Part shown: positions 1 through 50,860 of the stretch, one piece after another
Layout of the letters: each line of letters opens with the position of its first letter
Numbering within the stretch: the stretch's first letter is position 1
From: a virus
IMG/VR virus record: IMGVR_UViG_3300036668_000436
Span: 1 to 50,860 of that record
Length of the DNA: 50,860 bases
Reading direction: 5' to 3' (one strand)
Position numbers and translations under genes: made by a program
The notes under the pieces: model-generated
Database searches by the model: none
What the model saw: only the letters and a program-made list of their open reading frames with translations
What the model was told of the DNA's origin: nothing

Positions 1-3000
1 AAGTTACATCCTTTTGGAGATCTTAACAATGTAATGAAAGCTTTGACTACAGGTGAAGCTAGATTCACCGCTAAAACAATGAGCAAGTCTTTTAGAGATG
101 CAGGTAAAAATGTGTCTGGAGTGACTGTACCTAACTATATTACTAATAAAATTGATGATTTAAAAAGAAGTGCTTTAACAGACCAACAGTACATCAACGA
201 TTTAATGGACATTTCCATAACTAAAAATAGTTTATTTTTAAATTTACTTAAAAATGACCCAGAGTTTGCAGGTAAATTTGGTGTAGATTATCTTGGATTA
301 ACTTCATTTAAAGAATTTGGTAAAAAAGCTAATGGTTTTTCTAACCTTAGAGATTTAAACGCTATTGACCATGATATGGTTAAAGTTACAGGTCTTCAAG
401 ATATTCAACAAGGTAAAGTAAACATTAAAGTTGGAGGTTTTTCAATGAGAATAGGTAGAATGTTTTTACCTACAATGTCTGATAAAAAGCAAATGTTAAT
501 GCTTTCTACAGGAGTATTTAATTTTATGGAAGAAAGTGAAGATGCTTTTACACAAGGAGAAAACGGAGAAAAAACATTTACTCCTCAATTAAGAGAACTT
601 TTATATGAGCAATTAGTTCTTCCTGAACTTACTAGAATTTTTAACTTTCATAAAAATATAAAGAAAACTAACAACAATAATTATGATAGAGCTGCTCAAA
701 TATTTAATTTTATTCCAGCTTTAAATAATATTAAGGATAGTCAAGGTATTAGACTAATTAAACATTTAGCTGTAGCAGATGAAACAGTAACTTTAGAACA
801 AATTGAAGAACTTTTCAAACCGTCTATGATGGATGTTGTAGAAGAAGTTGCTCATAACTTGGCTAAAGAAAAAATGGAAATATGGAAACCTGCTTTTACT
901 AAATCTAATGCTAAAGGAGAAATAACTTCTATTCCATTATTTGATACTAAATATTTAAATAGTGGTGTAGGTGCTTTAAATGATAAATTTGAAAATGGAA
1001 CTTATGATTATGTACTTAACTACATGATTACTAATGCTAACAGCTTTACTACTTTGTCTGGAGACCCTGCTATGTATTCTCAAAACAAATTGTTTCCTAC
1101 TGACACTCCTTATGATATACAAGATGATAATACTTTTATTACTATCTCAAGTAAAATGGGAACTAATTTAGGTAAAAGATTAGCTCTAATGATTGCTCCA
1201 GGAGTAAGTATTGCAAACTCTAAAGACCAAAAGTATCTTCAAGTATTTTTAAGAGATGAAACTGCGGCAGATAAAGAAGTTGCAGCTAATGCTGAATACT
1301 TAATTAAGTTGTACCATGGACAAGAAGGACTTGAAAAAGCTCAACCTATTCTTGATAAATATAAAGAATACAAGCAAGTAGGTAATGTTGATGGTTACAT
1401 TACTGAAAGAAACAAGCTTAAAGCTATGTTTAAAGATATTTCAGATTACTTTAATATTGATGCTACTGATGGACAAGAGTACACTACTATTACTGAACAT
1501 TTAATAGTACTGGAAGGAATGGGTAGGTTGAATGCAGAACAAGTAAAAACAATTGGAAATAAATTATTAGCTAATGAAGTTCTTACTAAAGAAGATTTAA
1601 AATTAGTTATGCAACCTATTAAACCTGTGTACTCAGGGCATATATTAGATAAAGATCAAGATATGTCTAGAGCTATGTACATTAAATCTTCTTCTTTTCC
1701 TTTAATTCCACAAGTAACTGTAGGAACTAAATTTGATGGTCTTAGACTTAAATTAGAAGAAATGGAAGCTACTCATGGTAAATCTGTAAGAGCATCTTAT
1801 GGTTCTGCTAACAAAGTAGGAGCTGTCACAAATCCTATTGATATTTTTAATCCTGAAAGCCTTAAAAATGCTGATATGTCTATGTTAGAAATGAGTAGAA
1901 ACGATTTTAGGATTCAACAAGATGTACCTTATAAATCTGATAGTAAAGCAGAGAAAGTATCTATGGGTACTCAAATCTTCAAATTACTTATGGGAGATGG
2001 TATGATGGACCTGGATGGTTTTGTCATTGATGGTAAAGATATGAATGGTAGAGAACTTAACAAATACTTTGCAGAAAGTTTTGAAAAGTTAATGTCAATT
2101 AAAAGAAATAATCTTTTCAAAGAGCTTGGTCTTAATGAAGAAGGAAATCCTATTAATGAAAAAGATTCTATTTTAAAATTACAAGAACTTCTAAAAAAAG
2201 AAGCAATTAAAAGAGATTACCCTATTCAAGATATTAAAGGTCTTGAATTAGATACTCTTTATGATACAGATGGTAATGAATATCAAGAATTTAGAGTACC
2301 TCTTTGGTTATCTACAAATTCTAATAGATATGAATCTTTGTTAAATTCTATTGTTTCTAATAGATTAATGAAACATAAAATTCCTGGTACTTCATTTGTA
2401 CTTGGAGCAGAAACAGGTTTTGGTTTTAAAGAAGATTTGACAGGTATTGATAAGTCTAGAGTAATTTATCTTGATAATTGGAATGGTAAAGAATTGCAAG
2501 GAGTATCTGATAATGAAGGAACTTTTACAGCAGCTCAAGTGTTTGTACCTTCTAAATTTAAAATTTCTGATACAGAACTTATAGATTTATTTGAAGGTTT
2601 TAATGCAACTACAGGAGATGTATCTAAAGCTAAGTATTTAAAAAGAAATGAAAATGGTTCTTTAGGTCTTAAAGAGGGTATGATTGCTCCTGAACTTTTA
2701 AATCAATTTTCTTTTAGAACTCCAACTTCTTCTCATGTATCTGGTTCTACTATTGAAATAGCAGGGTTTTTACCTCCAGAAGTAGGGGATTTAATGATTG
2801 TACCTAAAAACTTTACTAAACAAAAAGGTATTGATTATGATGTAGATAAAGAAACAGCTTATCAACTTAACTATGTAGTAGATAAAGAAACAGGTAAAAT
2901 GACTGTTCTTACAGAAAAAGATAAAGATAATGCCCTAAAAAGTCTTAGAAATTTATTAGAAAAAGAAGATGCAGCAATTAATTCTGAATTTGGTTTACCT

Positions 3001-6000
3001 TCTTTAGAAGATTTTTATATGTTACTTGGAAGTCAACTTGATGAAAAAACAATTTCAGATCTTCAAGATCAAGGAGCTAGTATACAAAGTAAAATTGACA
3101 AAATTGAAGCTATGTATGATGAAAAACTAATGGAAAACAATTTCATTAAAGCTCACTTAGCTGTGTACAACAATGCAAATCCTAAAGTACAAAAAAAGAT
3201 TAACAAAGTTCTTTCTATGTCTTTTGCTGAAAATCAGGCTGATTTTATTGAAGGTTTAAATGAAGAAGGTAGAAAAGATGCTATAGCTAAAGAATTAGTT
3301 ATTAAAGGAATGTCTTTAGCAGAAGCAGAAGCTGAATCAAACACGGCTAACAACTCTTTTACTATATTATCTGATGAGTATCAAAAAGGTAAGATGGCTC
3401 TTGGAGCAGCAGGTAAAACTGCTATTGGTATTTATTCTAACTATGTAACTTTTCATGCTCTTACTCAACAAACTGATAATAAACTTAATTTAAGAGAAAA
3501 AGTAGGTAAAGAATTTAAAAATAAAGAAATAACTATAGGTAATCGTAAATCCACAGGAGAATTGGGATTAGAGTTTACTTTAGATAGTGGTAGAACTATA
3601 GCTGAAGTTTTAGCTGAAAGACAAAATACTGCAACAGATAATGAAAAAGCTCAAATTCTTGGTAGAGTAAATATCAATAAACTTACTATTGGAGTAGATT
3701 CATTACTCGCGATTTTAGGATTTGATAAAGATGAAAGTGGAAACTCTGTATCTTATACTTTACTTTCACAACCTATTCTTAAACAGTACGTTAAAAAGAT
3801 GGAAGAAGGTAAGGGTATTACTGCAACTTACCAAGCTAATTTAGAAAAAACTATTATTGTAGATTTAGTAAAACAATTTACTAATGGAGAATATACAGTT
3901 GAAATAGGTGCAGATTTTTACAACTTTAAAGATAAAGAAAATAACATAGTAAATTTAGAATCATTATTAACAGGACAATCTTTAGAAAATGGTATTAAAT
4001 ATAATGGAGAAAATGGTGCAGTTCAACTTGCAGCATTAGCTAAATTTTTAGAGCTTGACCAATATGCTAAAAACATAACAGCAGTTCAGTCTTTATTAAA
4101 TACCAATAATCTTGGTAAATCTATTATTGAAGCTAATCATACTTATGAAAGATTAGAAAATTTTCCTAGTAACAAACTTATAGCTAATGTTACAGATCTT
4201 ATAGGAGATTTTATGCCTATTGAAGATGCTGTAGATGGAAAACCTGATGGATATACTCTAATTGGAGATTACTATGTTAAAGCAAAAACTCCTCAAGGTC
4301 AAATTGTAGTACAAGGTTTAACCACTGGACAAAAACTTTGGGGGGATTACTTTCCTTTTAATGATAATAATTTTAAAGAAATTATCAGAGAAATTTTAGC
4401 AATTTCTAGTAAAGAAAGTATTAGTGATTTTAGAAACATTGAACTTAAACAAGAAATTGTACAAGAAGCTAAAAAATACATTTACTCTTGGAGAAAGTTT
4501 GGAGTATTTAATGAAAGAGCTGGAGTTGAGAGAGAAAGATTATTTATGGATAGACCTAATAAAACTTCTTTAGCAAACTACATGAATAGTATTCAATCTA
4601 ATGAAACAATTAAAGACAATAGATTATTAAGTAAATTTACTTATGAAGTAAACACTGATGGTCAACCTTCTTTGATTAAATTCAACAATGGAATTAGTGA
4701 TAACTTTGATGAACAATATCTTTACAATTCTCTTGCAGAAATGATTATTGAAGATACTCAACTTCCTGATTGGAATGGTACACCTATGACTAGTAGATTA
4801 TTAGCTCAAGAACTTATTACTTATGCTTATACAGAAGGTGGAGTACAAGAAGCTGTTCAATTTATTAAATATGTACCTGTTGAATATTTATCAGAAGTAG
4901 GTATATTTGATAATGGAAGATTTGTACCGGCTAATGAAGTTTTACAAAGAATGAATCCTAAAAGAAATTCTAATGCTTTTGCTGGAGTATTTGGATTAAA
5001 TAATTTAGTTAAAGGAGATAGTAGAACTCACATTTTTGCTAAACAATTCATGCAACACCATCCGGAAAGAGCTACTCAATACCCTCCTAAAGAAATACTA
5101 GCTAAATTTGCATTTGAAAATTCAGACAGAAAAAGCTTTATTCTTAATGCTGAAGAGTCTCCTAAATTCATTACAATTAGAGGTAAAGGTAAACTTAAAC
5201 AAGATAAATATAGATTGTATCAACATGTTGGTGCTTCTCAATATAAAGAAATTAGTGTACTTGGAGTTACAGGAATGAATGAGTATGAAATGGGTAATGA
5301 TGATGCTCAATCTATACTAAGGGCAAAAGTAGAACCTACATCAGGAGTAAATCCTACTGGAGTTATTATACCTATTACGATGCAACCTACTATAAATATT
5401 GCAGAAGGAGATAGTGTAAAAGAAGCTTTACAAAAAGTAATAACAGGTAATTTCCCTAAATACAAACACTTAAATTTAGTAGCTGAAGCTATTTTACCTA
5501 TGATAGATGATAATACTACACTATTATTTGAAGATACTAGAAGTATTTTTGGAGGGGAAGGAGCAGCGGGAGTATATGACCAAGAAAGAAATGCGATAGT
5601 AATTGACACTAGAAATGCTTTACCTAGAGGTAATGAAAGTACTTCTAGAACTTTTATACATGAAGTAGTACACGCTATTAGCTATAGAGAATTGCTTAAA
5701 TACTATGATCAAACTGGCACTACACTACAGTCTGGAGCACCTGCTCATGTAATAGCTTTACACAATGTATGGACAGCTTTTAGAAGAACTTTTACTGAAA
5801 CTGAACTTAAAGATATTACAGAAAAATTAGCTTTATTGAAAGCTAAACTACCTGTTCAATTTACTCAAAGAGAAATTGATTTAGGTTATGGAGCAACAAA
5901 TATTTTTGAATTTATGAGTGTAGCTATGGACTCTGATGTATTTAAAACTGAAATGTCTAAAGTTAAATATGATGCTAATTACAATATTTATGAGAAATTT

Positions 6001-7560
6001 GTAGAAGCTATTAAAAAAATACTTGCTTCATTAAATCCTGATTTAAAATCTGACAATCTTGCCGGAGCAGCACTTAATGAAATATTGAATTTTATTACAG
6101 AAGAATCTGAAATTAACAAGTCTAAAAAGCCTATCTTTGATGAATTTACAATCAGAGAAGATTCTGCTTTTGAACAAGAAATATTAGATAAAATGGCTAT
6201 GGAACAAGCTTATTTAGATTCTATGGGAGGAGATCCTTCTCAAAATTTAAGTAATGAAGGTGGAAGAGCTTATATGCCTGCTTACCAAAGTGAGGATAAC
6301 TTAAATTATCAATTAGATACTCAAAATAATGTACAAACAGCTATAAAAGAATTAGATAACTATTTATTAAAATTTTTAAAACAATTTAATGTTAAGTCAA
6401 AAGAATTTGAAGATTTAAAATCTAAACTTGGTGTAAATGCTTTAGGAGCAACAGATACATTAAATAAATTAATTTGGTATGCTAAAAATAGAAATGAAGA
6501 AACTCTTCCAGAAGAAGCTGCACACATGCTTGTGATGCTTATGGGAGAAAAAAATGCTGATATAAAAGAACTGTTAGAAAACATAGAAAATTGGAATGAA
6601 TATTCTGACATTGAACAAGAATATTTACCTATTTATAAAGATAAAGAAAAAGTAAAAATAGAAGCTATTGGTAAACTAATAGCTAAATCTTTAGTTTCTA
6701 ATTATAAAACTAATGGGATAGATAAAACAAAATTAGAAAAAGCATTACAAGGAATTAAAGAATTTATTAAATCTATTTTAGAAAATTTAACTTTTAGTGG
6801 CATATATCAATACAATCAATCAATAGCAGATAAAATTGCAATTAATGTATTGTCAGGAAATAAAGATTATATAAATAAAGTAACAAATAATAATTCTAAC
6901 GTAAACGTAGAAAAAGAATTAAAAAACAACCCTTTAGCACAAAATATAATTAATACTTTTTCTTCTCCTAATATTAAAATGACAGGTTCATTAGCAATTG
7001 CAGGAACTGAAAACATAAGAAGACCTGAAGGACAAGGAGTGCATGATTTAGATTTTAAAGTAAATAGCTTTAAAACATACGAAAATGAAGTACTATCTAA
7101 AATACCTGAAAATGCAGTTCCTGCACACTACGGATGGCACAAAAAAGATTATTCTACATTTGCTTATGTAATACCAAAAGAAGGATATACTATAAATGTA
7201 AAAGAAAGAAAAGATGACTTTAGCAATGGTTGGATTACAAAGTATGATGTACTTGATAACCAAGGAAACGTTGTACAAAGAACTCAAGATTTAGTAGTAT
7301 CTGTTGATTTCTTTGTCTATAAAGATAATGCAAGTCAATTAGATTTTAATTATGAAGGTAAATTTATACCAGCATCTTTAGTTTATGAAGGAAAAATGTC
7401 TTTAGGAGGAAGAAGTAACCCGTATTTTTTTAGTAGAGATAAAGATCAAGAAGATTATGTAGTAAGAAATCCTAAATCTTTTATTGCTTTTGAAAATAGT
7501 ACATTTTATCAATTAGAACCTACAAATAATAAATTACCAGAACCTAAAAATTGCAATTAA
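1..7560 (+). CDS. Giant virion RNA polymerase / polyvalent protein (5' end outside window)
   Basis: The reading frame is open from base 1, so the true start lies upstream; the first ATG here is at 34 (2,508 residues from it). Counting from that ATG, residues 934-938 read DYDVD inside GIDYDVDKE, preceded by a GFLPPEVGD stretch; this matches the DxDxD catalytic loop of crAss-like phage virion RNA polymerases (phi14:2 gp66 type). The rest looks polyvalent: HEVVH at 1876-1880 is a zincin metallopeptidase motif, EEAAH near 2160 is a second degenerate zincin-like motif, and a GSLAIAGTE...HDLDF segment near 2316-2343 resembles a nucleotidyltransferase fold. By family knowledge the protein is packaged and injected and transcribes early genes. 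Later domains are assigned by motif only. It is followed one base later by the next giant gene. Confidence 0.75.
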   Translation, partial: KLHPFGDLNNVMKALTTGEARFTAKTMSKSFRDAGKNVSGVTVPNYITNKIDDLKRSALTDQQYINDLMDISITKNSLFLNLLKNDPEFAGKFGVDYLGLTSFKEFGKKANGFSNLRDLNAIDHDMVKVTGLQDIQQGKVNIKVGGFSMRIGRMFLPTMSDKKQMLMLSTGVFNFMEESEDAFTQGENGEKTFTPQLRELLYEQLVLPELTRIFNFHKNIKKTNNNNYDRAAQIFNFIPALNNIKDSQGIRLIKHLAVADETVTLEQIEELFKPSMMDVVEEVAHNLAKEKMEIWKPAFTKSNAKGEITSIPLFDTKYLNSGVGALNDKFENGTYDYVLNYMITNANSFTTLSGDPAMYSQNKLFPTDTPYDIQDDNTFITISSKMGTNLGKRLALMIAPGVSIANSKDQKYLQVFLRDETAADKEVAANAEYLIKLYHGQEGLEKAQPILDKYKEYKQVGNVDGYITERNKLKAMFKDISDYFNIDATDGQEYTTITEHLIVLEGMGRLNAEQVKTIGNKLLANEVLTKEDLKLVMQPIKPVYSGHILDKDQDMSRAMYIKSSSFPLIPQVTVGTKFDGLRLKLEEMEATHGKSVRASYGSANKVGAVTNPIDIFNPESLKNADMSMLEMSRNDFRIQQDVPYKSDSKAEKVSMGTQIFKLLMGDGMMDLDGFVIDGKDMNGRELNKYFAESFEKLMSIKRNNLFKELGLNEEGNPINEKDSILKLQELLKKEAIKRDYPIQDIKGLELDTLYDTDGNEYQEFRVPLWLSTNSNRYESLLNSIVSNRLMKHKIPGTSFVLGAETGFGFKEDLTGIDKSRVIYLDNWNGKELQGVSDNEGTFTAAQVFVPSKFKISDTELIDLFEGFNATTGDVSKAKYLKRNENGSLGLKEGMIAPELLNQFSFRTPTSSHVSGSTIEIAGFLPPEVGDLMIVPKNFTKQKGIDYDVDKETAYQLNYVVDKETGKMTVLTEKDKDNALKSLRNLLEKEDAAINSEFGLPSLEDFYMLLGSQLDEKTISDLQDQGASIQSKIDKIEAMYDEKLMENNFIKAHLAVYNNANPKVQKKINKVLSMSFAENQADFIEGLNEEGRKDAIAKELVIKGMSLAEAEAESNTANNSFTILSDEYQKGKMALGAAGKTAIGIYSNYVTFHALTQQTDNKLNLREKVGKEFKNKEITIGNRKSTGELGLEFTLDSGRTIAEVLAERQNTATDNEKAQILGRVNINKLTIGVDSLLAILGFDKDESGNSVSYTLLSQPILKQYVKKMEEGKGITATYQANLEKTIIVDLVKQFTNGEYTVEIGADFYNFKDKENNIVNLESLLTGQSLENGIKYNGENGAVQLAALAKFLELDQYAKNITAVQSLLNTNNLGKSIIEANHTYERLENFPSNKLIANVTDLIGDFMPIEDAVDGKPDGYTLIGDYYVKAKTPQGQIVVQGLTTGQKLWGDYFPFNDNNFKEIIREILAISSKESISDFRNIELKQEIVQEAKKYIYSWRKFGVFNERAGVERERLFMDRPNKTSLANYMNSIQSNETIKDNRLLSKFTYEVNTDGQPSLIKFNNGISDNFDEQYLYNSLAEMIIEDTQLPDWNGTPMTSRLLAQELITYAYTEGGVQEAVQFIKYVPVEYLSEVGIFDNGRFVPANEVLQRMNPKRNSNAFAGVFGLNNLVKGDSRTHIFAKQFMQHHPERATQYPPKEILAKFAFENSDRKSFILNAEESPKFITIRGKGKLKQDKYRLYQHVGASQYKEISVLGVTGMNEYEMGNDDAQSILRAKVEPTSGVNPTGVIIPITMQPTINIAEGDSVKEALQKVITGNFPKYKHLNLVAEAILPMIDDNTTLLFEDTRSIFGGEGAAGVYDQERNAIVIDTRNALPRGNESTSRTFIHEVVHAISYRELLKYYDQTGTTLQSGAPAHVIALHNVWTAFRRTFTETELKDITEKLALLKAKLPVQFTQREIDLGYGATNIFEFMSVAMDSDVFKTEMSKVKYDANYNIYEKFVEAIKKILASLNPDLKSDNLAGAALNEILNFITEESEINKSKKPIFDEFTIREDSAFEQEILDKMAMEQAYLDSMGGDPSQNLSNEGGRAYMPAYQSEDNLNYQLDTQNNVQTAIKELDNYLLKFLKQFNVKSKEFEDLKSKLGVNALGATDTLNKLIWYAKNRNEETLPEEAAHMLVMLMGEKNADIKELLENIENWNEYSDIEQEYLPIYKDKEKVKIEAIGKLIAKSLVSNYKTNGIDKTKLEKALQGIKEFIKSILENLTFSGIYQYNQSIADKIAINVLSGNKDYINKVTNNNSNVNVEKELKNNPLAQNIINTFSSPNIKMTGSLAIAGTENIRRPEGQGVHDLDFKVNSFKTYENEVLSKIPENAVPAHYGWHKKDYSTFAYVIPKEGYTINVKERKDDFSNGWITKYDVLDNQGNVVQRTQDLVVSVDFFVYKDNASQLDFNYEGKFIPASLVYEGKMSLGGRSNPYFFSRDKDQEDYVVRNPKSFIAFENSTFYQLEPTNNKLPEPKNCN

Positions 7561-7561
7561 T

Positions 7562-10500
7562 ATGGGATGTGAAGTAACATTTAAAACCTTGAAAGATGAG
7601 GTAGGAAATAAGGTTAAGGCTATCTTAGAAGATGGTCTTAGCCTTAACGGTAAAGAAATTAAGTATGGTAGACAAAGTAGAGAAAGATCATTAGATGTTT
7701 TTGTACCTTTTGATTCTATACACCCTAGTACTGGAAATCTCTGGTATAAAATGAAAGAGGTAGCCACTAAGTTAAACAAAGAGTATCTTGCAAAAACTTA
7801 TGGAACTGTAGCTACTGTTAAACAACATTCTGATGGTGTTACTGTAATTATACATCCAGCAGGTAAGTTAGTTAGAGATATGAATGAAAAAGAAAGACTT
7901 AAAATTAAGCCTACTTTTGAAAGCATTACTAATGAATATGAGTTTGAAGGAGAAATTTACCCTTCTGTAGAAGAAAGAAGTAAAGCAATGGATCGTAAAA
8001 AACAAAATTTTTTACCTATGGCTTTTGCTAGTACTGGACCAACCAGTTATTTTAATACTACTAACTATGCAGATTATATTGAACACAAAGAAAATTTACT
8101 TAAAAATGTAATAAATCGCATAGGTAATCTTACTTCTGGTAGAAAGTATGATAACTCATTAGTTATTAAAAAAGAAATAGCAGCTTTAAACAAGCTTAAA
8201 GAAAATCTTGAAATAGAAACTAATGAGCTATTAAACTCTACTAATATCTTGGCAAGAACTATGTCTGCTTTTAATTCAGACTTAGCTTTTATAGACAAAT
8301 TATTGTCAAGTCCCACTCCTTCTTTAGAAAATATTCATTATGCAGAAGGTATGGTAAATTATTTTGAACTTATATCTGATTATAGTAAAAGCAATAAAGA
8401 TAATTTATTTGTAGTTCCCGGAGATTCTTCTACAATTGAACCTGATGTTCTTGACGTGCTTAACAAACTTAAATTAGATTTAGATGATAAAAGAACAGCA
8501 ATATATAATGCTAAATTAAATTACCTTGTTCAAGCAATTGAAGCTTCTGAAAACCTTAAAAGTTTGTTTCCAAATATGCAAGCTGAAGAAATTAGAGCTA
8601 TTATTTTAAAAGACACTTCTGATATTGGAACTTTCTCTAAATTATTTGCAACTGTAGATAAAGAATTTGGAGGAGATGATAGTATTTTAGCTGAACTTAT
8701 TAGAATTGAATTAGAAAGATCTAGAAATATTATTAAGCCACAAGCTGCAACTATTAGTCAAAAAATTACTGAAATTCAAGATAAAGTAAAAAGTAAACTT
8801 ATTGAAAAAGGTAAAGGAATTACTTATGGTCTTGTTAATAAACTTTTTTCTGAAGTAACCTATGATATGTTTTATCAAAAAACAGGAAGAGGAAATAAAA
8901 CAGGAAACTTAATTAGTAAATTTTCTACTCAATGGTATAAAGATATTTCAAATATTGTCAGAAATAACAAAGAAGCTATGCAAGCTGCTTGGGCATTACC
9001 TGATGTTAGAGATATGCAAAAAGCTTTAAATGATGCTTTAATAAACAAATACAACTCTTTGAATGATAAAGTGGATTTTGTTCAACTTGGGAAATTACCA
9101 GAAATTATTAACAATCCAGATTTTCAAATATTAAATAAATATTTTAACCCTGCTGAAGCTGATTTATATAAACAACAACTTATTGATAGTATAGGAGAAT
9201 ATGCTTACAATAAAATGGTAATATCTCAAAAAGAAGCTCTTGAAGATTTTATGGTAGCTGTCGTCAATGAGAAACAACATTTATTAGATATTAATGGAGT
9301 TAGAAACTATGCAGATTTAGAACCTGGAATTAAAATGCATTTTGAAATATTTCAAAAAAGAAATAATCCTTTTGAATTTATTGAGTCTCATTTAAATGGA
9401 CAAGAAGGCAGAATAGATCACGTTTGGGGAACTTCTGGAAATCAATACCAATCACATTTAAAATATAATACTTACACTCCTAAAAAAGAAGTGAGTAGTT
9501 TTGATATGAACACTGGCACTTTTTATCAAGAAGATTCAGGATATTTTGATAAAGGTTTTGATGAAATTCAAAATGATCCCACTCTTTTAGAATTTTGGGA
9601 AATTATGGCTGAAGCTACAGAATACATGAATAGTGCTTTAACTGATTCTAACACTAATTTATCTCATACTTCATTACTTAAGATGAGTAAATCAATGACA
9701 GATATACTTTTTGATAGACAATTAGGTGTAATGAATAAAAGTGTTCATTTATTAAGTGAAACTGGTCAATCTTTAAAAAATATGATGTCAGCTAATGTTT
9801 CAAATAAAAGAGCTAATGATGTCACAGAAGTAAATAAAGCAGGTATTGAAACTGTTCAAGAAGAAGTAAAAATGCGATTTAAAACTTTTGACAGAATATT
9901 TGAAGTAAGGACAGGAAAACCTTTAGGGGAAAAAAGTTTGACAGATTTAAGTAAGATGACCTTAGATCAAAGAGATTTAATGGAGCAGTTAACAGGATTA
10001 AATCAAGCAGAATTAATTACAACGTATGGTAAAAAAGCTAATTTATCTAGTATTGTAAAAGAGTTTTTTACTAATCAAATAATGGAAGAGCAAACATTTA
10101 ACTTACCGGTAATGATGAAATCTTATCTTGATGTTGTAAGTGAATATAAAGCACAAAAAGCTTCTTTACCTAAAATCAACATATATAAAGATATATATGA
10201 CAATATTCAATTAGATAAAAATAGTAAAAAAGGTTTACTTGAAGATACTTTAGATTTAGCAGCTAGAATACGTAAAAAACAAAGATATAGTGGTATTCAA
10301 GACAAAAGAGTAAGGGGACAAGAAAGAACTCAAAATTGGATTAATAAGAATGTTAAAGGTGTTGAGGATAGTGAATATTGGGTAAAATTTGGTAAAAATC
10401 TTAATGAAAAGCAAAAAGAATATGAAAAAGCTACCGAAGCTTATCTTAAAAAATTAAAAAATGACCTTGCTGTAGCTACTTCTAAAGATGCTGAAATAGC

Positions 10501-12400
10501 TATAGAAAAAGAAATAGCAGATGTAGAACACGAATTAGATAATTTAGGTAGAGTTTACACAGGAGCTGCTATTTACAATGCAGTAATTAATAGATTAGGA
10601 GTATTTGTAGGGTTAGCTTATAATATACCTTCTCAATTTTTTAATAGGTATCAAGGTTGGCATCAAGGAATGATAAATGATACAGGAAGGTATTGGACAC
10701 CAGGAAACTTTTATGCTGCAAATGCTTTCATTAATAGGAAATTTATGGGTAAATTAGGTTTTAATAAACAAAAACAAGAAATCAGAAAAGTAAAACTACT
10801 TACTGAAAAAATGGGGTTTATTCAAGACAATACTAATGAATTAGATAGAGCAAGAAGAGAATCTGGAGTTACAGGTTGGACTAGAAAATTAAATCCTTTT
10901 TATCTTACTGAGTATGTAGAATGGCATAATCAAGTTCCACAAGCACTTTCTATTTTAATGGACCAAAGAATTATAAGTACTGAAGTTGATAGTGCAGGTA
11001 ATCCTATTGTAGTACCTATATTTGATGGAAATTCTCAATCTTTTCCTGCTCATACTATTAAAGATGGTAAATTAGTTCTTAAAGATGCTTTTAGAACACC
11101 AGAAAACATTGCTACTTGGGAAAGTTTTAGTAATGAAAAATATGCACAAGTAAAAGGTAAAATCACTGAAACTATTGCACTTTTAAATGGAGATTATACA
11201 AAAACAGGTAACACAGAAATTAAAAGTTATACATTAGGTAAAACTTTTATGATGTTTAAAACCTGGATGTCTAGCCAAATGTTTTTAAGATTTGCTAAAA
11301 ATCAAACTAGTGTAACACTTGGAATTAAAGATTTTGATGGGGCTTATGCAGGAGGACTTAGTAACGTAAAAACTAATGTTGCAGCTACTTTTGGTTTGTC
11401 TTTAGTTTTAGGTGTAGGAGCACTTACAACATTAGGACTTCCTTTAGCTGGAACTACTGTTGGAGGACTTGCAATTTACAGTGTTCTAAAAAACAGAAAG
11501 AAAAACAGAGTAAATGGACAAAACTTAGAAATGTTAAAACAACTTTATGGAATGGGAAAAGCTATTGTAAATAAAATGATAGGACTTCCTGTAAATACTT
11601 TATCTGGTAAGAATTTAATTAAAGCTCACACTTTTAAAGAACTTAATGTAACAGAAGCCGACAGACAAAATCTTAATTTTATTGTTAATGAGTTGGTAGC
11701 ATTACTTTGGATGTTACTTGTAAAAGTTATTATTAAAAATATGAAAGGAGATGATGAAGAAGAAGAACCTAAAACTTTAGACGGAAAAACTCCTAATCCT
11801 GCTTATTATACTCAAGAAGATAAAGATAGTAAATGGATTTTACTTGAAAATATGATTACTAGATTAATTCAAGAAGGTAGTACTTTTACTAATGCTGAAG
11901 CTTTATATAAATCTGCAACACCGGCGGGTATAGATAGTTTTTTTACTAAAGTAGCAGATTTAACAGTTGGACTATATAATGTATATCAAGGTTCAGATGT
12001 AATTACATCAGGAGATAACATAGGAGAATCTAAAACTGGCAATGCCCTTAAAAAGTTTGTAGTTCCAGGAATTATAAATGAATTTACAGATGGAAATTTT
12101 GATAGTGCAGGTTTTAGTAAGTATGAAAAAAAAGATTGGAATCCTAATGAATTTTTAGATAATGCTTATACAACAGACTATAAAAGAGATTTAAAAATTA
12201 TTGATGGAGAAAGAGCTGTATTAAGAGCTGAACTTACTTTATATTGGAATGAAGAGTATGAAATGAATGAAATAGAAGATACTTACACTAAAAAAACTTT
12301 AGAAGAAGAAATTACAAAAAGAATAAATGAAGAAGTAAATGCTACTTATCCTCGTAAAATTAGACTTATGTATGATGAAGATCAACAACTCATAGAATAA
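7562..12400 (+). CDS. Giant virion-associated protein, probable ejected cargo partner of the RNA polymerase
   Basis: This 1,612-residue protein starts at an ATG one base after the RNA polymerase stop, so the two are translated together. It is mostly charged, helix-rich sequence with coiled-coil-like stretches and no enzyme motif I recognise. Two hydrophobic segments lie near residues 1273-1308 (rich in Gly, Leu, Val, Ala) and 1370-1395 (LLWMLLVKVII), followed by an acidic DDEEEE patch. In crAss-like phages the genes beside the polymerase encode large cargo proteins stored in the tail or capsid and injected with it. A role in ejection or membrane passage is inferred from position, size and hydrophobic segments. 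It is the last gene before the terminator. Confidence 0.6.
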   Translation: MGCEVTFKTLKDEVGNKVKAILEDGLSLNGKEIKYGRQSRERSLDVFVPFDSIHPSTGNLWYKMKEVATKLNKEYLAKTYGTVATVKQHSDGVTVIIHPAGKLVRDMNEKERLKIKPTFESITNEYEFEGEIYPSVEERSKAMDRKKQNFLPMAFASTGPTSYFNTTNYADYIEHKENLLKNVINRIGNLTSGRKYDNSLVIKKEIAALNKLKENLEIETNELLNSTNILARTMSAFNSDLAFIDKLLSSPTPSLENIHYAEGMVNYFELISDYSKSNKDNLFVVPGDSSTIEPDVLDVLNKLKLDLDDKRTAIYNAKLNYLVQAIEASENLKSLFPNMQAEEIRAIILKDTSDIGTFSKLFATVDKEFGGDDSILAELIRIELERSRNIIKPQAATISQKITEIQDKVKSKLIEKGKGITYGLVNKLFSEVTYDMFYQKTGRGNKTGNLISKFSTQWYKDISNIVRNNKEAMQAAWALPDVRDMQKALNDALINKYNSLNDKVDFVQLGKLPEIINNPDFQILNKYFNPAEADLYKQQLIDSIGEYAYNKMVISQKEALEDFMVAVVNEKQHLLDINGVRNYADLEPGIKMHFEIFQKRNNPFEFIESHLNGQEGRIDHVWGTSGNQYQSHLKYNTYTPKKEVSSFDMNTGTFYQEDSGYFDKGFDEIQNDPTLLEFWEIMAEATEYMNSALTDSNTNLSHTSLLKMSKSMTDILFDRQLGVMNKSVHLLSETGQSLKNMMSANVSNKRANDVTEVNKAGIETVQEEVKMRFKTFDRIFEVRTGKPLGEKSLTDLSKMTLDQRDLMEQLTGLNQAELITTYGKKANLSSIVKEFFTNQIMEEQTFNLPVMMKSYLDVVSEYKAQKASLPKINIYKDIYDNIQLDKNSKKGLLEDTLDLAARIRKKQRYSGIQDKRVRGQERTQNWINKNVKGVEDSEYWVKFGKNLNEKQKEYEKATEAYLKKLKNDLAVATSKDAEIAIEKEIADVEHELDNLGRVYTGAAIYNAVINRLGVFVGLAYNIPSQFFNRYQGWHQGMINDTGRYWTPGNFYAANAFINRKFMGKLGFNKQKQEIRKVKLLTEKMGFIQDNTNELDRARRESGVTGWTRKLNPFYLTEYVEWHNQVPQALSILMDQRIISTEVDSAGNPIVVPIFDGNSQSFPAHTIKDGKLVLKDAFRTPENIATWESFSNEKYAQVKGKITETIALLNGDYTKTGNTEIKSYTLGKTFMMFKTWMSSQMFLRFAKNQTSVTLGIKDFDGAYAGGLSNVKTNVAATFGLSLVLGVGALTTLGLPLAGTTVGGLAIYSVLKNRKKNRVNGQNLEMLKQLYGMGKAIVNKMIGLPVNTLSGKNLIKAHTFKELNVTEADRQNLNFIVNELVALLWMLLVKVIIKNMKGDDEEEEPKTLDGKTPNPAYYTQEDKDSKWILLENMITRLIQEGSTFTNAEALYKSATPAGIDSFFTKVADLTVGLYNVYQGSDVITSGDNIGESKTGNALKKFVVPGIINEFTDGNFDSAGFSKYEKKDWNPNEFLDNAYTTDYKRDLKIIDGERAVLRAELTLYWNEEYEMNEIEDTYTKKTLEEEITKRINEEVNATYPRKIRLMYDEDQQLIE

Positions 12401-12425
12401 CATACACATTATAGAAAAAAAAGAA

Positions 12426-12453
12426 AAAAGTGAGGTTTTTATACCTCACTTTT
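12426..12453. terminator. Bidirectional intrinsic terminator between convergent operons
   Basis: An 11-bp perfect stem (AAAAGTGAGGT pairing with ACCTCACTTTT) with a 6-base loop sits 25 bases after the plus-strand stop and 19 bases after the minus-strand stop. It has A-rich sequence on the left and T-rich on the right, so it can stop transcription from both sides. Confidence 0.9.
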
Positions 12454-12471
12454 GTTTTATAAATACTTTAT

Positions 12472-12768
12472 TTAGTTTTTAGCAGGTTGTGGTAAAACAG
12501 ATTTTACTTCCACTTTAGCTGAAGGATTTCTAGCTTTTACTCCATTAGTCACTTTGTAAACATCCCCTTTATTGTCAATAATAACAGAAGGATTTCTAGC
12601 TTTAACTCCATTAGTTGTGGAGTAAACTTCAGTTTTAGTCTCTGTTTTAACAACTACTTTAGAAGGATTTCTATCCTTAACACCATTTGTGTATTTATAC
12701 ACTTTAGTTTCTTCTTGTGCTAAAAGTACCATAGGTACTAACAATAGCAATAATAATAATTTTTTCAT
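12472..12768 (-). CDS. Small secreted protein with three TNGVKxRNPS repeats
   Basis: This 98-residue protein begins with a clear signal peptide (MKKLLLLLLLVPMVLLAQ, cleavage probably at the Ala-Gln as in Flavobacteriia). There is no lipobox Cys. The mature part is three copies of a 24-25-residue repeat with core VY-x-x-TNGVK-(D/A)-RNPS at about residues 23-37, 48-62 and 70-84. It is the most distal gene of the minus block, right before the terminator. It would be exported to the periplasm or surface; a role in altering the envelope of the infected cell is speculation. The DNA copies of the repeat are also recognisable. Confidence 0.8.
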   Translation of the reverse strand: MKKLLLLLLLVPMVLLAQEETKVYKYTNGVKDRNPSKVVVKTETKTEVYSTTNGVKARNPSVIIDNKGDVYKVTNGVKARNPSAKVEVKSVLPQPAKN

Positions 12769-12771
12769 AAT

Positions 12772-12906
12772 TTAATATATAATTTTAATTCTTTTTAAAA
12801 TACTCAATAGATTTTCTATTGAGATGCATTCTACACTGTCTCTTTGTGTTGTTTCTAAAAATTCAATGTGATTGTCTATTTCTGACAATAGTTCTTCTTC
12901 TGACAT
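12772..12906 (-). CDS. Small hypothetical protein (44 aa)
   Basis: An ATG at 12906 opens a 44-codon frame ending in TAA at 12772, exactly filling the gap between its neighbours: 12 bases after the upstream stop and 3 bases before the downstream ATG. The product (MSEEELLSEIDNHIEF... ending in KRIKIIY) is acidic at the start, basic at the end and predicted helical. No family recognised. It is supported mainly by operon-like packing. Confidence 0.55.
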   Translation of the reverse strand: MSEEELLSEIDNHIEFLETTQRDSVECISIENLLSILKRIKIIY

Positions 12907-12918
12907 ACCTAGTACTTT

Positions 12919-13533
12919 TTAATTATAAACTCTTTCAAAATTAAATCTGTGATAAATTGCTCCATTAGTACCTTCTTCTCCTAAGTCTCTAAGAAAAATA
13001 ATAGCATCAGGAACATCTGAAAAAATTATTCGATTTGCATTTGAATCTATAAGATAAAAAGAAGATCCATTTTGTTCAGTTCTACTTACCCAAACTTCAG
13101 TAGATAATTGTTCAAGAGGAATTTCAGATTCATTTTCTGTTACAGCTTGCAAACCTTCACGTCTTACATAATAAGCAGAGGTGTCAAAATTTAAACTATC
13201 TAAACTATCTAAAGTATTATTAAAATTACTTACATCTTCAGTAATATGTTTACCATACTCTTCAATGTACTCTTTCATTACAAATATAGGAAGTATTCTA
13301 AGAGTTTCTGTACCTCCTGAAATTTCTCTTTGTAAAAGTACATAAGTTTCTGTTTCTTTTCCTTTAGGGTCTGACCATCCTATGCATCTGTACTCTTCAT
13401 TGTTTTCAGAGTAATAATAATAGCCTGGAGGAGTTTCTTCAATTGCTTCTTTTATTTTATCAGATCTTTCTTGATACCAATTTGTTAGTTTTAACTCAAT
13501 AAGAGTTGTATAAGGTTTTTTTTCTTGTATCAT
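12919..13533 (-). CDS. Conserved-looking phage protein of unknown function (204 aa)
   Basis: ATG start in an A-rich leader and the usual short spacing to neighbours support a real gene. The protein is soluble and acidic with many Tyr, Glu and Ser residues, including YYYY near residue 38 and a segment CIGWSDPKGKETETYVLL. No signal peptide, membrane segment or catalytic motif is evident and I do not recognise the family. It lies in the accessory tail of the early block. Confidence 0.65.
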   Translation of the reverse strand: MIQEKKPYTTLIELKLTNWYQERSDKIKEAIEETPPGYYYYSENNEEYRCIGWSDPKGKETETYVLLQREISGGTETLRILPIFVMKEYIEEYGKHITEDVSNFNNTLDSLDSLNFDTSAYYVRREGLQAVTENESEIPLEQLSTEVWVSRTEQNGSSFYLIDSNANRIIFSDVPDAIIFLRDLGEEGTNGAIYHRFNFERVYN

Positions 13534-13551
13534 ATTTCTATGTTTTAATAG

Positions 13552-14013
13552 TTACAATTGATAAAATTGTTTAATTAATCCTTCGTGTTTTTTTATAAAT
13601 TCTAATGCAATTTCTGGAGTTTTAAAAGCTAAAAAATCAAAAGTTTTGCAAAGTCTTGTTACTTCTAACAAATTATTACTTCTTTGTATGCAATATTTTG
13701 TATCAAAACTATACCAATGTACATCACAATCGCCACAATCAGCCATTAATTGCGTTAATTGAGAGTATGCAAGTGAAGATTCCGCTTGTTTTTCGGTTTT
13801 AAATATATCTTTGTTTTCTTTGCAATTGTCACTCTGGACGGATTCATGTATTTCTGAATTGTCATCAATAAAATAACCAGAAATTTTATCTAAGTCTTCC
13901 CAACTACCTACAATTTTTGACGGATTCAATTCAGGATAGTCTAAATAAATTTGTTCAGCAAATTCAGGCAATGTTTTAAGCAATTTTTCAGCTTGGTCTT
14001 TTGTAATTTTCAT
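13552..14013 (-). CDS. Hypothetical protein of a common Bacteroidota phage family (153 aa)
   Basis: The N-terminus is helical (MKITKDQAEKLL). The middle has the family-typical block IFKTEKQAESSLAYSQLTQLMADC, followed by YSFDTKYCIQR and a C-terminal FLAFKTPEIALEFIKKHEGLIKQ. I have seen this arrangement (FxTEKQAxxxLAxxQLxQLM ... AFKTxExxxxFxxxxxxLIKQ) in many proteins of Bacteroidota phages and their hosts, but no function is established. Five Cys residues are scattered without a CxxC pair. It sits 18 bases before the next gene in a co-directional run. Confidence 0.7.
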   Translation of the reverse strand: MKITKDQAEKLLKTLPEFAEQIYLDYPELNPSKIVGSWEDLDKISGYFIDDNSEIHESVQSDNCKENKDIFKTEKQAESSLAYSQLTQLMADCGDCDVHWYSFDTKYCIQRSNNLLEVTRLCKTFDFLAFKTPEIALEFIKKHEGLIKQFYQL

Positions 14014-14032
14014 GTTGTTTTGTTATTAATAA

Positions 14033-14617
14033 TTAAACTCCAGTTTCAAAAGAAAATCCATCACTTTCTAAATTATTTGGCTTGTTTACCAACCAATGAT
14101 TATTTTTTTTCTCCCACCAGAAAGTAAGATCCTGGATTTCATTGTCGTAGTATGCTGCAACAAAATCACTTTTAAAAGCACTGCCAACGTTTTCAAACAT
14201 AGAAGAGGTTTTGTATTCGTTAGCGATATTTTTATCTAAAAAATCAGTTACAAATTTATAATTTCCTCCACGAATAACTCCGGCTTCCACAAGTAGTAAA
14301 GTTTCTCCGTTTGTAAAAAGTCTTTTATTTGCTTCTAGTGCCGAATGAAGATCTATAACATATTGTTTTGTCCACGTTTCATCAGGGTAAGGAACATCAA
14401 TACCAAAGCCATCACATATTTCCCCACCATAAGACAAAGCATGTCTTAAAAACTGTCCTATTACACTGGAATAGTCAGTAGACACTGTAACAATTACAGT
14501 ATTACTTGCATTTATTCCCTCTTTTAAAAGTTTTTGTGCTAAAACTTCACAAAGAAATGCTTCTTTTTGAATGTCTATTAAAAATTCTTTTCTTAAATTT
14601 TTTTCTTTTTTGTCCAT
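14033..14617 (-). CDS. Phosphoribosyltransferase-like phage protein (194 aa), uncertain
   Basis: The core segment TLLLVEAGVIRGGNYKFVTDFL (about residues 106-127) resembles the PRPP-binding loop of type I phosphoribosyltransferases, hydrophobic strand then D/E-x-G-x-x-x-G. An earlier NTVIVTVSTDYSSVIGQFLRHAL stretch could be the first strand and helix of that Rossmann-like fold. The usual acidic pair before the loop is reduced to one Glu. The C-terminal DLTFWWEKKNNHW is a phrase found in Bacteroidota phage proteins of this type. The fold is inferred; no substrate can be named. Confidence 0.45.
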   Translation of the reverse strand: MDKKEKNLRKEFLIDIQKEAFLCEVLAQKLLKEGINASNTVIVTVSTDYSSVIGQFLRHALSYGGEICDGFGIDVPYPDETWTKQYVIDLHSALEANKRLFTNGETLLLVEAGVIRGGNYKFVTDFLDKNIANEYKTSSMFENVGSAFKSDFVAAYYDNEIQDLTFWWEKKNNHWLVNKPNNLESDGFSFETGV

Positions 14618-14639
14618 ATTTTTAATTGTTTTATAAGTT

Positions 14640-15374
14640 TTAAAAATTAATAGGTGTCCACATAATACCTATGCCAGCAAAAATATCTCTTTTTCCTTGA
14701 GAACTAATTCCATAACTTATGTTAGGACCAATATGCCAATAGTTTTTAGATTTTTCTTTTACTTGATAGACTTTCATATCTTTAACTTCATTATAAGGAT
14801 TTTTAAAAGTAATTTCAGCAAAAGTTTTAGTTTTTCCTAATCCTAAAAAACCTGTTTTTTCTTGTCCTAGTACAAAATTTATTTCTTCTTTGTATTTAAG
14901 ACTAATGTTAACAGAATCTTTTTTAGTTGTAACAGTACCCCATACCCAATCTTTAAGATTAAAAGGTACAGGCTCATAGCTTATATTACCTTTATCATCA
15001 ATAATTTGAATAGATTTAGAAACACTAATATCTACCACTGCTTCAGTGGTTGCTACTATTGCTACATTACCTGGTTTTTTGAGTTCTTTTTTGTACTTAG
15101 CAACTAATGTTTGAAGTTTTAAAATAGTTTTGTCTTTACTGGCTAAAGATAATAATTGTTCAGAATTATCAACTTCAATTACTGTAGTTTTACCTACAGA
15201 CTGTCCTTGAGAATTTCTAATAATTTTAAGACTATCTTTAAGTGCAAGCTGTATATTACTCTCCGTAGAAAAATCCCTTGAAAATTGGCATTCTCTTACT
15301 GATAAGAGTACAACTAAAGCCAGGATAATTATCCCGGCTATTGTTAAATTTCTATTACTATTTTGTGTTTTCAT
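14640..15374 (-). CDS. Membrane-anchored envelope protein with coiled coil and beta-rich C-terminus (244 aa)
   Basis: I start it at the ATG at 15374 (MKTQNSNRN), which overlaps the upstream stop by 17 bases; the longer frame reaches further into the upstream gene and is less likely. One transmembrane helix (about residues 9-27, LTIAGIIILALVVLLSV) is followed by a helical/coiled-coil stretch (about 40-95) and a beta-rich C-terminal half ending in GIGIMWTPINF. The terminal Phe is the usual last residue of outer-membrane beta proteins. This layout (inner-membrane anchor, coil, outer-membrane-reaching tail) suggests an envelope-spanning or spanin-like protein, but no lysis gene is adjacent, so this is inference. 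Confidence 0.6.
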   Translation of the reverse strand: MKTQNSNRNLTIAGIIILALVVLLSVRECQFSRDFSTESNIQLALKDSLKIIRNSQGQSVGKTTVIEVDNSEQLLSLASKDKTILKLQTLVAKYKKELKKPGNVAIVATTEAVVDISVSKSIQIIDDKGNISYEPVPFNLKDWVWGTVTTKKDSVNISLKYKEEINFVLGQEKTGFLGLGKTKTFAEITFKNPYNEVKDMKVYQVKEKSKNYWHIGPNISYGISSQGKRDIFAGIGIMWTPINF

Positions 15375-15894
15375 GTTCTTTTCTTTTAGATGTTTCAACA
15401 TCAAAGTTACTACTAATATCGTAATAATCAGCAAAATAACTATAAATAAATTCTAATTGTTCTTCATTACAATAAAATCTTTCTATAGCATTGTTTTTAG
15501 TAAAAACATATTTAGTAGCATCATAAATACTAGGAAAAATTGTAGCTTCCCCATCTTTAATAATAGTACAAACTGAAGCTTTTTCTAATGTAGCAATTTC
15601 AATTAATTGATCTGCTCTACCAAAATGTTCATTTTGTACTTTGTATTTAAAAGGTTTCACAGGTTTTTTTACAATAGGTATTATACTTCTATATTCTTCT
15701 ACTGACATCCAACCACTTTGATTAGTTTTTCCAAATCTAATCATTATAATACTTTTATCTTTTTGATGTGTATCTACTATTATAGAACAAAGTATTTGAA
15801 CTAATTGTTCAGGATTATCACAAACCCTTTGCATGTGATTGTAACTCCCCATGAGAAGATTTCTGTCTGGAATAATTCTATAAGTTACTTCCAT
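15358..15894 (-). CDS. Hypothetical protein (178 aa)
   Basis: A soluble protein overlapping both neighbours by 17 bases, typical of this operon. It begins MEVTYRIIPDRNLLMGSYNHMQR and contains a segment LEKASVCTIIKDGEATIFPSIYDATKYV that looks like a small beta-alpha unit. No motif, signal peptide or membrane segment was found. The overlap with the MazG-like gene upstream suggests translational coupling. Confidence 0.6.
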   Translation of the reverse strand: MEVTYRIIPDRNLLMGSYNHMQRVCDNPEQLVQILCSIIVDTHQKDKSIIMIRFGKTNQSGWMSVEEYRSIIPIVKKPVKPFKYKVQNEHFGRADQLIEIATLEKASVCTIIKDGEATIFPSIYDATKYVFTKNNAIERFYCNEEQLEFIYSYFADYYDISSNFDVETSKRKEHENTK

Positions 15895-16495
15895 CTTTTT
15901 CTAACTCCTTTCTTTCAGAATCTAAATCTCTGTTGTTAGCTGCATCATTATTGAATTTTTCTGGAAATCTTACCTTTAATTTTGCAATGTTGTTAGTAAG
16001 AATTTGCCAAAAATCTAAATCTAAATTTTCACACACCCCTTGTAGCATAACAATACTAGATAAACCTATTGATTCTTCTATGTCAGAAGTTTGAAAAGAA
16101 ATTATTGGAGAAGAAAAATAAAGTAATTCAACAGCAAGAATTAATTTTTGATGTTCTGTTTTTCCCACAAAATCTTTACTAAATTCTTCTCTCCAACTTT
16201 CTAAAGTTTCAAGATGTGCCTCAGAAATAAAAATTTCATTAATAAGTTTAAGAGGTAAAACAATTCTTGCTCTGTTAATAATATACCAACAAATATCTGC
16301 AATTTCTTCTCCTACGTTAACCATGTCTAGTGGTTTTCCATAAGCAATATGTTTTTTAATAGGGTCAATAGCTTCTCCTATTTCAGTAATAATTCCAGCT
16401 TGCATGTGAAAAATGTTGAGTTCTTGAGTCCCTAAATCATTAAAAGTTCTACTTGCTAACTCCATGTATTGAGTTAATGTTTCAATTTTATTCAT
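15878..16495 (-). CDS. MazG-like nucleotide pyrophosphohydrolase
   Basis: The all-alpha NTP pyrophosphatase signature is present: E38-x-x-E41 in GIITEIGEAIDPIKK, then E64-x-x-D67 in VGEEIADICWYI, the four acidic residues that bind magnesium. The 205-residue length allows the MazG core plus a C-terminal helical extension. Such phage enzymes hydrolyse (d)NTPs to monophosphates or lower the (p)ppGpp signal. It sits directly after the DNA ligase and near thymidylate synthase, consistent with a nucleotide-pool role in the cytoplasm. Confidence 0.8.
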   Translation of the reverse strand: MNKIETLTQYMELASRTFNDLGTQELNIFHMQAGIITEIGEAIDPIKKHIAYGKPLDMVNVGEEIADICWYIINRARIVLPLKLINEIFISEAHLETLESWREEFSKDFVGKTEHQKLILAVELLYFSSPIISFQTSDIEESIGLSSIVMLQGVCENLDLDFWQILTNNIAKLKVRFPEKFNNDAANNRDLDSERKELEKDGSNL

Positions 16496-16513
16496 TTTGT
16501 TTTTATTAATTAA

Positions 16514-17572
16514 TTATTTGTCTAATCTTACACCATAACATACAGGAAATCTTGGCACTCCTGTTTCACTAAATTCAAAAAACCTAATTTCAGCCATTTC
16601 TCCAATGTACTCTCCTTTGTTTTTTAACATTAAAGACCTCTCTTCATGTGAAAATTTCATTCCACAACCAAAAGTAATTTCTTGTCCTGTGTTATCTACA
16701 CCTTTACAATGTACAATACCTTGTTCTGGTCTACTTTCTGAAGGAACAATATCAATTATTTCATAAACATCATCTAAGAAATCTTTGTATTTAAGTAGTT
16801 GTCCACTTCTTTTGTTTACTTGATAACTTTCTTCAGAATGTCTTACCATAGTACCTTCATAACCTCTTGCTAAATTAAGAGAATGGTAATGGGCAAGTTC
16901 AGCTTTACTTTCAATGAAAAAAGTTTCAACTATTTCTAAACCAGGGATGTTTTGAAGATTAATCATTATCCAATTTCTTCTTTCGTTAAAAGGTAAATCC
17001 ATTACAACATCATATACATGATACTTAATATCAAGAGTTTTTTCAGACTTCTTTTTTACCATTCTCATTACTTCTTGAAAAGTTTTTCCATGAGCATAGA
17101 GCTCTCCATCAAGAATTTCATCAATATAATCAAAATTAATGTGAGTAACTGTGTCTACATTTTTACCTGTTCTAGACATAAAAGAACTTTTATCTCCAAG
17201 ACTTCTCATACCATCTAACTTAGGTTGAGCATAACAAGGATAAGTAACTTTCTTTTCTTCTTTTTTAAAATCTTTAGCTAGCATAGGAAGTAAAAAACTA
17301 TTTCCTCCTAAATGTTCAGCAGCTATTTGATTTTCAAAATAACCTTGTCGTAATTTTTCAAGTATTTTAGATTGAGCTTCTTTTTGAGCTTGTTCTACTC
17401 CTGTTGTTTCATTAGATTTACCAATATTTTTAGGTTCACAAGCACTCTTATTTTCTAAAGGATTGTCTGTGCCTATAACTCCTGATCTTTGCACAATAAA
17501 ATTTTCTTCTGTTGTAATAGTTAAAAATCTTATTTTACCTGAACTATCTTTTTTGTAAATTGTCTGTCCCAT
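16514..17572 (-). CDS. ATP-dependent DNA ligase with N-terminal WGR-like domain
   Basis: Adenylation motif I is QPKLDGMR with the nucleophilic Lys at residue 118. Motif Ia is SRTGKNV, motif III LDGELY, motif IV GYEGTMVR, and motif V LLKYKDF, followed by a short OB-fold-like C-terminus. The first ~75 residues (YKKDSSGKIRFLTI...AQKEAQSKILEKL) look like a WGR-type nucleic-acid-binding domain, as in several phage ligases. At 352 residues it is a compact phage enzyme that seals nicks during replication and recombination. The ATG at 17572 sits five bases after the upstream stop. Confidence 0.92.
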   Translation of the reverse strand: MGQTIYKKDSSGKIRFLTITTEENFIVQRSGVIGTDNPLENKSACEPKNIGKSNETTGVEQAQKEAQSKILEKLRQGYFENQIAAEHLGGNSFLLPMLAKDFKKEEKKVTYPCYAQPKLDGMRSLGDKSSFMSRTGKNVDTVTHINFDYIDEILDGELYAHGKTFQEVMRMVKKKSEKTLDIKYHVYDVVMDLPFNERRNWIMINLQNIPGLEIVETFFIESKAELAHYHSLNLARGYEGTMVRHSEESYQVNKRSGQLLKYKDFLDDVYEIIDIVPSESRPEQGIVHCKGVDNTGQEITFGCGMKFSHEERSLMLKNKGEYIGEMAEIRFFEFSETGVPRFPVCYGVRLDK

Positions 17573-17577
17573 AATAA

Positions 17578-17781
17578 TTAATGTATATAAAGTGGTAATC
17601 TTTCTTCTGTTACTTCCATATCAACTACCATCCATTGACATTGATTTTCTTTAAAAGTTTGTCCATTTTCTGAACAATGTTCTTTTAAAAAATGTTCTTC
17701 ACTTTCCCAAATGGTTTCATCATAAGGAAAAATATGGACTTCCCCTGTAGAGAAGTCCAATATTACTATTTTATTTTTCAT
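17578..17781 (-). CDS. Small hypothetical protein (67 aa)
   Basis: The protein starts KNKIVILDFSTGEVHIFPYD, giving an antiparallel strand pair, and ends NQCQWMVVDMEVTEERLPLYIH. I recall similar short proteins (a VILDFSTGEVHVF start and a CQWMV motif) in Flavobacteriia phages, without known function. It lies between thymidylate synthase (2 bases) and ligase (5 bases), so it is part of that operon. Confidence 0.65.
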   Translation of the reverse strand: MKNKIVILDFSTGEVHIFPYDETIWESEEHFLKEHCSENGQTFKENQCQWMVVDMEVTEERLPLYIH

Positions 17782-17783
17782 AG

Positions 17784-18839
17784 TTATTTAATTGGAGCAT
17801 ACATATCTCCTTTAATTGATTCAAAAGATGTATATCCTTCAAAGATAAAATCCTCATGTGTTAGTCCTTTAATAAACTCTGTAAAAGAAATTTCATTTTT
17901 TAAATATAATTCAACTCCTATATAGTAACCCTCAGAAAATTTAAGTTGACACCCTTTGTGAAGTGCTGGGTTATTTTTTAATTGTTGTTTTACTAATTCA
18001 ACATGTGGTTCATAAAAATGAACATTAGACAAATCTCCAATAAGACTTAAAGGTACTACATTAGTAAAAGTACCTATCATAGCAGACAATACTCCATAAG
18101 AAGCTATATTAAATGGCAAACCTAAAAATGTATCAACGCTTCTTTGATGCCATTTAAGTACAAAACCATAAAAAGGAACTTCTTTAAGCTCTTCATCTAA
18201 TAAAAGTTTAGCTTCAGCACTTGCTTCTTTATTTGTTCCTACCATACTTTGCCAAAGTCCATGAAGATACACTAAATCTTTACCACTTTTATCAATTCTC
18301 ATTGTGTAAGTCATAGGTCTTGGAATAACTTCCCATGCCCAATGACAAGGAGGTAATGCAGTTTGATTTAATTGAGCCGGATTCCACGCAGTAACTAAAT
18401 TTCTCCTATTAATAGGATTAAGTTTTCTTAAATCAATAATAAGATTTTCAATTTGATCTATTCCATAAGTTGCTAAATAATCCTCTCCACCTGTATTAAA
18501 CATTTTAACTCCTGTCCAATCTCTCCATTGAGCTCCATAGTTTCTACCTACATCTCCATCTTTACCAAAATTTTCTGCATCTTGGTCCCAAATGTGAACA
18601 CCTTTTTCATTAAGAGATTTTACATTAGTATCTCCTCTTAAAAACCAAAGAAGTTCTTCTACGATACCTTTAGTAAACATCTTTTTAGTAGTAATTAAAG
18701 GAAATTCTTCTAAATCTATCTCTAAATTTACTGAAGAAATTTGAATGCAATCTTGAGGTCTATTATCAGTTTTGTATCTGTACCCTTGATTCATAATACC
18801 TCTAGCTAAAAGAGCATATTGTTGATCTATTTTTGCCAT
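17784..18839 (-). CDS. thyA: Thymidylate synthase (ThyA type)
   Basis: Catalytic Cys165 lies in LPPCHWAWEVI, the ThyA active site (usual form LPPCHxxxQF; the QF is replaced here). Other family blocks are RRNLVTAWNP, GRNYGAQWRDW, and RSVDTFLGLPFNIASYG near residue 244. It methylates dUMP to dTMP with methylene-tetrahydrofolate. I chose the ATG at 18839 (MAKIDQQYALL), giving 351 residues, because the longer frame has an unrelated extension that overlaps the upstream gene. With the MazG-like enzyme and uracil glycosylase it shapes the thymine supply for AT-rich phage DNA. Confidence 0.92.
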   Translation of the reverse strand: MAKIDQQYALLARGIMNQGYRYKTDNRPQDCIQISSVNLEIDLEEFPLITTKKMFTKGIVEELLWFLRGDTNVKSLNEKGVHIWDQDAENFGKDGDVGRNYGAQWRDWTGVKMFNTGGEDYLATYGIDQIENLIIDLRKLNPINRRNLVTAWNPAQLNQTALPPCHWAWEVIPRPMTYTMRIDKSGKDLVYLHGLWQSMVGTNKEASAEAKLLLDEELKEVPFYGFVLKWHQRSVDTFLGLPFNIASYGVLSAMIGTFTNVVPLSLIGDLSNVHFYEPHVELVKQQLKNNPALHKGCQLKFSEGYYIGVELYLKNEISFTEFIKGLTHEDFIFEGYTSFESIKGDMYAPIK

Positions 18840-18850
18840 GTTATTTGTTT

Positions 18851-19090
18851 TTAAATTAAGATTTCTTTTAATGTTTTTTGTTCCAAACCTTTTAGACAAC
18901 CATGACTGTAGAGTTTGACAAATGTTGCAATACACATTTTCTCATCTCCTTTAAGTCTTGTATCTACCTTAGTAAAAGTATCATTTTTACTAATAAATAA
19001 AATAACATACCCTACTGATGAAAGACTTCCATAATCTCTCATCAGTACATAGGTAGTCTGTTCACTAATTAAACAAGGGTGTTTTTTCAT
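18851..19090 (-). CDS. Small hypothetical protein (79 aa)
   Basis: An ATG-started frame with 1-base overlap to the upstream gene (19090) and 11 bases before thymidylate synthase. It contains a hydrophobic strand SVGYVILFISK and a basic middle (TRLKGDEK). No family recognised. The tight packing supports it as real. Confidence 0.5.
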   Translation of the reverse strand: MKKHPCLISEQTTYVLMRDYGSLSSVGYVILFISKNDTFTKVDTRLKGDEKMCIATFVKLYSHGCLKGLEQKTLKEILI

Positions 19091-19296
19091 TATAGTTCTT
19101 TATTAATACTTGCTTTTGCTATAAAAATATTAAAATCAATACTACTTTGATTGTCAGGGGTAACAATAAAATTAATAGATTTTGTATCGTGTTCTAACAA
19201 AAATGCTAATGTCACTTTTTTTAACTTAGTTAATTTTCTTACTTTATCAGTAAGTACTAATAACATATCTCTAACTTCTTGCAATTCTTCTTCCAT
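19090..19296 (-). CDS. Small hypothetical protein with helical N-terminus (68 aa)
   Basis: The first half (MEEELQEVRDMLLVLTDKVRKLTKLKK) is an amphipathic, possibly coiled-coil helix; the second half is short strands. It abuts the upstream gene by 1 base and shares its stop region with the downstream ATG. Function unknown. Confidence 0.5.
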   Translation of the reverse strand: MEEELQEVRDMLLVLTDKVRKLTKLKKVTLAFLLEHDTKSINFIVTPDNQSSIDFNIFIAKASINKEL

Positions 19297-19297
19297 T

Positions 19298-19729
19298 TTA
19301 TAATTGTATTAATCTGTTAATAACGTCTTCTGTTGTGTGTCCATCAAACTCATATTGAGCTTTATCAAACTCAGGTATTTTAAATTTATCCCAATCTTCC
19401 ATTTTATAATGGAAACTAATCTGTCCAGTAGGTAATACAGCAACCACTATAAACCAACCTCCACCAAAACATAATTCACCGTCATGATGTCTAATAGATT
19501 TATGAACATTATGTTTAACACCTAATACATCAAAACTAGGATTAACCCATTCATTAAATAAAACTATATTAAAAGCTAATCTACAATCATACAATTGTCC
19601 AAATGTATGATGACCATCTGATATGTCGTTAGGTTCAATTATTTTTTCTTTTTCATACCCTTTTATGATATTATTTATTTTGTCTAATATAAGTACATCA
19701 GTTGTTTTACTTTTATGATCTTTTTTCAT
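19298..19729 (-). CDS. WDGH-type phage protein (143 aa)
   Basis: The order ISDGHHTFGQLYDCRLAF, HKSIRHHDGELCFGGGWFIVVA, LPTGQISFHY and FDGHTTEDVINRL matches the phage family called WDGH-domain or DUF7694-like proteins, common in phages of many hosts, with no experimentally proven role that I know. Many conserved His and Asp residues (SDGHH, RHHDGE) suggest metal binding or hydrolysis, which is inference. Packed with no gap between neighbouring genes. Confidence 0.75.
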   Translation of the reverse strand: MKKDHKSKTTDVLILDKINNIIKGYEKEKIIEPNDISDGHHTFGQLYDCRLAFNIVLFNEWVNPSFDVLGVKHNVHKSIRHHDGELCFGGGWFIVVAVLPTGQISFHYKMEDWDKFKIPEFDKAQYEFDGHTTEDVINRLIQL

Positions 19730-19908
19730 TACTTGTCTTTTTTTAAAATTACATCTTCTTTTACTAGTTTATATATTGACCTCATTTCTGAAGGTTTTCT
19801 TGGAACTGGTAAAGCATTAAATTGTATGTCAGCTAATTCTCTACTTTCACAACACACAATCATATTTTCTCCTTTAAATACACAAAACTGTACTCTTAAT
19901 TTTTCCAT
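19729..19908 (-). CDS. Small hypothetical protein (59 aa)
   Basis: I choose the ATG at 19908 (MEKLRVQFCVFKGEN) because it falls next to the upstream helicase stop; the longer frame would overlap that gene by 29 bases. Its stop overlaps the next ATG by one base. The peptide has a beta-hairpin-like start and basic C-terminus (DVILKKDK). This style, a protein reporting on a 'gene regulation' hairpin (FKGENMIVCC), is not assignable to a family. Confidence 0.5.
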   Translation of the reverse strand: MEKLRVQFCVFKGENMIVCCESRELADIQFNALPVPRKPSEMRSIYKLVKEDVILKKDK

Positions 19909-19909
19909 G

Positions 19910-21412
19910 TTATTCTTCTTCTTTAGATTTTTTACCAATATTTAAATAGTACATTTCTTTTTTAGCTCTTGTTCTAGCCACATATTTTAAATTTTGCTCT
20001 TGTTCACGTTGAGAAGAAGACTTAGCAAACTTAGAAGGAATCAAAAACTCATCTAAAATATAAACAATATCTGCTTCTAACCCTTTTGATTTATGGATAG
20101 TACAAAGCATAATACTGTTAGAATCAGATATAGAATTAAACATAGACTTAATTTTCCCTAAAACTTCATCCACTTTATCATTAGGAGTACATATATTTTT
20201 AACTAAAAGAGTAAGATTTTTAAGATTTTCTCCTAGCTTATACATTTTAAATTTATCTCTATCAGATAAATCTGTAGCTTTTTTTAAAGTTAAAAATTCT
20301 TCTGAAGTTTTTGCTAAAGCATATTTTACAGTTTTATATTGATATGGCTTGAGGAAACTCTCCAAATGATTAAGGATGTCTTCTCCCTTAATAAATACTT
20401 TTCGCCCAATACTAAGTAGTTGAAAATAAGCATCAATTAAAGGAGCTGAATTTCTACAAATGATCATACTACCTTCTTTTACATCTTCAAAATCAGTGAT
20501 AATTTCTACTATTCCAGGTTCTTCTTTATGTCCTATAATAACATCATAAACAAGATTAGCTTGTTCTACAATTAATTGAGGACATCTGTAACAAACATCT
20601 AAAGGTAGTGATACTACATTTTCTTTTTGTTCAAACAAATCAAAAGAAGTACTATGAGAACCTGAAAAACCATAAATAGATTGTCTTCTATCTCCAACAA
20701 CTACCCATTTAAAAATGTCCCCTTGTTCAATAAATTGATCTACAAATTTGTGTTGTACAAAACTTAAATCTTGAGCTTCATCAACCATTAAATAATAAGG
20801 TTGTAAAGGAATAGGAAGTTTTAGTTTGACTACCAAATAAATCATATCTGAAAAATCAATAATTCCTTTGTCTTCAAAATACTGTCTACTGTACAACCAA
20901 CTTTCCCATAAAACTTCTAATTGAGGATGTAAAAAGAAGAATTTATCCATTTCAGTCATATAAGAAGTAATTTCTTCTATAACATTTGTCATGTATATTC
21001 TACTTACATTATTCATTTCCATAAGAGTTATAGAAATTTTACTTTTATCTTCCCAAGAAAGTCCTTTAAATACAGAAGGATTATACCCTTGCACAGCTTT
21101 AAGAATTTGATAATTTTTACCTTTTTCTATGTGAATTTTCTTGTAATGTTTTCTAACTGCCATTAAACCTAATGAGTGTAACGTCATAGCCATGGCATGT
21201 TGATAACAAGACTGTTCAATTCTATTACTAATTTCTTCTTGAATAGATTTATTGAAAGCTAAAAACAAAGTTCTGTATTCAGATCTTTCTAATATTCCCA
21301 TTAAAGTTGTAGTCTTACCTGACCCGGCAACAGCTTGTATAGCCATATTACTGTCTGTAGTGGTCCAAGTGTCATAAACTACTTGTTGTTTTTCACTAAT
21401 CATCTTCTTCAT
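19910..21412 (-). CDS. UvrD/Rep-family superfamily 1 DNA helicase
   Basis: The SF1 helicase motifs appear in order: Walker A AGSGKTT (residues 29-35), motif Ia TLFLAFNKS, Walker B MVDEAQD, motif III VVVGDRRQSIYGFSGS, motif V TIHKSKGLEADIVYIL and motif VI YVARTRAKKEMYY. At 500 residues it is a minimal UvrD/PcrA-like 3'-5' helicase lacking large 1B/2B insertions. It probably serves replication or recombination-dependent repair. The start (MKKMIS) overlaps the end of a small zinc-ribbon gene by 17 bases; an internal ATG three codons later is equally possible. Confidence 0.92.
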   Translation of the reverse strand: MKKMISEKQQVVYDTWTTTDSNMAIQAVAGSGKTTTLMGILERSEYRTLFLAFNKSIQEEISNRIEQSCYQHAMAMTLHSLGLMAVRKHYKKIHIEKGKNYQILKAVQGYNPSVFKGLSWEDKSKISITLMEMNNVSRIYMTNVIEEITSYMTEMDKFFFLHPQLEVLWESWLYSRQYFEDKGIIDFSDMIYLVVKLKLPIPLQPYYLMVDEAQDLSFVQHKFVDQFIEQGDIFKWVVVGDRRQSIYGFSGSHSTSFDLFEQKENVVSLPLDVCYRCPQLIVEQANLVYDVIIGHKEEPGIVEIITDFEDVKEGSMIICRNSAPLIDAYFQLLSIGRKVFIKGEDILNHLESFLKPYQYKTVKYALAKTSEEFLTLKKATDLSDRDKFKMYKLGENLKNLTLLVKNICTPNDKVDEVLGKIKSMFNSISDSNSIMLCTIHKSKGLEADIVYILDEFLIPSKFAKSSSQREQEQNLKYVARTRAKKEMYYLNIGKKSKEEE

Positions 21413-21566
21413 CTTTTAAATTCACATGCTCATCACAATTTACACACCAATTATCCTCTACATAGTGTAAATTAAAATTTCCTTCATCCATTACTTGATC
21501 TGTATTAGGATTGACCCATCTTTTAACTTGTATTTCTGCATTTCCACACGTTACACAAACTATCAT
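21396..21566 (-). CDS. Small zinc-ribbon protein (56 aa)
   Basis: A 56-codon frame from ATG 21566 to TAG 21396. Two Cys pairs, CVTC at residues 4-7 and CVNC at 41-44, are spaced like a zinc ribbon, and the tail is strongly acidic (KDEEDD). Its end overlaps the helicase start by 17 bases, suggesting coupled translation. Zinc binding is inferred; it may be a nucleic-acid or protein adaptor. Confidence 0.65.
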   Translation of the reverse strand: MIVCVTCGNAEIQVKRWVNPNTDQVMDEGNFNLHYVEDNWCVNCDEHVNLKDEEDD

Positions 21567-21588
21567 ATCTAATTGTTTTTATTGTTAA

Positions 21589-21750
21589 TTAATTTTTTGC
21601 ACCAAATTTAGGTTCTAAATACTCTAAAAGATATTTAGCATAACTTACTAAAATATCTTGTCCTTGATAAAGAAACTCTTCTACATTATTTTTTAAAGCT
21701 TTATTGTAAGCTTCTTTAAATAAATTGTAATCTTCTACTGTTTGTATCAT
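21589..21750 (-). CDS. Small helical protein (53 aa)
   Basis: ATG at 21750 overlaps the upstream stop by one base (TAATG), and the frame runs 53 codons to TAA at 21589. The product (MIQTVEDYNLFKEAYNKALK ... LLEYLEPKFGAKN) is predicted to be two or three helices. No family recognised. Confidence 0.6.
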   Translation of the reverse strand: MIQTVEDYNLFKEAYNKALKNNVEEFLYQGQDILVSYAKYLLEYLEPKFGAKN

Positions 21751-21968
21751 TATTTTAATTTGTATATAATTGAAAAATGTTCTATTACTTCCGGAATGTC
21801 TTTTTTGTAATAAGGTTGATTATCTTTTAACCATAAAGCTAATTCAGCTTTAGTTTGAAATTTAGCTTGCCAACCTTTTCCTGACATAATTATTTCTAAA
21901 CTAATGTTTAAATCCCTAATAAAATCTTCTACTGTCCAACCTTCCCAAACTTCTCTTTTTAAATTCAT
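21750..21968 (-). CDS. Hypothetical protein of a common Bacteroidota phage family (72 aa)
   Basis: The signature LKREVWEGWTVEDFIRDL, IIMSGKGWQAKFQTKAELALWLKDNQPYYKKDIPEVIEHF is one I know from many small proteins of Bacteroidota and their phages, always of this length and of unknown function. It is first in a short unit after the terminator at 21,982-22,007 and is coupled by a TAATG overlap to the next gene. Confidence 0.75.
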   Translation of the reverse strand: MNLKREVWEGWTVEDFIRDLNISLEIIMSGKGWQAKFQTKAELALWLKDNQPYYKKDIPEVIEHFSIIYKLK

Positions 21969-21981
21969 ATTAAAAGTATTA

Positions 21982-22007
21982 AACCCTACTATATTTCAAG
22001 TAGGGTT
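21982..22007 (-). terminator. Hairpin terminator after the RyR/Acb2-like gene
   Basis: A 9-bp perfect stem (AACCCTACT / AGTAGGGTT) with an 8-base loop lies 13 bases after the stop at 22020. The following T-run on the minus strand is weak, so termination may be partial. Confidence 0.65.
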
Positions 22008-22019
22008 ATAATTAATCAC

Positions 22020-22652
22020 TTAGTCTTTCCAAGTAATGTACTTTACAAGTGCCATTTGTGCAGCAATAATAGCATTAAATGCAGCTGTACGAAATACATT
22101 TCTAGTCCAAGATACAGTTGCTTTTGTCTCATTAACATGAACTTCTTCTAATAGATCAATAGCATCAGCCATTAATTTCTTAGCTTTTCCTACTTTATCT
22201 GAACCACTAGGATTAAAATTAAAACCTACTGCTAATTCCCCAAATGTAGGAAGTTTTATAACATTAAAACTATAAGCATTTTTAAAAGCATCTACAATAC
22301 CTTTAAAAATGTAATCTTTACGTTGTTGACTAGTAGGTAAATTTTCATACGCAGTAAAACAAGGGTGCTCTTTTGTTTCTTCGTTTTTAATTTCTCCATA
22401 CTTCCAACCATTTTCAGTCTTTTCTTTTAACCAAGAGTTATGACTATCAGCCGCAGTAGTATTATCATTTAAAAAATGAAATTTTACACCATTTATGGCA
22501 CTTTCTTTTTGCCAAGCTGGAGCATCTTCCCAAGATACTTGAGAAAAGTCTCCAATTGTTCTACAATAGTTTTTGTTTGCTTCATGACAAACTTGTGCAA
22601 TACTTTCATAAGCAATACCCGATTCCATAAAATTCTTTTGAGCTTGTTCCAT
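22020..22652 (-). CDS. RyR domain protein with C-terminal Acb2/Tad1-like hairpin: predicted cyclic-nucleotide sponge
   Basis: Residues 15-122 form a RyR (ryanodine receptor repeat) domain: VCHEANKNYCRTIGDFSQVSWED, AWQKESAINGVKFH, SHNSWLKEKTENGWKYGE, and EHPCFTAYENLPTSQQRKDYIF. Residues about 141-208 (FNFNPSGSDKVGKAKKLMADAIDLLEE ... AQMALVKYITW) resemble the helical hairpin of Acb2/Tad1 (NPSG, V-x-x-x-K, and the MxxVKxxT helix). Acb2 and Tad1 sequester signalling cyclic nucleotides of CBASS and Thoeris. The assignment to sponge function is inference from the family; a related use would be sensing. It is a single-gene unit between terminators on its 3' side and co-directional genes upstream. 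Confidence 0.7.
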   Translation of the reverse strand: MEQAQKNFMESGIAYESIAQVCHEANKNYCRTIGDFSQVSWEDAPAWQKESAINGVKFHFLNDNTTAADSHNSWLKEKTENGWKYGEIKNEETKEHPCFTAYENLPTSQQRKDYIFKGIVDAFKNAYSFNVIKLPTFGELAVGFNFNPSGSDKVGKAKKLMADAIDLLEEVHVNETKATVSWTRNVFRTAAFNAIIAAQMALVKYITWKD

Positions 22653-22656
22653 AATA

Positions 22657-22911
22657 TTAAAGTTTTATTAATTTGTAAATAAGTGCATCTCTAAGTGCAT
22701 TACCTTCAGCTTCTAACCAAAGTTGTACAGCATCTTCAGAATTGTTTTCATTAAGAGTTTCAAATTTTCCTACAACAAACAAAGTAAAATCTTGGGTTTC
22801 AACATCATAAATAGTAATGTTTTTCAAACCTGTAGTTTCTTCTATTCCTTCGTTATCTCCAACAGAAGCTAGTTGTTTTTCTACAACATAATACAAGTTA
22901 CCCATTAGCAT
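22657..22911 (-). CDS. Small hypothetical protein (84 aa)
   Basis: A soluble, acidic beta-alpha protein (GNLYYVVEKQLASVGDNEG, LKNITIYDVETQDFTLFVVGKFETL). Two in-frame ATGs (22911 and 22905) overlap the upstream stop by 14 or 8 bases; the choice is open. Unknown function; 4 bases before the RyR gene start, suggesting co-transcription. Confidence 0.6.
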   Translation of the reverse strand: MLMGNLYYVVEKQLASVGDNEGIEETTGLKNITIYDVETQDFTLFVVGKFETLNENNSEDAVQLWLEAEGNALRDALIYKLIKL

Positions 22912-23227
22912 TTTTGATTTTATCTTTAATACTAGCTTCAGCTAATATAAGATAGTTAATTAAATCTCCAATTTTCTCATCTACTACTTCCTCTTTAGGA
23001 AGTATACCTTTTTCCATGTCATTGAGAATGTCAAGAAAAGAAACATAATGTTTTACAGCAAAGCCCCAAAGTGCTTTTTCTCTAGTAGTGTTACTTACAG
23101 TAGCAGCTACATTAAAATTGTGCAAAGGATCATTGTTCCTTCTGTACTCTCTACCCTTAATAATTAAAGTAGCTTGAACTTTGTCCAATCTTTCTTCTAT
23201 TATTTTATCAAATTCTTGTTCTGTCAT
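22898..23227 (-). CDS. Nmad1/DUF1599-like protein (109 aa)
   Basis: The segments KGREYRRNNDPLHNFNVAA, ALWGFAVKHYVSFLDILND and VDEKIGDLINYLILAEASIKD match the small all-alpha phage family annotated as DUF1599 or nucleotide-modification-associated domain 1. The pattern of acidic residues (DEKIGD) is compatible with a MazG-like metal site. A nucleotide-related function is inferred from the family name only; no modification enzyme is adjacent. Confidence 0.65.
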   Translation of the reverse strand: MTEQEFDKIIEERLDKVQATLIIKGREYRRNNDPLHNFNVAATVSNTTREKALWGFAVKHYVSFLDILNDMEKGILPKEEVVDEKIGDLINYLILAEASIKDKIKNANG

Positions 23228-23242
23228 AAATTAAAAAAAATT

Positions 23243-23277
23243 AAAAAGTGAGGGGATGTTTCTTTCCCCTCATTTTT
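23243..23277 (-). terminator. Strong intrinsic terminator
   Basis: Stem TGAGGGGA / TCCCCTCA, extended by A-T pairs, with an 8-base loop, followed on the minus strand by a long T-run. It overlaps the last bases of the gene at 23276 and separates it from the Nmad1-like unit. Confidence 0.85.
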
Positions 23278-23857
23278 AGTTATTAAATATTTCTTGTTGT
23301 TTTTCCCACATTAAATCATACTCAGCATCTCGTTCAATGTCACTTACTTTAAGATTAGTTCTGTACTTTTCATTAATTAATTTTACAAAATCTTTTTTAG
23401 CAGCAACACTTTTAATAAGGACTCCTTTAGCATTAAAATTATCATAAAAAAAGTATTTTTCAATTTCTTCAAAAGGATACATTTTACTGTATTTTCCAAG
23501 TTTAAAAGTATCATAAATAGAACTGTTTTCTATAGGAAAAGCAAGAACTAACATTTGTTGTCTGCCTGTAATAGTATCATCGGAAGAATAATCTGCTAAA
23601 TAATACTCTTGATGTTTAACCCACCTAATAAAATTGTCATAATCATGTGGTCTTACTTTTCTATCAATAAGTATACAAACTTTTCTTACTCTATCAAAAT
23701 GACTACCTTCTAGTAATTTATCATCTATACCATAAGCAAGCTTGTGGACTAAATTAAATTTACTAATAAAAGTAGAACCAAATAAAATAAAACTAGGGTA
23801 TAAGTACTTTAAAGTTCTATTTTCATAGGGTAAACTCTTACCTATCTCAATTTTCAT
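23276..23857 (-). CDS. Hypothetical protein (193 aa)
   Basis: A soluble protein with many aromatic residues (FILFGSTFISKFNLVHKL, YPFEEIEKYFFYDNFN) ending in an acidic-helical tail. It contains a possible alpha/beta unit VRKVCILIDRKVRPHDYDNF. No known motif or family. It follows the exonuclease gene by 10 bases and ends at a terminator, so it probably belongs with the recombination unit. Confidence 0.6.
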   Translation of the reverse strand: MKIEIGKSLPYENRTLKYLYPSFILFGSTFISKFNLVHKLAYGIDDKLLEGSHFDRVRKVCILIDRKVRPHDYDNFIRWVKHQEYYLADYSSDDTITGRQQMLVLAFPIENSSIYDTFKLGKYSKMYPFEEIEKYFFYDNFNAKGVLIKSVAAKKDFVKLINEKYRTNLKVSDIERDAEYDLMWEKQQEIFNN

Positions 23858-23867
23858 AATGATAGAT

Positions 23868-25112
23868 TTAGTTATATACTTTGTCCCAGTCTAATTTTAA
23901 AGGCTTACTTTTAGCTTCTTGAATTATTTTATCTTCACTGTAACCATTTTGATTATAATAAAGATGTAAATTCATAAGTTGGGCAACACCTAAAACTTCT
24001 CTTTGAAGCTGAACACTTGACTGTATATTTTTAACACCGTCAAAAAGTAAATCAGAAACTACAAAACAAACTTCTTGCCTTCCAGACTTTCCTGTTGCTA
24101 AGAGTTCTTCAGTACATTCAAAAACCAAAGGACTACCAGGAAAATTACTACTTTCAACTACAAAAATAAAAGGCTTTAACACCCCTGGATCAACAATATT
24201 AAAAGCTTGCATAAGAGCTAAGTTATACCATACAGCTTGAATGTCATATCTCCTTTGTCTTACAGAAGAAGGAAAATACAAAGTATTTCCATCCATAGTT
24301 TTAAGATCAATACCTGTGACTGCTTGAATAACTCCTTGTCTATCTTTTACAACTACTACCATGTCAAGAAGAGCTTTGCAATTAATTGTAAAACCATCTT
24401 CTGTTAAATATTTAAAAGCAAGGGGCAATTGATAAAACACTTCAAGACTGTCATTAGTTTCAAAAGATTCTTTGTCAAAGAAATGTTGAGTTCTGTGGTG
24501 TGTTTTTAAAGATTGTACAATACTTTGAATTCTTTCAAAAGTGGTGGCATCAATAACAGTTCTACCATAGCAAGAAAGTAAATCTTTAAAGTATTCACAA
24601 GCTGCTGGTGTAGCTAAATTTTTAAGTTTAGCTGCATCACCCCATTTAGGGTTATATTCTGTCATTTCAGAAGCATTAAGTATGTAAATTTCCCTTTCTG
24701 CATAGTTACCACCAAATTCTACTAAAGTACTTGTTTTTTCTTGTTCTATAGAATCTTGAGTAATTACAATAGAAGTATCAGTTTCTACATAAAAAGCTTC
24801 TGTTTTAAGTTGAGTGGTTAAATACTCTTGGTAATCTTCAACTACCATTTCATAAACTATGTTTAAAACTTTTAGTACAGCTTCAGTAGGTTTAACTTCT
24901 GATTTAGAAACATAATAAGTTTCATTAAACTCTTCTTGTGTACCTAAAAGTAAACAATCTACTGCTGAACCTACTATAAAATGAGGTTTATTACTGTCCT
25001 CTACAGCATCAAAAGTATGTGGACCTACAATTAATTTTTTTAATTTTGATTGATTAAGAAAGTCCAACTCTCTATATTCCTGAATCTGTTGCTTCGTTGC
25101 TATTGTTAACAT
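23868..25112 (-). CDS. PD-(D/E)XK exonuclease, RecE/YqaJ-like
   Basis: The catalytic block is CKALLDMVVV (Asp) followed by GIDLKTMDG (D-x-K) and the family helix RYDIQAVWYNLAL (Q-x-x-x-Y), with GSAVDCLLLGT near the N-terminus resembling the first helix of RecE-type exonucleases. Length (414 residues) fits. It would degrade one strand of dsDNA ends in recombination. It overlaps the resolvase-like gene by 41 bases. The substrate specificity cannot be read from sequence. Confidence 0.8.
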   Translation of the reverse strand: MLTIATKQQIQEYRELDFLNQSKLKKLIVGPHTFDAVEDSNKPHFIVGSAVDCLLLGTQEEFNETYYVSKSEVKPTEAVLKVLNIVYEMVVEDYQEYLTTQLKTEAFYVETDTSIVITQDSIEQEKTSTLVEFGGNYAEREIYILNASEMTEYNPKWGDAAKLKNLATPAACEYFKDLLSCYGRTVIDATTFERIQSIVQSLKTHHRTQHFFDKESFETNDSLEVFYQLPLAFKYLTEDGFTINCKALLDMVVVVKDRQGVIQAVTGIDLKTMDGNTLYFPSSVRQRRYDIQAVWYNLALMQAFNIVDPGVLKPFIFVVESSNFPGSPLVFECTEELLATGKSGRQEVCFVVSDLLFDGVKNIQSSVQLQREVLGVAQLMNLHLYYNQNGYSEDKIIQEAKSKPLKLDWDKVYN

Positions 25113-25611
25113 TAGGATGTTCTTTTAAGATTATGTTATTTTTAAAATTTTCTACAGTAATGCAAACTATAGTTTTAAACTGTGAAAACAAATCAAATTT
25201 AAACTCTTTTAAAGAGATATATTCAAGTTTTGCTCCATTGTTATTAAACAAGTTAAATTGCTGTAAAGACATATAAACTAGATCATCAAGATCAGTTCTT
25301 CTGTAACCTTCTGCCATTTTTCTATGAATAAGAATACATGGCTTTTTAAAAACTTCATTCTCTGGAGGAAACATCACATTAATAGACGTTTCCATACTAA
25401 ACAGTTCTTTACCAGGATTCATGGTGGAATGTTTTCCTGTTTTAATCTGAATGTTGTACGGAATGTACATTAAATCAATTTTAGCATTGTCATGCTTTCT
25501 ACTTGCTTGACGTGACGTCTCGCAAAATGTAAATCCTAAGGCACGAAAAAAGTTAGCATAGTACCTTTCTCCATTGTGCCCTCGAGTTTTGTTAGTTTTA
25601 CCTGAACCCAT
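25072..25611 (-). CDS. PD-(D/E)XK endonuclease, Holliday junction resolvase-like
   Basis: The active site reads E15 in GERYYANFF, D46 in KIDLMYI, and Q55-I-K57 in NIQIKTG, the E...D...QxK pattern of Hjc-type resolvases. The N-terminus is basic (GKTNKTRGHNGER). At 179 residues it is close to the family size with a C-terminal extension. It would resolve branched replication intermediates before packaging. It is the first of the recombination pair (overlap 41 bases with the exonuclease). Confidence 0.78.
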   Translation of the reverse strand: MGSGKTNKTRGHNGERYYANFFRALGFTFCETSRQASRKHDNAKIDLMYIPYNIQIKTGKHSTMNPGKELFSMETSINVMFPPENEVFKKPCILIHRKMAEGYRRTDLDDLVYMSLQQFNLFNNNGAKLEYISLKEFKFDLFSQFKTIVCITVENFKNNIILKEHPNVNNSNEATDSGI

Positions 25612-25668
25612 AAGAGAGTTTTTAAGGATTATTAATAAGTACCTTAATTTACCTTTTGAGTTTTATAT

Positions 25669-26466
25669 TCAATCTAAATCATCCCAATAAAGGGCTGTTT
25701 CATGAGAATCTTCATTTTCCATTACGTTATCTTCTACAATTTCATCAAAACTATCTTCTAAATGTACTGGTAATGGTGGAGCTACCAAAGATAAAGGATA
25801 ATCTTGAGTTCTAAACAATTCTTCATTAGTCATAAAAATATGCTGTACATCATTGTTTAAATGATCTTGTAGTTGAGTAATAGAATTAAATGCTACTTTA
25901 AAACTGTTTGCAAAGGTATTCTTTTTGATAATAGACGCAGAAATTATCCGCATTTCTATACCTTTTTCAAAGCAAAAGTTTAAGTAAATTTTTTGTAATC
26001 TTCTGTAAAATACAGAGTATTTAGAATTTGATACCAGTTCTGTAGAAACAAACATTATAAACTTATGATAATCTATATTGTCTGTATTTGAAAAATCTGA
26101 TTTACTCATTTCTTTTAACGGAAAATCATAATTTAATTCTTCTTGTTTTAAAGTAAGACACATTAATACTTGTCCTGAATCTTTATCTATAATAAGACCT
26201 TTACCTATAAGAAGATTTAATCCGTTAGTCACTGTCTGTACTAAAGTGGCGTAAGATGTTAAAATAAGAGAAAGTCTAGAAGAAGTGTTAGGTATACTAG
26301 AATAGCTTTCCTCTTTTGAATAAGGAAAATTGTAAACACTGTACAGATTATTTCTCTCAAGATACCCTAATACATAAATCGGTACAAAATCTACAGAAAC
26401 AGCAAGACAAGGTTCATCACCTTCTACAATTATGGATCCTCTATAATGATGAGTAATTAATTTCAT
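25669..26466 (-). CDS. Unknown protein in the Ub-like cassette, possibly PRTRC-B-like (265 aa)
   Basis: I do not recognise a firm family. The protein starts with beta-rich sequence (THHYRGSIIVEGDEPCLAVSVDFVPIYVLGYL), has a central helical part (RRLQKIYLNFCFEKG) and a very acidic C-terminal tail (DSFDEIVEDNVMENEDSHETALYWDDLD). Its only support for function is position: it starts one base after the E1-like gene stop, as PRTRC-B sits beside the ThiF and JAB genes in PRTRC cassettes of bacterial plasmids. That correspondence is inference. Confidence 0.5.
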   Translation of the reverse strand: MKLITHHYRGSIIVEGDEPCLAVSVDFVPIYVLGYLERNNLYSVYNFPYSKEESYSSIPNTSSRLSLILTSYATLVQTVTNGLNLLIGKGLIIDKDSGQVLMCLTLKQEELNYDFPLKEMSKSDFSNTDNIDYHKFIMFVSTELVSNSKYSVFYRRLQKIYLNFCFEKGIEMRIISASIIKKNTFANSFKVAFNSITQLQDHLNNDVQHIFMTNEELFRTQDYPLSLVAPPLPVHLEDSFDEIVEDNVMENEDSHETALYWDDLD

Positions 26467-26467
26467 A

Positions 26468-27166
26468 TCAATCTTGTTCTATAGTTAAACTAATAGGTAC
26501 AATGTATTCCCAGAAAAAAGGACTATTTCTCATTGTATCTCTTTCATAAATGTTAGCTATATGATTGGTAAAAAAACCTATCATGTGAGTAGCTATCATT
26601 GCAGCGGTGTGTGAAGTTTGTTTCATTGTACAAGGAGCATCTTCTATAAGGCTGTCATCAAATAACCTTGCTTCATAGTCTGCTATCCTATCCGGAGTAA
26701 CAACAAAAATTTGAAGATGTTCCATTTCAAGTCTACCATCAATAAAAATAGGAGTTACAATTGAACCAGGAATACTTTTTTTCCAAACTTCAAACAAATC
26801 TTTTCTAGCTTTCATATTGTCAAAAGCTGAAAACACAAAATGATGTGTAGGAGTATTTTCATCTACTTTTACATTAAATCCTGTAATGTTTATATCACAA
26901 AAATCTCTACAAATAGATGACATAGCATTTACTTTATGTGTTCCTACATCAATACTTCTAAAAAGTTGACCACCTAAATTATGAGGTTCAATTGTGTCAA
27001 AATCGTACACAATAGGTATATAACCAATTTTAGCAAGAAAGAAAACAAGCCAAGAACCAATACCTCCACAACCTCCTACTAAAATATTCTCTTGTCCTTG
27101 AGGAAACCATGGAGCTCCTTTAAATCTATCAAATCTTTGTTCCATTTTCTTTAAATTTTCTAACAA
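26468..27166 (-). CDS. E1-like ThiF-family adenylyltransferase
   Basis: The ATP-binding Rossmann motif is GGCGGIGSWL (residues 31-40), followed by YDFDTIEPHNLGGQLFR with the conserved D55/D57, N63, Q67 and R70, and then DVGTHKV, as in ThiF/MoeB/E1 enzymes. A candidate catalytic Cys is in DAPCTMKQTSHTAAMIA. These proteins adenylate the C-terminus of a ubiquitin-like partner. At 232 residues it is a minimal E1 without UFD. It lies between the JAMM gene (38-base overlap) and the unknown 265-residue gene in one operon. Confidence 0.85.
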   Translation of the reverse strand: MLENLKKMEQRFDRFKGAPWFPQGQENILVGGCGGIGSWLVFFLAKIGYIPIVYDFDTIEPHNLGGQLFRSIDVGTHKVNAMSSICRDFCDINITGFNVKVDENTPTHHFVFSAFDNMKARKDLFEVWKKSIPGSIVTPIFIDGRLEMEHLQIFVVTPDRIADYEARLFDDSLIEDAPCTMKQTSHTAAMIATHMIGFFTNHIANIYERDTMRNSPFFWEYIVPISLTIEQD

Positions 27167-28304
27167 TTGCTTTTAATAAAACAATAGTTGGGTTAGTAAT
27201 GTCTGAATACCCTACTAAAGTTTCCCCTAGAAATATTACAAGTTGTTCAGTATAATCTATAAAATCTTCATCTAAAGTTTCATCTGCAAACAATTCTGCA
27301 TAAACTTCTGCGTAGTTATCTCCAACAGTTTGAGCAATTTCTATAGGATCAATTTCTTCCAATGCCATATAAACATCTTCTAAATCTTCTAAATCTTCAA
27401 GTTTAACATCCTCAGTTTTTTCAAGGGCTGTTTTAAATAAAAGAATTGCAAAATTTGTCAATATCTCTTCAATATCAAATAAAGCATTAACAGGGTAAAC
27501 AAAGGATTTGTTAAAAGTTTTAGTAAAAGCAATTCTATCTACTACCTGTTTTGTTAAAGGAGTTTTTGGAAGAGTAATAAAAGGTGCAACGTAAGATTTT
27601 ACAGGAGTAATTGGTACTACAGGAATAATAACCTTAGGTTTAAATAACTCTTCTACTTTTTCACTAAATTTGTCATCCACTTTTTTAAGAGTTTTTGGAA
27701 ATCTAATTTCAGTATCATACCAATACATTGCTTCTTCTTTTACAACATAAGATATTTTATCAATAATATATTCCTGTCCTTTTTCATTAGTAGCTTTAAA
27801 AAGTACTACAGTAGAAGGCATATTACCAGTAGAGTAAATAGCTACCCTAGCTTCAAACTCATCCCTATTGTTGACAATTAGAGATAAATAAAAATTATGC
27901 TGTGGACAATTGTCCATAAGCTCTTGCTCATCTGTTCCAGAGAAAAAAGTTCTCATATTGTGATGAGAGTGTACATGACCTACTTTCCAACCCATTCTTA
28001 CTTCAGGATCTTCCATAAGATAATCTATGAATCTTTCATCAAATTCATAAGAAGTGAATCCAGTAGTTCCTTTATCTAAAGGTAAAATATCTTCAATGTG
28101 AAGTTTAAGTTTTTCTGGTTTATTAATAGAACCTCTCATGCTATAAAAAAGTACTCCTGACCATTCTACAGTATTAATCTTGCTACATAAAAAATGTATT
28201 TTATCTAGAATTTGTTGAGATAAGATTACGGGAATTGTGGTATCTAATTGCACTTGCTTTAAGTGCTTGACTTTTAAGTTGCTGTTCAAGGGTGGTGTGT
28301 ACAT
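27129..28304 (-). CDS. JAMM/MPN+ metalloprotease (JAB domain) with C-terminal extension
   Basis: The JAMM zinc site is complete: E47 in TVEWSG, then H112-S-H114 with seven residues to S122-x-x-D125 (HSHHNMRTFFSGTD), the HxHx7SxxD signature of deubiquitinase-like proteases. Residues 130-391 form an extra region with an acidic helical stretch (KLEDLEDLEDVYMALEE). It would cleave ubiquitin-like tags or precursors. The first 34 codons overlap the E2-like gene by 104 bases; a later GTG codon (residue 18) is an alternative start but the catalytic E47 needs a start before it. Confidence 0.88.
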   Translation of the reverse strand: MYTPPLNSNLKVKHLKQVQLDTTIPVILSQQILDKIHFLCSKINTVEWSGVLFYSMRGSINKPEKLKLHIEDILPLDKGTTGFTSYEFDERFIDYLMEDPEVRMGWKVGHVHSHHNMRTFFSGTDEQELMDNCPQHNFYLSLIVNNRDEFEARVAIYSTGNMPSTVVLFKATNEKGQEYIIDKISYVVKEEAMYWYDTEIRFPKTLKKVDDKFSEKVEELFKPKVIIPVVPITPVKSYVAPFITLPKTPLTKQVVDRIAFTKTFNKSFVYPVNALFDIEEILTNFAILLFKTALEKTEDVKLEDLEDLEDVYMALEEIDPIEIAQTVGDNYAEVYAELFADETLDEDFIDYTEQLVIFLGETLVGYSDITNPTIVLLKAIVRKFKENGTKI

Positions 28305-29403
28305 ATTTTACAAAATTAGGGTACAATTCGTACTCGTTAATATTAGGGGCAATAATTTTTTCTTTTCTATTTCTATTTTTAACTTTAAAAGGAATTTTTA
28401 ATCCATTATAAATAGTAAAAGGAGTTTCTTTATTTACATTGTCAACATGTTGATCTTCTAGTTGAATTTTTTTTTGGGCATTATAAGGATAGTAAAAATT
28501 ACCATCAAATTTACAAAACAACTCTCCACTGTGTGTAAGATCAAGAATAGCTAATGTTTGTTCTCTTACAAATTGTTTAAACATAGAATTAAACTGTATT
28601 TTATACATATTTCCTTCTAAATAATAATCTACATTTACAGGAGCTTTTACTAGTTGTTCAAATACATGTTTAGCATAACCTCTGTATTGACTAACTGATA
28701 AACTAAAGGTTTTAACTGTAGGTTCTACAATTCTATTAATGTAATTATAAGGTCCTCCTTGTTCACTTTCACATTCTACAACACTATCTTGACAATATAG
28801 ATAAGCTTGAAAAACTTCTTCATCAAACTCTAAAGACAACTCTCCTAACATTCTACTAATATCAGAATCTGAACCTAAACAAAAGTTATCTATGTAGAAA
28901 GGATTAGTATTTGCTTTATAACTTCTTAAATGACTGTGTATATATTCTTGATAAGTTTCTTCTTTAAGTACACTAGCTCTACCTCCTTTCATTCCATTAA
29001 AAAATATTGAATTACTTGTAATATCAATACTATTAACTACTATCAAATCTGTAATTAAATGTGAAGTTTTAGACTCATATCTGTGAATAGTTACATCATT
29101 AATAGTTACAAAATAAACAGAAAAAGAATTATGCTGTGGTTCATAATGAAGGTCCCAAGCATCTCCAAATTTATCTTGATAAGCATCAATCATTTTATAA
29201 AGAAGTCTTTCATACTCTTCTCCAAGTAGTGTGTATTCTCCATCTTCTTTTATTGGAGTTTCTGAAGGAGAAATAATTTTACCACTTGCAATCATTTTAG
29301 CCAAAAACTTTTTAGTCTTAGCATAATTCATAAGTTTAGCATTATAAACTATGTTTTGCCAACTTGTTCCCCAATACTTATTGTTGTACATTAAATTGTT
29401 CAT
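28201..29403 (-). CDS. E2-like (UBC/RWD-type) conjugating enzyme candidate (400 aa)
   Basis: The middle of the protein has an E2-like layout: strand and loop region LITDLIVVNSIDI, then YIHSHLRSYKANTNPFYIDNFCLGSDSDI with C175 in FCLG after an HSHL motif, comparable to the HPN...G-x-xCLG catalytic Cys region of E2 enzymes. A RASVL stretch precedes it. The N-terminal ~90 residues and C-terminal ~200 residues (including LKVKNRNRKEK) are unassigned. E2 identity is inferred from this motif and from the flanking JAMM, E1 and Ubl genes; a structure prediction would decide. Confidence 0.6.
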   Translation of the reverse strand: MNNLMYNNKYWGTSWQNIVYNAKLMNYAKTKKFLAKMIASGKIISPSETPIKEDGEYTLLGEEYERLLYKMIDAYQDKFGDAWDLHYEPQHNSFSVYFVTINDVTIHRYESKTSHLITDLIVVNSIDITSNSIFFNGMKGGRASVLKEETYQEYIHSHLRSYKANTNPFYIDNFCLGSDSDISRMLGELSLEFDEEVFQAYLYCQDSVVECESEQGGPYNYINRIVEPTVKTFSLSVSQYRGYAKHVFEQLVKAPVNVDYYLEGNMYKIQFNSMFKQFVREQTLAILDLTHSGELFCKFDGNFYYPYNAQKKIQLEDQHVDNVNKETPFTIYNGLKIPFKVKNRNRKEKIIAPNINEYELYPNFVKYVHTTLEQQLKSQALKASAIRYHNSRNLISTNSR

Positions 29404-29418
29404 ATTGATAAAAAAAAT

Positions 29419-29452
29419 AAAAGGTAAAGAAATTAATATCTCTTTACCTTTT
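29419..29452 (-). terminator. Strong intrinsic terminator between Ubl and E2-like genes
   Basis: A 12-bp perfect stem (AAAAGGTAAAGA / TCTTTACCTTTT) with a 10-base loop, followed on the minus strand by T-rich sequence. It lies after the stop of the Ubl-like gene, so it should give more Ubl-like transcript than enzyme transcript, as suits a substrate protein. Confidence 0.85.
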
Positions 29453-29476
29453 TAATTTAAAACTAGAAAATAACTC

Positions 29477-30112
29477 TTACTTTCCAAATAATCTTTTAGC
29501 CATTCCGGCTAACATGTCTGTTTCTTCTTCATCCTTATTTACAACAGGGTCAGGGTAAACAACAGACTTTTCTGAGTTTGGTATTGCTTTTGCAATATTT
29601 TCTGACTCAGTTTTAGAAACTTTTTCAACCTTTGCAACTTCTTTTGCAGGAGTTTCTTTGATGGCTTTTTTAGGGTCTGCTAAAGCAGGTTCAAAAGTTT
29701 TACCGGCAATGTGTTTTTTATGAAAAGCTTCCAATACAGGAGTTTTCATTTGAGTTACATTACCCCCCAATTTGTTTTTTAACTCTGGCTGGGCTGTAAT
29801 AGCTTCTTTTATTGCTGCAAACAACTCTTTTCTATCTAAAGGATAGTCTGCCCCTGACTTGGTGTCAATAGGAGTTAAAATAAGATAAAAAGCTGAAATA
29901 GGTAAAACCGCTTCATCAATTTCAAATCTTACTTTGTTTGTTGTTTCAGTAGCCTTAAATTTGTCTGCATCAATACCTAAGTTCTTGATTTCTTTTTTCA
30001 ACTGTCCGTAAGTAGTTGCAGTTGACATTAAATTATCTTTTACTCCTGTTTTTGTGGAATAAAGAGTAATTTTTCTTACTTCTTGTACTTGTTCTTGATT
30101 CTCTGCACTCAT
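29477..30112 (-). CDS. Ubiquitin-like beta-grasp protein candidate with long tail (211 aa)
   Basis: Residues about 12-88 read like a beta-grasp domain: RKITLYSTKTGVKDNLMS, YGQLKKEIKNLGI (helix), KFKATETTNKVRFEIDEAVLPISAFYLILTPIDTKSG. I recall this arrangement (KITVY...ATxGELK...LxP...FxxxLxPxxTKSG) from phage proteins described as ubiquitin-like. The rest is a Pro/Lys/Glu-rich disordered tail ending ETDMLAGMAKRLFGK; there is no terminal Gly-Gly, but the JAMM protease could process the chain. Its terminator-isolated position upstream of E2, JAMM and E1 genes supports the substrate role. Confidence 0.65.
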   Translation of the reverse strand: MSAENQEQVQEVRKITLYSTKTGVKDNLMSTATTYGQLKKEIKNLGIDADKFKATETTNKVRFEIDEAVLPISAFYLILTPIDTKSGADYPLDRKELFAAIKEAITAQPELKNKLGGNVTQMKTPVLEAFHKKHIAGKTFEPALADPKKAIKETPAKEVAKVEKVSKTESENIAKAIPNSEKSVVYPDPVVNKDEEETDMLAGMAKRLFGK

Positions 30113-30132
30113 AATGTTTTTAATTTAAAAAT

Positions 30133-30870
30133 TTACCAATTAATTGATTTTTTACCTGATTTCTCAAGTATTCTATTAGCTAAATAGAAATGATCACAAC
30201 CATAAAACCCTCCATCTTTAACGAAATATTCTATTAAAGGATGTTCTGCTTTAAGAATGTAATTGTATTCTGGATTCATAGGAATATTTTCAATAAGTTG
30301 TCTATTATAGCCAATTACATTAAATTTACTCTTAGGAATCATTTGTGTAGTAAGAGCTTGAGTATATTTTCCCCAAAGCATCCAAATAGTAGGCTGATTT
30401 ATAGCTATGTATTTTACTACTTGCTTTGTAAATTCTTGCCAATGTTTTAAATGACTGCCCTGCATCCCTGCTTCTACAGTTAATGCTGTATTCAATAAAA
30501 ACACTCCTTGCTCTTCCCAGTGCTCAAGTGTTTTCCAATTGCCTAGTTTTCCTCCTAAGTAATCTGTACCATTATCAATAGTATTAAGTATTTCTTTTTG
30601 AATACTGACTAATGATGGGGTAGTTTTTACATTTTTACTCACTGCAAAAGCTAAACCAGTGGCGTAATTAGGAGAATAATGAGGTTCTTGATCTATTATA
30701 ACAACCTTAATTTGATCTAAAGGCATTTGAAATACCCTGAAAATATTTTGTACTTCAGGATAATAATGACAATTAAGTAAAATGTCATTGTTTAAAGATA
30801 AAAGAGGTTCTTGATTCAAATATCTTAACAAAGAGTGCCAAGAACTATGGACTTTATCTATAGGATTCAT
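30133..30870 (-). CDS. ung: Uracil-DNA glycosylase (family 1) with altered active-site motif
   Basis: The fold blocks are clear: VVIIDQEPHYSPNYATGLAFAV (water-activating loop), VFLLNTALTVEAGMQGSHL, PTIWMLWGKYTQ, and the C-terminal KAEHPLIEYFVKDGGFYGCDHFYLANRIL with the conserved His. The canonical GQDPYH is DQEPHY here (D60-Q-E62-P-H64-Y65), so the catalytic Asp is a Glu and the HPSPLS loop is HPLIEY. It may remain active or have become a uracil-binding processivity factor, as in some viruses. It sits next to the primase gene (4-base overlap). Confidence 0.82.
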   Translation of the reverse strand: MNPIDKVHSSWHSLLRYLNQEPLLSLNNDILLNCHYYPEVQNIFRVFQMPLDQIKVVIIDQEPHYSPNYATGLAFAVSKNVKTTPSLVSIQKEILNTIDNGTDYLGGKLGNWKTLEHWEEQGVFLLNTALTVEAGMQGSHLKHWQEFTKQVVKYIAINQPTIWMLWGKYTQALTTQMIPKSKFNVIGYNRQLIENIPMNPEYNYILKAEHPLIEYFVKDGGFYGCDHFYLANRILEKSGKKSINW

Positions 30871-31895
30871 GTAAATTGATTTAAAAATTGAACTAATATT
30901 TCTTTGCCCTGCTCTTTGTACAAATCAGAAGGATCTGTAATTTTTTGAGAGTATAGTATCTCTGGCAACCAAAGAGCTTTTGCCTTATTGGAATACTCTA
31001 CATTTAAGAGTGCAGTTAACTTAAGAGAAGCTTCTATTCCTGTTGCATCGTTGTCAAAAAAAATTATGACTTCTTTCCAATGCTTTACTAAAATAAATAA
31101 TTTTTCCAAAGGAAACATTCCTTCATTTTGTAGGTATATTGCATGTTTACCTTGATTTTTCAATACTCTCCAATCTTTGTAAGATTTAGTAATAATCAGT
31201 TGTTTACCAAATGGAGCTAAAGTGGAAATACCACCTATATCCTCTTTAGTACAAGTAGTAATAAACCTATCTTTACCTTTTCTATGTGGAAAATATAACT
31301 TTTTTCTCCCTTCAAGGTAATTAGTATCTGCATAAGCTATATCATAGCATTGATTACTAAAGTTACCTTTTTTAGTGTTTAAAGCGTGAAAAACAGAAAT
31401 TGCAAAGTACTTATCTTCTACTAACTGAGAAGAAGAAATGCCGTAAGGAGTCCAAAATTGAGCATCTTTTAAAGTAAATTGTCTAGGTTCAATAAGAATT
31501 TTAACAGGTATTTTTTCAATCTTTTTAGAAACTTCTAACTTTCTAGTTTGTAAAACAATTTCTTTACCTGCTATTAATCTATCATAAATAAATTGTAACG
31601 TAAGATAAAAGTTAGAAAGTTGAAAATAATCTTGTACAATATTAAAACAATCACTGTGTGTTCTTATAGTAGAACCAAAATCTACAAAATACCAAATGCC
31701 ACTAACATGTTCAATAAAATAACAACCGGGTTGTGTATCTTTTCTAAATGGAGAAGTTGTCCATTGTAAATCCTGTGGAATAAATCCAAAAACTAATTCA
31801 AATATATCTAATTGAGACACTGAATCAAGAATACCTTTTTTATCAATAAAACCCTTTTTATCTAAATTGTCACTTTGAAAGTTATAATTTTGCAT
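30867..31895 (-). CDS. DnaG-like primase with TOPRIM domain
   Basis: The N-terminal module has SPFRKDTQPGCYFIEHVSGIWYFVDFGS (DnaG-type zinc-binding-domain fold, without four Cys ligands), then a linker, and a TOPRIM fold with LIITKSYKDWRVL (residues 233-245) and IIFFDNDATGIEAS (DNDxxG, 281-286). The position of the TOPRIM glutamate is Lys here. At 342 residues it is a short phage primase that makes RNA primers for the family A polymerase. The DnaB-like helicase lies 2.3 kb downstream in transcription terms. Confidence 0.82.
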   Translation of the reverse strand: MQNYNFQSDNLDKKGFIDKKGILDSVSQLDIFELVFGFIPQDLQWTTSPFRKDTQPGCYFIEHVSGIWYFVDFGSTIRTHSDCFNIVQDYFQLSNFYLTLQFIYDRLIAGKEIVLQTRKLEVSKKIEKIPVKILIEPRQFTLKDAQFWTPYGISSSQLVEDKYFAISVFHALNTKKGNFSNQCYDIAYADTNYLEGRKKLYFPHRKGKDRFITTCTKEDIGGISTLAPFGKQLIITKSYKDWRVLKNQGKHAIYLQNEGMFPLEKLFILVKHWKEVIIFFDNDATGIEASLKLTALLNVEYSNKAKALWLPEILYSQKITDPSDLYKEQGKEILVQFLNQFT

Positions 31896-31930
31896 AAATA
31901 AAAAGGGTTATTTAGTTGTGTTATTACAGT

Positions 31931-32752
31931 TTATCCTTGAGGAACATTCCAAGTAGTTGTTTTTGCTGCACCGTTAGCAGGAGCAAAACTAGCACTTGCA
32001 TTTACAAGTTGAACATTTGCAGTTGGAGCGTTTCCACCTTGTTGAACAGCTTTCTTACTTGACATGTAATTAGCATTTCTATCAAAAGGATGCTTTTGTC
32101 CCTGTGGATTCACATAAGTCAAAGAACCATCATCTGCTCTTTTTTCAGTCCAAGGACCTTGTTGAGCTGGAACTGTAAAATAACCACCTTTCATGTTTCC
32201 TGGAACAGTAAGAAAAGTTCTGTCATGTAAACTACCATCAGCTTTTTTACCTAAATTCCATTGATACTCTAAAAAGTAGTCAATAGGTCTATTAGGATAA
32301 TCAGGAGGTAACAAAGAACAAAGTTTAGCAGCATAATCAGCAAAACTTGTTGCTGGATGCATAGCTAATAAATTCTTAACTGCATCTTCTTGAACTCCTA
32401 CAGATTTAAGGTAATGTAAAGCTACAGCACCTTGTTGAACAATAAGAGCGTTGTAACCTGAAACAAATTCAGGAGAAGTTCTATCGGTAAGTTCTGTATT
32501 GTTACCGTCAAAAACTTTGGTAATGGGAGATAACCAAGCTTTGTATTCTCTATCTACAACTTTAATTACAACTTCTATAGCTTCTTGTACAGGTTGCCCC
32601 ACTTTAGCTGTATTTGGACTGTAAGCAAACCTTACCAGTCTAGTGTTTCCGAAGTTACCTCCGAAAACACCACCTGATTTAGTTTGTAAAGATTCATCAG
32701 AATCTGATACATATCCATACCCCATTAATTGAGGTGTATTTTGATTAACCAT
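31931..32752 (-). CDS. Phage protein adjacent to primase, possible ssDNA-binding (273 aa)
   Basis: Starts MVNQNTPQLMGYGYVSDSDESLQTKSGGVFGGNFGNTRLVRFAYSP. The middle contains REYKAWLSPITKVFDG and IDYFLEYQWNLGK, and the C-terminus is a flexible Asn/Ala/Gly-rich tail ending in TTTWNVPQG. I recall proteins of this pattern beside primase or helicase genes in Bacteroidota phages. A single-strand-binding function is guessed from context and from the glycine-rich tail, not from a recognised OB fold. Confidence 0.5.
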   Translation of the reverse strand: MVNQNTPQLMGYGYVSDSDESLQTKSGGVFGGNFGNTRLVRFAYSPNTAKVGQPVQEAIEVVIKVVDREYKAWLSPITKVFDGNNTELTDRTSPEFVSGYNALIVQQGAVALHYLKSVGVQEDAVKNLLAMHPATSFADYAAKLCSLLPPDYPNRPIDYFLEYQWNLGKKADGSLHDRTFLTVPGNMKGGYFTVPAQQGPWTEKRADDGSLTYVNPQGQKHPFDRNANYMSSKKAVQQGGNAPTANVQLVNASASFAPANGAAKTTTWNVPQG

Positions 32753-32813
32753 CAGTATTATAATTTTAATTTAAGTACTTAAAATAAAAACCTTATCACA
32801 ACTTTTCAGTTGG

Positions 32814-33155
32814 TTATGCTCCCCAAGTAGAAGTAGAAGTATTAACTGGACTTAATTCTTCTTGAACATTTTCTGTTGGTTCTTCTTGCATTTCATTTCC
32901 TGAATTGTCTGCAACAGGCTCTTCATCTTCTGTATCATCAACAACATTGATTAGAGCAGAATCTTGTTTGATAGTTTTTCTACCTTTCAATTTAGGATGT
33001 TTCCAAACTGTTCTAGCCATCAAAGCTACTGATTGACCATAGTGAGCAGCAATTTCTGCTCTAGTTTTTCCTTCTGCCAATAAAGCTAATACTTCTGACA
33101 CCTTAACATTCTCCACTGGAGTTACTACATTAGTCGCGTTTTCTTGTGCTGACAT
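32814..33155 (-). CDS. Helix-turn-helix protein with acidic tail (113 aa)
   Basis: Residues 17-62 (KVSEVLALLAEGKTRAEIAAHYGQSVALMARTVWKHPKLKGRK) form a helix-turn-helix of the Trp-repressor/Hin-like type: EGKTRAEIAAHYGQS is the turn-helix core. The rest is Asp/Glu-rich and disordered, ending STSTWGA. It may bind DNA as a small regulator or replication accessory; the acidic tail could act like an SSB tail. It lies among replication genes. Confidence 0.65.
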   Translation of the reverse strand: MSAQENATNVVTPVENVKVSEVLALLAEGKTRAEIAAHYGQSVALMARTVWKHPKLKGRKTIKQDSALINVVDDTEDEEPVADNSGNEMQEEPTENVQEELSPVNTSTSTWGA

Positions 33156-33197
33156 AATTTTGTGATTTTATTATAAATATTTATTTAAAAACCCTTA

Positions 33198-33443
33198 TTA
33201 CAAACCCAGTTTTTTAGCTTGCTTTGCTAACTCTTGAGTTTCTTCATCTTCTCTATTGAGAATATCTTGTGCTTTATCTCTTTGTTCATAAGTTGAAAAA
33301 GATATATGAGGAAAAAGTTCTTCTTCTTCTTCTTCTTCTTCTTTTGCAAAAGGTTTAAAAATAGCTAGGAGTAAACCAAAAAGTACTCCTATAATAAAAG
33401 TACTTACTGAAACAATAATTACATTAATTCCCATAATACTCAT
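33198..33443 (-). CDS. Small membrane protein with poly-Glu stretch (81 aa)
   Basis: A single transmembrane helix (about residues 7-28, VIIVSVSTFIIGVLFGLLLAIF) is followed by a KEEEEEEEE run and a charged helical tail (NREDEETQELAKQAKKLGL). Two Met are possible as start (residue 1 or 4). The gene overlaps the upstream ATPase gene by 20 bases. Function unknown; it may tether a replication or lysis component to the membrane (speculative). Confidence 0.6.
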   Translation of the reverse strand: MSIMGINVIIVSVSTFIIGVLFGLLLAIFKPFAKEEEEEEEELFPHISFSTYEQRDKAQDILNREDEETQELAKQAKKLGL

Positions 33444-34155
33444 TTACTTTATCAATAACTAAACCTAAATCATTAGGAATAGCTATATCTTTAAACATAC
33501 CTACAGGAGATTTAGGAGAAGAATACTGTTCATTCTCATTAGTAATATATTCTTTCATTACTTTTTTCTCTCCAGAATCAAATCTACTGATTCCAACAAG
33601 AGTAATGTCAAATTTTCCTTCCGGAGTGACATACTCATCAACCATTTTACCTGTGGTTTTTAACTTAAAGTAAGTTCTACCATCAGGGCTCATTACAGAT
33701 TCTCCATGAGCTAATACAATAACGTGTTGAGTAGGATCTTCAAACTTTTCAATAGCTTTAAAAATCTTATTCATGTCAAAACCAATTTTTTTAGGTGCAT
33801 CCCAACCAGTCCTTAAAGCATTATCCATATAATAATCTTGCATGATATAATTCATATCATCTAAAACTATTGTTTTAAATGGACTGCCAATAAGTTCATT
33901 AAAAGTCTTTTCGATAACATCCGGATTGTTACTAATAAGTCTTTTGTATGGAACTAAATTAGGAAAAGAAGCAACATTGTCTACCCTTACTGAAGGATAT
34001 AAAGCACCACTACCTTTAAAAGGAAGAGGTTTTGAAGTAACAGATATGATAAAAGTGGTAGCAGGATCTAATCCTTTAATTCCTAATTCAGGAATATTTC
34101 CAATACTTGTACTTTTACCAAATCCTGAGCCTGCGAGGACTAAAATTCTTGCCAT
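33424..34155 (-). CDS. P-loop ATPase, Sak4/RecA-like
   Basis: Walker A is GSGFGKST (residues 9-16) at the very N-terminus and Walker B is TIVLDDMNY near residue 98; VIVLAHGE looks like the third strand motif. The size of 243 residues and the immediate N-terminal P-loop match phage Sak4-type ssDNA-annealing/strand-exchange ATPases. It sits directly beside the DnaB-like helicase. Other small AAA/RecA folds cannot be excluded. Confidence 0.7.
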   Translation of the reverse strand: MARILVLAGSGFGKSTSIGNIPELGIKGLDPATTFIISVTSKPLPFKGSGALYPSVRVDNVASFPNLVPYKRLISNNPDVIEKTFNELIGSPFKTIVLDDMNYIMQDYYMDNALRTGWDAPKKIGFDMNKIFKAIEKFEDPTQHVIVLAHGESVMSPDGRTYFKLKTTGKMVDEYVTPEGKFDITLVGISRFDSGEKKVMKEYITNENEQYSSPKSPVGMFKDIAIPNDLGLVIDKVNEYYGN

Positions 34156-34160
34156 AATAT

Positions 34161-35294
34161 TTAATTTAATTGTTCAAATGTTTTTAAATTACCTCTCATG
34201 TTTACTGCAAAGTGTTGAGGATATTCACAATGCCTACTTTCTACTAAATGAATTGTCCTAAGATAAGGAAAAAGTAGTTGCTGATTAGGATTTCTTATTA
34301 TCCTATCAAAATGTTTAGATAAATGATACTTATCATCATTAGGATTAAACATAGTTAAAACATAGTTACACTCTTCAGCTAAATTTCCTGTATCTTTTAT
34401 GTCTTCTGAAGTTGGATAAAGTCTTTCTTTAGCAAATTGAAGTCTAGTTACATCTGTAATACTTCTGTTGAGGTGTATAACATCTACAAAAGAATAACTG
34501 CACATATTTCTAATTTCAGTAGTGTATTCAGAATACTTATCAATAGTTTCCTTCATTTTAAAACCACTTTCAGAAAGTAATTTCCTAACATGATCCATAA
34601 CTACTAAAGTAATTTTTTGGTTGTTATTAGGTTTATATCTATCTCTATAAGTATATTGTTTACCACCTGATCCTACAGTTGTTGACCAAAAAAATTGACC
34701 ATTTAATGCAGCATGTTCAAGAAGCTTATTCCGAATGCCTGTTGGATTTTCTTTATTCTCAATAAAAGTAATAATACCTTTAGAAATTTGAATTCCACTA
34801 GCATCGTATTCTCCAAACAAAGGTATGATTCTGGTTTGATAAACTAAAATTAATTTCTCGTAAATAGCTAAAGAAACCATAATTGAATTACCTAAATCAT
34901 CTTGTACTTGACCCATAAGATAGTCTCCACTAATAGGTACTGTAGTCTTGTTTTTATAAGTTACTCCTCCTGGAAGATTAGCAACATCTAAATTAAAATC
35001 TCTGTACAAAAAATGTGCTGCAAAATCAAATTCTTTACTAATTCTATCAATTTCAAATGAAAAATAAATTACTTCAAAAGGAATATCTTTAAGTAAAGAA
35101 TCAAAATAAGGTTCAATGACAAATGCATAATCAGTTAAAGTGCTTTTACCTACTTTAGGACCAGCTGCAACAGCATATTTTTTCTTTTTTTGAACACCAC
35201 CTAAAGTATTAGATAAAGGCTTAAGACCCGCTCCCATGGATAAACCAATGTTGTTCCCTGCTAATCCTTCATTAAACTGTTCAATAAAATTCAT
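34161..35294 (-). CDS. DnaB-like replicative helicase (RecA-fold core only)
   Basis: Walker A is GPKVGKST (residues 45-52), the DnaB-like YFSFEID replaces the SLEM block, VVMDHVRKLL is Walker B-like, and TSEDIKDTGNLAEECNYVLTMF matches the C-terminal DnaB block (RESGSIEQDAD in hosts). It lacks the N-terminal DnaG-interaction domain, as in small phage helicases. It unwinds DNA in front of the family A polymerase; primase, polymerase and this helicase form the replisome. Confidence 0.82.
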   Translation of the reverse strand: MNFIEQFNEGLAGNNIGLSMGAGLKPLSNTLGGVQKKKKYAVAAGPKVGKSTLTDYAFVIEPYFDSLLKDIPFEVIYFSFEIDRISKEFDFAAHFLYRDFNLDVANLPGGVTYKNKTTVPISGDYLMGQVQDDLGNSIMVSLAIYEKLILVYQTRIIPLFGEYDASGIQISKGIITFIENKENPTGIRNKLLEHAALNGQFFWSTTVGSGGKQYTYRDRYKPNNNQKITLVVMDHVRKLLSESGFKMKETIDKYSEYTTEIRNMCSYSFVDVIHLNRSITDVTRLQFAKERLYPTSEDIKDTGNLAEECNYVLTMFNPNDDKYHLSKHFDRIIRNPNQQLLFPYLRTIHLVESRHCEYPQHFAVNMRGNLKTFEQLN

Positions 35295-35846
35295 CTATTG
35301 CATTTTAAAAGTTACATCATTTACAGGAAAATCTTTAAGATCTCCCATAGCTTCTTTGTGTTCTTTAACTTTATCTACCCACTCCTCAAGAGTAGAATTT
35401 AGATTTTTACCTATACCATCATAAATAAATTTATGAGACTTATGTATAAATCTAGGGTCAGTGTTTCTTAAATACAAATCTGTAGCAGAAATAATATCAT
35501 CTTTTCTTACATCCGGATTGTTAGCAAAAAAAGTTTTCATTCTAGTAATAGCAGTAGATTTAGTACCTCTTCTTTCTGGATTTTTATTAGAAAAACCTTG
35601 CATCCATTCCGTAATCCACTCCCATTTATCTTCAATTTGAAGAGTACCTATAAATAAAGGTACATTCCAGTGTAATTTCTGGTCAACTATCCCTAAAATA
35701 TTAGTTACATTTAACTTTTGGACAAGCAGGGGTGGAGTATAAGAAGGTTTACAATCAAAGTAAATAGAAAGTAAATAAGCTAATGAATCTCTGTAATCTA
35801 AATTGTATTCAGAAAGAACCTCTTTAATCTTTGGATTTATTTGCAT
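35295..35846 (-). CDS. Unknown protein beside the helicase, possible loader (183 aa)
   Basis: A soluble protein without known motif. It has the sequence NPERRGTKSTAITRMKTFFANNPDVRKDDIISATDLYLRNTDPRFIHKSHKFIY, which is helical and basic. Its stop touches the helicase start (35294/35295), the arrangement in which phage helicase loaders are often found. The loader idea is positional inference only. Confidence 0.5.
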   Translation of the reverse strand: MQINPKIKEVLSEYNLDYRDSLAYLLSIYFDCKPSYTPPLLVQKLNVTNILGIVDQKLHWNVPLFIGTLQIEDKWEWITEWMQGFSNKNPERRGTKSTAITRMKTFFANNPDVRKDDIISATDLYLRNTDPRFIHKSHKFIYDGIGKNLNSTLEEWVDKVKEHKEAMGDLKDFPVNDVTFKMQ

Positions 35847-36054
35847 TTTCTTTTTGTCTTAGACTGTAAACAGTATTTGCAACAGCAGTTATTTCTACAT
35901 TAAGAAAATCTGAGTTGTTACTTTTAACAAACAAATAGCCCTCTAAAAAATACATAGCTTTAGGATTATCTGTTTCTTTAAGGTACTGTTTACCTTGGTC
36001 ATTAGTAAGTAAGCTTGGAGTTTCCAAACCTATAATTGCTTTAAGCGTTGGCAT
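35824..36054 (-). CDS. Small hypothetical protein (76 aa)
   Basis: The peptide MPTLKAIIGLETPSLLTNDQGKQYLKET... is mixed alpha/beta and ends in a Lys/Asn-rich tail. It overlaps the neighbour downstream by 23 bases and is itself overlapped by the SF2 helicase gene by 14 bases, which argues that it is real. Unknown function. Confidence 0.55.
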   Translation of the reverse strand: MPTLKAIIGLETPSLLTNDQGKQYLKETDNPKAMYFLEGYLFVKSNNSDFLNVEITAVANTVYSLRQKENANKSKD

Positions 36055-37315
36055 TGTATTGAATTTTAAGGTTGTTAAATGTTATGTATTCTATTTTACT
36101 TTGATCTAAACCTAATAATGCAGTTTTTACCCATACATCATCTTGAGTTTTTTCAGCTTGTATAATATACAAAACTGCTTCATGTCCAGGTCTAAATCTA
36201 ATAATTCTACCAATTCTTTGAACAATATCTTTATCTTTAGAAGTAAGTTGTTCTGCAATAGCTTTATCAATGTTAGGTAAATTATGACCTTCATTAATAG
36301 CTTTTACACAAGATAATTGATTGATTTGTTCAGATTTAAATAAGTCATACCCTCTGTTTCCTGATTTAGAATGATAAGTGTACTCACAAGCTCTACTAGC
36401 TTTTTCAATGTTAGCTGAAAATACAAGAACTCTGTCTTTTTTAGGTATTACGGAATTAAGTAAAAATTTTACTACGTCTTCTTTACTCTTAAGTTTATAA
36501 ATGGCATGCATCCTTCTCATTATAGCAAATTGTGCTATTTTACCTCCTAAAAATCTAGTTTTTTCTACAGTTTCTGAAAGATAATTGTATTGATTTTGTT
36601 CAGTAGTCATAAAAGAATTAGCTTTATTTCCTCCTACTACATTTTTATCTACACTATTTAAAGGAACTGTAATTACTACTACTTTGTAAGGAGAAACAAA
36701 ACCTAACTGTACTGCAACATCTAATGTAAGATTGTACACTACTTCAAGACCAAGAGATTTAAGAATTGCTAATTTGATAGGGTCAGTAGGTACAGTAGCT
36801 GTAAGCATTACAATGTTTTCTACTTGATTGTTAGCAAAAAAACTAGAATTAAGTTGTGTAATGTTATGCCCTTCATCAAGAATAACTAATTCAAATTTGT
36901 TATTAGATACTTTGGAAGCTGAAGCATAACAAAGGCTTGTTGTAGCTCTCCATTCTAAAGGAGCTTTCCATTTAATAAACTCTTCTTTCCAGTTCTCGTC
37001 TCTAAGTTTTTCAGTAGGAACTAACAAAGCTATTTTAGTAAAAACAAACTCTGAAGGAGCAAGATATGTAGCTAAATCAATGGCAACTTTACTTTTTCCA
37101 GAACCAGTAGCCATAGCTAAAATACCTCTACCTCCATTCTCAATTACAGCTTGTTTTGCTTCAAGTTGAACAATAGTTCTAACTTTGTTTACAAAATCTG
37201 TAAGTTCAACAGGATTTTCAATAGTTAATCTAAGCTCTTCTATTTGATTTGCTTTAGTAAGAATTGAACCTTCTGATTGGAAAAGTTTTTCCAAATCTTT
37301 AAATACCTTTTTCAT
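36041..37315 (-). CDS. Superfamily 2 DNA/RNA helicase (UvsW/RAD3-like or SNF2-like)
   Basis: SF2 motifs: Walker A ATGSGKS (69-75), motif Ia LLVPTEKL, DEGH Walker B (VILDEGHNI) and TATVP motif III, then SANIEKASRACEYTY (motif IV) and DIVQRIGRIIRFRPG (motif VI with Q-x-x-GRxxR). The DEGH variant is usual in phage SF2 enzymes such as UvsW. Length is 424 residues. It probably processes replication forks. It abuts the next gene by 4 bases. Confidence 0.88.
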   Translation of the reverse strand: MKKVFKDLEKLFQSEGSILTKANQIEELRLTIENPVELTDFVNKVRTIVQLEAKQAVIENGGRGILAMATGSGKSKVAIDLATYLAPSEFVFTKIALLVPTEKLRDENWKEEFIKWKAPLEWRATTSLCYASASKVSNNKFELVILDEGHNITQLNSSFFANNQVENIVMLTATVPTDPIKLAILKSLGLEVVYNLTLDVAVQLGFVSPYKVVVITVPLNSVDKNVVGGNKANSFMTTEQNQYNYLSETVEKTRFLGGKIAQFAIMRRMHAIYKLKSKEDVVKFLLNSVIPKKDRVLVFSANIEKASRACEYTYHSKSGNRGYDLFKSEQINQLSCVKAINEGHNLPNIDKAIAEQLTSKDKDIVQRIGRIIRFRPGHEAVLYIIQAEKTQDDVWVKTALLGLDQSKIEYITFNNLKIQYNANA

Positions 37316-37578
37316 GCTTTAAATATTTTATTAAATCCTAAAGGAAGGACTATTACATCTGTATCATTATACAAATCTTCTGTTACAGTTTTTTTTAACT
37401 CTTTAAAATAATAGTTTTTCCTATTTTTAATAATAGCTAAAGGAACCAAATTTTGTTGATATAAATCGTCCAGTAAACTAGAAAGAGTTAAGTTTTTATG
37501 CTTAGGCATAGGATGATACAACACAAAATTAAATATTTTATTATAATCTGTAATTTGTTTCTTTTTTTCTAATGACAT
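37312..37578 (-). CDS. Small hypothetical protein (88 aa)
   Basis: Contains a central KHKNLTLSSLLDDLYQQNLVPLAIIKNRKNYYFKEL stretch; no motif recognised. It overlaps DNA polymerase by 10 bases and the helicase by 4 bases. A role in the replisome is possible only by position. Confidence 0.5.
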   Translation of the reverse strand: MSLEKKKQITDYNKIFNFVLYHPMPKHKNLTLSSLLDDLYQQNLVPLAIIKNRKNYYFKELKKTVTEDLYNDTDVIVLPLGFNKIFKA

Positions 37579-39605
37579 TCACTATAATTTTTACCAAATT
37601 CAACTGAAATTCCAAGAGGAACATTTAGTTGTAATTCTTGATTAACCTCTGCTATGGCTGTCAACAAAGCATTTTTTATACTTAGTTTTCCATTAGCAGA
37701 AAATGAAAAACCAATTTCATCGTGGTATTGTAAACCTATTTGTATTTTTTTTCTTCTAACTTTATTTACCCAGGTATCAAAACAAAATACTCCCGTACCT
37801 TGATTTAATGTAGAGAAAATATCTTTGATATATCTCAATGAATAGTAAAATTTAGAAACAGGATTATACAACCACATTTGTTCTATGTTGTTAAAAGATT
37901 CTTTGTTGTGTTTTTGCATAAAAGTTAATTCAGCACCTGTATAGAATACACCTTCTTCTTTCTTTTTAAAAAAAACTTTAATATTAATGTCTAGGGCAAC
38001 TTGCTTTACAGCTTTGTTTCTTTCCCAATATACTTTTAACATTTCAGTAGATTTTTCAAAAGTCCAACCAGTACCTAAAGTCATTTTAGCAGCACCAACA
38101 CCGTATACAGCAGAAAAATTTACTTGTTTAGCATCTCCTCTAATAATAGCTATCCTATAAAACTCTGCATCTTTTTCTTCTTTAAACATAGAAAAATGTT
38201 TAGGACTAACTTTAGTACTGTACGTTTCAAAAACTTCTGTATCTCCGGACTTTTCAGCATCATACCAAATGTAAAAATCATGTTCTTCTTGAGTAATCAT
38301 ACCTCCTTGAAGTCCAATATCTAAATGAGGAGAAAATCCTGGAACTCTCATTTCATTTACATAATTTGGATCATAATAATACATGTAATGTTGCTTAGTA
38401 GTATCTTCAAGAGAAGACATATCACTTCCACAAAATAAAAGAGAATCATCATTTATAATAATAGCTCCCCTAATCTCTGCTCCATAAGGTTTCCCAACCT
38501 TAGGTAAATTTGCAATAGGTTTTTTGTGTTTAAATCTAAGAGTATTAGTAAAACCTCCTACTTCAGCTTTCATATAACCATGAACATTTGCTGCATCAAT
38601 GAAATTCTTAAAAGTAATTTGTCTATGTTTTAACATGAAAAGGCTTTCCAAATGTTCTAAATAAGGGTGTTCTTTATAAAGAGCTTTTACCCCTTTACAT
38701 ATTTTACCCTCTTTACTGTTAAGTTGTGGTATAGCTCTATTTTCTCTACTATTTTCAATTTTTTCATATTTAAAAATAGTAGGTTTCCAACCTAATAAAA
38801 ACAACCAGTTTTTAATTTGAGCAACTGAACCTGAATTTGGTTCTTTTTCTCCATTTGTAACTTTTAAAGGTCCTGGTGTGTCTGCTGGCAAATTAAGGTC
38901 AAAAAGTTTTTCCATCCATTTTACACCATAAGAACTTAAAGATTCATCTTTTTTATACATGTTCTTAGGTTTATTAATAACCTTAAAAACAATAATTTTA
39001 GGCATAAAACTTTCAAGCACCCTCATTTTGTCAGCAATAATGGGTTCTAACTCTTGTAACATTTTATGACAATGAGGAAGATCAACTTTAAGACCTACCT
39101 GTTCTTGTTCAGCTCCACAATCTAACTTAAAAGTAAGGTAATCTAAAATACCATCTATATCTCCATTATAAATTCTAAGTAAAATAGATAAAAAATGATT
39201 AAACATTAGTCTATTTATTTCTACATCTACTTCACATCTATGAACATACTCAGTAATAGATAGATTTTTCCAATCAGTAATTTCTACTTTAGAATATCCA
39301 AAGTATTGTCCCCATTGTTCAAGACCATGTATTTTTTTATTAGGGTATAAATACCAAGACAAAGCAAGAGTATCTATAGTTCTATTAAGAATTTCATAAC
39401 CTAAAACTTTTAATAGTGTTGGAATATCATATCTTTTAATATTGTGACCAATTAAAACAACCTGTTCAGACAAGAATGTTCTTATTTCTGAAGAGTTTGT
39501 AATAGAACCCCTAGTTCCATCAGACTTGTAATAAGACAAACAATAGATATAATCTACTTCATCTAAAAGTCCATTAGCTTCAATATCAAAGATAGTATAA
39601 TCCAT
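37569..39605 (-). CDS. Family A DNA polymerase with 3'-5' exonuclease
   Basis: The exonuclease domain has D7/E9 in FDIEANG, GHNIKRYDIP near residue 55 and YVHRCEVDVEIN near residue 122. The polymerase motifs are A (GSDMSSLEDTTKQH, near 395), B (RGDAKQVNFSAVYG, near 490-503) and C (QYHDEIGF, near 625), the family A set with the two catalytic Asp. At 678 residues it is compact and typical of crAss-like and other phage replicases. It is co-directional with the OB-fold gene (1 base gap). Confidence 0.92.
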   Translation of the reverse strand: MDYTIFDIEANGLLDEVDYIYCLSYYKSDGTRGSITNSSEIRTFLSEQVVLIGHNIKRYDIPTLLKVLGYEILNRTIDTLALSWYLYPNKKIHGLEQWGQYFGYSKVEITDWKNLSITEYVHRCEVDVEINRLMFNHFLSILLRIYNGDIDGILDYLTFKLDCGAEQEQVGLKVDLPHCHKMLQELEPIIADKMRVLESFMPKIIVFKVINKPKNMYKKDESLSSYGVKWMEKLFDLNLPADTPGPLKVTNGEKEPNSGSVAQIKNWLFLLGWKPTIFKYEKIENSRENRAIPQLNSKEGKICKGVKALYKEHPYLEHLESLFMLKHRQITFKNFIDAANVHGYMKAEVGGFTNTLRFKHKKPIANLPKVGKPYGAEIRGAIIINDDSLLFCGSDMSSLEDTTKQHYMYYYDPNYVNEMRVPGFSPHLDIGLQGGMITQEEHDFYIWYDAEKSGDTEVFETYSTKVSPKHFSMFKEEKDAEFYRIAIIRGDAKQVNFSAVYGVGAAKMTLGTGWTFEKSTEMLKVYWERNKAVKQVALDINIKVFFKKKEEGVFYTGAELTFMQKHNKESFNNIEQMWLYNPVSKFYYSLRYIKDIFSTLNQGTGVFCFDTWVNKVRRKKIQIGLQYHDEIGFSFSANGKLSIKNALLTAIAEVNQELQLNVPLGISVEFGKNYSECH

Positions 39606-39606
39606 A

Positions 39607-39900
39607 TTAAATTAGTTCTAAAGTGTTAATATAAAGCTTATTGAAAAGATTTCCATTTTTATTAATTCCAAGCATGACAAAACCTACTCTTACTTTAGTA
39701 TCTGGAGCAATAGCTGAAGCTTGGTATTGTTCAATAATCTTTTTTCTTACTTCAAAATAAGTTCTTTGACCATCAAATTGATCAAAAGTCATAATAGCTT
39801 GAGTAAATTTTTTTCCATCTGCTAATGAAATAATTTTAGGTTGAGTTATTTCTGAAATAAATCCTTCTACAATAATAAGATTCTTTTTAGTCTTATCCAT
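39607..39900 (-). CDS. OB-fold single-strand DNA-binding-like protein (97 aa)
   Basis: A small beta-barrel-like sequence: NLIIVEGFISEITQPKIIS, FTQAIMTFDQFDGQRTYFEVRK and KVRVGFVMLGINKNGNLFNKLYINTLELI. The FEVRK...N-x-LYIN pattern resembles SSB and DUF3127 OB folds. It sits between the RecD-like helicase and DNA polymerase (1 base gap each side), the usual place of an SSB or polymerase accessory. No acidic SSB tail is present. Confidence 0.65.
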   Translation of the reverse strand: MDKTKKNLIIVEGFISEITQPKIISLADGKKFTQAIMTFDQFDGQRTYFEVRKKIIEQYQASAIAPDTKVRVGFVMLGINKNGNLFNKLYINTLELI

Positions 39901-39901
39901 T

Positions 39902-41326
39902 TTATGTTACGTTATAAAGTATTAATAAATCCATTGTTCTAGTAATTCCGGTATAAAACAATCGTTGTTTTTCTGAAGCTGTAGGATTTTTTGCCATATT
40001 CCCTACATTCAAAATTACTCTTCTAAATGAACTCCCTTGAGATTTGTGTATAGTGAGAGCGTGGTTATATTTAAAATCTGCAAATTTAGCAAGAAATTGT
40101 CTTCGAGAAGCTTGTTCAAGTAAACCTCTTTTGCAATGAGTAAAAAGGTGATGACCAAAGTATTTAAACTGTTTATCACTATCTTCGTGAATAATAAAAA
40201 CCCCTTTCCAAACTAATTCTCCCGTTCCCCATTCATCAATTTGTTTACCATTAAGTATATAGCATTTTAAAGTAATATCTTGTGTTTTAAAATCATGACC
40301 TTTAGTGTTTACAACAGGTGTAGTAAAAACTATTTCTGCAATATCTAAAGTTTCAATTTTTAACTCTTGATTTGTCATATATTGGTCTCCATACGGGGAA
40401 TCAAAGATAATACTTTCTCCCAATTCTACCCTTTTTGGATTGACATATATTTTATTTCTAACATCAGAATTAACTTTATCCACATCTTCATTGGTCCAAG
40501 CTAAATATTTTAAATCATCTGAACCATTAATAATAGCAAGTTCTTCTACAATTTTGTCGTAATTAGTTCCATAAACAAAACCTTTACCTTCAATAAGTCT
40601 TTCCTTGTAATCATAGATTGCAGAAATATTTCTACTAAGATTAATAACAGGATTTCCTGGTCCTTGTCTTACAATTTGAATGAGCTCCACTTCTGGATAA
40701 GGTTCAAAACCTACATGTTGTTTTTCATATTCAGGAACATAAATACCTATAATTGCTTCAGTAGAAATTAATTTAGAAAAAGTAAAATGACCTGCTTGAT
40801 CTTGAGTATTAAAAAAAGAAGGTTTACCTAAAAAGACAGTACTTTCTTCTTCTCCTACAGGATTAAGCTGCCTATGATCTCCAATAAAAATAATCTTAGT
40901 AGAATTACCATATTTCTCTAAAAAAACAATTTGTTCTAAAGAAAGCATTGAACCTTCATCAATAATAAGAGTTTTTGTATTTTGTAATGGTGGATATTTA
41001 GGATTAATTTGTGGCTTAAATAAACTATTACCTGTTTTTTTACAATAAGAATGCCTGTAAGATAAAACTGAAGCAATTGTTTGATATGTTACATAGTTTT
41101 TTGTAATTTTACTTGAAAGAATAGCTAATGCTTTATGTGTAGGTGCAGCACACACTATACTATGTTTAGAAATAACATTTTCATTTACTAATGTTTCTAT
41201 TAGTTGATTAACTAATGTAGTTTTTCCTGTACCTGCACTACCTTTAATAAGAAGTCTTTTACTAGACTTAAGAATTTGCACTGCTTTATCAGAGATCTCT
41301 TGTTGCTCTGGAGTTAATATTATCAT
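39902..41326 (-). CDS. RecD/Dda-like superfamily 1 helicase
   Basis: Walker A GSAGTGKT (29-36), CAAPTHKALAIL motif Ia, IIDEGSML Walker B, GDHRQLNPVG motif III, and LTIHKSQGSSFRRVIL with FYTGITRTMDLLIL for motifs V and VI. The order and UvrD-unlike DEGS fit Dda/RecD2 (5'-3' SF1B) helicases. Length 474. It is the first gene of the replisome operon after the terminator at 41,352, and would assist fork progression or strand exchange. Confidence 0.88.
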   Translation of the reverse strand: MIILTPEQQEISDKAVQILKSSKRLLIKGSAGTGKTTLVNQLIETLVNENVISKHSIVCAAPTHKALAILSSKITKNYVTYQTIASVLSYRHSYCKKTGNSLFKPQINPKYPPLQNTKTLIIDEGSMLSLEQIVFLEKYGNSTKIIFIGDHRQLNPVGEEESTVFLGKPSFFNTQDQAGHFTFSKLISTEAIIGIYVPEYEKQHVGFEPYPEVELIQIVRQGPGNPVINLSRNISAIYDYKERLIEGKGFVYGTNYDKIVEELAIINGSDDLKYLAWTNEDVDKVNSDVRNKIYVNPKRVELGESIIFDSPYGDQYMTNQELKIETLDIAEIVFTTPVVNTKGHDFKTQDITLKCYILNGKQIDEWGTGELVWKGVFIIHEDSDKQFKYFGHHLFTHCKRGLLEQASRRQFLAKFADFKYNHALTIHKSQGSSFRRVILNVGNMAKNPTASEKQRLFYTGITRTMDLLILYNVT

Positions 41327-41351
41327 TTCTATGTCAATTTTAAAAATTAAA

Positions 41352-41386
41352 AAAAGAAAGTAAGGAAAAACTCCTTACTTTCTTTT
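41352..41386 (-). terminator. Very strong intrinsic terminator
   Basis: A 15-bp perfect stem (AAAAGAAAGTAAGGA / TCCTTACTTTCTTTT) with the 5-base loop AAAAC. It follows the stop at 41398 and separates the 219-residue gene from the replication operon. It is also a good T-rich terminator in both directions. Confidence 0.9.
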
Positions 41387-41397
41387 GTAATGTATTA

Positions 41398-42057
41398 CTA
41401 ATAGGATCTAGCTCCTAATGTTTGACCTGCAACTGCTGCTTGAGCGTTTTGAATTTCAGCTCTAATTTCATCTGTCAAATAAAAATTAGAAACATCAGCT
41501 GTTCTACTGTCAATATCTTCTTTAAAAGTATTTGAATAATAAACAGCTCTGTACTGAACCTTACCATTAGTGTCAGGAATTAACTTCCCAGCATGAGTAC
41601 TATGGTCTTTTGGGTATCTAATAGCTTGAGCATTGGCAATAATGTCCAATGTAGTTTGACCTGCATTAATACCTGCTTGTTGGGCATCAGAAATACTTGG
41701 CTTGTTAGAAAGCACTCTGTAAATAGTTGCTTTTGTAATTTTTGCCATGTGAGCAACTACTTCTTGTTCAGTCATTGCTTCTGGCACAGGAATCCAAGTT
41801 ACTCTTGTTTCAAAAGTAGTATATTCTTTGTCCTGAAAACCAAAATCTTTAGTTGCAAAAGGATTGTCTTGCATATTGTTGCTTACAGACTTTGTTGGAT
41901 AAAAACTTTTTGTTTCTATAGTCTGTTTTAATTCAGCTGTAATAGTGCCTTCTTTTTGATAATTTCCTTTGTAAAGTCTAGAAACTTCAATTGGTTCTAT
42001 TCTTACTTCTTTACGAATTCTGTCTGCTCCTTGAGCTGTTTGCTTGGAATTTTCCAT
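41398..42057 (-). CDS. Conserved Bacteroidota phage protein, C-terminus ARSY (219 aa)
   Basis: The pattern SFYPTKSVSNNMQDNPFATKDFGFQDKEYTTFETRVTWIPVPEAMTEQEVVAHM and IYRVLSNKPSISDAQQAGINAGQTTLDIIANAQAIRYPK is one I recognise in many Bacteroides phage proteins of unknown function. It ends in AGQTLGARSY; the last four residues are shared with the gene at 48,238. It may bind DNA (its place is between the terminator and the replication operon), but this is not proven. Transcribed as its own unit, upstream of the strong terminator. Confidence 0.6.
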   Translation of the reverse strand: MENSKQTAQGADRIRKEVRIEPIEVSRLYKGNYQKEGTITAELKQTIETKSFYPTKSVSNNMQDNPFATKDFGFQDKEYTTFETRVTWIPVPEAMTEQEVVAHMAKITKATIYRVLSNKPSISDAQQAGINAGQTTLDIIANAQAIRYPKDHSTHAGKLIPDTNGKVQYRAVYYSNTFKEDIDSRTADVSNFYLTDEIRAEIQNAQAAVAGQTLGARSY

Positions 42058-42164
42058 GATAAAATAATTTAATTTTGTTTGATGACTATTTAGAATATTG
42101 TAAGAAGACTAACTTACTATCTAATTTTGTCTAATAATTGATAAAACTCTTTTTATTTTCACAC

Positions 42165-42294
42165 ATGCATCCCTACATATAGTTGTGTGATTTAACAATA
42201 ACATAATCTTTAATCGAATCTGCCTAAGCAATCTAGGTATAGTAAGAAATTCGTCAATTTCTATGGGTGCTACCTTTACACCATTATGCCACAA
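42165..42294 (-). ncRNA. Putative structured RNA with tRNA D-arm-like start
   Basis: No ORF fills this stretch. Reading the minus strand, GGTGTAAAGGTAGCACC (42,282 to 42,266) forms a 4-bp stem with a 9-base loop that looks like a tRNA D-arm and is preceded by GGCATAAT. It is followed by a 7-bp hairpin with a 4-base loop (42,245-42,262) and by TTCGATT, a T-loop-like sequence that lacks a matching stem. A 7-bp stem (TCACACA / TGTGTGA) closes further on. It is not a normal tRNA; the extent is approximate. Confidence 0.35.
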
Positions 42295-42322
42295 CAAAAA
42301 TATTCAATGCTATGAAGATCAA
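42295..42322 (-). promoter_or_regulatory. Bacteroidota-type promoter candidate for the structured RNA
   Basis: On the minus strand, -33 GTTG (42,320-42,323) and -7 TATTTTTG (42,295-42,302, matching TAnnTTTG) with a 17-base spacer stand directly upstream of the structured RNA. The expected start is near 42,288. Confidence 0.4.
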
Positions 42323-42431
42323 CTTTACTCAAATCATTCTCTAGATATAATGTTAAATACATTATTTAATCTTTAAGATACATTATATTGTTCCAGTACT
42401 ATATTCCTTTGAAAGTTATTTTTGATTGTTG

Positions 42432-42546
42432 TGGAAAGAAAAGGACTCGAACCTTTGACCCTTATTACTGTTTTCATTCTTACGAATTTCGTGCCGTACG
42501 CCACTAACAGATTTTCTTTGGCTCTAACCAACTGAGCTATCTTTCC
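42432..42546 (-). tRNA. tRNA-like gene with an abnormally long anticodon region
   Basis: Minus strand: a perfect 7-bp acceptor stem (GGAAAGA / TCTTTCC), TA, a D-arm with GCTC/GAGC stem and AGTTGGTTA loop, and a T-arm AAAGG-TTCGAGT-CCTTT with conserved TTCGAGT. Between the D-stem and T-stem there are 64 bases instead of about 23, and no 5-bp anticodon stem can be built with a standard loop. CTGTT/AACAG could close the insert. The anticodon is therefore not assignable. CCA is not encoded. It may be intron-bearing, degenerate, or a tRNA mimic. Confidence 0.7.
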
Positions 42547-42615
42547 GACCTAACTACTAGCTTATAACCAAATAAGAAACTAATAGTATTTTGTAATCAT
42601 GTTGGATAAAAGGTA

Positions 42616-42653
42616 AGAAGGGAAATGCCTTTAATGGTCTAAAATTCCCTTCT
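42616..42653 (-). terminator. Hairpin after the 99-aa gene
   Basis: Stem AGAAGGGAA / TTCCCTTCT of 9 bp with a 20-base loop lies 11 bases after the stop at 42664, upstream of the tRNA-like gene. Moderate T-run on the minus side. Confidence 0.6.
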
Positions 42654-42663
42654 GAATCCTTCG

Positions 42664-42963
42664 TCAAACTCCCTCCAACATAGGAATTAATTCTTTAAAG
42701 CTTTGTTCCATACTAATCTTTAGATATACCCTATCTTTAGAAAGCCTTTTAAGATGGTTTTGAGTATCTTCTATTTCTTTGTTTTTAATCTGCAATAAAT
42801 TAGAAATTAACTCAGATTGCTGTTCTGTATTTAGTTTATGTACTAAACCTTTTGCAATATTAGGAATGTCATTATCAGGAATAATGTCATTTGGAAAAAT
42901 GTTGTTGAACAAATCTATTGCTGCAGAAGAAATAAATTTGAAATTAAAAATACCTTTTTTCAT
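42664..42963 (-). CDS. Small hypothetical protein (99 aa)
   Basis: An ATG-started helical protein: MKKGIFNFKFISSAAIDLFNN and a coiled-coil-like C-terminal half (QQSELISNLLQIKNKEIEDTQNHLKRLSKDRVYLKISMEQSFKEL). No family recognised. It lies alone between hairpins (42,616 and 42,998), so it is its own transcription unit in the hairpin-rich early region. Confidence 0.6.
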   Translation of the reverse strand: MKKGIFNFKFISSAAIDLFNNIFPNDIIPDNDIPNIAKGLVHKLNTEQQSELISNLLQIKNKEIEDTQNHLKRLSKDRVYLKISMEQSFKELIPMLEGV

Positions 42964-42997
42964 TTGTTTTATGTTTTAATTTTTGTGTTTTATAAAA

Positions 42998-43039
42998 TTT
43001 TTACTCACCCCAAAAGTGTTTTATTGGGGAAAGTAAAAA
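42998..43039. terminator. Two-part hairpin (bidirectional)
   Basis: An 8-bp outer stem (TTTTTACT / AGTAAAAA) encloses a 6-bp stem (CCCCAA / TTGGGG). It lies between the 52-aa gene and the 99-aa gene. It could terminate the upstream unit or act in the 5' leader of the 99-aa mRNA. Confidence 0.6.
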
Positions 43040-43099
43040 CAAAAAACAAATCCAATCTAAATATGTAAGTAACTCAAAGAGTTAGAATATTTGAAAATA

Positions 43100-43123
43100 A
43101 CCCTTCAATTTAACTTGAAGGGT
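43100..43123. terminator. Small hairpin with flanking T-rich sequence
   Basis: Stem ACCCTTCAA / TTGAAGGGT, 9 bp, loop of 6 bases; T-rich on both sides. It follows the weaker hairpin at 43,179-43,204 that overlaps the stop of the 52-aa gene, so termination is doubled. Confidence 0.6.
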
Positions 43124-43201
43124 ATTTTTAGTTAATATAAATGTTAATAAAAAACAATCAACATTCATTTAACCACAATAAGGGAACAATTTAAAAAACC
43201 C

Positions 43202-43360
43202 TTAAGAATGTAAACATCGAATTGCCACTACTTTTTGTGAGAATACTCCCCCAAATGGTGTGAACTTAACTTCGACTTCAAGCCTCTTACCCATAATATT
43301 TTTAAGAGTATTTGTAGATGCTACCAGATGACCTGTAAAAAACCTTTTTCTTTTTGACAT
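43202..43360 (-). CDS. Small basic protein (52 aa)
   Basis: ATG at 43360, TAA at 43202. The product starts MSKRKRFFTGHLVASTNTLKN and has a beta-rich second half (GKRLEVEVKFTPFGGVFSQKVVAIRCLHS). It is strongly basic at the N-terminus. A 23-base promoter-like motif lies 86 bases upstream (43,447) after a terminator, so it is an independent unit. Family unknown; the basic start suggests nucleic acid or host protein binding. Confidence 0.6.
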   Translation of the reverse strand: MSKRKRFFTGHLVASTNTLKNIMGKRLEVEVKFTPFGGVFSQKVVAIRCLHS

Positions 43361-43446
43361 GATTAATTGTATATATGTTGGACAAGTTTAACTCACGATA
43401 AAATTTCACACTAAAGCTACAAGCTATGAAAAAACATTGCAATAGT

Positions 43447-43469
43447 GCTACAAATTAGTGAGGGTTTTG
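43447..43469 (-). promoter_or_regulatory. 23-base early-promoter candidate, copy a
   Basis: Plus-strand reading GCTACAAATTAG followed by TGAGGGTTTTG; as a minus-strand signal it begins CAAAACCCTCACT. It lies between the terminator of the DUF6283 gene (43,485-43,517) and the ATG of the 52-aa gene (86 bases downstream). Shared with four other copies (see findings). Confidence 0.6.
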
Positions 43470-43484
43470 CGATGATGAGTTGCA

Positions 43485-43517
43485 GAAAGAAAAACAAAAG
43501 ACAATACTGCCTTTTGT
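43485..43517 (-). terminator. Terminator of the DUF6283 gene
   Basis: Stem ACAAAAG / CTTTTGT, 7 bp with a 10-base loop, followed by a T-run (TTTTTC) in minus direction. It immediately precedes the motif copy a. Confidence 0.75.
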
Positions 43518-43560
43518 TTATGTTGTTTAGCAGCGTTTTGCCTGTATAAAAAGAAATATT

Positions 43561-43851
43561 TTAATTCTTATGATGATTTATAAAATCTTCTTCTGTATCA
43601 AAAACTACATTTTGACCTTTTAAATTTAAAGGTATATTATAATATTCTGCTGTAGCTACATACCTACTTCTTTCTTTAGAAACTATCATGTGTCCTGCAC
43701 ATTGTAATTTTTCATTAGTTTTATGACAAGTAAAAGCAAAAGCTTGTACAATTTCAGTGGCTCTTTCTTCTCCAAGCCAACCTTTTAAAGTATCTTTTTT
43801 GAAAGGGCAATGACTACAAGGATGTCTTTTGTGAAAAGTAAGTTCTTCCAT
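43561..43851 (-). CDS. DUF6283 zinc-binding protein (96 aa)
   Basis: The family cysteines are present: HPCSHCPFKKDTLKGWLGEER near residues 10-30, FTCHKT, QCAGHM, with C11, C14 (in PCSHC), C41 and C50 likely to bind zinc. The DUF6283 family is seen in phages and actinobacteria. Function unknown; possibly a small redox or RNA-associated adaptor. Followed by its own terminator. Confidence 0.75.
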   Translation of the reverse strand: MEELTFHKRHPCSHCPFKKDTLKGWLGEERATEIVQAFAFTCHKTNEKLQCAGHMIVSKERSRYVATAEYYNIPLNLKGQNVVFDTEEDFINHHKN

Positions 43852-43863
43852 TTGTTTAGTAAT

Positions 43864-44130
43864 TTATACTTCTAAAAATACGTGAAATACTAAGCCTAAC
43901 TCTTCAAATTGAATAGTATTTAAAAATTGAAGATTTACATTAGGCATTTCATAACCTGTACCTATTACATAAATAGTATGTAAATGTGCAAAAGACTCTT
44001 CAGTATCTATTATTGCCCACATAACAATTTTACCTTTTTGTACTTGTACAGAAATTATTTCAGCTTTTGCTGTCATACTAAGATTTTGCTTAGAACTATT
44101 TGATAATTGGTATTTAAATATTTTTTTCAT
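43864..44130 (-). CDS. DUF7352-like protein (88 aa)
   Basis: The lay-out KKIFKYQLSNSSKQNLSMTAKAEIISVQVQKGKIVMWAIID, IYVIGTGYEMPN and GLVFHVFLEV is that of a widespread small phage family annotated DUF7352, an all-beta protein. No biochemical role is known. It lies in the small-gene early cluster 12 bases upstream of the DUF6283 gene. Confidence 0.75.
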   Translation of the reverse strand: MKKIFKYQLSNSSKQNLSMTAKAEIISVQVQKGKIVMWAIIDTEESFAHLHTIYVIGTGYEMPNVNLQFLNTIQFEELGLVFHVFLEV

Positions 44131-44274
44131 AATTTAACAGTTTATATTTGTGTATGTGAGTTGAAAGGAGTAACTTCGCAACTGAAAGTTTCTTCAGATT
44201 CTTGAAAAGTCCACCCCCTAGAAATAAAGATAAATCTTTTCTTTGGTGCAACCTTTCTTTAACTACTTTTTGAA

Positions 44275-44306
44275 TAAAAAACCCCTTATTTGCCAAAATA
44301 AAGGGT
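44275..44306 (-). terminator. Intrinsic terminator
   Basis: Stem ACCCTTTATTT / AAATAAGGGGT (one mismatch, 4-base loop) and then TTTTTT on the minus strand, just after the stop at 44317. It rules out a real reading frame across it. Confidence 0.75.
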
Positions 44307-44316
44307 ATTTTTAAAT

Positions 44317-44727
44317 TTAACTGTCTCTAGTTTCTTTGTCATTCTCTTTTAAATCTACCTCATAACTTTTTAAAGGAAAACTAAAAATCTCTTTGAGAAT
44401 TTCGTGTGATTTTTGATCTAATTGTTTTTTTCTTAAATCAATAGAGCCTATTTCTTTGTTTTGCTGTACTTTTAGACTATAGTGTTCATTAAGTAAAGCA
44501 TCTAAAGTGGCTTTAAGTGCTATTATTGTATCAATATTTGAATAAAAAGTAACATTTTTTACACCCTTTTTTTTAGAATCAATTTTTTTTATTTTTACTA
44601 CAAGAGAAATTGCAATTTTTTTACCTTCATCATCTAAATGAATAGCTTTTACTTTAGTACCATTAGGCATTGTAGTAATTATTTTCTTGTCTGTAACTTT
44701 AGTTTCTAATCTAATTTCTGTAATCAT
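44317..44727 (-). CDS. Hypothetical protein (136 aa)
   Basis: Starts MITEIRLETKVTDKKIITTMPNGTKVKAIHLDDEGKKIAISLVVKIKK (beta-rich) followed by a long coil (IIALKATLDALLNEHYSLKVQQNKEIGSIDLRKKQLDQKSHEILKEIF) and a charged tail. No family recognised. It follows the ClpX-like AAA+ gene by 24 bases and is probably its partner; a substrate adaptor role is speculation. Confidence 0.6.
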   Translation of the reverse strand: MITEIRLETKVTDKKIITTMPNGTKVKAIHLDDEGKKIAISLVVKIKKIDSKKKGVKNVTFYSNIDTIIALKATLDALLNEHYSLKVQQNKEIGSIDLRKKQLDQKSHEILKEIFSFPLKSYEVDLKENDKETRDS

Positions 44728-44751
44728 AATAGTATTTGTGTTGTGAGTATA

Positions 44752-45588
44752 TTACTCTGATTTAAATGACAATTTGTTTTGAAAAGTAACTGCTTGAGTT
44801 TCTTCTTTGTTTAGTTTTCCACCTTTAATGAAATACTGATTTACAAGAGTATTTACCAATCTTGCTCCAAGAGTATTCATTTCATAATTGAGTTGAATAT
44901 GATGTCTAATGACAAAAATTGCTGATTCTCTGTCTACCTCTGCAAATAAAGCTAAATATGTAGTCAATAACGCAGACTCATCTAAAATTTGAAATAGATC
45001 TTCAAGACTTAGTTTTTTAGTTGTGTAAGTTAAACCTACTCTACCTAAAAATTCTGTTTTAATACCTATCTCCCTTAATCTATCTAAAGTAAGATCTGCT
45101 TCTCCATTAAAAGCTCCAGCAAATACAAACAAAGTGTTTTTCATTGAGATTGGTATAAATTTACCATAGTCTCCAAAAACAGATGCAGAACCTCCTTCAA
45201 GAACTTTCAAGAATTCATTTTGAACTCCTGTAGTAGATTCATGAGCAGAGCTATCATTAGAATTACCACTGATAAAGAGTTTATCGAACTCATCTACAAA
45301 AATAACTGTAGGCTTGTTACCAAATTGTAACATTGGAGATAAAGCTTTTGACAAACTATTACCAGATACTCCTTCTTTAGTCAATTGTGCAGCATTTATT
45401 TCTAAAAAACCTAGTTCATTGTACTCTGCTAATGAAGCAATAGTATATGATTTACTATTACCACTTTCTCCTGTTAATAGAAAATGAGGTCTTAATGTAG
45501 CATTAGAAGCTTTAAAAACTTCAAAGATTCTTCCTAAATCTTGAACAAGAACTTCTTGTCCAATGATGTTTAATTTCCCTTTTGACAT
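44752..45588 (-). CDS. ClpX-like AAA+ ATPase (278 aa)
   Basis: Walker A GESGNSKS (residues 40-47), Walker B VIFVDEFDKLF (D99, E100), sensor 1 NTLFVFAGAF, and arginine-finger region RLREIGIKTEFLGRVG that is very close to ClpX/ClpY (GLIPEFIGR). The protein has only the AAA+ core: no ClpX zinc-binding domain and no evident IGF loop for ClpP. It may act as a dismantling or protein-remodelling ATPase without the protease, or divert host machinery. It follows the 767-base region without genes. Confidence 0.75.
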   Translation of the reverse strand: MSKGKLNIIGQEVLVQDLGRIFEVFKASNATLRPHFLLTGESGNSKSYTIASLAEYNELGFLEINAAQLTKEGVSGNSLSKALSPMLQFGNKPTVIFVDEFDKLFISGNSNDSSAHESTTGVQNEFLKVLEGGSASVFGDYGKFIPISMKNTLFVFAGAFNGEADLTLDRLREIGIKTEFLGRVGLTYTTKKLSLEDLFQILDESALLTTYLALFAEVDRESAIFVIRHHIQLNYEMNTLGARLVNTLVNQYFIKGGKLNKEETQAVTFQNKLSFKSE

Positions 45589-46355
45589 AATTTAGTTATT
45601 TATTTGTTGTTTTTAATATCTAATAAAAAATACTTCGTGTGAAGTCACTTGTCAATTAACTATACAATTAAATGTTTAGTTAAGATCATACTGTTTAGCA
45701 CCCACAGCATTGCACTATGCCCGAAGACAACGATTTTCATCTGTCATGCAATTTGTTTGGGTCACGTGGTTAATTCAAAGAACTTTGGTAGGCTCGAATA
45801 TAATAACTACTTGCTGAGAACTCATTTTTGTTGTTTAGAACCAAATATTCTAACCTTATTTTTGACGGTATGCACTTTCTCAAGGTGTACAACAAATCTA
45901 ACATTACTGCTAGTATCTTTATGTAAATATGACGTTTGCTTTGTTATACTATTTCTAGCGCACTCTACGGTTCTTTTACAAAGGTTTAAATGTTTAACCT
46001 GTTTATTAAAAACTCTTTACCCAAATTTCAGTGGGATTATTAATGTAGATACAACCTTTTGGGGATCTCTTATGCACTTTTAGAGTAACATATCACTAGT
46101 AATATCTACAACAAACACAACTGCTGATACAGTTTTTATTCCTACCTTTAGACGTTACTTTTTAGCATTATTCTATCGTATTAATTGCTTGTCTTCAATC
46201 AAAGAGTTATTAAGGTATAAAAACTATTTACTTCAGGAGCTTCACCTGCCTTTTATTATACATGTAGCTTCTACTCTGCCTTTTTATGTGGTCGGATCAC
46301 TTGTTATATGCCTTCAATCACTACGGAGCTTTTTACTTTGTAAATAGTTTAATTT
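45589..46355. other. 767-base region without a convincing gene; structured
   Basis: Less AT-biased than the coding DNA and without a plausible minus-strand frame. A plus-strand open frame (45,649-46,083) starts with TTG and encodes a Cys-rich peptide unlike any neighbour; rejected. It contains an 8-bp inverted repeat (46,044-46,051 with 46,103-46,110), an 11-bp inverted repeat (46,221-46,231 with 46,340-46,350) and imperfect 24-base direct repeats around 46,236 and 46,265. A plus-strand TATTTTTG near 45,858 could be a host promoter -7 but has a weak -33. Confidence 0.6.
46221..46350 (-). ncRNA. Putative structured RNA closed by an 11-bp stem
   Basis: GTAAATAGTTT pairs perfectly with AAACTATTTAC about 110 bases away, and the minus-strand distal arm runs into TTTTTAT. 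The enclosed part has hairpin potential but no ORF. It may be an RNA with terminator-like 3' end following the 78-aa gene, or an extended 3' UTR. Extent and strand are inferred. Confidence 0.4.
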
Positions 46356-46592
46356 TTAAAGCCTATCTCCTTCTGTATCTCCAGATGAATCACCTCTTAA
46401 CATTTTTTCTGTTCCTTCTCTAGGTGTAAAACTTACAGTTTTTCCTGCTTTTAAATGTGAAGCTTCTTTAGTGTGAATGTATTTATTACTCACTGAAATT
46501 ACTTCACTACCTTTGAATTTAGTACCTTTTAAATTGGCTTCCAAATAATCTCTTTGGAATGCATTTGCGTTTCCGCCAGTTTGTTTTGACAT
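46356..46592 (-). CDS. Small hypothetical protein (78 aa)
   Basis: MSKQTGGNANAFQRDYLEANLKGTKFKGSEVISVSNKYIHTKEASHLKAGKTVSFTPREGTEKMLRGDSSGDTEGDRL: basic middle, acidic C-terminus, mostly disordered or small beta. Unknown family. The leader before the ATG has the local TAAATATT form. Last gene before the non-coding region. Confidence 0.55.
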   Translation of the reverse strand: MSKQTGGNANAFQRDYLEANLKGTKFKGSEVISVSNKYIHTKEASHLKAGKTVSFTPREGTEKMLRGDSSGDTEGDRL

Positions 46593-46629
46593 AATATTTA
46601 TTTTTACGATTATTTAATTTTTAAATAGA

Positions 46630-46678
46630 AATAACCTACTGCTTCAGTTGATACGTTGACAGTATCTAGTAGGTTATT
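46630..46678 (-). terminator. Long compound hairpin after the basic 69-aa gene
   Basis: An 11-bp perfect outer stem (AATAACCTACT / AGTAGGTTATT) encloses a second 5-bp stem (GATAC / GTATC) with the 7-base loop GTTGACA. It starts five bases after the stop at 46685 and may terminate transcription or shield the mRNA end. Confidence 0.65.
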
Positions 46679-46684
46679 CTATTA

Positions 46685-46894
46685 TTATCTACGTCTTTGA
46701 TTAAAATCTTTTTTTACAGATTGAGGTTGTAACTTCATCTTGTTTTTATAAGTAGATTTTTTACTTTTTGGTTGTTTAGCTACAAGTTTTACTTGTGACT
46801 TATGACTATTAGTAATAACTCTAAGAACTGTACGATGAATATCTTCTGTTGAAAAATCTATTCTACTTAATATTGCTAATAATGAAACTTTCAT
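46685..46894 (-). CDS. Small basic protein (69 aa)
   Basis: MKVSLLAILSRIDFSTEDIHRTVLRVITNSHKSQVKLVAKQPKSKKSTYKNKMKLQPQSVKKDFNQRRR is highly basic in its second half (about 20 Lys/Arg), like a nucleic-acid-binding tail. No family recognised. It lies three bases after the next gene's stop, inside the small-gene cluster. Confidence 0.6.
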   Translation of the reverse strand: MKVSLLAILSRIDFSTEDIHRTVLRVITNSHKSQVKLVAKQPKSKKSTYKNKMKLQPQSVKKDFNQRRR

Positions 46895-46896
46895 AG

Positions 46897-47121
46897 TTAT
46901 TTGTAGTTTGTAAGTTCTAATATTAGTTTAAGTTGTTGAAGATTGTGGATATTACCCACAAATCTAACATCTTTTGTTGTTTCATAAGCTATTACTGTAA
47001 CATTTTTTTCATTATAATCTACAACAAATTTAGTAGAAGGATTATATCCTGTAACATCTGATGTTGTTTCTAGTAATGTAAACTGTTTGCTTAACAGATA
47101 TTCTTTAATTACTTTTTTCAT
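46897..47121 (-). CDS. Small hypothetical protein (74 aa)
   Basis: I choose the ATG at 47121 (MKKVIKEYLLSKQ), which overlaps the upstream stop (TGA at 47118-47120) as ATGA; the longer frame needs a non-ATG start. The product is alpha/beta with VVDYNEKNVTVIAYETTKDVRFVGNIHNL. No motif recognised. Translational coupling to the membrane peptide upstream is likely. Confidence 0.6.
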   Translation of the reverse strand: MKKVIKEYLLSKQFTLLETTSDVTGYNPSTKFVVDYNEKNVTVIAYETTKDVRFVGNIHNLQQLKLILELTNYK

Positions 47122-47282
47122 TGAGATAGAAGGTAAAAAAGAATTGTCCAAAATAAGATTGCTGCTAAACCGCTTTTAACGGTACTGTTAAACGCTATTT
47201 TATTTCTTATTTCACCTAAGAGTGCTAATAAAAAAGTTAAAGACATAAAAAGTGCAAAGAAAAATACTAATGAATTTATCAT
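47118..47282 (-). CDS. Small two-helix membrane protein (54 aa)
   Basis: A 54-codon ATG frame, ending in TGA that overlaps the next ATG. Two hydrophobic helices (residues 3-22 and 37-52) flank a charged loop (GEIRNKIAFNSTVKSG). The ATG is preceded by TAATAACCAAA, the same leader as the gene at 47,730. It is a plausible inner-membrane peptide such as an early host-modifying or superinfection factor (inference). Confidence 0.65.
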   Translation of the reverse strand: MINSLVFFFALFMSLTFLLALLGEIRNKIAFNSTVKSGLAAILFWTILFYLLSQ

Positions 47283-47321
47283 GATATTTGGTTATTAAGA
47301 TTGGTATTTAAAAAAAAACAA

Positions 47322-47402
47322 TATTGACACCTCAAGGCTACAATCCTTGTGTTATGCACTCACAACAGTTACACATACTCATGTATTTAAAAGATGTCAA
47401 TA
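47322..47402 (-). ncRNA. Cloverleaf-like structured element
   Basis: An 8-bp perfect outer stem (TATTGACA / TGTCAATA) encloses about 65 bases with an arm CAAGG-CTACAAT-CCTTG (5-bp stem, 7-base loop) and two weaker hairpins (minus ATAC/GTAT and TGTT/AACA). It lies in the leader between the 107-aa and 54-aa genes. It lacks tRNA consensus bases. It could be an RNA leader, processed RNA or terminator-like element. Confidence 0.4.
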
Positions 47403-47406
47403 ATAG

Positions 47407-47730
47407 TTATTTAATTGGAACTAGGTAATTTAATTCATACTCAGTAAATGTGGAATCTTCATCAAGAATTAAATTTGATGTGTAAGCTGTAGCTGTAGAA
47501 ATGTATTCAGATAATTGTTGCTTGTCAAGGAAATTAATGACAGTAGTATCTCTTTCATTAGATACTGTAAGTCCATCTATAAATAGTATGTTAGACCCTA
47601 ATGGATCTATTACATAGATTTCAAGTACAGTATTTTTATGCATTGGTACGTCATTTAAAATAAATGGTGTAACTATTCCTAGTATGTATACAATAGGGAA
47701 TAATAAAAAGGAAATGAATGGATTTTTCAT
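47407..47730 (-). CDS. Membrane-anchored protein (107 aa)
   Basis: I start it at ATG 47730 (MKNPFISFLLFPIVYILGIVTPFIL), with an N-terminal signal anchor (residues 4-24) and a soluble beta-rich remainder (VLEIYVIDPLGSNILFIDGLTV). A longer GTG-started frame adds a low-quality segment and is not preferred. The leader TAATAACCAAA is the same as at 47,282. A 23-base motif lies 202 bases upstream. Function unknown; it would be on the periplasmic side. Confidence 0.6.
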   Translation of the reverse strand: MKNPFISFLLFPIVYILGIVTPFILNDVPMHKNTVLEIYVIDPLGSNILFIDGLTVSNERDTTVINFLDKQQLSEYISTATAYTSNLILDEDSTFTEYELNYLVPIK

Positions 47731-47932
47731 AAGTTTGGTTATTAGGGTTTTTAAATAAAAGCTATTAATGGGTTTAGTGGTATTTATGGCATTTTGAATT
47801 AGGAGGTGTAGGGGTGGCTGGGGTTTAAGTACACTTATTCTATACACTTACTGACCTAATTTAGGCAAATATGAGTTATTATATACATTTAACCTACTAT
47901 ATTTAGTAAATCAAGTAACATTGTACATAACT

Positions 47933-47955
47933 GCTCGATATTAGTGAGGGTTTTG
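47933..47955 (-). promoter_or_regulatory. 23-base early-promoter candidate, copy b
   Basis: Plus reading GCTCGATATTAG followed by TGAGGGTTTTG. It lies upstream of the membrane gene (202 bases before its ATG) and downstream of the 48,238 gene's terminator. Confidence 0.55.
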
Positions 47956-47989
47956 AGAGGATAATTTAAAACAAATTAAATAACTTTCA

Positions 47990-48063
47990 TTGTTCCCCAC
48001 CACTGTTTCCTTTAAAAAGAATAATTTTTTGTTCCTAACCACTGTTCCCTTTAAAAAAAATAA
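47990..48063. repeat. Two 35-base direct repeats, 39-base spacing
   Basis: Units at 47,990-48,024 and 48,029-48,063 begin TTGTTCC and end AATAA with the core CCACTGTT(T/C)CCTTTAAA; 31 of 35 positions match. No ORF in them. They may be binding sites or a duplication. Confidence 0.7.
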
Positions 48064-48189
48064 CTTACACACCGAGTTTCCTCAATGTGTAAGCTATATA
48101 CTTTCTAACCTATCTGTTTTACACTGGACTGAGCGCTTGTGATCAAATCAAGCTCTAGGTGTTGGAATAATTGGTGTCACAGAAAGTAT
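48064..48189. other. Structured non-coding stretch (two inverted repeats)
   Basis: An 8-bp hairpin (CTTACACA 48,064-48,071 / TGTGTAAG 48,086-48,093) is followed by a 9-bp outer stem (ATACTTTCT 48,098-48,106 / AGAAAGTAT 48,181-48,189) enclosing 74 bases with an arm GCTTG...CAAGC. No gene fits. Potential RNA; strand not decided. Confidence 0.5.
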
Positions 48190-48201
48190 TTAGATAAAAA
48201 T

Positions 48202-48230
48202 AATGTGTCCTACTTATTGTAGGACACATT
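48202..48230 (-). terminator. Strong intrinsic terminator of the 106-aa gene
   Basis: Stem AATGTGTCCTAC / GTAGGACACATT, 12 bp perfect with a 5-base loop, then ATTTTTAT on the minus strand. It ends eight bases before the stop of the gene at 48,238. Confidence 0.85.
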
Positions 48231-48237
48231 TTCAGGT

Positions 48238-48558
48238 TTAGTAAGACCTAGCAGGTGCATTTTGTCTTGCCAACACTCGGTATGCAGTGTATGAAGTTCC
48301 AGATTCTTTGGCATCTTTCTCTTGAGGTTCTTGTAAGTACAACAAATCGAAGCCAATTGGATCAGCATCAATTTTGGCAATTACTTCTCCGGGAACAGAT
48401 ACAGCCACACGCTTATCATTATTCCAATGTCTCATCCAATCTGTTGCAACTAATGTACCTGTTGCATCAGGTGCTTGTGCCACTTCTAGAGTGAACGCTT
48501 GTCCTGCTAATAAGATACCCTTTTGTACTAACACTTCTTTAATTTGAATTATATTCAT
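48238..48558 (-). CDS. Early protein with C-terminus ARSY (106 aa)
   Basis: The ATG at 48558 (MNIIQIKEVLVQKGI) is preferred over a longer non-ATG frame because two 23-base motifs lie 60 and 102 bases upstream of it. The product has an OB-like or small-barrel beta pattern (LLAGQAFTLEVAQAPDATGTLVATDWMRHWNNDKRVAVSVPGEVI) and ends LARQNAPARSY, the same last four residues as the 219-aa protein at 41,398. Its unit is bounded by promoter-like motifs and a strong terminator. Function unknown; a DNA-binding role is possible. Confidence 0.6.
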   Translation of the reverse strand: MNIIQIKEVLVQKGILLAGQAFTLEVAQAPDATGTLVATDWMRHWNNDKRVAVSVPGEVIAKIDADPIGFDLLYLQEPQEKDAKESGTSYTAYRVLARQNAPARSY

Positions 48559-48618
48559 TTTGTATTTTACGTTTCCACACTTGAGCAACGTATAAGCTTT
48601 GGTTATAATTTAATTCTT

Positions 48619-48641
48619 GCTAGTTATGAGTGAGGGTTTTG
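48619..48641 (-). promoter_or_regulatory. 23-base early-promoter candidate, copy c
   Basis: Plus reading GCTAGTTATGAG followed by TGAGGGTTTTG. It lies 60 bases upstream of the ATG at 48,558. Copy d follows 42 bases upstream. Confidence 0.6.
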
Positions 48642-48660
48642 TATACCTCAATGCTCAACA

Positions 48661-48683
48661 GCTAGTAATAAGTGAGGGTTTTG
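48661..48683 (-). promoter_or_regulatory. 23-base early-promoter candidate, copy d
   Basis: Plus reading GCTAGTAATAAG followed by TGAGGGTTTTG. It is 102 bases upstream of the ATG at 48,558 and 19 bases after the end of the 56-aa gene. It is a close tandem with copy c. Confidence 0.6.
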
Positions 48684-48702
48684 AGACCAACACTGTATGC
48701 CA

Positions 48703-48873
48703 TTATACTACTTTGTTGATACTCATGAGTACCAAACATATCAAGATGCAGTCAAGAACTAGAGTGACAACAAGTGTAGACACAAGTTGCTTCCAAGTTC
48801 TTTTCATACATGATATAACAATAAGACTAACCATAGGTAATAATATTAAGTTAAACAATAGATTACAATACAT
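48703..48873 (-). CDS. Small membrane protein (56 aa)
   Basis: ATG at 48873 (MYCNLLFNLILLPMVSLIVISCMKR) gives 56 residues with two hydrophobic helices (4-22 and 31-50) and a central KRTWK. A longer frame from 48966 runs into the motif copy e. It is the first gene of the minus block, 57 bases after that motif, so probably among the earliest phage proteins. Function unknown. Confidence 0.6.
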   Translation of the reverse strand: MYCNLLFNLILLPMVSLIVISCMKRTWKQLVSTLVVTLVLDCILICLVLMSINKVV

Positions 48874-48930
48874 ATTATATTGAGCCAGGAAAAAGATATT
48901 TCCATAAGTGACCCAGGGGGACTTGTAATC

Positions 48931-48953
48931 GCTAATTATAAGTAGGGGTCTTG
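48931..48953 (-). promoter_or_regulatory. 23-base early-promoter candidate, copy e
   Basis: Plus reading GCTAATTATAAG followed by TAGGGGTCTTG; the most divergent copy (two changes in the core). It lies 57 bases upstream of the ATG at 48,873 and next to the divergent plus-strand promoter. Confidence 0.55.
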
Positions 48954-48970
48954 TCTCAAGGAACATTAAG

Positions 48971-49019
48971 ATTTCTGAATTCTAATAAAATTTCTGAATT
49001 CTAATAAAATTCTAATAAA
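48971..49019. repeat. Tandem 19-base AT-rich repeat (2.6 copies)
   Basis: ATTTCTGAATTCTAATAAA occurs at 48,971-48,989 and 48,990-49,008, followed by an 11-base partial copy to 49,019. It lies just upstream of the host-type -33 element and could act like an UP element, or spacer. Confidence 0.8.
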
Positions 49020-49039
49020 AATTTTTACTAAAAAAAATA

Positions 49040-49070
49040 TTTGGTAGTATAAAAAATTTGTTTACCTTTG
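49040..49070 (+). promoter_or_regulatory. Bacteroidota-type promoter of the rightward block
   Basis: -33 TTTG at 49,040-49,043 and -7 TACCTTTG at 49,063-49,070 (consensus TAnnTTTG) with a 19-base spacer, the preferred spacing. The expected start is near 49,076. It is the only strong such match upstream of a plus-strand operon and sets the translation start of the next gene at 49,107, because an earlier TTG lies inside the -7 element. Confidence 0.8.
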
Positions 49071-49106
49071 CTTAAGAAAGAATTGAACAAGTATAATTTG
49101 AACACT

Positions 49107-49442
49107 ATGGAACAAGAACTAATAAGTATGTATGGACCTAGAACAGCTCCTTACTATCCAAATTATTATATGACAGATATTGATAATGTAATAATTATAA
49201 AAAGTACTTTAAGAGAACTTTATAATGGAATCTATTATGATATTTTATTACAAAGATGTTTTAAATATGATAAAGTTGAAATAGAACTTACAGTAAATTT
49301 TAAAATACATGTAAAAACAGATTTAATAATACTGTTTGCTAAAGATGTATATCTTAGACAACATTTAGCTGTTTTAGACCCTAGTTATAAACCTTCTGAT
49401 AATCAAGAATCAGAAGCAGATAGATTAAAAAAATTAGTATGA
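49107..49442 (+). CDS. Hypothetical first gene of the rightward block (111 aa)
   Basis: Starts at ATG 49,107 (MEQELISMYGPRTAPYYPNYYMTDIDNVII), 30 bases after the predicted transcription start; a frame beginning at TTG 49,068 would lie inside the promoter. The product is soluble with a C-terminal charged tail (SEADRLKKLV). No known family. Its stop overlaps the next ATG by 4 bases. Confidence 0.65.
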   Translation: MEQELISMYGPRTAPYYPNYYMTDIDNVIIIKSTLRELYNGIYYDILLQRCFKYDKVEIELTVNFKIHVKTDLIILFAKDVYLRQHLAVLDPSYKPSDNQESEADRLKKLV

Positions 49443-49813
49443 TACATAGAAAAAGAGAAAGATTTCCAATATACACTTCTATATTTTTAGATATAGTAAT
49501 AGCAGATACTAGTAAAGAAGTTAATGAGCTGTTTGAAAATAAAAAACAAGAAGAGTTTTATGCTTGTGTAAGTAAAGAAAGTTTTGAATTTGATAATAGA
49601 TGGTTTCATGGTATTACAATTGTACTTTGTACAGAACAAGATGAAATTACTCCTAGTATTATTGTACATGAAGCTGTTCACATAAAAAATATGCTTTGGG
49701 ATTATTTAGGTATAAAAAGTAAATATAAAAATGATGAACATGAAGCTTATTTTATAGAATGGTTATTTGAAGAAATAAGTAAAGAGTTTGCTATTTTTAA
49801 TTTAAAGCATTAA
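49439..49813 (+). CDS. Putative small zinc metallopeptidase-like protein (124 aa)
   Basis: An HExxH motif, HEAVH in SIIVHEAVHIKNMLW (near residue 80-84), is followed by NDEHEAYFIEWLFEEI with a possible third Glu ligand, the pattern of minimal zincins found in Bacteroidota phages. There is no signal peptide. It may process a structural protein or act on host factors; neither is shown. ATG overlaps the previous stop (ATGA). Confidence 0.6.
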   Translation: MIHRKRERFPIYTSIFLDIVIADTSKEVNELFENKKQEEFYACVSKESFEFDNRWFHGITIVLCTEQDEITPSIIVHEAVHIKNMLWDYLGIKSKYKNDEHEAYFIEWLFEEISKEFAIFNLKH

Positions 49814-49825
49814 AAGAAAAAACGA

Positions 49826-50194
49826 ATGAATAATATAATTCAACATAGTGTCAGAGTTACTAAAGCTAATGAATACTTCAGTAAGCATCTGGAGATTATT
49901 AGTCCTTTTTTACCTGCACACTTAACAAAAAAAGAAGTAGAAGTTTTAGGTATGTTTATGTCTTTTGATGAATCAGGTATTCTTAAAAGATTTGATACCC
50001 CCTATAGGAAAATAGTAAGAGATACTATTGGTTTATCTCATAGTGGATTATCAGGACACATTAGTAATTTAATTGCCAAAGCTGCAATTACAGAAGAGCT
50101 TAATGGAGATCTTACAATTAAATCTTATTTGTTTCCAGAAGAAACTAAACAATTTTATCAATTTAAAATACTATTAAAAGATGACACCAATTAA
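49826..50194 (+). CDS. Putative winged-helix/HTH protein (122 aa)
   Basis: The segment LPAHLTKKEVEVLGMFMSFDESGILKRFDTPYRKIVRDTIGLSHSGLSGHISNLIAKAAITEELNGDLTIKSYLFP resembles a winged-helix: LTKKEVEVLGMFM is a start helix, GLSHSGLSGHISNLIAKAAI a recognition helix and a wing strand follow. Similar proteins precede terminase genes in crAss-like phages; this is recollection, not search. It may control or join late gene expression. Confidence 0.5.
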   Translation: MNNIIQHSVRVTKANEYFSKHLEIISPFLPAHLTKKEVEVLGMFMSFDESGILKRFDTPYRKIVRDTIGLSHSGLSGHISNLIAKAAITEELNGDLTIKSYLFPEETKQFYQFKILLKDDTN

Positions 50195-50522
50195 CATTAG
50201 AACTTTACAACCTATGCAAATTATTAATAGAATGCTATGTATGCAAGCTGTTAAAGAAATTGGTAAAAATAATATTCATAAACTTAAAGAAAGAAAATAT
50301 GAAAACTTTCTTATGTTTTATGATGATGATACTTTTGATATTGATTGGGAGTTTGTGCTATTTAAAGCTCCAGAGTTTCTATTGGTTGCACTAATAGATA
50401 ACTTTCAAGCTAAAACTATTGAAGAAAAAGCTAAAGATGTTGTTAACAAAGTTCTTGAAAAAGAATACCCTCACATGATTATTAAAAAAGAAACTCTTCC
50501 GGTTAAACTTATTCTTGAATAA
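50181..50522 (+). CDS. Hypothetical protein (113 aa)
   Basis: Starts with MTPINIRTLQPMQIINRMLCMQAVKEIGK and includes an acidic hydrophobic middle (FYDDDTFDIDWEFVLFKAPEFLLVALIDNF). It overlaps the previous gene by 14 bases and the next by one (TAATG). No family recognised. Confidence 0.6.
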   Translation: MTPINIRTLQPMQIINRMLCMQAVKEIGKNNIHKLKERKYENFLMFYDDDTFDIDWEFVLFKAPEFLLVALIDNFQAKTIEEKAKDVVNKVLEKEYPHMIIKKETLPVKLILE

Positions 50523-50839
50523 TGATAAAGAAAACAGCACAACAAGTAATTAATGAATATTATAATAATATAAAGGAAGATAATTCCGATATGACAAGAG
50601 AGCAAATTGCTGAGTGTTGTATGCATCCTTTTATTTATTTAAAGAAAGAAATAGAATCAGGAGAATTACCTACTGTAAGGTTAAAGTATTTAGGAGTGTT
50701 TTTAGTTTATCCAAAAAGAGCTAGTTCTCTTTTAATACATATTACAGAAAGATTTAAGGGTCTTAAGTTAGATGCTAAAGCTTATTTTGAGTTAAAAGCA
50801 ATGCTTGAGAAATTTATTAATAAACAACTAAAAATGTAG
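50522..50839 (+). CDS. Phage protein with HU-like strand motif (105 aa), uncertain
   Basis: The central LPTVRLKYLGVFLVYPKRA resembles the IRLPxxGxFxVxPxRA element of a hypothetical phage family that some tools call IHF-like. The rest is helical (TREQIAECCMHPFIYLKKEIES). A DNA-binding role is inferred weakly. Last complete gene of the window. Confidence 0.5.
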   Translation: MIKKTAQQVINEYYNNIKEDNSDMTREQIAECCMHPFIYLKKEIESGELPTVRLKYLGVFLVYPKRASSLLIHITERFKGLKLDAKAYFELKAMLEKFINKQLKM

Positions 50840-50842
50840 TTT

Positions 50843-50860
50843 ATGATTAAAACTAAGGAA
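50843..50860 (+). CDS. Start of the next gene, truncated by the window end
   Basis: ATG at 50,843, four bases after the TAG stop, opens MIKTKE, still open at the end. Spacing and strand fit the operon; nothing more can be said. Confidence 0.4.

What the first reader, a model, noticed from the sequence alone, without database searches (positions are those of the whole stretch)
25669..30112. Phage-encoded ubiquitin-like conjugation and deconjugation cassette (Ubl, E2-like, JAMM, E1)
Five consecutive minus-strand genes encode a beta-grasp-like protein (29,477-30,112), an E2-like protein with FCLG Cys (28,201-29,403), a JAMM protease with a perfect HSHx7SxxD site (27,129-28,304), an E1/ThiF enzyme with GCGGIGS and the D/N/Q/R set (26,468-27,166) and an unknown protein (25,669-26,466). 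Three junctions overlap or abut. The JAMM and E1 assignments are read directly; Ubl and E2 are inferred. The combination recalls PRTRC and other prokaryotic Ub-like cassettes, but here it lies in the replication block of a lytic-type phage. It might modify replisome or host proteins, or interfere with CBASS/Bil-type defence that uses related E1/E2/JAMM enzymes.
Basis: partly seen in the sequence, partly recalled or inferred. Interest (0 to 1): 0.87.

Follow-up and report, generated by a model that had tools for sequence, protein, structure and literature searches.

The report
Phage-encoded ubiquitin-like tagging cassette
A family of viruses that infect Bacteroidota (including cultured human-gut crAss001-type phages) carries its own set of genes for a ubiquitin-like protein tag, an activating enzyme, a tag-cutting protease and a probable transfer enzyme, always as one unit and in the same genome slot where some relatives instead carry the rII counter-defence genes, which suggests that these phages use protein tagging to overcome host immunity or protect their replication.

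Summary
Five minus-strand genes at 25,669-30,112 lie at the stated coordinates.

What the tests gave:
- The 211-aa protein is a ubiquitin-fold Ubl by structure prediction. Its best PDB matches are ubiquitin, ISG15, SUMO and NEDD8.
- It has a Gly (G87) invariant in 82/82 relatives. In nine relatives the protein ends 1-5 residues after that Gly, which is the anatomy of a Ubl precursor.
- The JAMM (E47, H112, H114, S122, D125) and the E1 (R14, K78, D116, C179) keep these residues in every untruncated relative.
- The 400-aa protein has an invariant HSH...C175-x-G motif and an alpha-beta4-alpha-alpha order. No fold or profile search confirms E2; that part remains inferred.

The cassette is conserved in 86 viral loci, including cultured Flavobacterium phages (FpV4) and crAss001 (gp79-75), where its E1 is misannotated as thiamine biosynthesis.

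In a primase-anchored sample, 33/42 loci have all five genes and 9/42 none. All nine carry rIIA-rIIB in exactly that slot, as does gut crassvirus cr116_1. The swap occurred several times.

Most likely: JAMM matures the Ubl, E1 then E2-like transfer it to targets, and JAMM reverses this, as a dispensable counter-defence module interchangeable with rII. Conjugation itself and the targets are unshown.

It is collinear with plasmid PRTRC C-B-A-ThiF but fails PRTRC membership by sequence.

The parts
29477..30112 (-). Ubl precursor: beta-grasp domain (about residues 11-82), invariant S86-G87, then a C-terminal tail of 124 aa
   Evidence: AF2 pLDDT about 95 over residues 11-80, strands and helix E13-19 E25-30 H35-44 E52-56 E75-81; PDB hits ubiquitin, ISG15, SUMO, NEDD8, MoaD; G87 in 82/82 homologues
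29852..29854 (-). codon of G87, predicted JAMM processing and E1 activation point (TKSG|ADY)
   Evidence: invariant; nine homologues end 1-5 aa after it, others carry tails of 54-221 aa
28201..29403 (-). E2-like protein (probable Ubl-transferring enzyme; fold not confirmed)
   Evidence: phrog_15310; invariant C175, G177, S157, H158, E212, S213, G216; AF2 alpha-beta4-loop-alpha-alpha; no significant Foldseek hit outside its own family
28879..28881 (-). codon of C175, predicted E2 catalytic Cys in FCLG
   Evidence: 85 of 85 with the residue present
28930..28938 (-). HSH motif (156-158) that precedes the Cys, E2 HPN-like position
   Evidence: S157 and H158 invariant, spacing to the Cys 9-36 residues
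27129..28304 (-). JAMM/MPN+ metalloprotease, predicted Ubl-maturing and deconjugating enzyme
   Evidence: E47, H112, H114, S122, D125 in every untruncated homologue; Prok-JAB 0.002; PADLOC JAB 0.0017
27930..27971 (-). HSHx7SxxD zinc site
26468..27166 (-). E1/ThiF-like Ubl-activating enzyme with R14, GCGGIGS, D55, N63, Q67, K78, D116 and catalytic C179 (CTMKQT)
   Evidence: ThiF 2.3e-16; profile match to PRTRC ThiF 98.9%, 2.1e-17; residues invariant or nearly so
26630..26632 (-). codon of C179, predicted E1 thioester Cys
   Evidence: 85 of 85 with the residue present; aligned to the CS of PRTRC ThiF PSCS
25669..26466 (-). gene X, fifth member of the module, function unknown (possible adaptor or substrate)
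   Evidence: present in 33/33 complete cassettes of the primase-anchored sample and in none of the 12 loci with rII genes; phrog_15446
30133..30870 (-). uracil-DNA glycosylase, flanking gene that lies on either side of the cassette in relatives
   Evidence: NCBIfam uracil-DNA glycosylase 2e-42; 29 loci upstream, 23 downstream
30867..31895 (-). DNA primase (Toprim), fixed upstream flank
   Evidence: phrog_12622 7.5e-86; upstream in 80/86 loci
25072..25611 (-). RusA-like Holliday junction resolvase, downstream flank
   Evidence: phrog_244 3.3e-06
23868..25112 (-). PD-(D/E)XK exonuclease, downstream flank
   Evidence: phrog_412 2.4e-31; downstream in 63 loci

Best explanation
A phage-encoded, self-contained ubiquitin-like protein modification module. 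Step 1 (inferred): the JAMM protease cuts the Ubl precursor after the invariant Gly87, exposing a ...KSG C-terminus. Step 2 (inferred from invariant residues): the E1 adenylates that Gly with ATP and takes it as a thioester on Cys179. Step 3 (inferred, weakest): the Ubl passes to Cys175 of the E2-like protein, which attaches it to a target amine; gene X may choose the target or be one. Step 4 (inferred): the JAMM removes it again. Shown: the four families are an all-or-none unit with a ubiquitin-fold modifier and conserved catalytic residues, and the whole module is repeatedly exchanged with rIIA-rIIB in one slot of the replication block. From that exchange, the role thought most likely is a conditionally needed counter-defence or infection-protecting function that acts by tagging a host or phage protein.
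For: Ubl fold and invariant Gly, with nine homologues ending 1-5 aa after it. Active-site residues of E1, JAMM and E2-like invariant in every untruncated locus. Order conserved in 82 loci. In a sample anchored on the primase, 33 complete, 9 absent, 0 partial. The nine carry rIIA (phrog_612, 2e-60) and rIIB (phrog_609, 1e-29) in the same place. cr116_1 (Steigviridae) has rIIA-rIIB between primase and UDG and no E1 or JAMM. No rIIA in five complete cassette phages nor in 18 cassette contigs, with 7/7 positive controls. At least 6 changes on the primase tree, 3 forced by well-supported branches. rII modules of diverse phages counter RexAB and are not needed without it (PMC11879866). E1 profile match to PRTRC ThiF; collinear with PRTRC C-(F)-B-A-ThiF.
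Against: No conjugate has been seen. The E2 fold is not confirmed: no significant PDB match, no Pfam or PADLOC match, profile comparison with PRTRC-B not significant and matched by unrelated controls. The E1 lacks the Arg of N-x-x-R-Q. The target is unknown. The rII swap shows that the modules replace each other in one slot, not that they do the same job; the slot could be a recombination hot spot.
Confidence: 0.62

Rival explanations
1. The module is a Ubl-conjugation cassette whose targets are phage replication or recombination proteins, regulating the replisome rather than host defence.
For: It sits between primase and RusA/exonuclease in the replication operon in nearly all relatives; in crAss001 replication genes are middle genes (PMC10136315); plasmid PRTRC systems lie next to ParB.
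Against: The whole module is dispensable: nine relatives plus cr116_1 do without it and carry rIIA-rIIB there.
Confidence: 0.25
2. The Ubl is a sulfur carrier (ThiS/MoaD type): E1 and JAMM prepare a thiocarboxylate used to modify a nucleotide or cofactor, and C175 is a sulfur-relay Cys.
For: E1 is of the ThiF/MoeB grade; Ubl-JAB-E1 sets of this kind exist (PMC1779556).
Against: No sulfurtransferase, rhodanese or thiolation partner found next to the cassette in the window or annotated next to it in the GenBank phages; a dedicated invariant Cys protein and a fifth gene accompany it; Ubl matches ubiquitin, ISG15 and SUMO better than MoaD.
Confidence: 0.1
3. The proteins are decoys or antagonists that jam host Bil or CBASS Ubl enzymes instead of running their own cycle.
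For: E1 shows distant similarity to CBASS E1-E2 and BilD models; the slot is shared with the rII counter-defence genes.
Against: All catalytic residues are kept, which a decoy would not need.
Confidence: 0.03

Closest known systems
PRTRC system of plasmids (PRTRC-C Ubl / Prok_Ub, PRTRC-B / Prok-E2_D, PRTRC-A / Prok-JAB, PRTRC ThiF; set 6d of Iyer et al. 2006, PMC1779556)
   Same: Same core order Ubl - E2 - JAB - E1, homologous E1, JAMM site alike (HSHx7SxxD), CxG at the E2 Cys, Ubl with a C-terminal Gly.
   Different: No PRTRC-F or -E, no ParB; Ubl and E2-like proteins do not match Prok_Ub or Prok-E2_D; the phage E1 lacks the RQ Arg; the Ubl usually has a long tail; in lytic phages, with UDG and primase.
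Bil (BilABCD) antiphage system
   Same: Ubl, E2, JAMM DUB and E1 as four separate genes; BilA is cleaved by BilC to free its Gly (PMC11354881).
   Different: BilA has two Ubl domains and BilB a CEHH motif; here one Ubl domain, HSH...CxG, a fifth gene X, and it belongs to the phage, not the host.
Type II CBASS Cap2 (E1-E2) and Cap3 (JAB)
   Same: E1 and JAB families distantly related.
   Different: E1 and E2 are separate here, a dedicated Ubl exists, no CD-NTase or effector among the neighbours scanned.
Phage tail assembly Ubl-JAB (lambda TAPI/TAPK)
   Same: Phage-encoded Ubl and JAB domains (PMC1779556).
   Different: No E1 or E2 there; tail genes, not the replication block.
rIIA-rIIB of T4-type and other phages
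   Same: Occupies the same slot between primase-UDG and RusA-exonuclease; dispensable module.
   Different: Unrelated proteins (RIIA is a HATPase); counters RexAB (PMC11879866).

Membership tests
PRTRC system | PRTRC-C Ubl (Pfam Prok_Ub) | tested here: not met
   Prok_Ub not among the families listed for 58 members; hhalign 0.05%; a true PRTRC-C scores 6e-26
PRTRC system | PRTRC-B E2 (Pfam Prok-E2_D) | tested here: not met
   Prok-E2_D not among the families listed for 58 members; hhalign best alignment puts CxG on CxG but probability about 1%, matched by unrelated controls
PRTRC system | PRTRC ThiF E1 | tested here: inconclusive
   TIGR03736 8.3e-09 but 35 bits against a cut-off of 145; hhalign 98.9%
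PRTRC system | PRTRC-A JAB with DUF2016 | tested here: not met
   no DUF2016, TIGR03735 12.8 bits against 101.8
PRTRC system | core gene order C-(F)-B-A-ThiF with ParB and PRTRC-E upstream | tested here: not met
   the C-B-A-ThiF order is met, but no ParB, E or F homologue recognised; primase and UDG instead
Ubiquitin-like modifier | beta-grasp fold | tested here: met
Ubiquitin-like modifier | conserved C-terminal Gly at the end of the domain | tested here: met
   G87 82/82; nine homologues end 1-5 aa later
Ubiquitin-like modifier | covalent attachment to other proteins | not testable with these tools
   needs biochemistry
JAMM/MPN+ protease | E...HxHx7SxxD zinc site | tested here: met
E1/ThiF adenylating enzyme | GxGGxG, D, N, K, D and catalytic Cys | tested here: met
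   the Arg of NxxRQ is absent
UBC-fold E2 | UBC alpha/beta fold with active-site Cys | tested here: inconclusive
   AF2 gives helix, four strands, loop with HSH and C175, two helices, but no significant Foldseek match to a UBC
Bil system | BilA with tandem Ubl domains and BilB CEHH E2 | tested here: not met
   one Ubl domain in the model; no PADLOC Bil match for the Ubl or E2-like
Type II CBASS | fused E2-E1 Cap2 plus CD-NTase | tested here: not met
   separate E1 with no fused E2; no CD-NTase among the neighbours scanned

The most novel reading that the evidence does not exclude
Lytic Bacteroidota phages, including common human-gut crassviruses, run a complete ubiquitin-like conjugation and deconjugation cycle of their own during infection, and use it as a counter-immunity device that evolution treats as interchangeable with the rIIA-rIIB system.
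Probability: 0.42. Interest if true: 0.95.

Novelty: new variant of a known kind. Interest (0 to 1): 0.85.

Why it matters
Known bacterial Ubl-conjugation systems (Bil, type II CBASS) are host defences. A conserved virus-owned set with its own modifier, E1, probable E2 and JAMM would be, as far as the searches here show, undescribed, and it sits in cultured phages (crAss001, DAC15, FpV4) where it can be deleted or knocked down. Its exchange with rIIA-rIIB gives an independent handle on the decades-old question of what rII-type modules do in diverse phages. It also corrects a misleading annotation ('thiamine biosynthesis protein') in widely used gut phage genomes.

Tried and rejected
E2 by sequence: Pfam on 58 members, PADLOC, PDB profile search and hhalign against eight PRTRC-B sequences gave nothing significant. 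In a shuffle test 1 of 200 column-shuffled PRTRC-B profiles reached the observed score, but unrelated controls (primase, JAMM) scored alike, so it is not evidence; an earlier version of this test had unexplained outliers. E2 by fold: no UBC hit among the best 50 matches listed from PDB or BFVD; a CBASS-E2 phage protein at rank 23 has probability 0.23 and is ignored. Thiamine biosynthesis, as the databases name the E1: rejected, no pathway partners. Host-borne origin: a scan of bacterial genomes found three E1 relatives on short contigs of MAGs, not followed further. Essential function: rejected, since relatives lack the module. A protein in L160 that resembled gene X turned out to match a homing-type endonuclease in L158, not X. 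Literature searches for a phage-encoded Ubl cascade, PRTRC with ubiquitin-like, and crAss with ubiquitin or ThiF found no prior description in the open library (papers read); subscription papers and preprints are not covered.
Full report
OBSERVATION. All five ORFs are at the stated coordinates on the minus strand. E2-like/JAMM overlap by 104 bp, JAMM/E1 by 38 bp, E1/X are 1 bp apart. Upstream lie a uracil-DNA glycosylase and a primase, downstream a RusA-like resolvase and a PD-(D/E)XK exonuclease. The window is a 50,860-base virus record with polymerase, helicase, ligase and thymidylate synthase genes on the minus strand and two giant plus-strand ORFs of virion or unknown type, as in crAss-like phages.

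RELATIVES. tblastn of the E1 finds 29 Flavobacterium psychrophilum phage records (62.5% identity) and many Steigviridae and other gut phages (crAss001, DAC15, DAC17, Kolpuevirus, cr85, cr106, cr111, cr112, cr126, cr128), mostly annotated 'thiamine biosynthesis protein' or hypothetical. The neighbourhoods show the same five genes: crAss001 gp79-gp78-gp77-gp76-gp75, FpV4, cr111_1, DAC15, Dulem virus 41, bajarodcaudo virus 1. An IMG/VR scan gave 80 further loci. Over 86 loci the order Ubl, E2-like, JAMM, E1 holds in 82; in the other four the contig ends inside the E2-like gene.

UBL. The AlphaFold2 model from 58 rows has pLDDT about 95 over residues 11-80 with two strands, helix, strand, strand, and low confidence from about residue 81, just where S86-G87 lie. 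Foldseek against PDB returns Ubl domains nearly throughout: ubiquitin (TM by target up to 0.75), ISG15, SUMO1, NEDD8, UBX, MoaD, mostly probability 1.0, although only one match passes E 0.001. G87 is the only residue invariant in 82/82. Nine homologues are 76-91 aa long and end 1-5 residues after it (KSG|E, KSG|I, KSG|F, SG|NKN and so on); the others carry tails of 54-221 aa. This is the anatomy of a Ubl precursor.

E1 AND JAMM. Conserved in every untruncated locus: E1 R14, G32, G34, D57, N63, K78, D116, C179; JAMM E47, H112, H114, S122, D125. The E1 aligns with PRTRC ThiF at 98.9% probability with its C(T/S)xKQ on PSCS. The Arg of NxxRQ is Gly or Asn.

E2-LIKE. Invariant S157, H158, C175, G177, E212, S213, G216; consensus Y-x-H-S-H-L-x(n)-F-C-x-G. 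The model (pLDDT 86) has helix 60-79, strands 84-89, 94-108, 113-128, 133-142, then the loop with HSH and C175, then helices 181-191 and 195-210. That order is the UBC order, with longer strands. No PDB structure matches significantly and in BFVD only phage proteins without a named function do, among them close relatives. PRTRC-B has the same CxG but the profiles do not align significantly. E2 is therefore the weakest element.

PRTRC. In plasmids the order is ParB, E, C, F, B, A, ThiF, with C = Prok_Ub, B = Prok-E2_D, A = DUF2016 + Prok-JAB. The phage set is collinear with C-B-A-ThiF but its Ubl, E2-like and JAMM do not meet those families. It works like PRTRC or Bil on paper; it is not filed as a member.

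MODULE SWAP. To avoid the bias of finding loci by E1, loci were collected by the primase. Of 42 loci with at least 5.5 kb downstream, 33 have all five genes and 9 have none; none is partial. The nine carry, in exactly that place, a GHKL ATPase matching RIIA families (phrog_612, down to 4e-65) and a RIIB protein (phrog_609). Pairwise comparisons show primase, UDG, RusA and exonuclease kept on both sides. None of the 86 cassette loci has rIIA or rIIB; whole records of 18 cassette contigs and of five complete cassette phages have no rIIA, with 7 of 7 positive controls. The nine rII records have no E1. cr116_1, a complete Steigviridae genome, has rIIA-rIIB between primase and UDG and no E1 or JAMM, while crAss001 and FpV4 score as expected. 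On a primase tree the state changes at least 6 times, 3 forced by well-supported branches; cr116_1 was not in that tree and looks like a further case.

MECHANISM. The simplest reading: JAMM matures the Ubl at G87, E1 activates it, the E2-like protein transfers it, JAMM reverses it. rII modules of diverse phages counter RexAB immunity and are not needed in its absence (PMC11879866; also PMC9391042). A module that replaces rII in its slot and is dispensable is best explained as another counter-immunity or infection-protecting device. That is inference; a shared recombination hot spot is the alternative. crAss001 middle genes include replication functions (PMC10136315), so middle expression is expected; the cassette proteins are not named in the main text of the crAss001 virion atlas (PMC10172136).

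NOVELTY. No description of this cassette was found in the open library (for the crAss-like phage survey PMC7886860). Subscription papers and preprints were not searchable, so the claim is limited.

Noticed in passing
L142:8617-12106, L159:8791-12292, L160:7958-11392: rIIA-rIIB homologues in crAss-like/Fipvunavirus-like phages, in the slot of the Ubl cassette.
   Followed up: yes
L184:7965-12121 (MT774389.1, cr116_1): Gut crassvirus rIIA appears split by an intron-encoded endonuclease, and its primase is annotated in two pieces.
   Followed up: partly
L004:5560-6711 (crAss001 gp76) and L002:5992-6678 (FpV4): E1 enzymes annotated as thiamine biosynthesis protein, probably wrongly; crAss001 E1 has a long extra N-terminal region.
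   Followed up: partly
L102:2995-6240 (Crinalium plasmid pCRI9333.03): ThiF, two small genes, UBC-type E2 and MPN protein in a row: another bacterial Ubl-type operon; its E2 has no other tblastn match in the plasmid collection.
   Followed up: no
L099:2322-5696 (Xanthomonas phage PhiXhv-12): Jumbo phage with an 892-aa hypothetical protein next to a distant ThiF/E1 and topoisomerase genes.
   Followed up: no
L087:6204-6941 (Tunicatimonas pelagia plasmid): Gene annotated hypothetical protein is a PRTRC-B Prok-E2_D (3.5e-26).
   Followed up: yes
L158:12208-13020: A homing-type endonuclease gene lies between E1 and gene X.
   Followed up: partly
window 34-12400: Two giant plus-strand ORFs (2508 and 1612 aa; phrog_16227 virion structural protein, phrog_14721) as in crass-like phages; the window record is about half the size of related complete genomes.
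   Followed up: partly

Follow-up and report, generated by a model that had tools for sequence, protein, structure and literature searches.

A conserved single-orientation motif is the likely early promoter of a crAss-like virion RNA polymerase

The window analysed here, the whole 50,860-nucleotide stretch of IMG/VR record IMGVR_UViG_3300036668_000436, is a 50.9-kb fragment representing about half a phage genome. It carries the truncated gene of a giant RNA polymerase together with five copies of a short motif (P1 to P5), all on the minus strand and ahead of small early genes and a replication block. The features discussed below are as follows.

1..7560, plus strand: C-terminal part of a giant crAss-like virion RNA polymerase, its 5′ side cut by the contig end, with the catalytic motif DYDVD encoded at 2833-2847
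7562..12400, plus strand: 1612-aa protein (phrog_14721) downstream of the polymerase
43100..43123, bidirectional: terminator-like hairpin separating the 52-aa gene from the replication genes
43202..43360, minus strand: 52-aa gene after P5; a similar ORF occurs in the related genome G019
43447..43469, minus strand: P5, CAAAACCCTCACTAATTTGTAGC; motif 5′ end 109 nt before ATG 43360 (52-aa gene, head of the replication block)
43492..43519, minus strand: terminator-like hairpin directly upstream of P5; a similar hairpin precedes the P5-equivalent putative promoter in G019
47407..47730, minus strand: 107-aa early gene after P4, without PHROG match
47933..47955, minus strand: P4, CAAAACCCTCACTAATATCGAGC; motif 5′ end 225 nt before ATG 47730
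48060..48097, minus strand: terminator-like hairpin upstream of P4; second hairpin at 48202-48230
48238..48558, minus strand: 106-aa early gene after P2 and P3, without PHROG match
48619..48641, minus strand: P3, CAAAACCCTCACTCATAACTAGC; motif 5′ end 83 nt before ATG 48558
48661..48683, minus strand: P2, CAAAACCCTCACTTATTACTAGC; motif 5′ end 125 nt before ATG 48558
48703..48873, minus strand: 56-aa early ORF after P1
48885..48929, minus strand: conserved element just 3′ of P1, ATTACAAGTCCCCC...TTTTTCCTGG, from a seven-genome alignment
48931..48953, minus strand: P1, CAAGACCCCTACTTATAATTAGC; putative first promoter of the early cluster; motif 5′ end 80 nt before ATG 48873 (56-aa ORF)
49040..49070, plus strand: putative promoter of host type, TTTG-N19-TACCTTTG, serving the opposite-strand genes and placed back to back with P1
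49107..49442, plus strand: first gene of the opposite-strand block

The presence of a virion RNA polymerase gene, claimed by an earlier sequence-only reading, held, with the gene 5′-truncated by the contig end. Residues 601-1400 of the window polymerase, as a predicted 800-aa model, match the fold of the phi14:2 virion RNA polymerase (6vr4; Foldseek E 2.5e-16; VIA Z 21.0), with the next hit at 6.7, which satisfies the two-barrel fold expected of this family. The expected D-F/Y-D-x-D catalytic motif is likewise present, as DYDVD in the window and as DYDID, DYDVD or DFDID in nine relatives. Only the fold search succeeded, since neither the single polymerase sequence nor a polymerase profile found a match among PDB sequences. 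PHROG 16227, to which the polymerase family belongs, is labelled ‘virion structural protein’; packaging and injection are inferred, without proteomics for this phage. As a parallel to the 1612-aa protein downstream of the polymerase, the record of crAss001 has a ‘putative RNA-polymerase subunit’ annotated beside the polymerase gene.

Read on the minus strand, the five-copy motif is CAAAACCCTCACTNATTNNNAG, a signal of 22-23 bases. The coordinates and single orientation of the five 23-base copies, as previously proposed, held when checked in the window, as did the claim of a shared core: TGAGGGTTTTG is exact in four copies, and the fifth (48931) reads TAGGGGTCTTG, with two changes. The reported distances to minus-strand ATGs also held if counted from the inner end of the motif, at 57 (P1, ATG 48873), 102 and 60 (P2 and P3, ATG 48558), 202 (P4, ATG 47730) and 86 nt (P5, ATG 43360). 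The GCTA-like end of the motif was refined to AG(C/T)A in minus reading over 83 sites, a second block of conservation that lies 20-21 bases into the motif. P2 and P3 form a tandem pair ahead of one 106-aa gene, and spacings between copies are irregular (42, 270, 686 and 4486 bases). P1 is a recognised variant, CAARACCCCYACT plus the conserved downstream element, found at the same place in G019, G001, G009, G004, G020 and Flavobacterium phage Fpv3. Relatives also hold a P5 copy (TTTGTAGCA) ahead of a similarly short ORF. A small CTTG-AGA-CAAG is seen at P1 alone.

Within the window, a family profile built from relatives scored the five copies at 37.6, 35.9, 35.8, 29.9 and 18.6 bits, with the next best site at 8.0, and a k-mer search of noncoding DNA made without prior assumptions ranked the motif first. 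With up to three mismatches allowed, the full 16-mer recovered the five copies (four exact) and two weak matches against 2.3 expected, while the bare 11-mer with up to two mismatches was only mildly enriched (25 versus 16.5 expected).

A motif search in related phages, suggested as a check by the sequence-only reading, found the same motif in 28 viral contigs, Fpv3 among them, with 103 matches versus 6 for a reversed control. In 27 of the 28, all sites of a contig share a strand, and 77 of 83 unique sites lie outside same-strand ORFs (48 expected), so that equal occurrence inside coding regions, which would have refuted the promoter reading, was not observed. The median distance from unique sites to the next ATG is 187 nt, compared with 476 for random intergenic positions, and many sites stand 44-49 bases before an ATG. 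Bacterial genomes totalling 257 Gb contain the motif at chance level (32 single-copy matches versus approximately 30 expected). Fpv3 shares the layout of the window, a cluster adjoining the strand switch and a further single copy 4-5 kb away; its motif is identical, and its polymerase is 41% identical over approximately 2,000 aa. PMC10136315 lists Fpv3 among the crAss-like phages, but the Fpv3 record carries no Crassvirales placement.

A polymerase homologue occurs in every motif record of at least 88 kb, that is, in the near-complete genomes. The main form of the motif accompanies polymerases 47-67% identical to that of the window; at about 40% identity the forms are CAAAACCCCCACTAATT...(A/G)G and CACAGCCCNNACTAAT..TTG, at about 36% CAATACCCTAACTAATTC.TGG and at about 29% TAAACTCTCATCCAATTGCAGG. 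In the more distant relatives (29-45%) the form is altered and the place of the motif kept. A simple k-mer search of phi14:2, crAss001, G060, G061 and G072 found no comparable motif, which is not proof of absence but means that the motif is tied only indirectly to the one enzyme studied by experiment. Use of the helicase as a probe for relatives gave no confirmed loci.

The proposed placement after terminators held in part, clearly for P4 and P5 and less so for P1-P3; together with a T-rich stretch at −28 to −18 in the family profile, the hairpins that precede P4 and P5 are consistent with transcription starting right after terminators. Against the main reading, a terminator-like hairpin stands between P5 and the replication genes. 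The reported lack of a match to the host −33/−7 consensus held for the −7 element, as TAnnTTTG occurs at 2 of 81 early sites (2.3 expected), whereas upstream of the first opposite-strand ORF it is found in 11 of 13 genomes (0.8 expected). Over the whole window the host promoter pattern is at chance level and is informative only relative to the first opposite-strand gene.

The case for a phage-specific early promoter is strong: the motif is conserved over 28 contigs, agrees in strand within contigs, lies between genes with terminators upstream, lacks the host −7 element and is no commoner than chance in bacteria. The conservation, orientation, intergenic position, terminator context, co-occurrence and co-drift with the polymerase, and the host element on the opposite strand are shown at the sequence level; promoter activity, start point and reading enzyme are inferred. 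As expected of early promoters of a virion RNA polymerase, the motif is repeated, conserved and in one orientation before early units in phages carrying that enzyme, and because it recurs in dozens of related phages and drifts in step with the polymerase, it is likely that polymerase's start signal. We thus consider it likely (probability approximately 0.78) that the five copies are early promoters of the injected virion RNA polymerase, with reading by that enzyme inferred in the absence of start-site, binding or in vitro data. Support for this reader is indirect only, resting on the polymerase in every near-complete motif genome, the shift of the motif as the polymerase diverges, and the lack of a T7-like polymerase or sigma-70 gene in the genomes tested. 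Co-drift also tracks phage phylogeny, such that another co-inherited protein could be the motif reader, and as the window is a fragment, a further polymerase in the missing half is not excluded; near-complete relatives lack a T7-like one.

Foremost among the alternatives, the host RNA polymerase could read the motif after being redirected by a factor, phage-encoded or injected, such as a sigma-like protein or activator. The motif is long and bipartite, and many small early proteins as well as the large, putatively injected partner (7562-12400) are of unknown function. We regard this as unlikely, given that the sites contain the host −7 element no more often than chance predicts (2 of 81), no sigma-70 region 2 was found in nine genomes while control genomes were positive, and early transcription in phi14:2 is rifampicin-resistant (PMC10136315). 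Less plausible still is a binding site without a role in starting transcription, whether a replication-origin iteron, a repressor operator or a partition site. The 23-mer repeats do cluster near the strand switch, but their spacing (42 to 4,486 bases) lacks the regularity of iteron direct repeats, their single orientation agrees with transcription, one copy is distant from the cluster, many sites lie 44-49 bases before an ATG and terminators stand directly upstream.

A T7/T3-type promoter for a single-subunit T7-like RNA polymerase can be all but ruled out. In its favour, AACCCTCACTnA is common to the minus reading and annotated T3 promoters, a local score reached in none of 5,000 shuffles, and one relative (G043, 930) has 15 bases in common with the T3 consensus. 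However, no PF00940 polymerase was found in the motif-family or relative records tested (T3 control, 1.7e-110), T3's initiating GGG is missing, with no GGG-type start after the TATA/TAAA block, and in the lineages G041, G044, G050 and G073 of the same family the likeness, spotted after the fact, is slight or missing. A profile-to-profile score against T3, T7, SP6 and K11 promoters, which was badly scaled, showed nothing, although the local score favoured T3. As lineage consensuses did not keep the T3 likeness, we treat it as probably convergence or chance.

Returning to the virion RNA polymerase as reader, we envisage an enzyme of the crAss-like (phi14:2 gp66) family, two-barrelled and made of a single chain, that would enter with the DNA at infection and recognise CAAAACCCTCACTNATTNNNAGYA in duplex DNA, either unaided or together with a co-injected cargo protein. 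Transcription would run leftward, starting at the conserved AG block or immediately past it, with P1-P4 predicted to serve the small early genes and P5 the head of the replication block, and with intrinsic terminators closing upstream units. Opposite-strand genes would start from the host-type TTTG/TAnnTTTG promoter; given its back-to-back position with P1, we propose that two polymerases split the genome by strand. A bolder version, which we consider possible but less likely than not, is that a sigma-free, two-barrel, single-chain polymerase alone recognises a long contiguous duplex promoter, as T7-type enzymes do, having converged on a nearly T3-like core, and that enzyme and promoter co-diversified across crAss-like phages into a natural series of matched pairs.

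The open-access literature searched contained no paper on these promoters, although a prior description in the phi14:2 Nature paper is not excluded. If correct, the proposal yields a defined 22-base sequence and predicts where transcription starts. It would also provide diverged promoter-polymerase pairs with which specificity could be mapped, and a simple way to distinguish early genes, read by the phage polymerase, from those transcribed by the host in uncultured genomes. How this unusual enzyme recognises its promoters becomes directly testable, and since Fpv3-type Flavobacterium phages can be grown, such testing is practical.

Several known systems offer comparisons. In phage N4, the promoters are hairpins recognised by a T7-like virion RNA polymerase; like them, the motif described here is ascribed to an injected polymerase and lies ahead of early genes, but an N4-style DNA hairpin promoter was rejected because the motif sites show no excess folding. 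Phage T3 class promoters share the AACCCTCACTnA core and the direction of transcription, whereas no T7-like polymerase or GGG start was found here and the likeness is not kept across the family. The gp66 enzyme of phi14:2 (PDB 6vr4), from the Crassvirales, shares its fold with the window polymerase across 584 aligned residues (Z 21), as well as a DxDxD catalytic motif; in both phages early and replication genes occupy one strand, and structural and polymerase genes the other. Sequence identity is nonetheless only 16-17% over the model and the motif was not found in phi14:2, whose virion RNA polymerase is reported to transcribe early (regulatory and replication) genes in a rifampicin-resistant manner (PMC10136315). 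The Thermus phage P23-45 differs in that its motif is AT-rich, compared with the C-rich core here (ACCCTCACT), and in having a second phage RNA polymerase, where other genes in our window show host-type promoters. Like the present phage, however, P23-45 has a giant two-barrel polymerase fused to a virion protein, in its case the tail tape, and a conserved motif ahead of its earliest genes that is common to relatives carrying the fusion; there, the same kind of argument, made for its pre-early promoters, is backed by Cappable-seq and ChIP-seq (PMC10770324).

Five copies of a 22–23-base motif, our candidate early promoters P1–P5, lie on the minus strand of this linear IMG/VR virus record (50,860 bases, 29% G+C), in the direction of the adjoining genes.

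Features of the window.
Left end, plus strand: giant protein, C-terminal part
Left end, plus strand: second large protein
12.4 to 49.0 kb, minus strand: replication and small early genes
43469-43447, minus strand: P5
47955-47933, minus strand: P4
48641-48619, minus strand: P3
48683-48661, minus strand: P2
48953-48931, minus strand: P1
49040-49070, opposite strand to P1: host-type promoter TTTG-N19-TACCTTTG, 36 nt before ATG 49107
From 49.1 kb, plus strand: plus-strand genes again
Ahead of P4, ahead of P5 and beyond the 52-aa gene that follows P5: predicted terminator hairpins

The coordinates and single orientation that the sequence-only reading had assigned to the five copies held for all five; the bare 11-mer core that it had worked with is only mildly enriched, and the signal resides in the longer motif. 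Scored with a profile built from relatives, P1–P5 reach 18.6–37.6 bits and the rest of the window at most 8.0, and the motif ranks first in a search of the noncoding DNA that assumed no prior motif. P1, which heads the cluster, is a variant in its own right, followed 3′ by a stretch of unknown role (48885-48929, minus strand) conserved in seven genomes, comprising ATTACAAGTCCCCC, about 20 bases and TTTTCYGGG (ATTACAAGTCCCCC...TTTTTCCTGG). A small CTTG-AGA-CAAG sits at the 5′ edge of P1.

Judged by the giant protein, the window is related most closely, among named phages, to those of Flavobacterium psychrophilum, including Fpv3 (41% identity across ~2,000 aa), which is counted among the crAss-like phages (PMC10136315) and shares the window's gene order. 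In the Fpv3 record, motif copies lie at 0.06-0.45, 83.7, 87.8 and 88.4 kb. Those at 0.06 and 88.4 kb are one sequence, present at both ends of the linear record (L184 2923, L170 36), which implies either overlapping record ends or a terminally redundant genome; the layout is therefore a cluster beside the strand switch plus one copy 4-5 kb on, matching that of the window.

Searching IMG/VR for exact matches to a 22-base pattern returned 35 stretches from 28 records, which hold 103 matches within two mismatches versus 6 for a reversed control, all on one strand in 27 of the 28. The consensus of 83 unique sites comprises a T-rich stretch from -28 to -18, CCTC at -8, CAAAACCCTCACTNAT at 0-15 followed by T, and AG at +20/+21, then YATTAAT. 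Of these sites, 77 fall outside same-strand ORFs, where 48 would be expected, and a median of 187 nt separates a site from the next ATG, versus 476 nt for random intergenic positions. Across 257 Gb of bacterial and archaeal genomes we found 32 single-copy matches, where our own arithmetic, assuming uniform base composition, predicts ~30 from the pattern alone.

Every motif record of at least 88 kb encodes a homologue of the giant crAss-like RNA polymerase, whose ORF in the window (1-7560, plus strand) is open at the contig start; frames in relatives span 4,250-4,614 aa. DYDVD occurs at residue 934 of the window ORF; in relatives the corresponding position is occupied by DYDID, DYDVD or DFDID. 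Residues 601-1400, modelled with AlphaFold2 (30 sequences, pLDDT 76.5), matched the phi14:2 virion RNA polymerase (6vr4) with a Foldseek E of 2.5e-16 and a VIA Z of 21.0 across 584 residues (next Z, 6.7). No T7-like RNA polymerase was found in any record tested (phage T3 control, 1.7e-110), nor sigma-70 region 2 in nine records (ten control genomes positive).

We collected 80 loci with polymerases 26-67% identical and searched whole genomes of a sample for the motif. With greater polymerase distance the motif sequence is altered, while copy number, strand and place are kept.

Motif form by polymerase identity, with related phage genomes as G handles.
67% to about 47%: CAAAACCCTYACTNATTNNNAG
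About 40%, G041: CAAAACCCCCACTAATTNTNAG
About 40%, G042: CAAAACCCCCACTAATYNTTGG
About 40%, G043: YAACCCYMWCTAATYWTTGA
About 40%, G044: CACAGCCCNNACTAATNATTG
About 36%, G050: CAATACCCTAACTAATTCYTGG
About 33%, G057: CAANACCYTCACTARTTTATG
About 29%, G073: TAAACTCTCATCCAATTGCAGG

This search found no motif in G060, G061, G072, phi14:2 or crAss001; the window-type motif is absent from phi14:2, for which an earlier description of early promoters is not ruled out. The co-drift, seen at sequence level and without transcription data, is compatible with the polymerase as motif reader and does not single it out, because phage genes are inherited together.

Of 13 genomes, 11 have the Bacteroidetes -7 element TAnnTTTG within 75 nt of the first opposite-strand ORF (expected, 0.8); at early sites it occurs in 2 of 81 (2.3 expected). 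In the window the element takes the form TTTG-N19-TACCTTTG, and this host-type promoter and P1 are arranged back to back. The main form of the motif and annotated T3 promoters have AACCCTCACTNA in common, with a local score reached by none of 5,000 column shuffles. This likeness was spotted after the fact, the main form lacks the GGG start of T3, and other lineages of the motif do not keep the resemblance; we attribute it to convergence or chance.

Elsewhere in the dense early block, a 766-base gap in the minus-strand genes (45589-46355) had no Rfam match. Beside it, a 278-aa phrog_5534 protein (44752-45588, minus strand) has a coding sequence ~65-71% identical, at the DNA level, to genes of unrelated phages that carry a ClpX-like or Clp protease annotation. 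An Rfam tRNA match (44.6 bits; 42432-42546, minus strand) is spread across 115 nt and represents a tRNA enlarged by ~40 inserted nt, uncalled by ARAGORN; another tRNA-like start follows near 42291.

We propose that the polymerase, presumably injected, probably initiates leftward from P1–P5, for which no transcription data exist, and that short transcription units divided by terminators would result; the plus-strand genes, we infer, would be started by the host enzyme. P5 transcripts might read through the hairpin (43123-43100) and reach the replication operon. The broad scheme is consistent with the model already published for phages crAss001 and phi14:2 (PMC10136315). It also agrees with that of phage P23-45, where the virion polymerase, a fusion with the tail tape protein, was linked to a conserved pre-early motif by Cappable-seq and ChIP-seq (PMC10770324). 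Likewise, in relatives of the window phage, the 4,250-4,614-aa protein joins the catalytic part to a very long N-terminal region.
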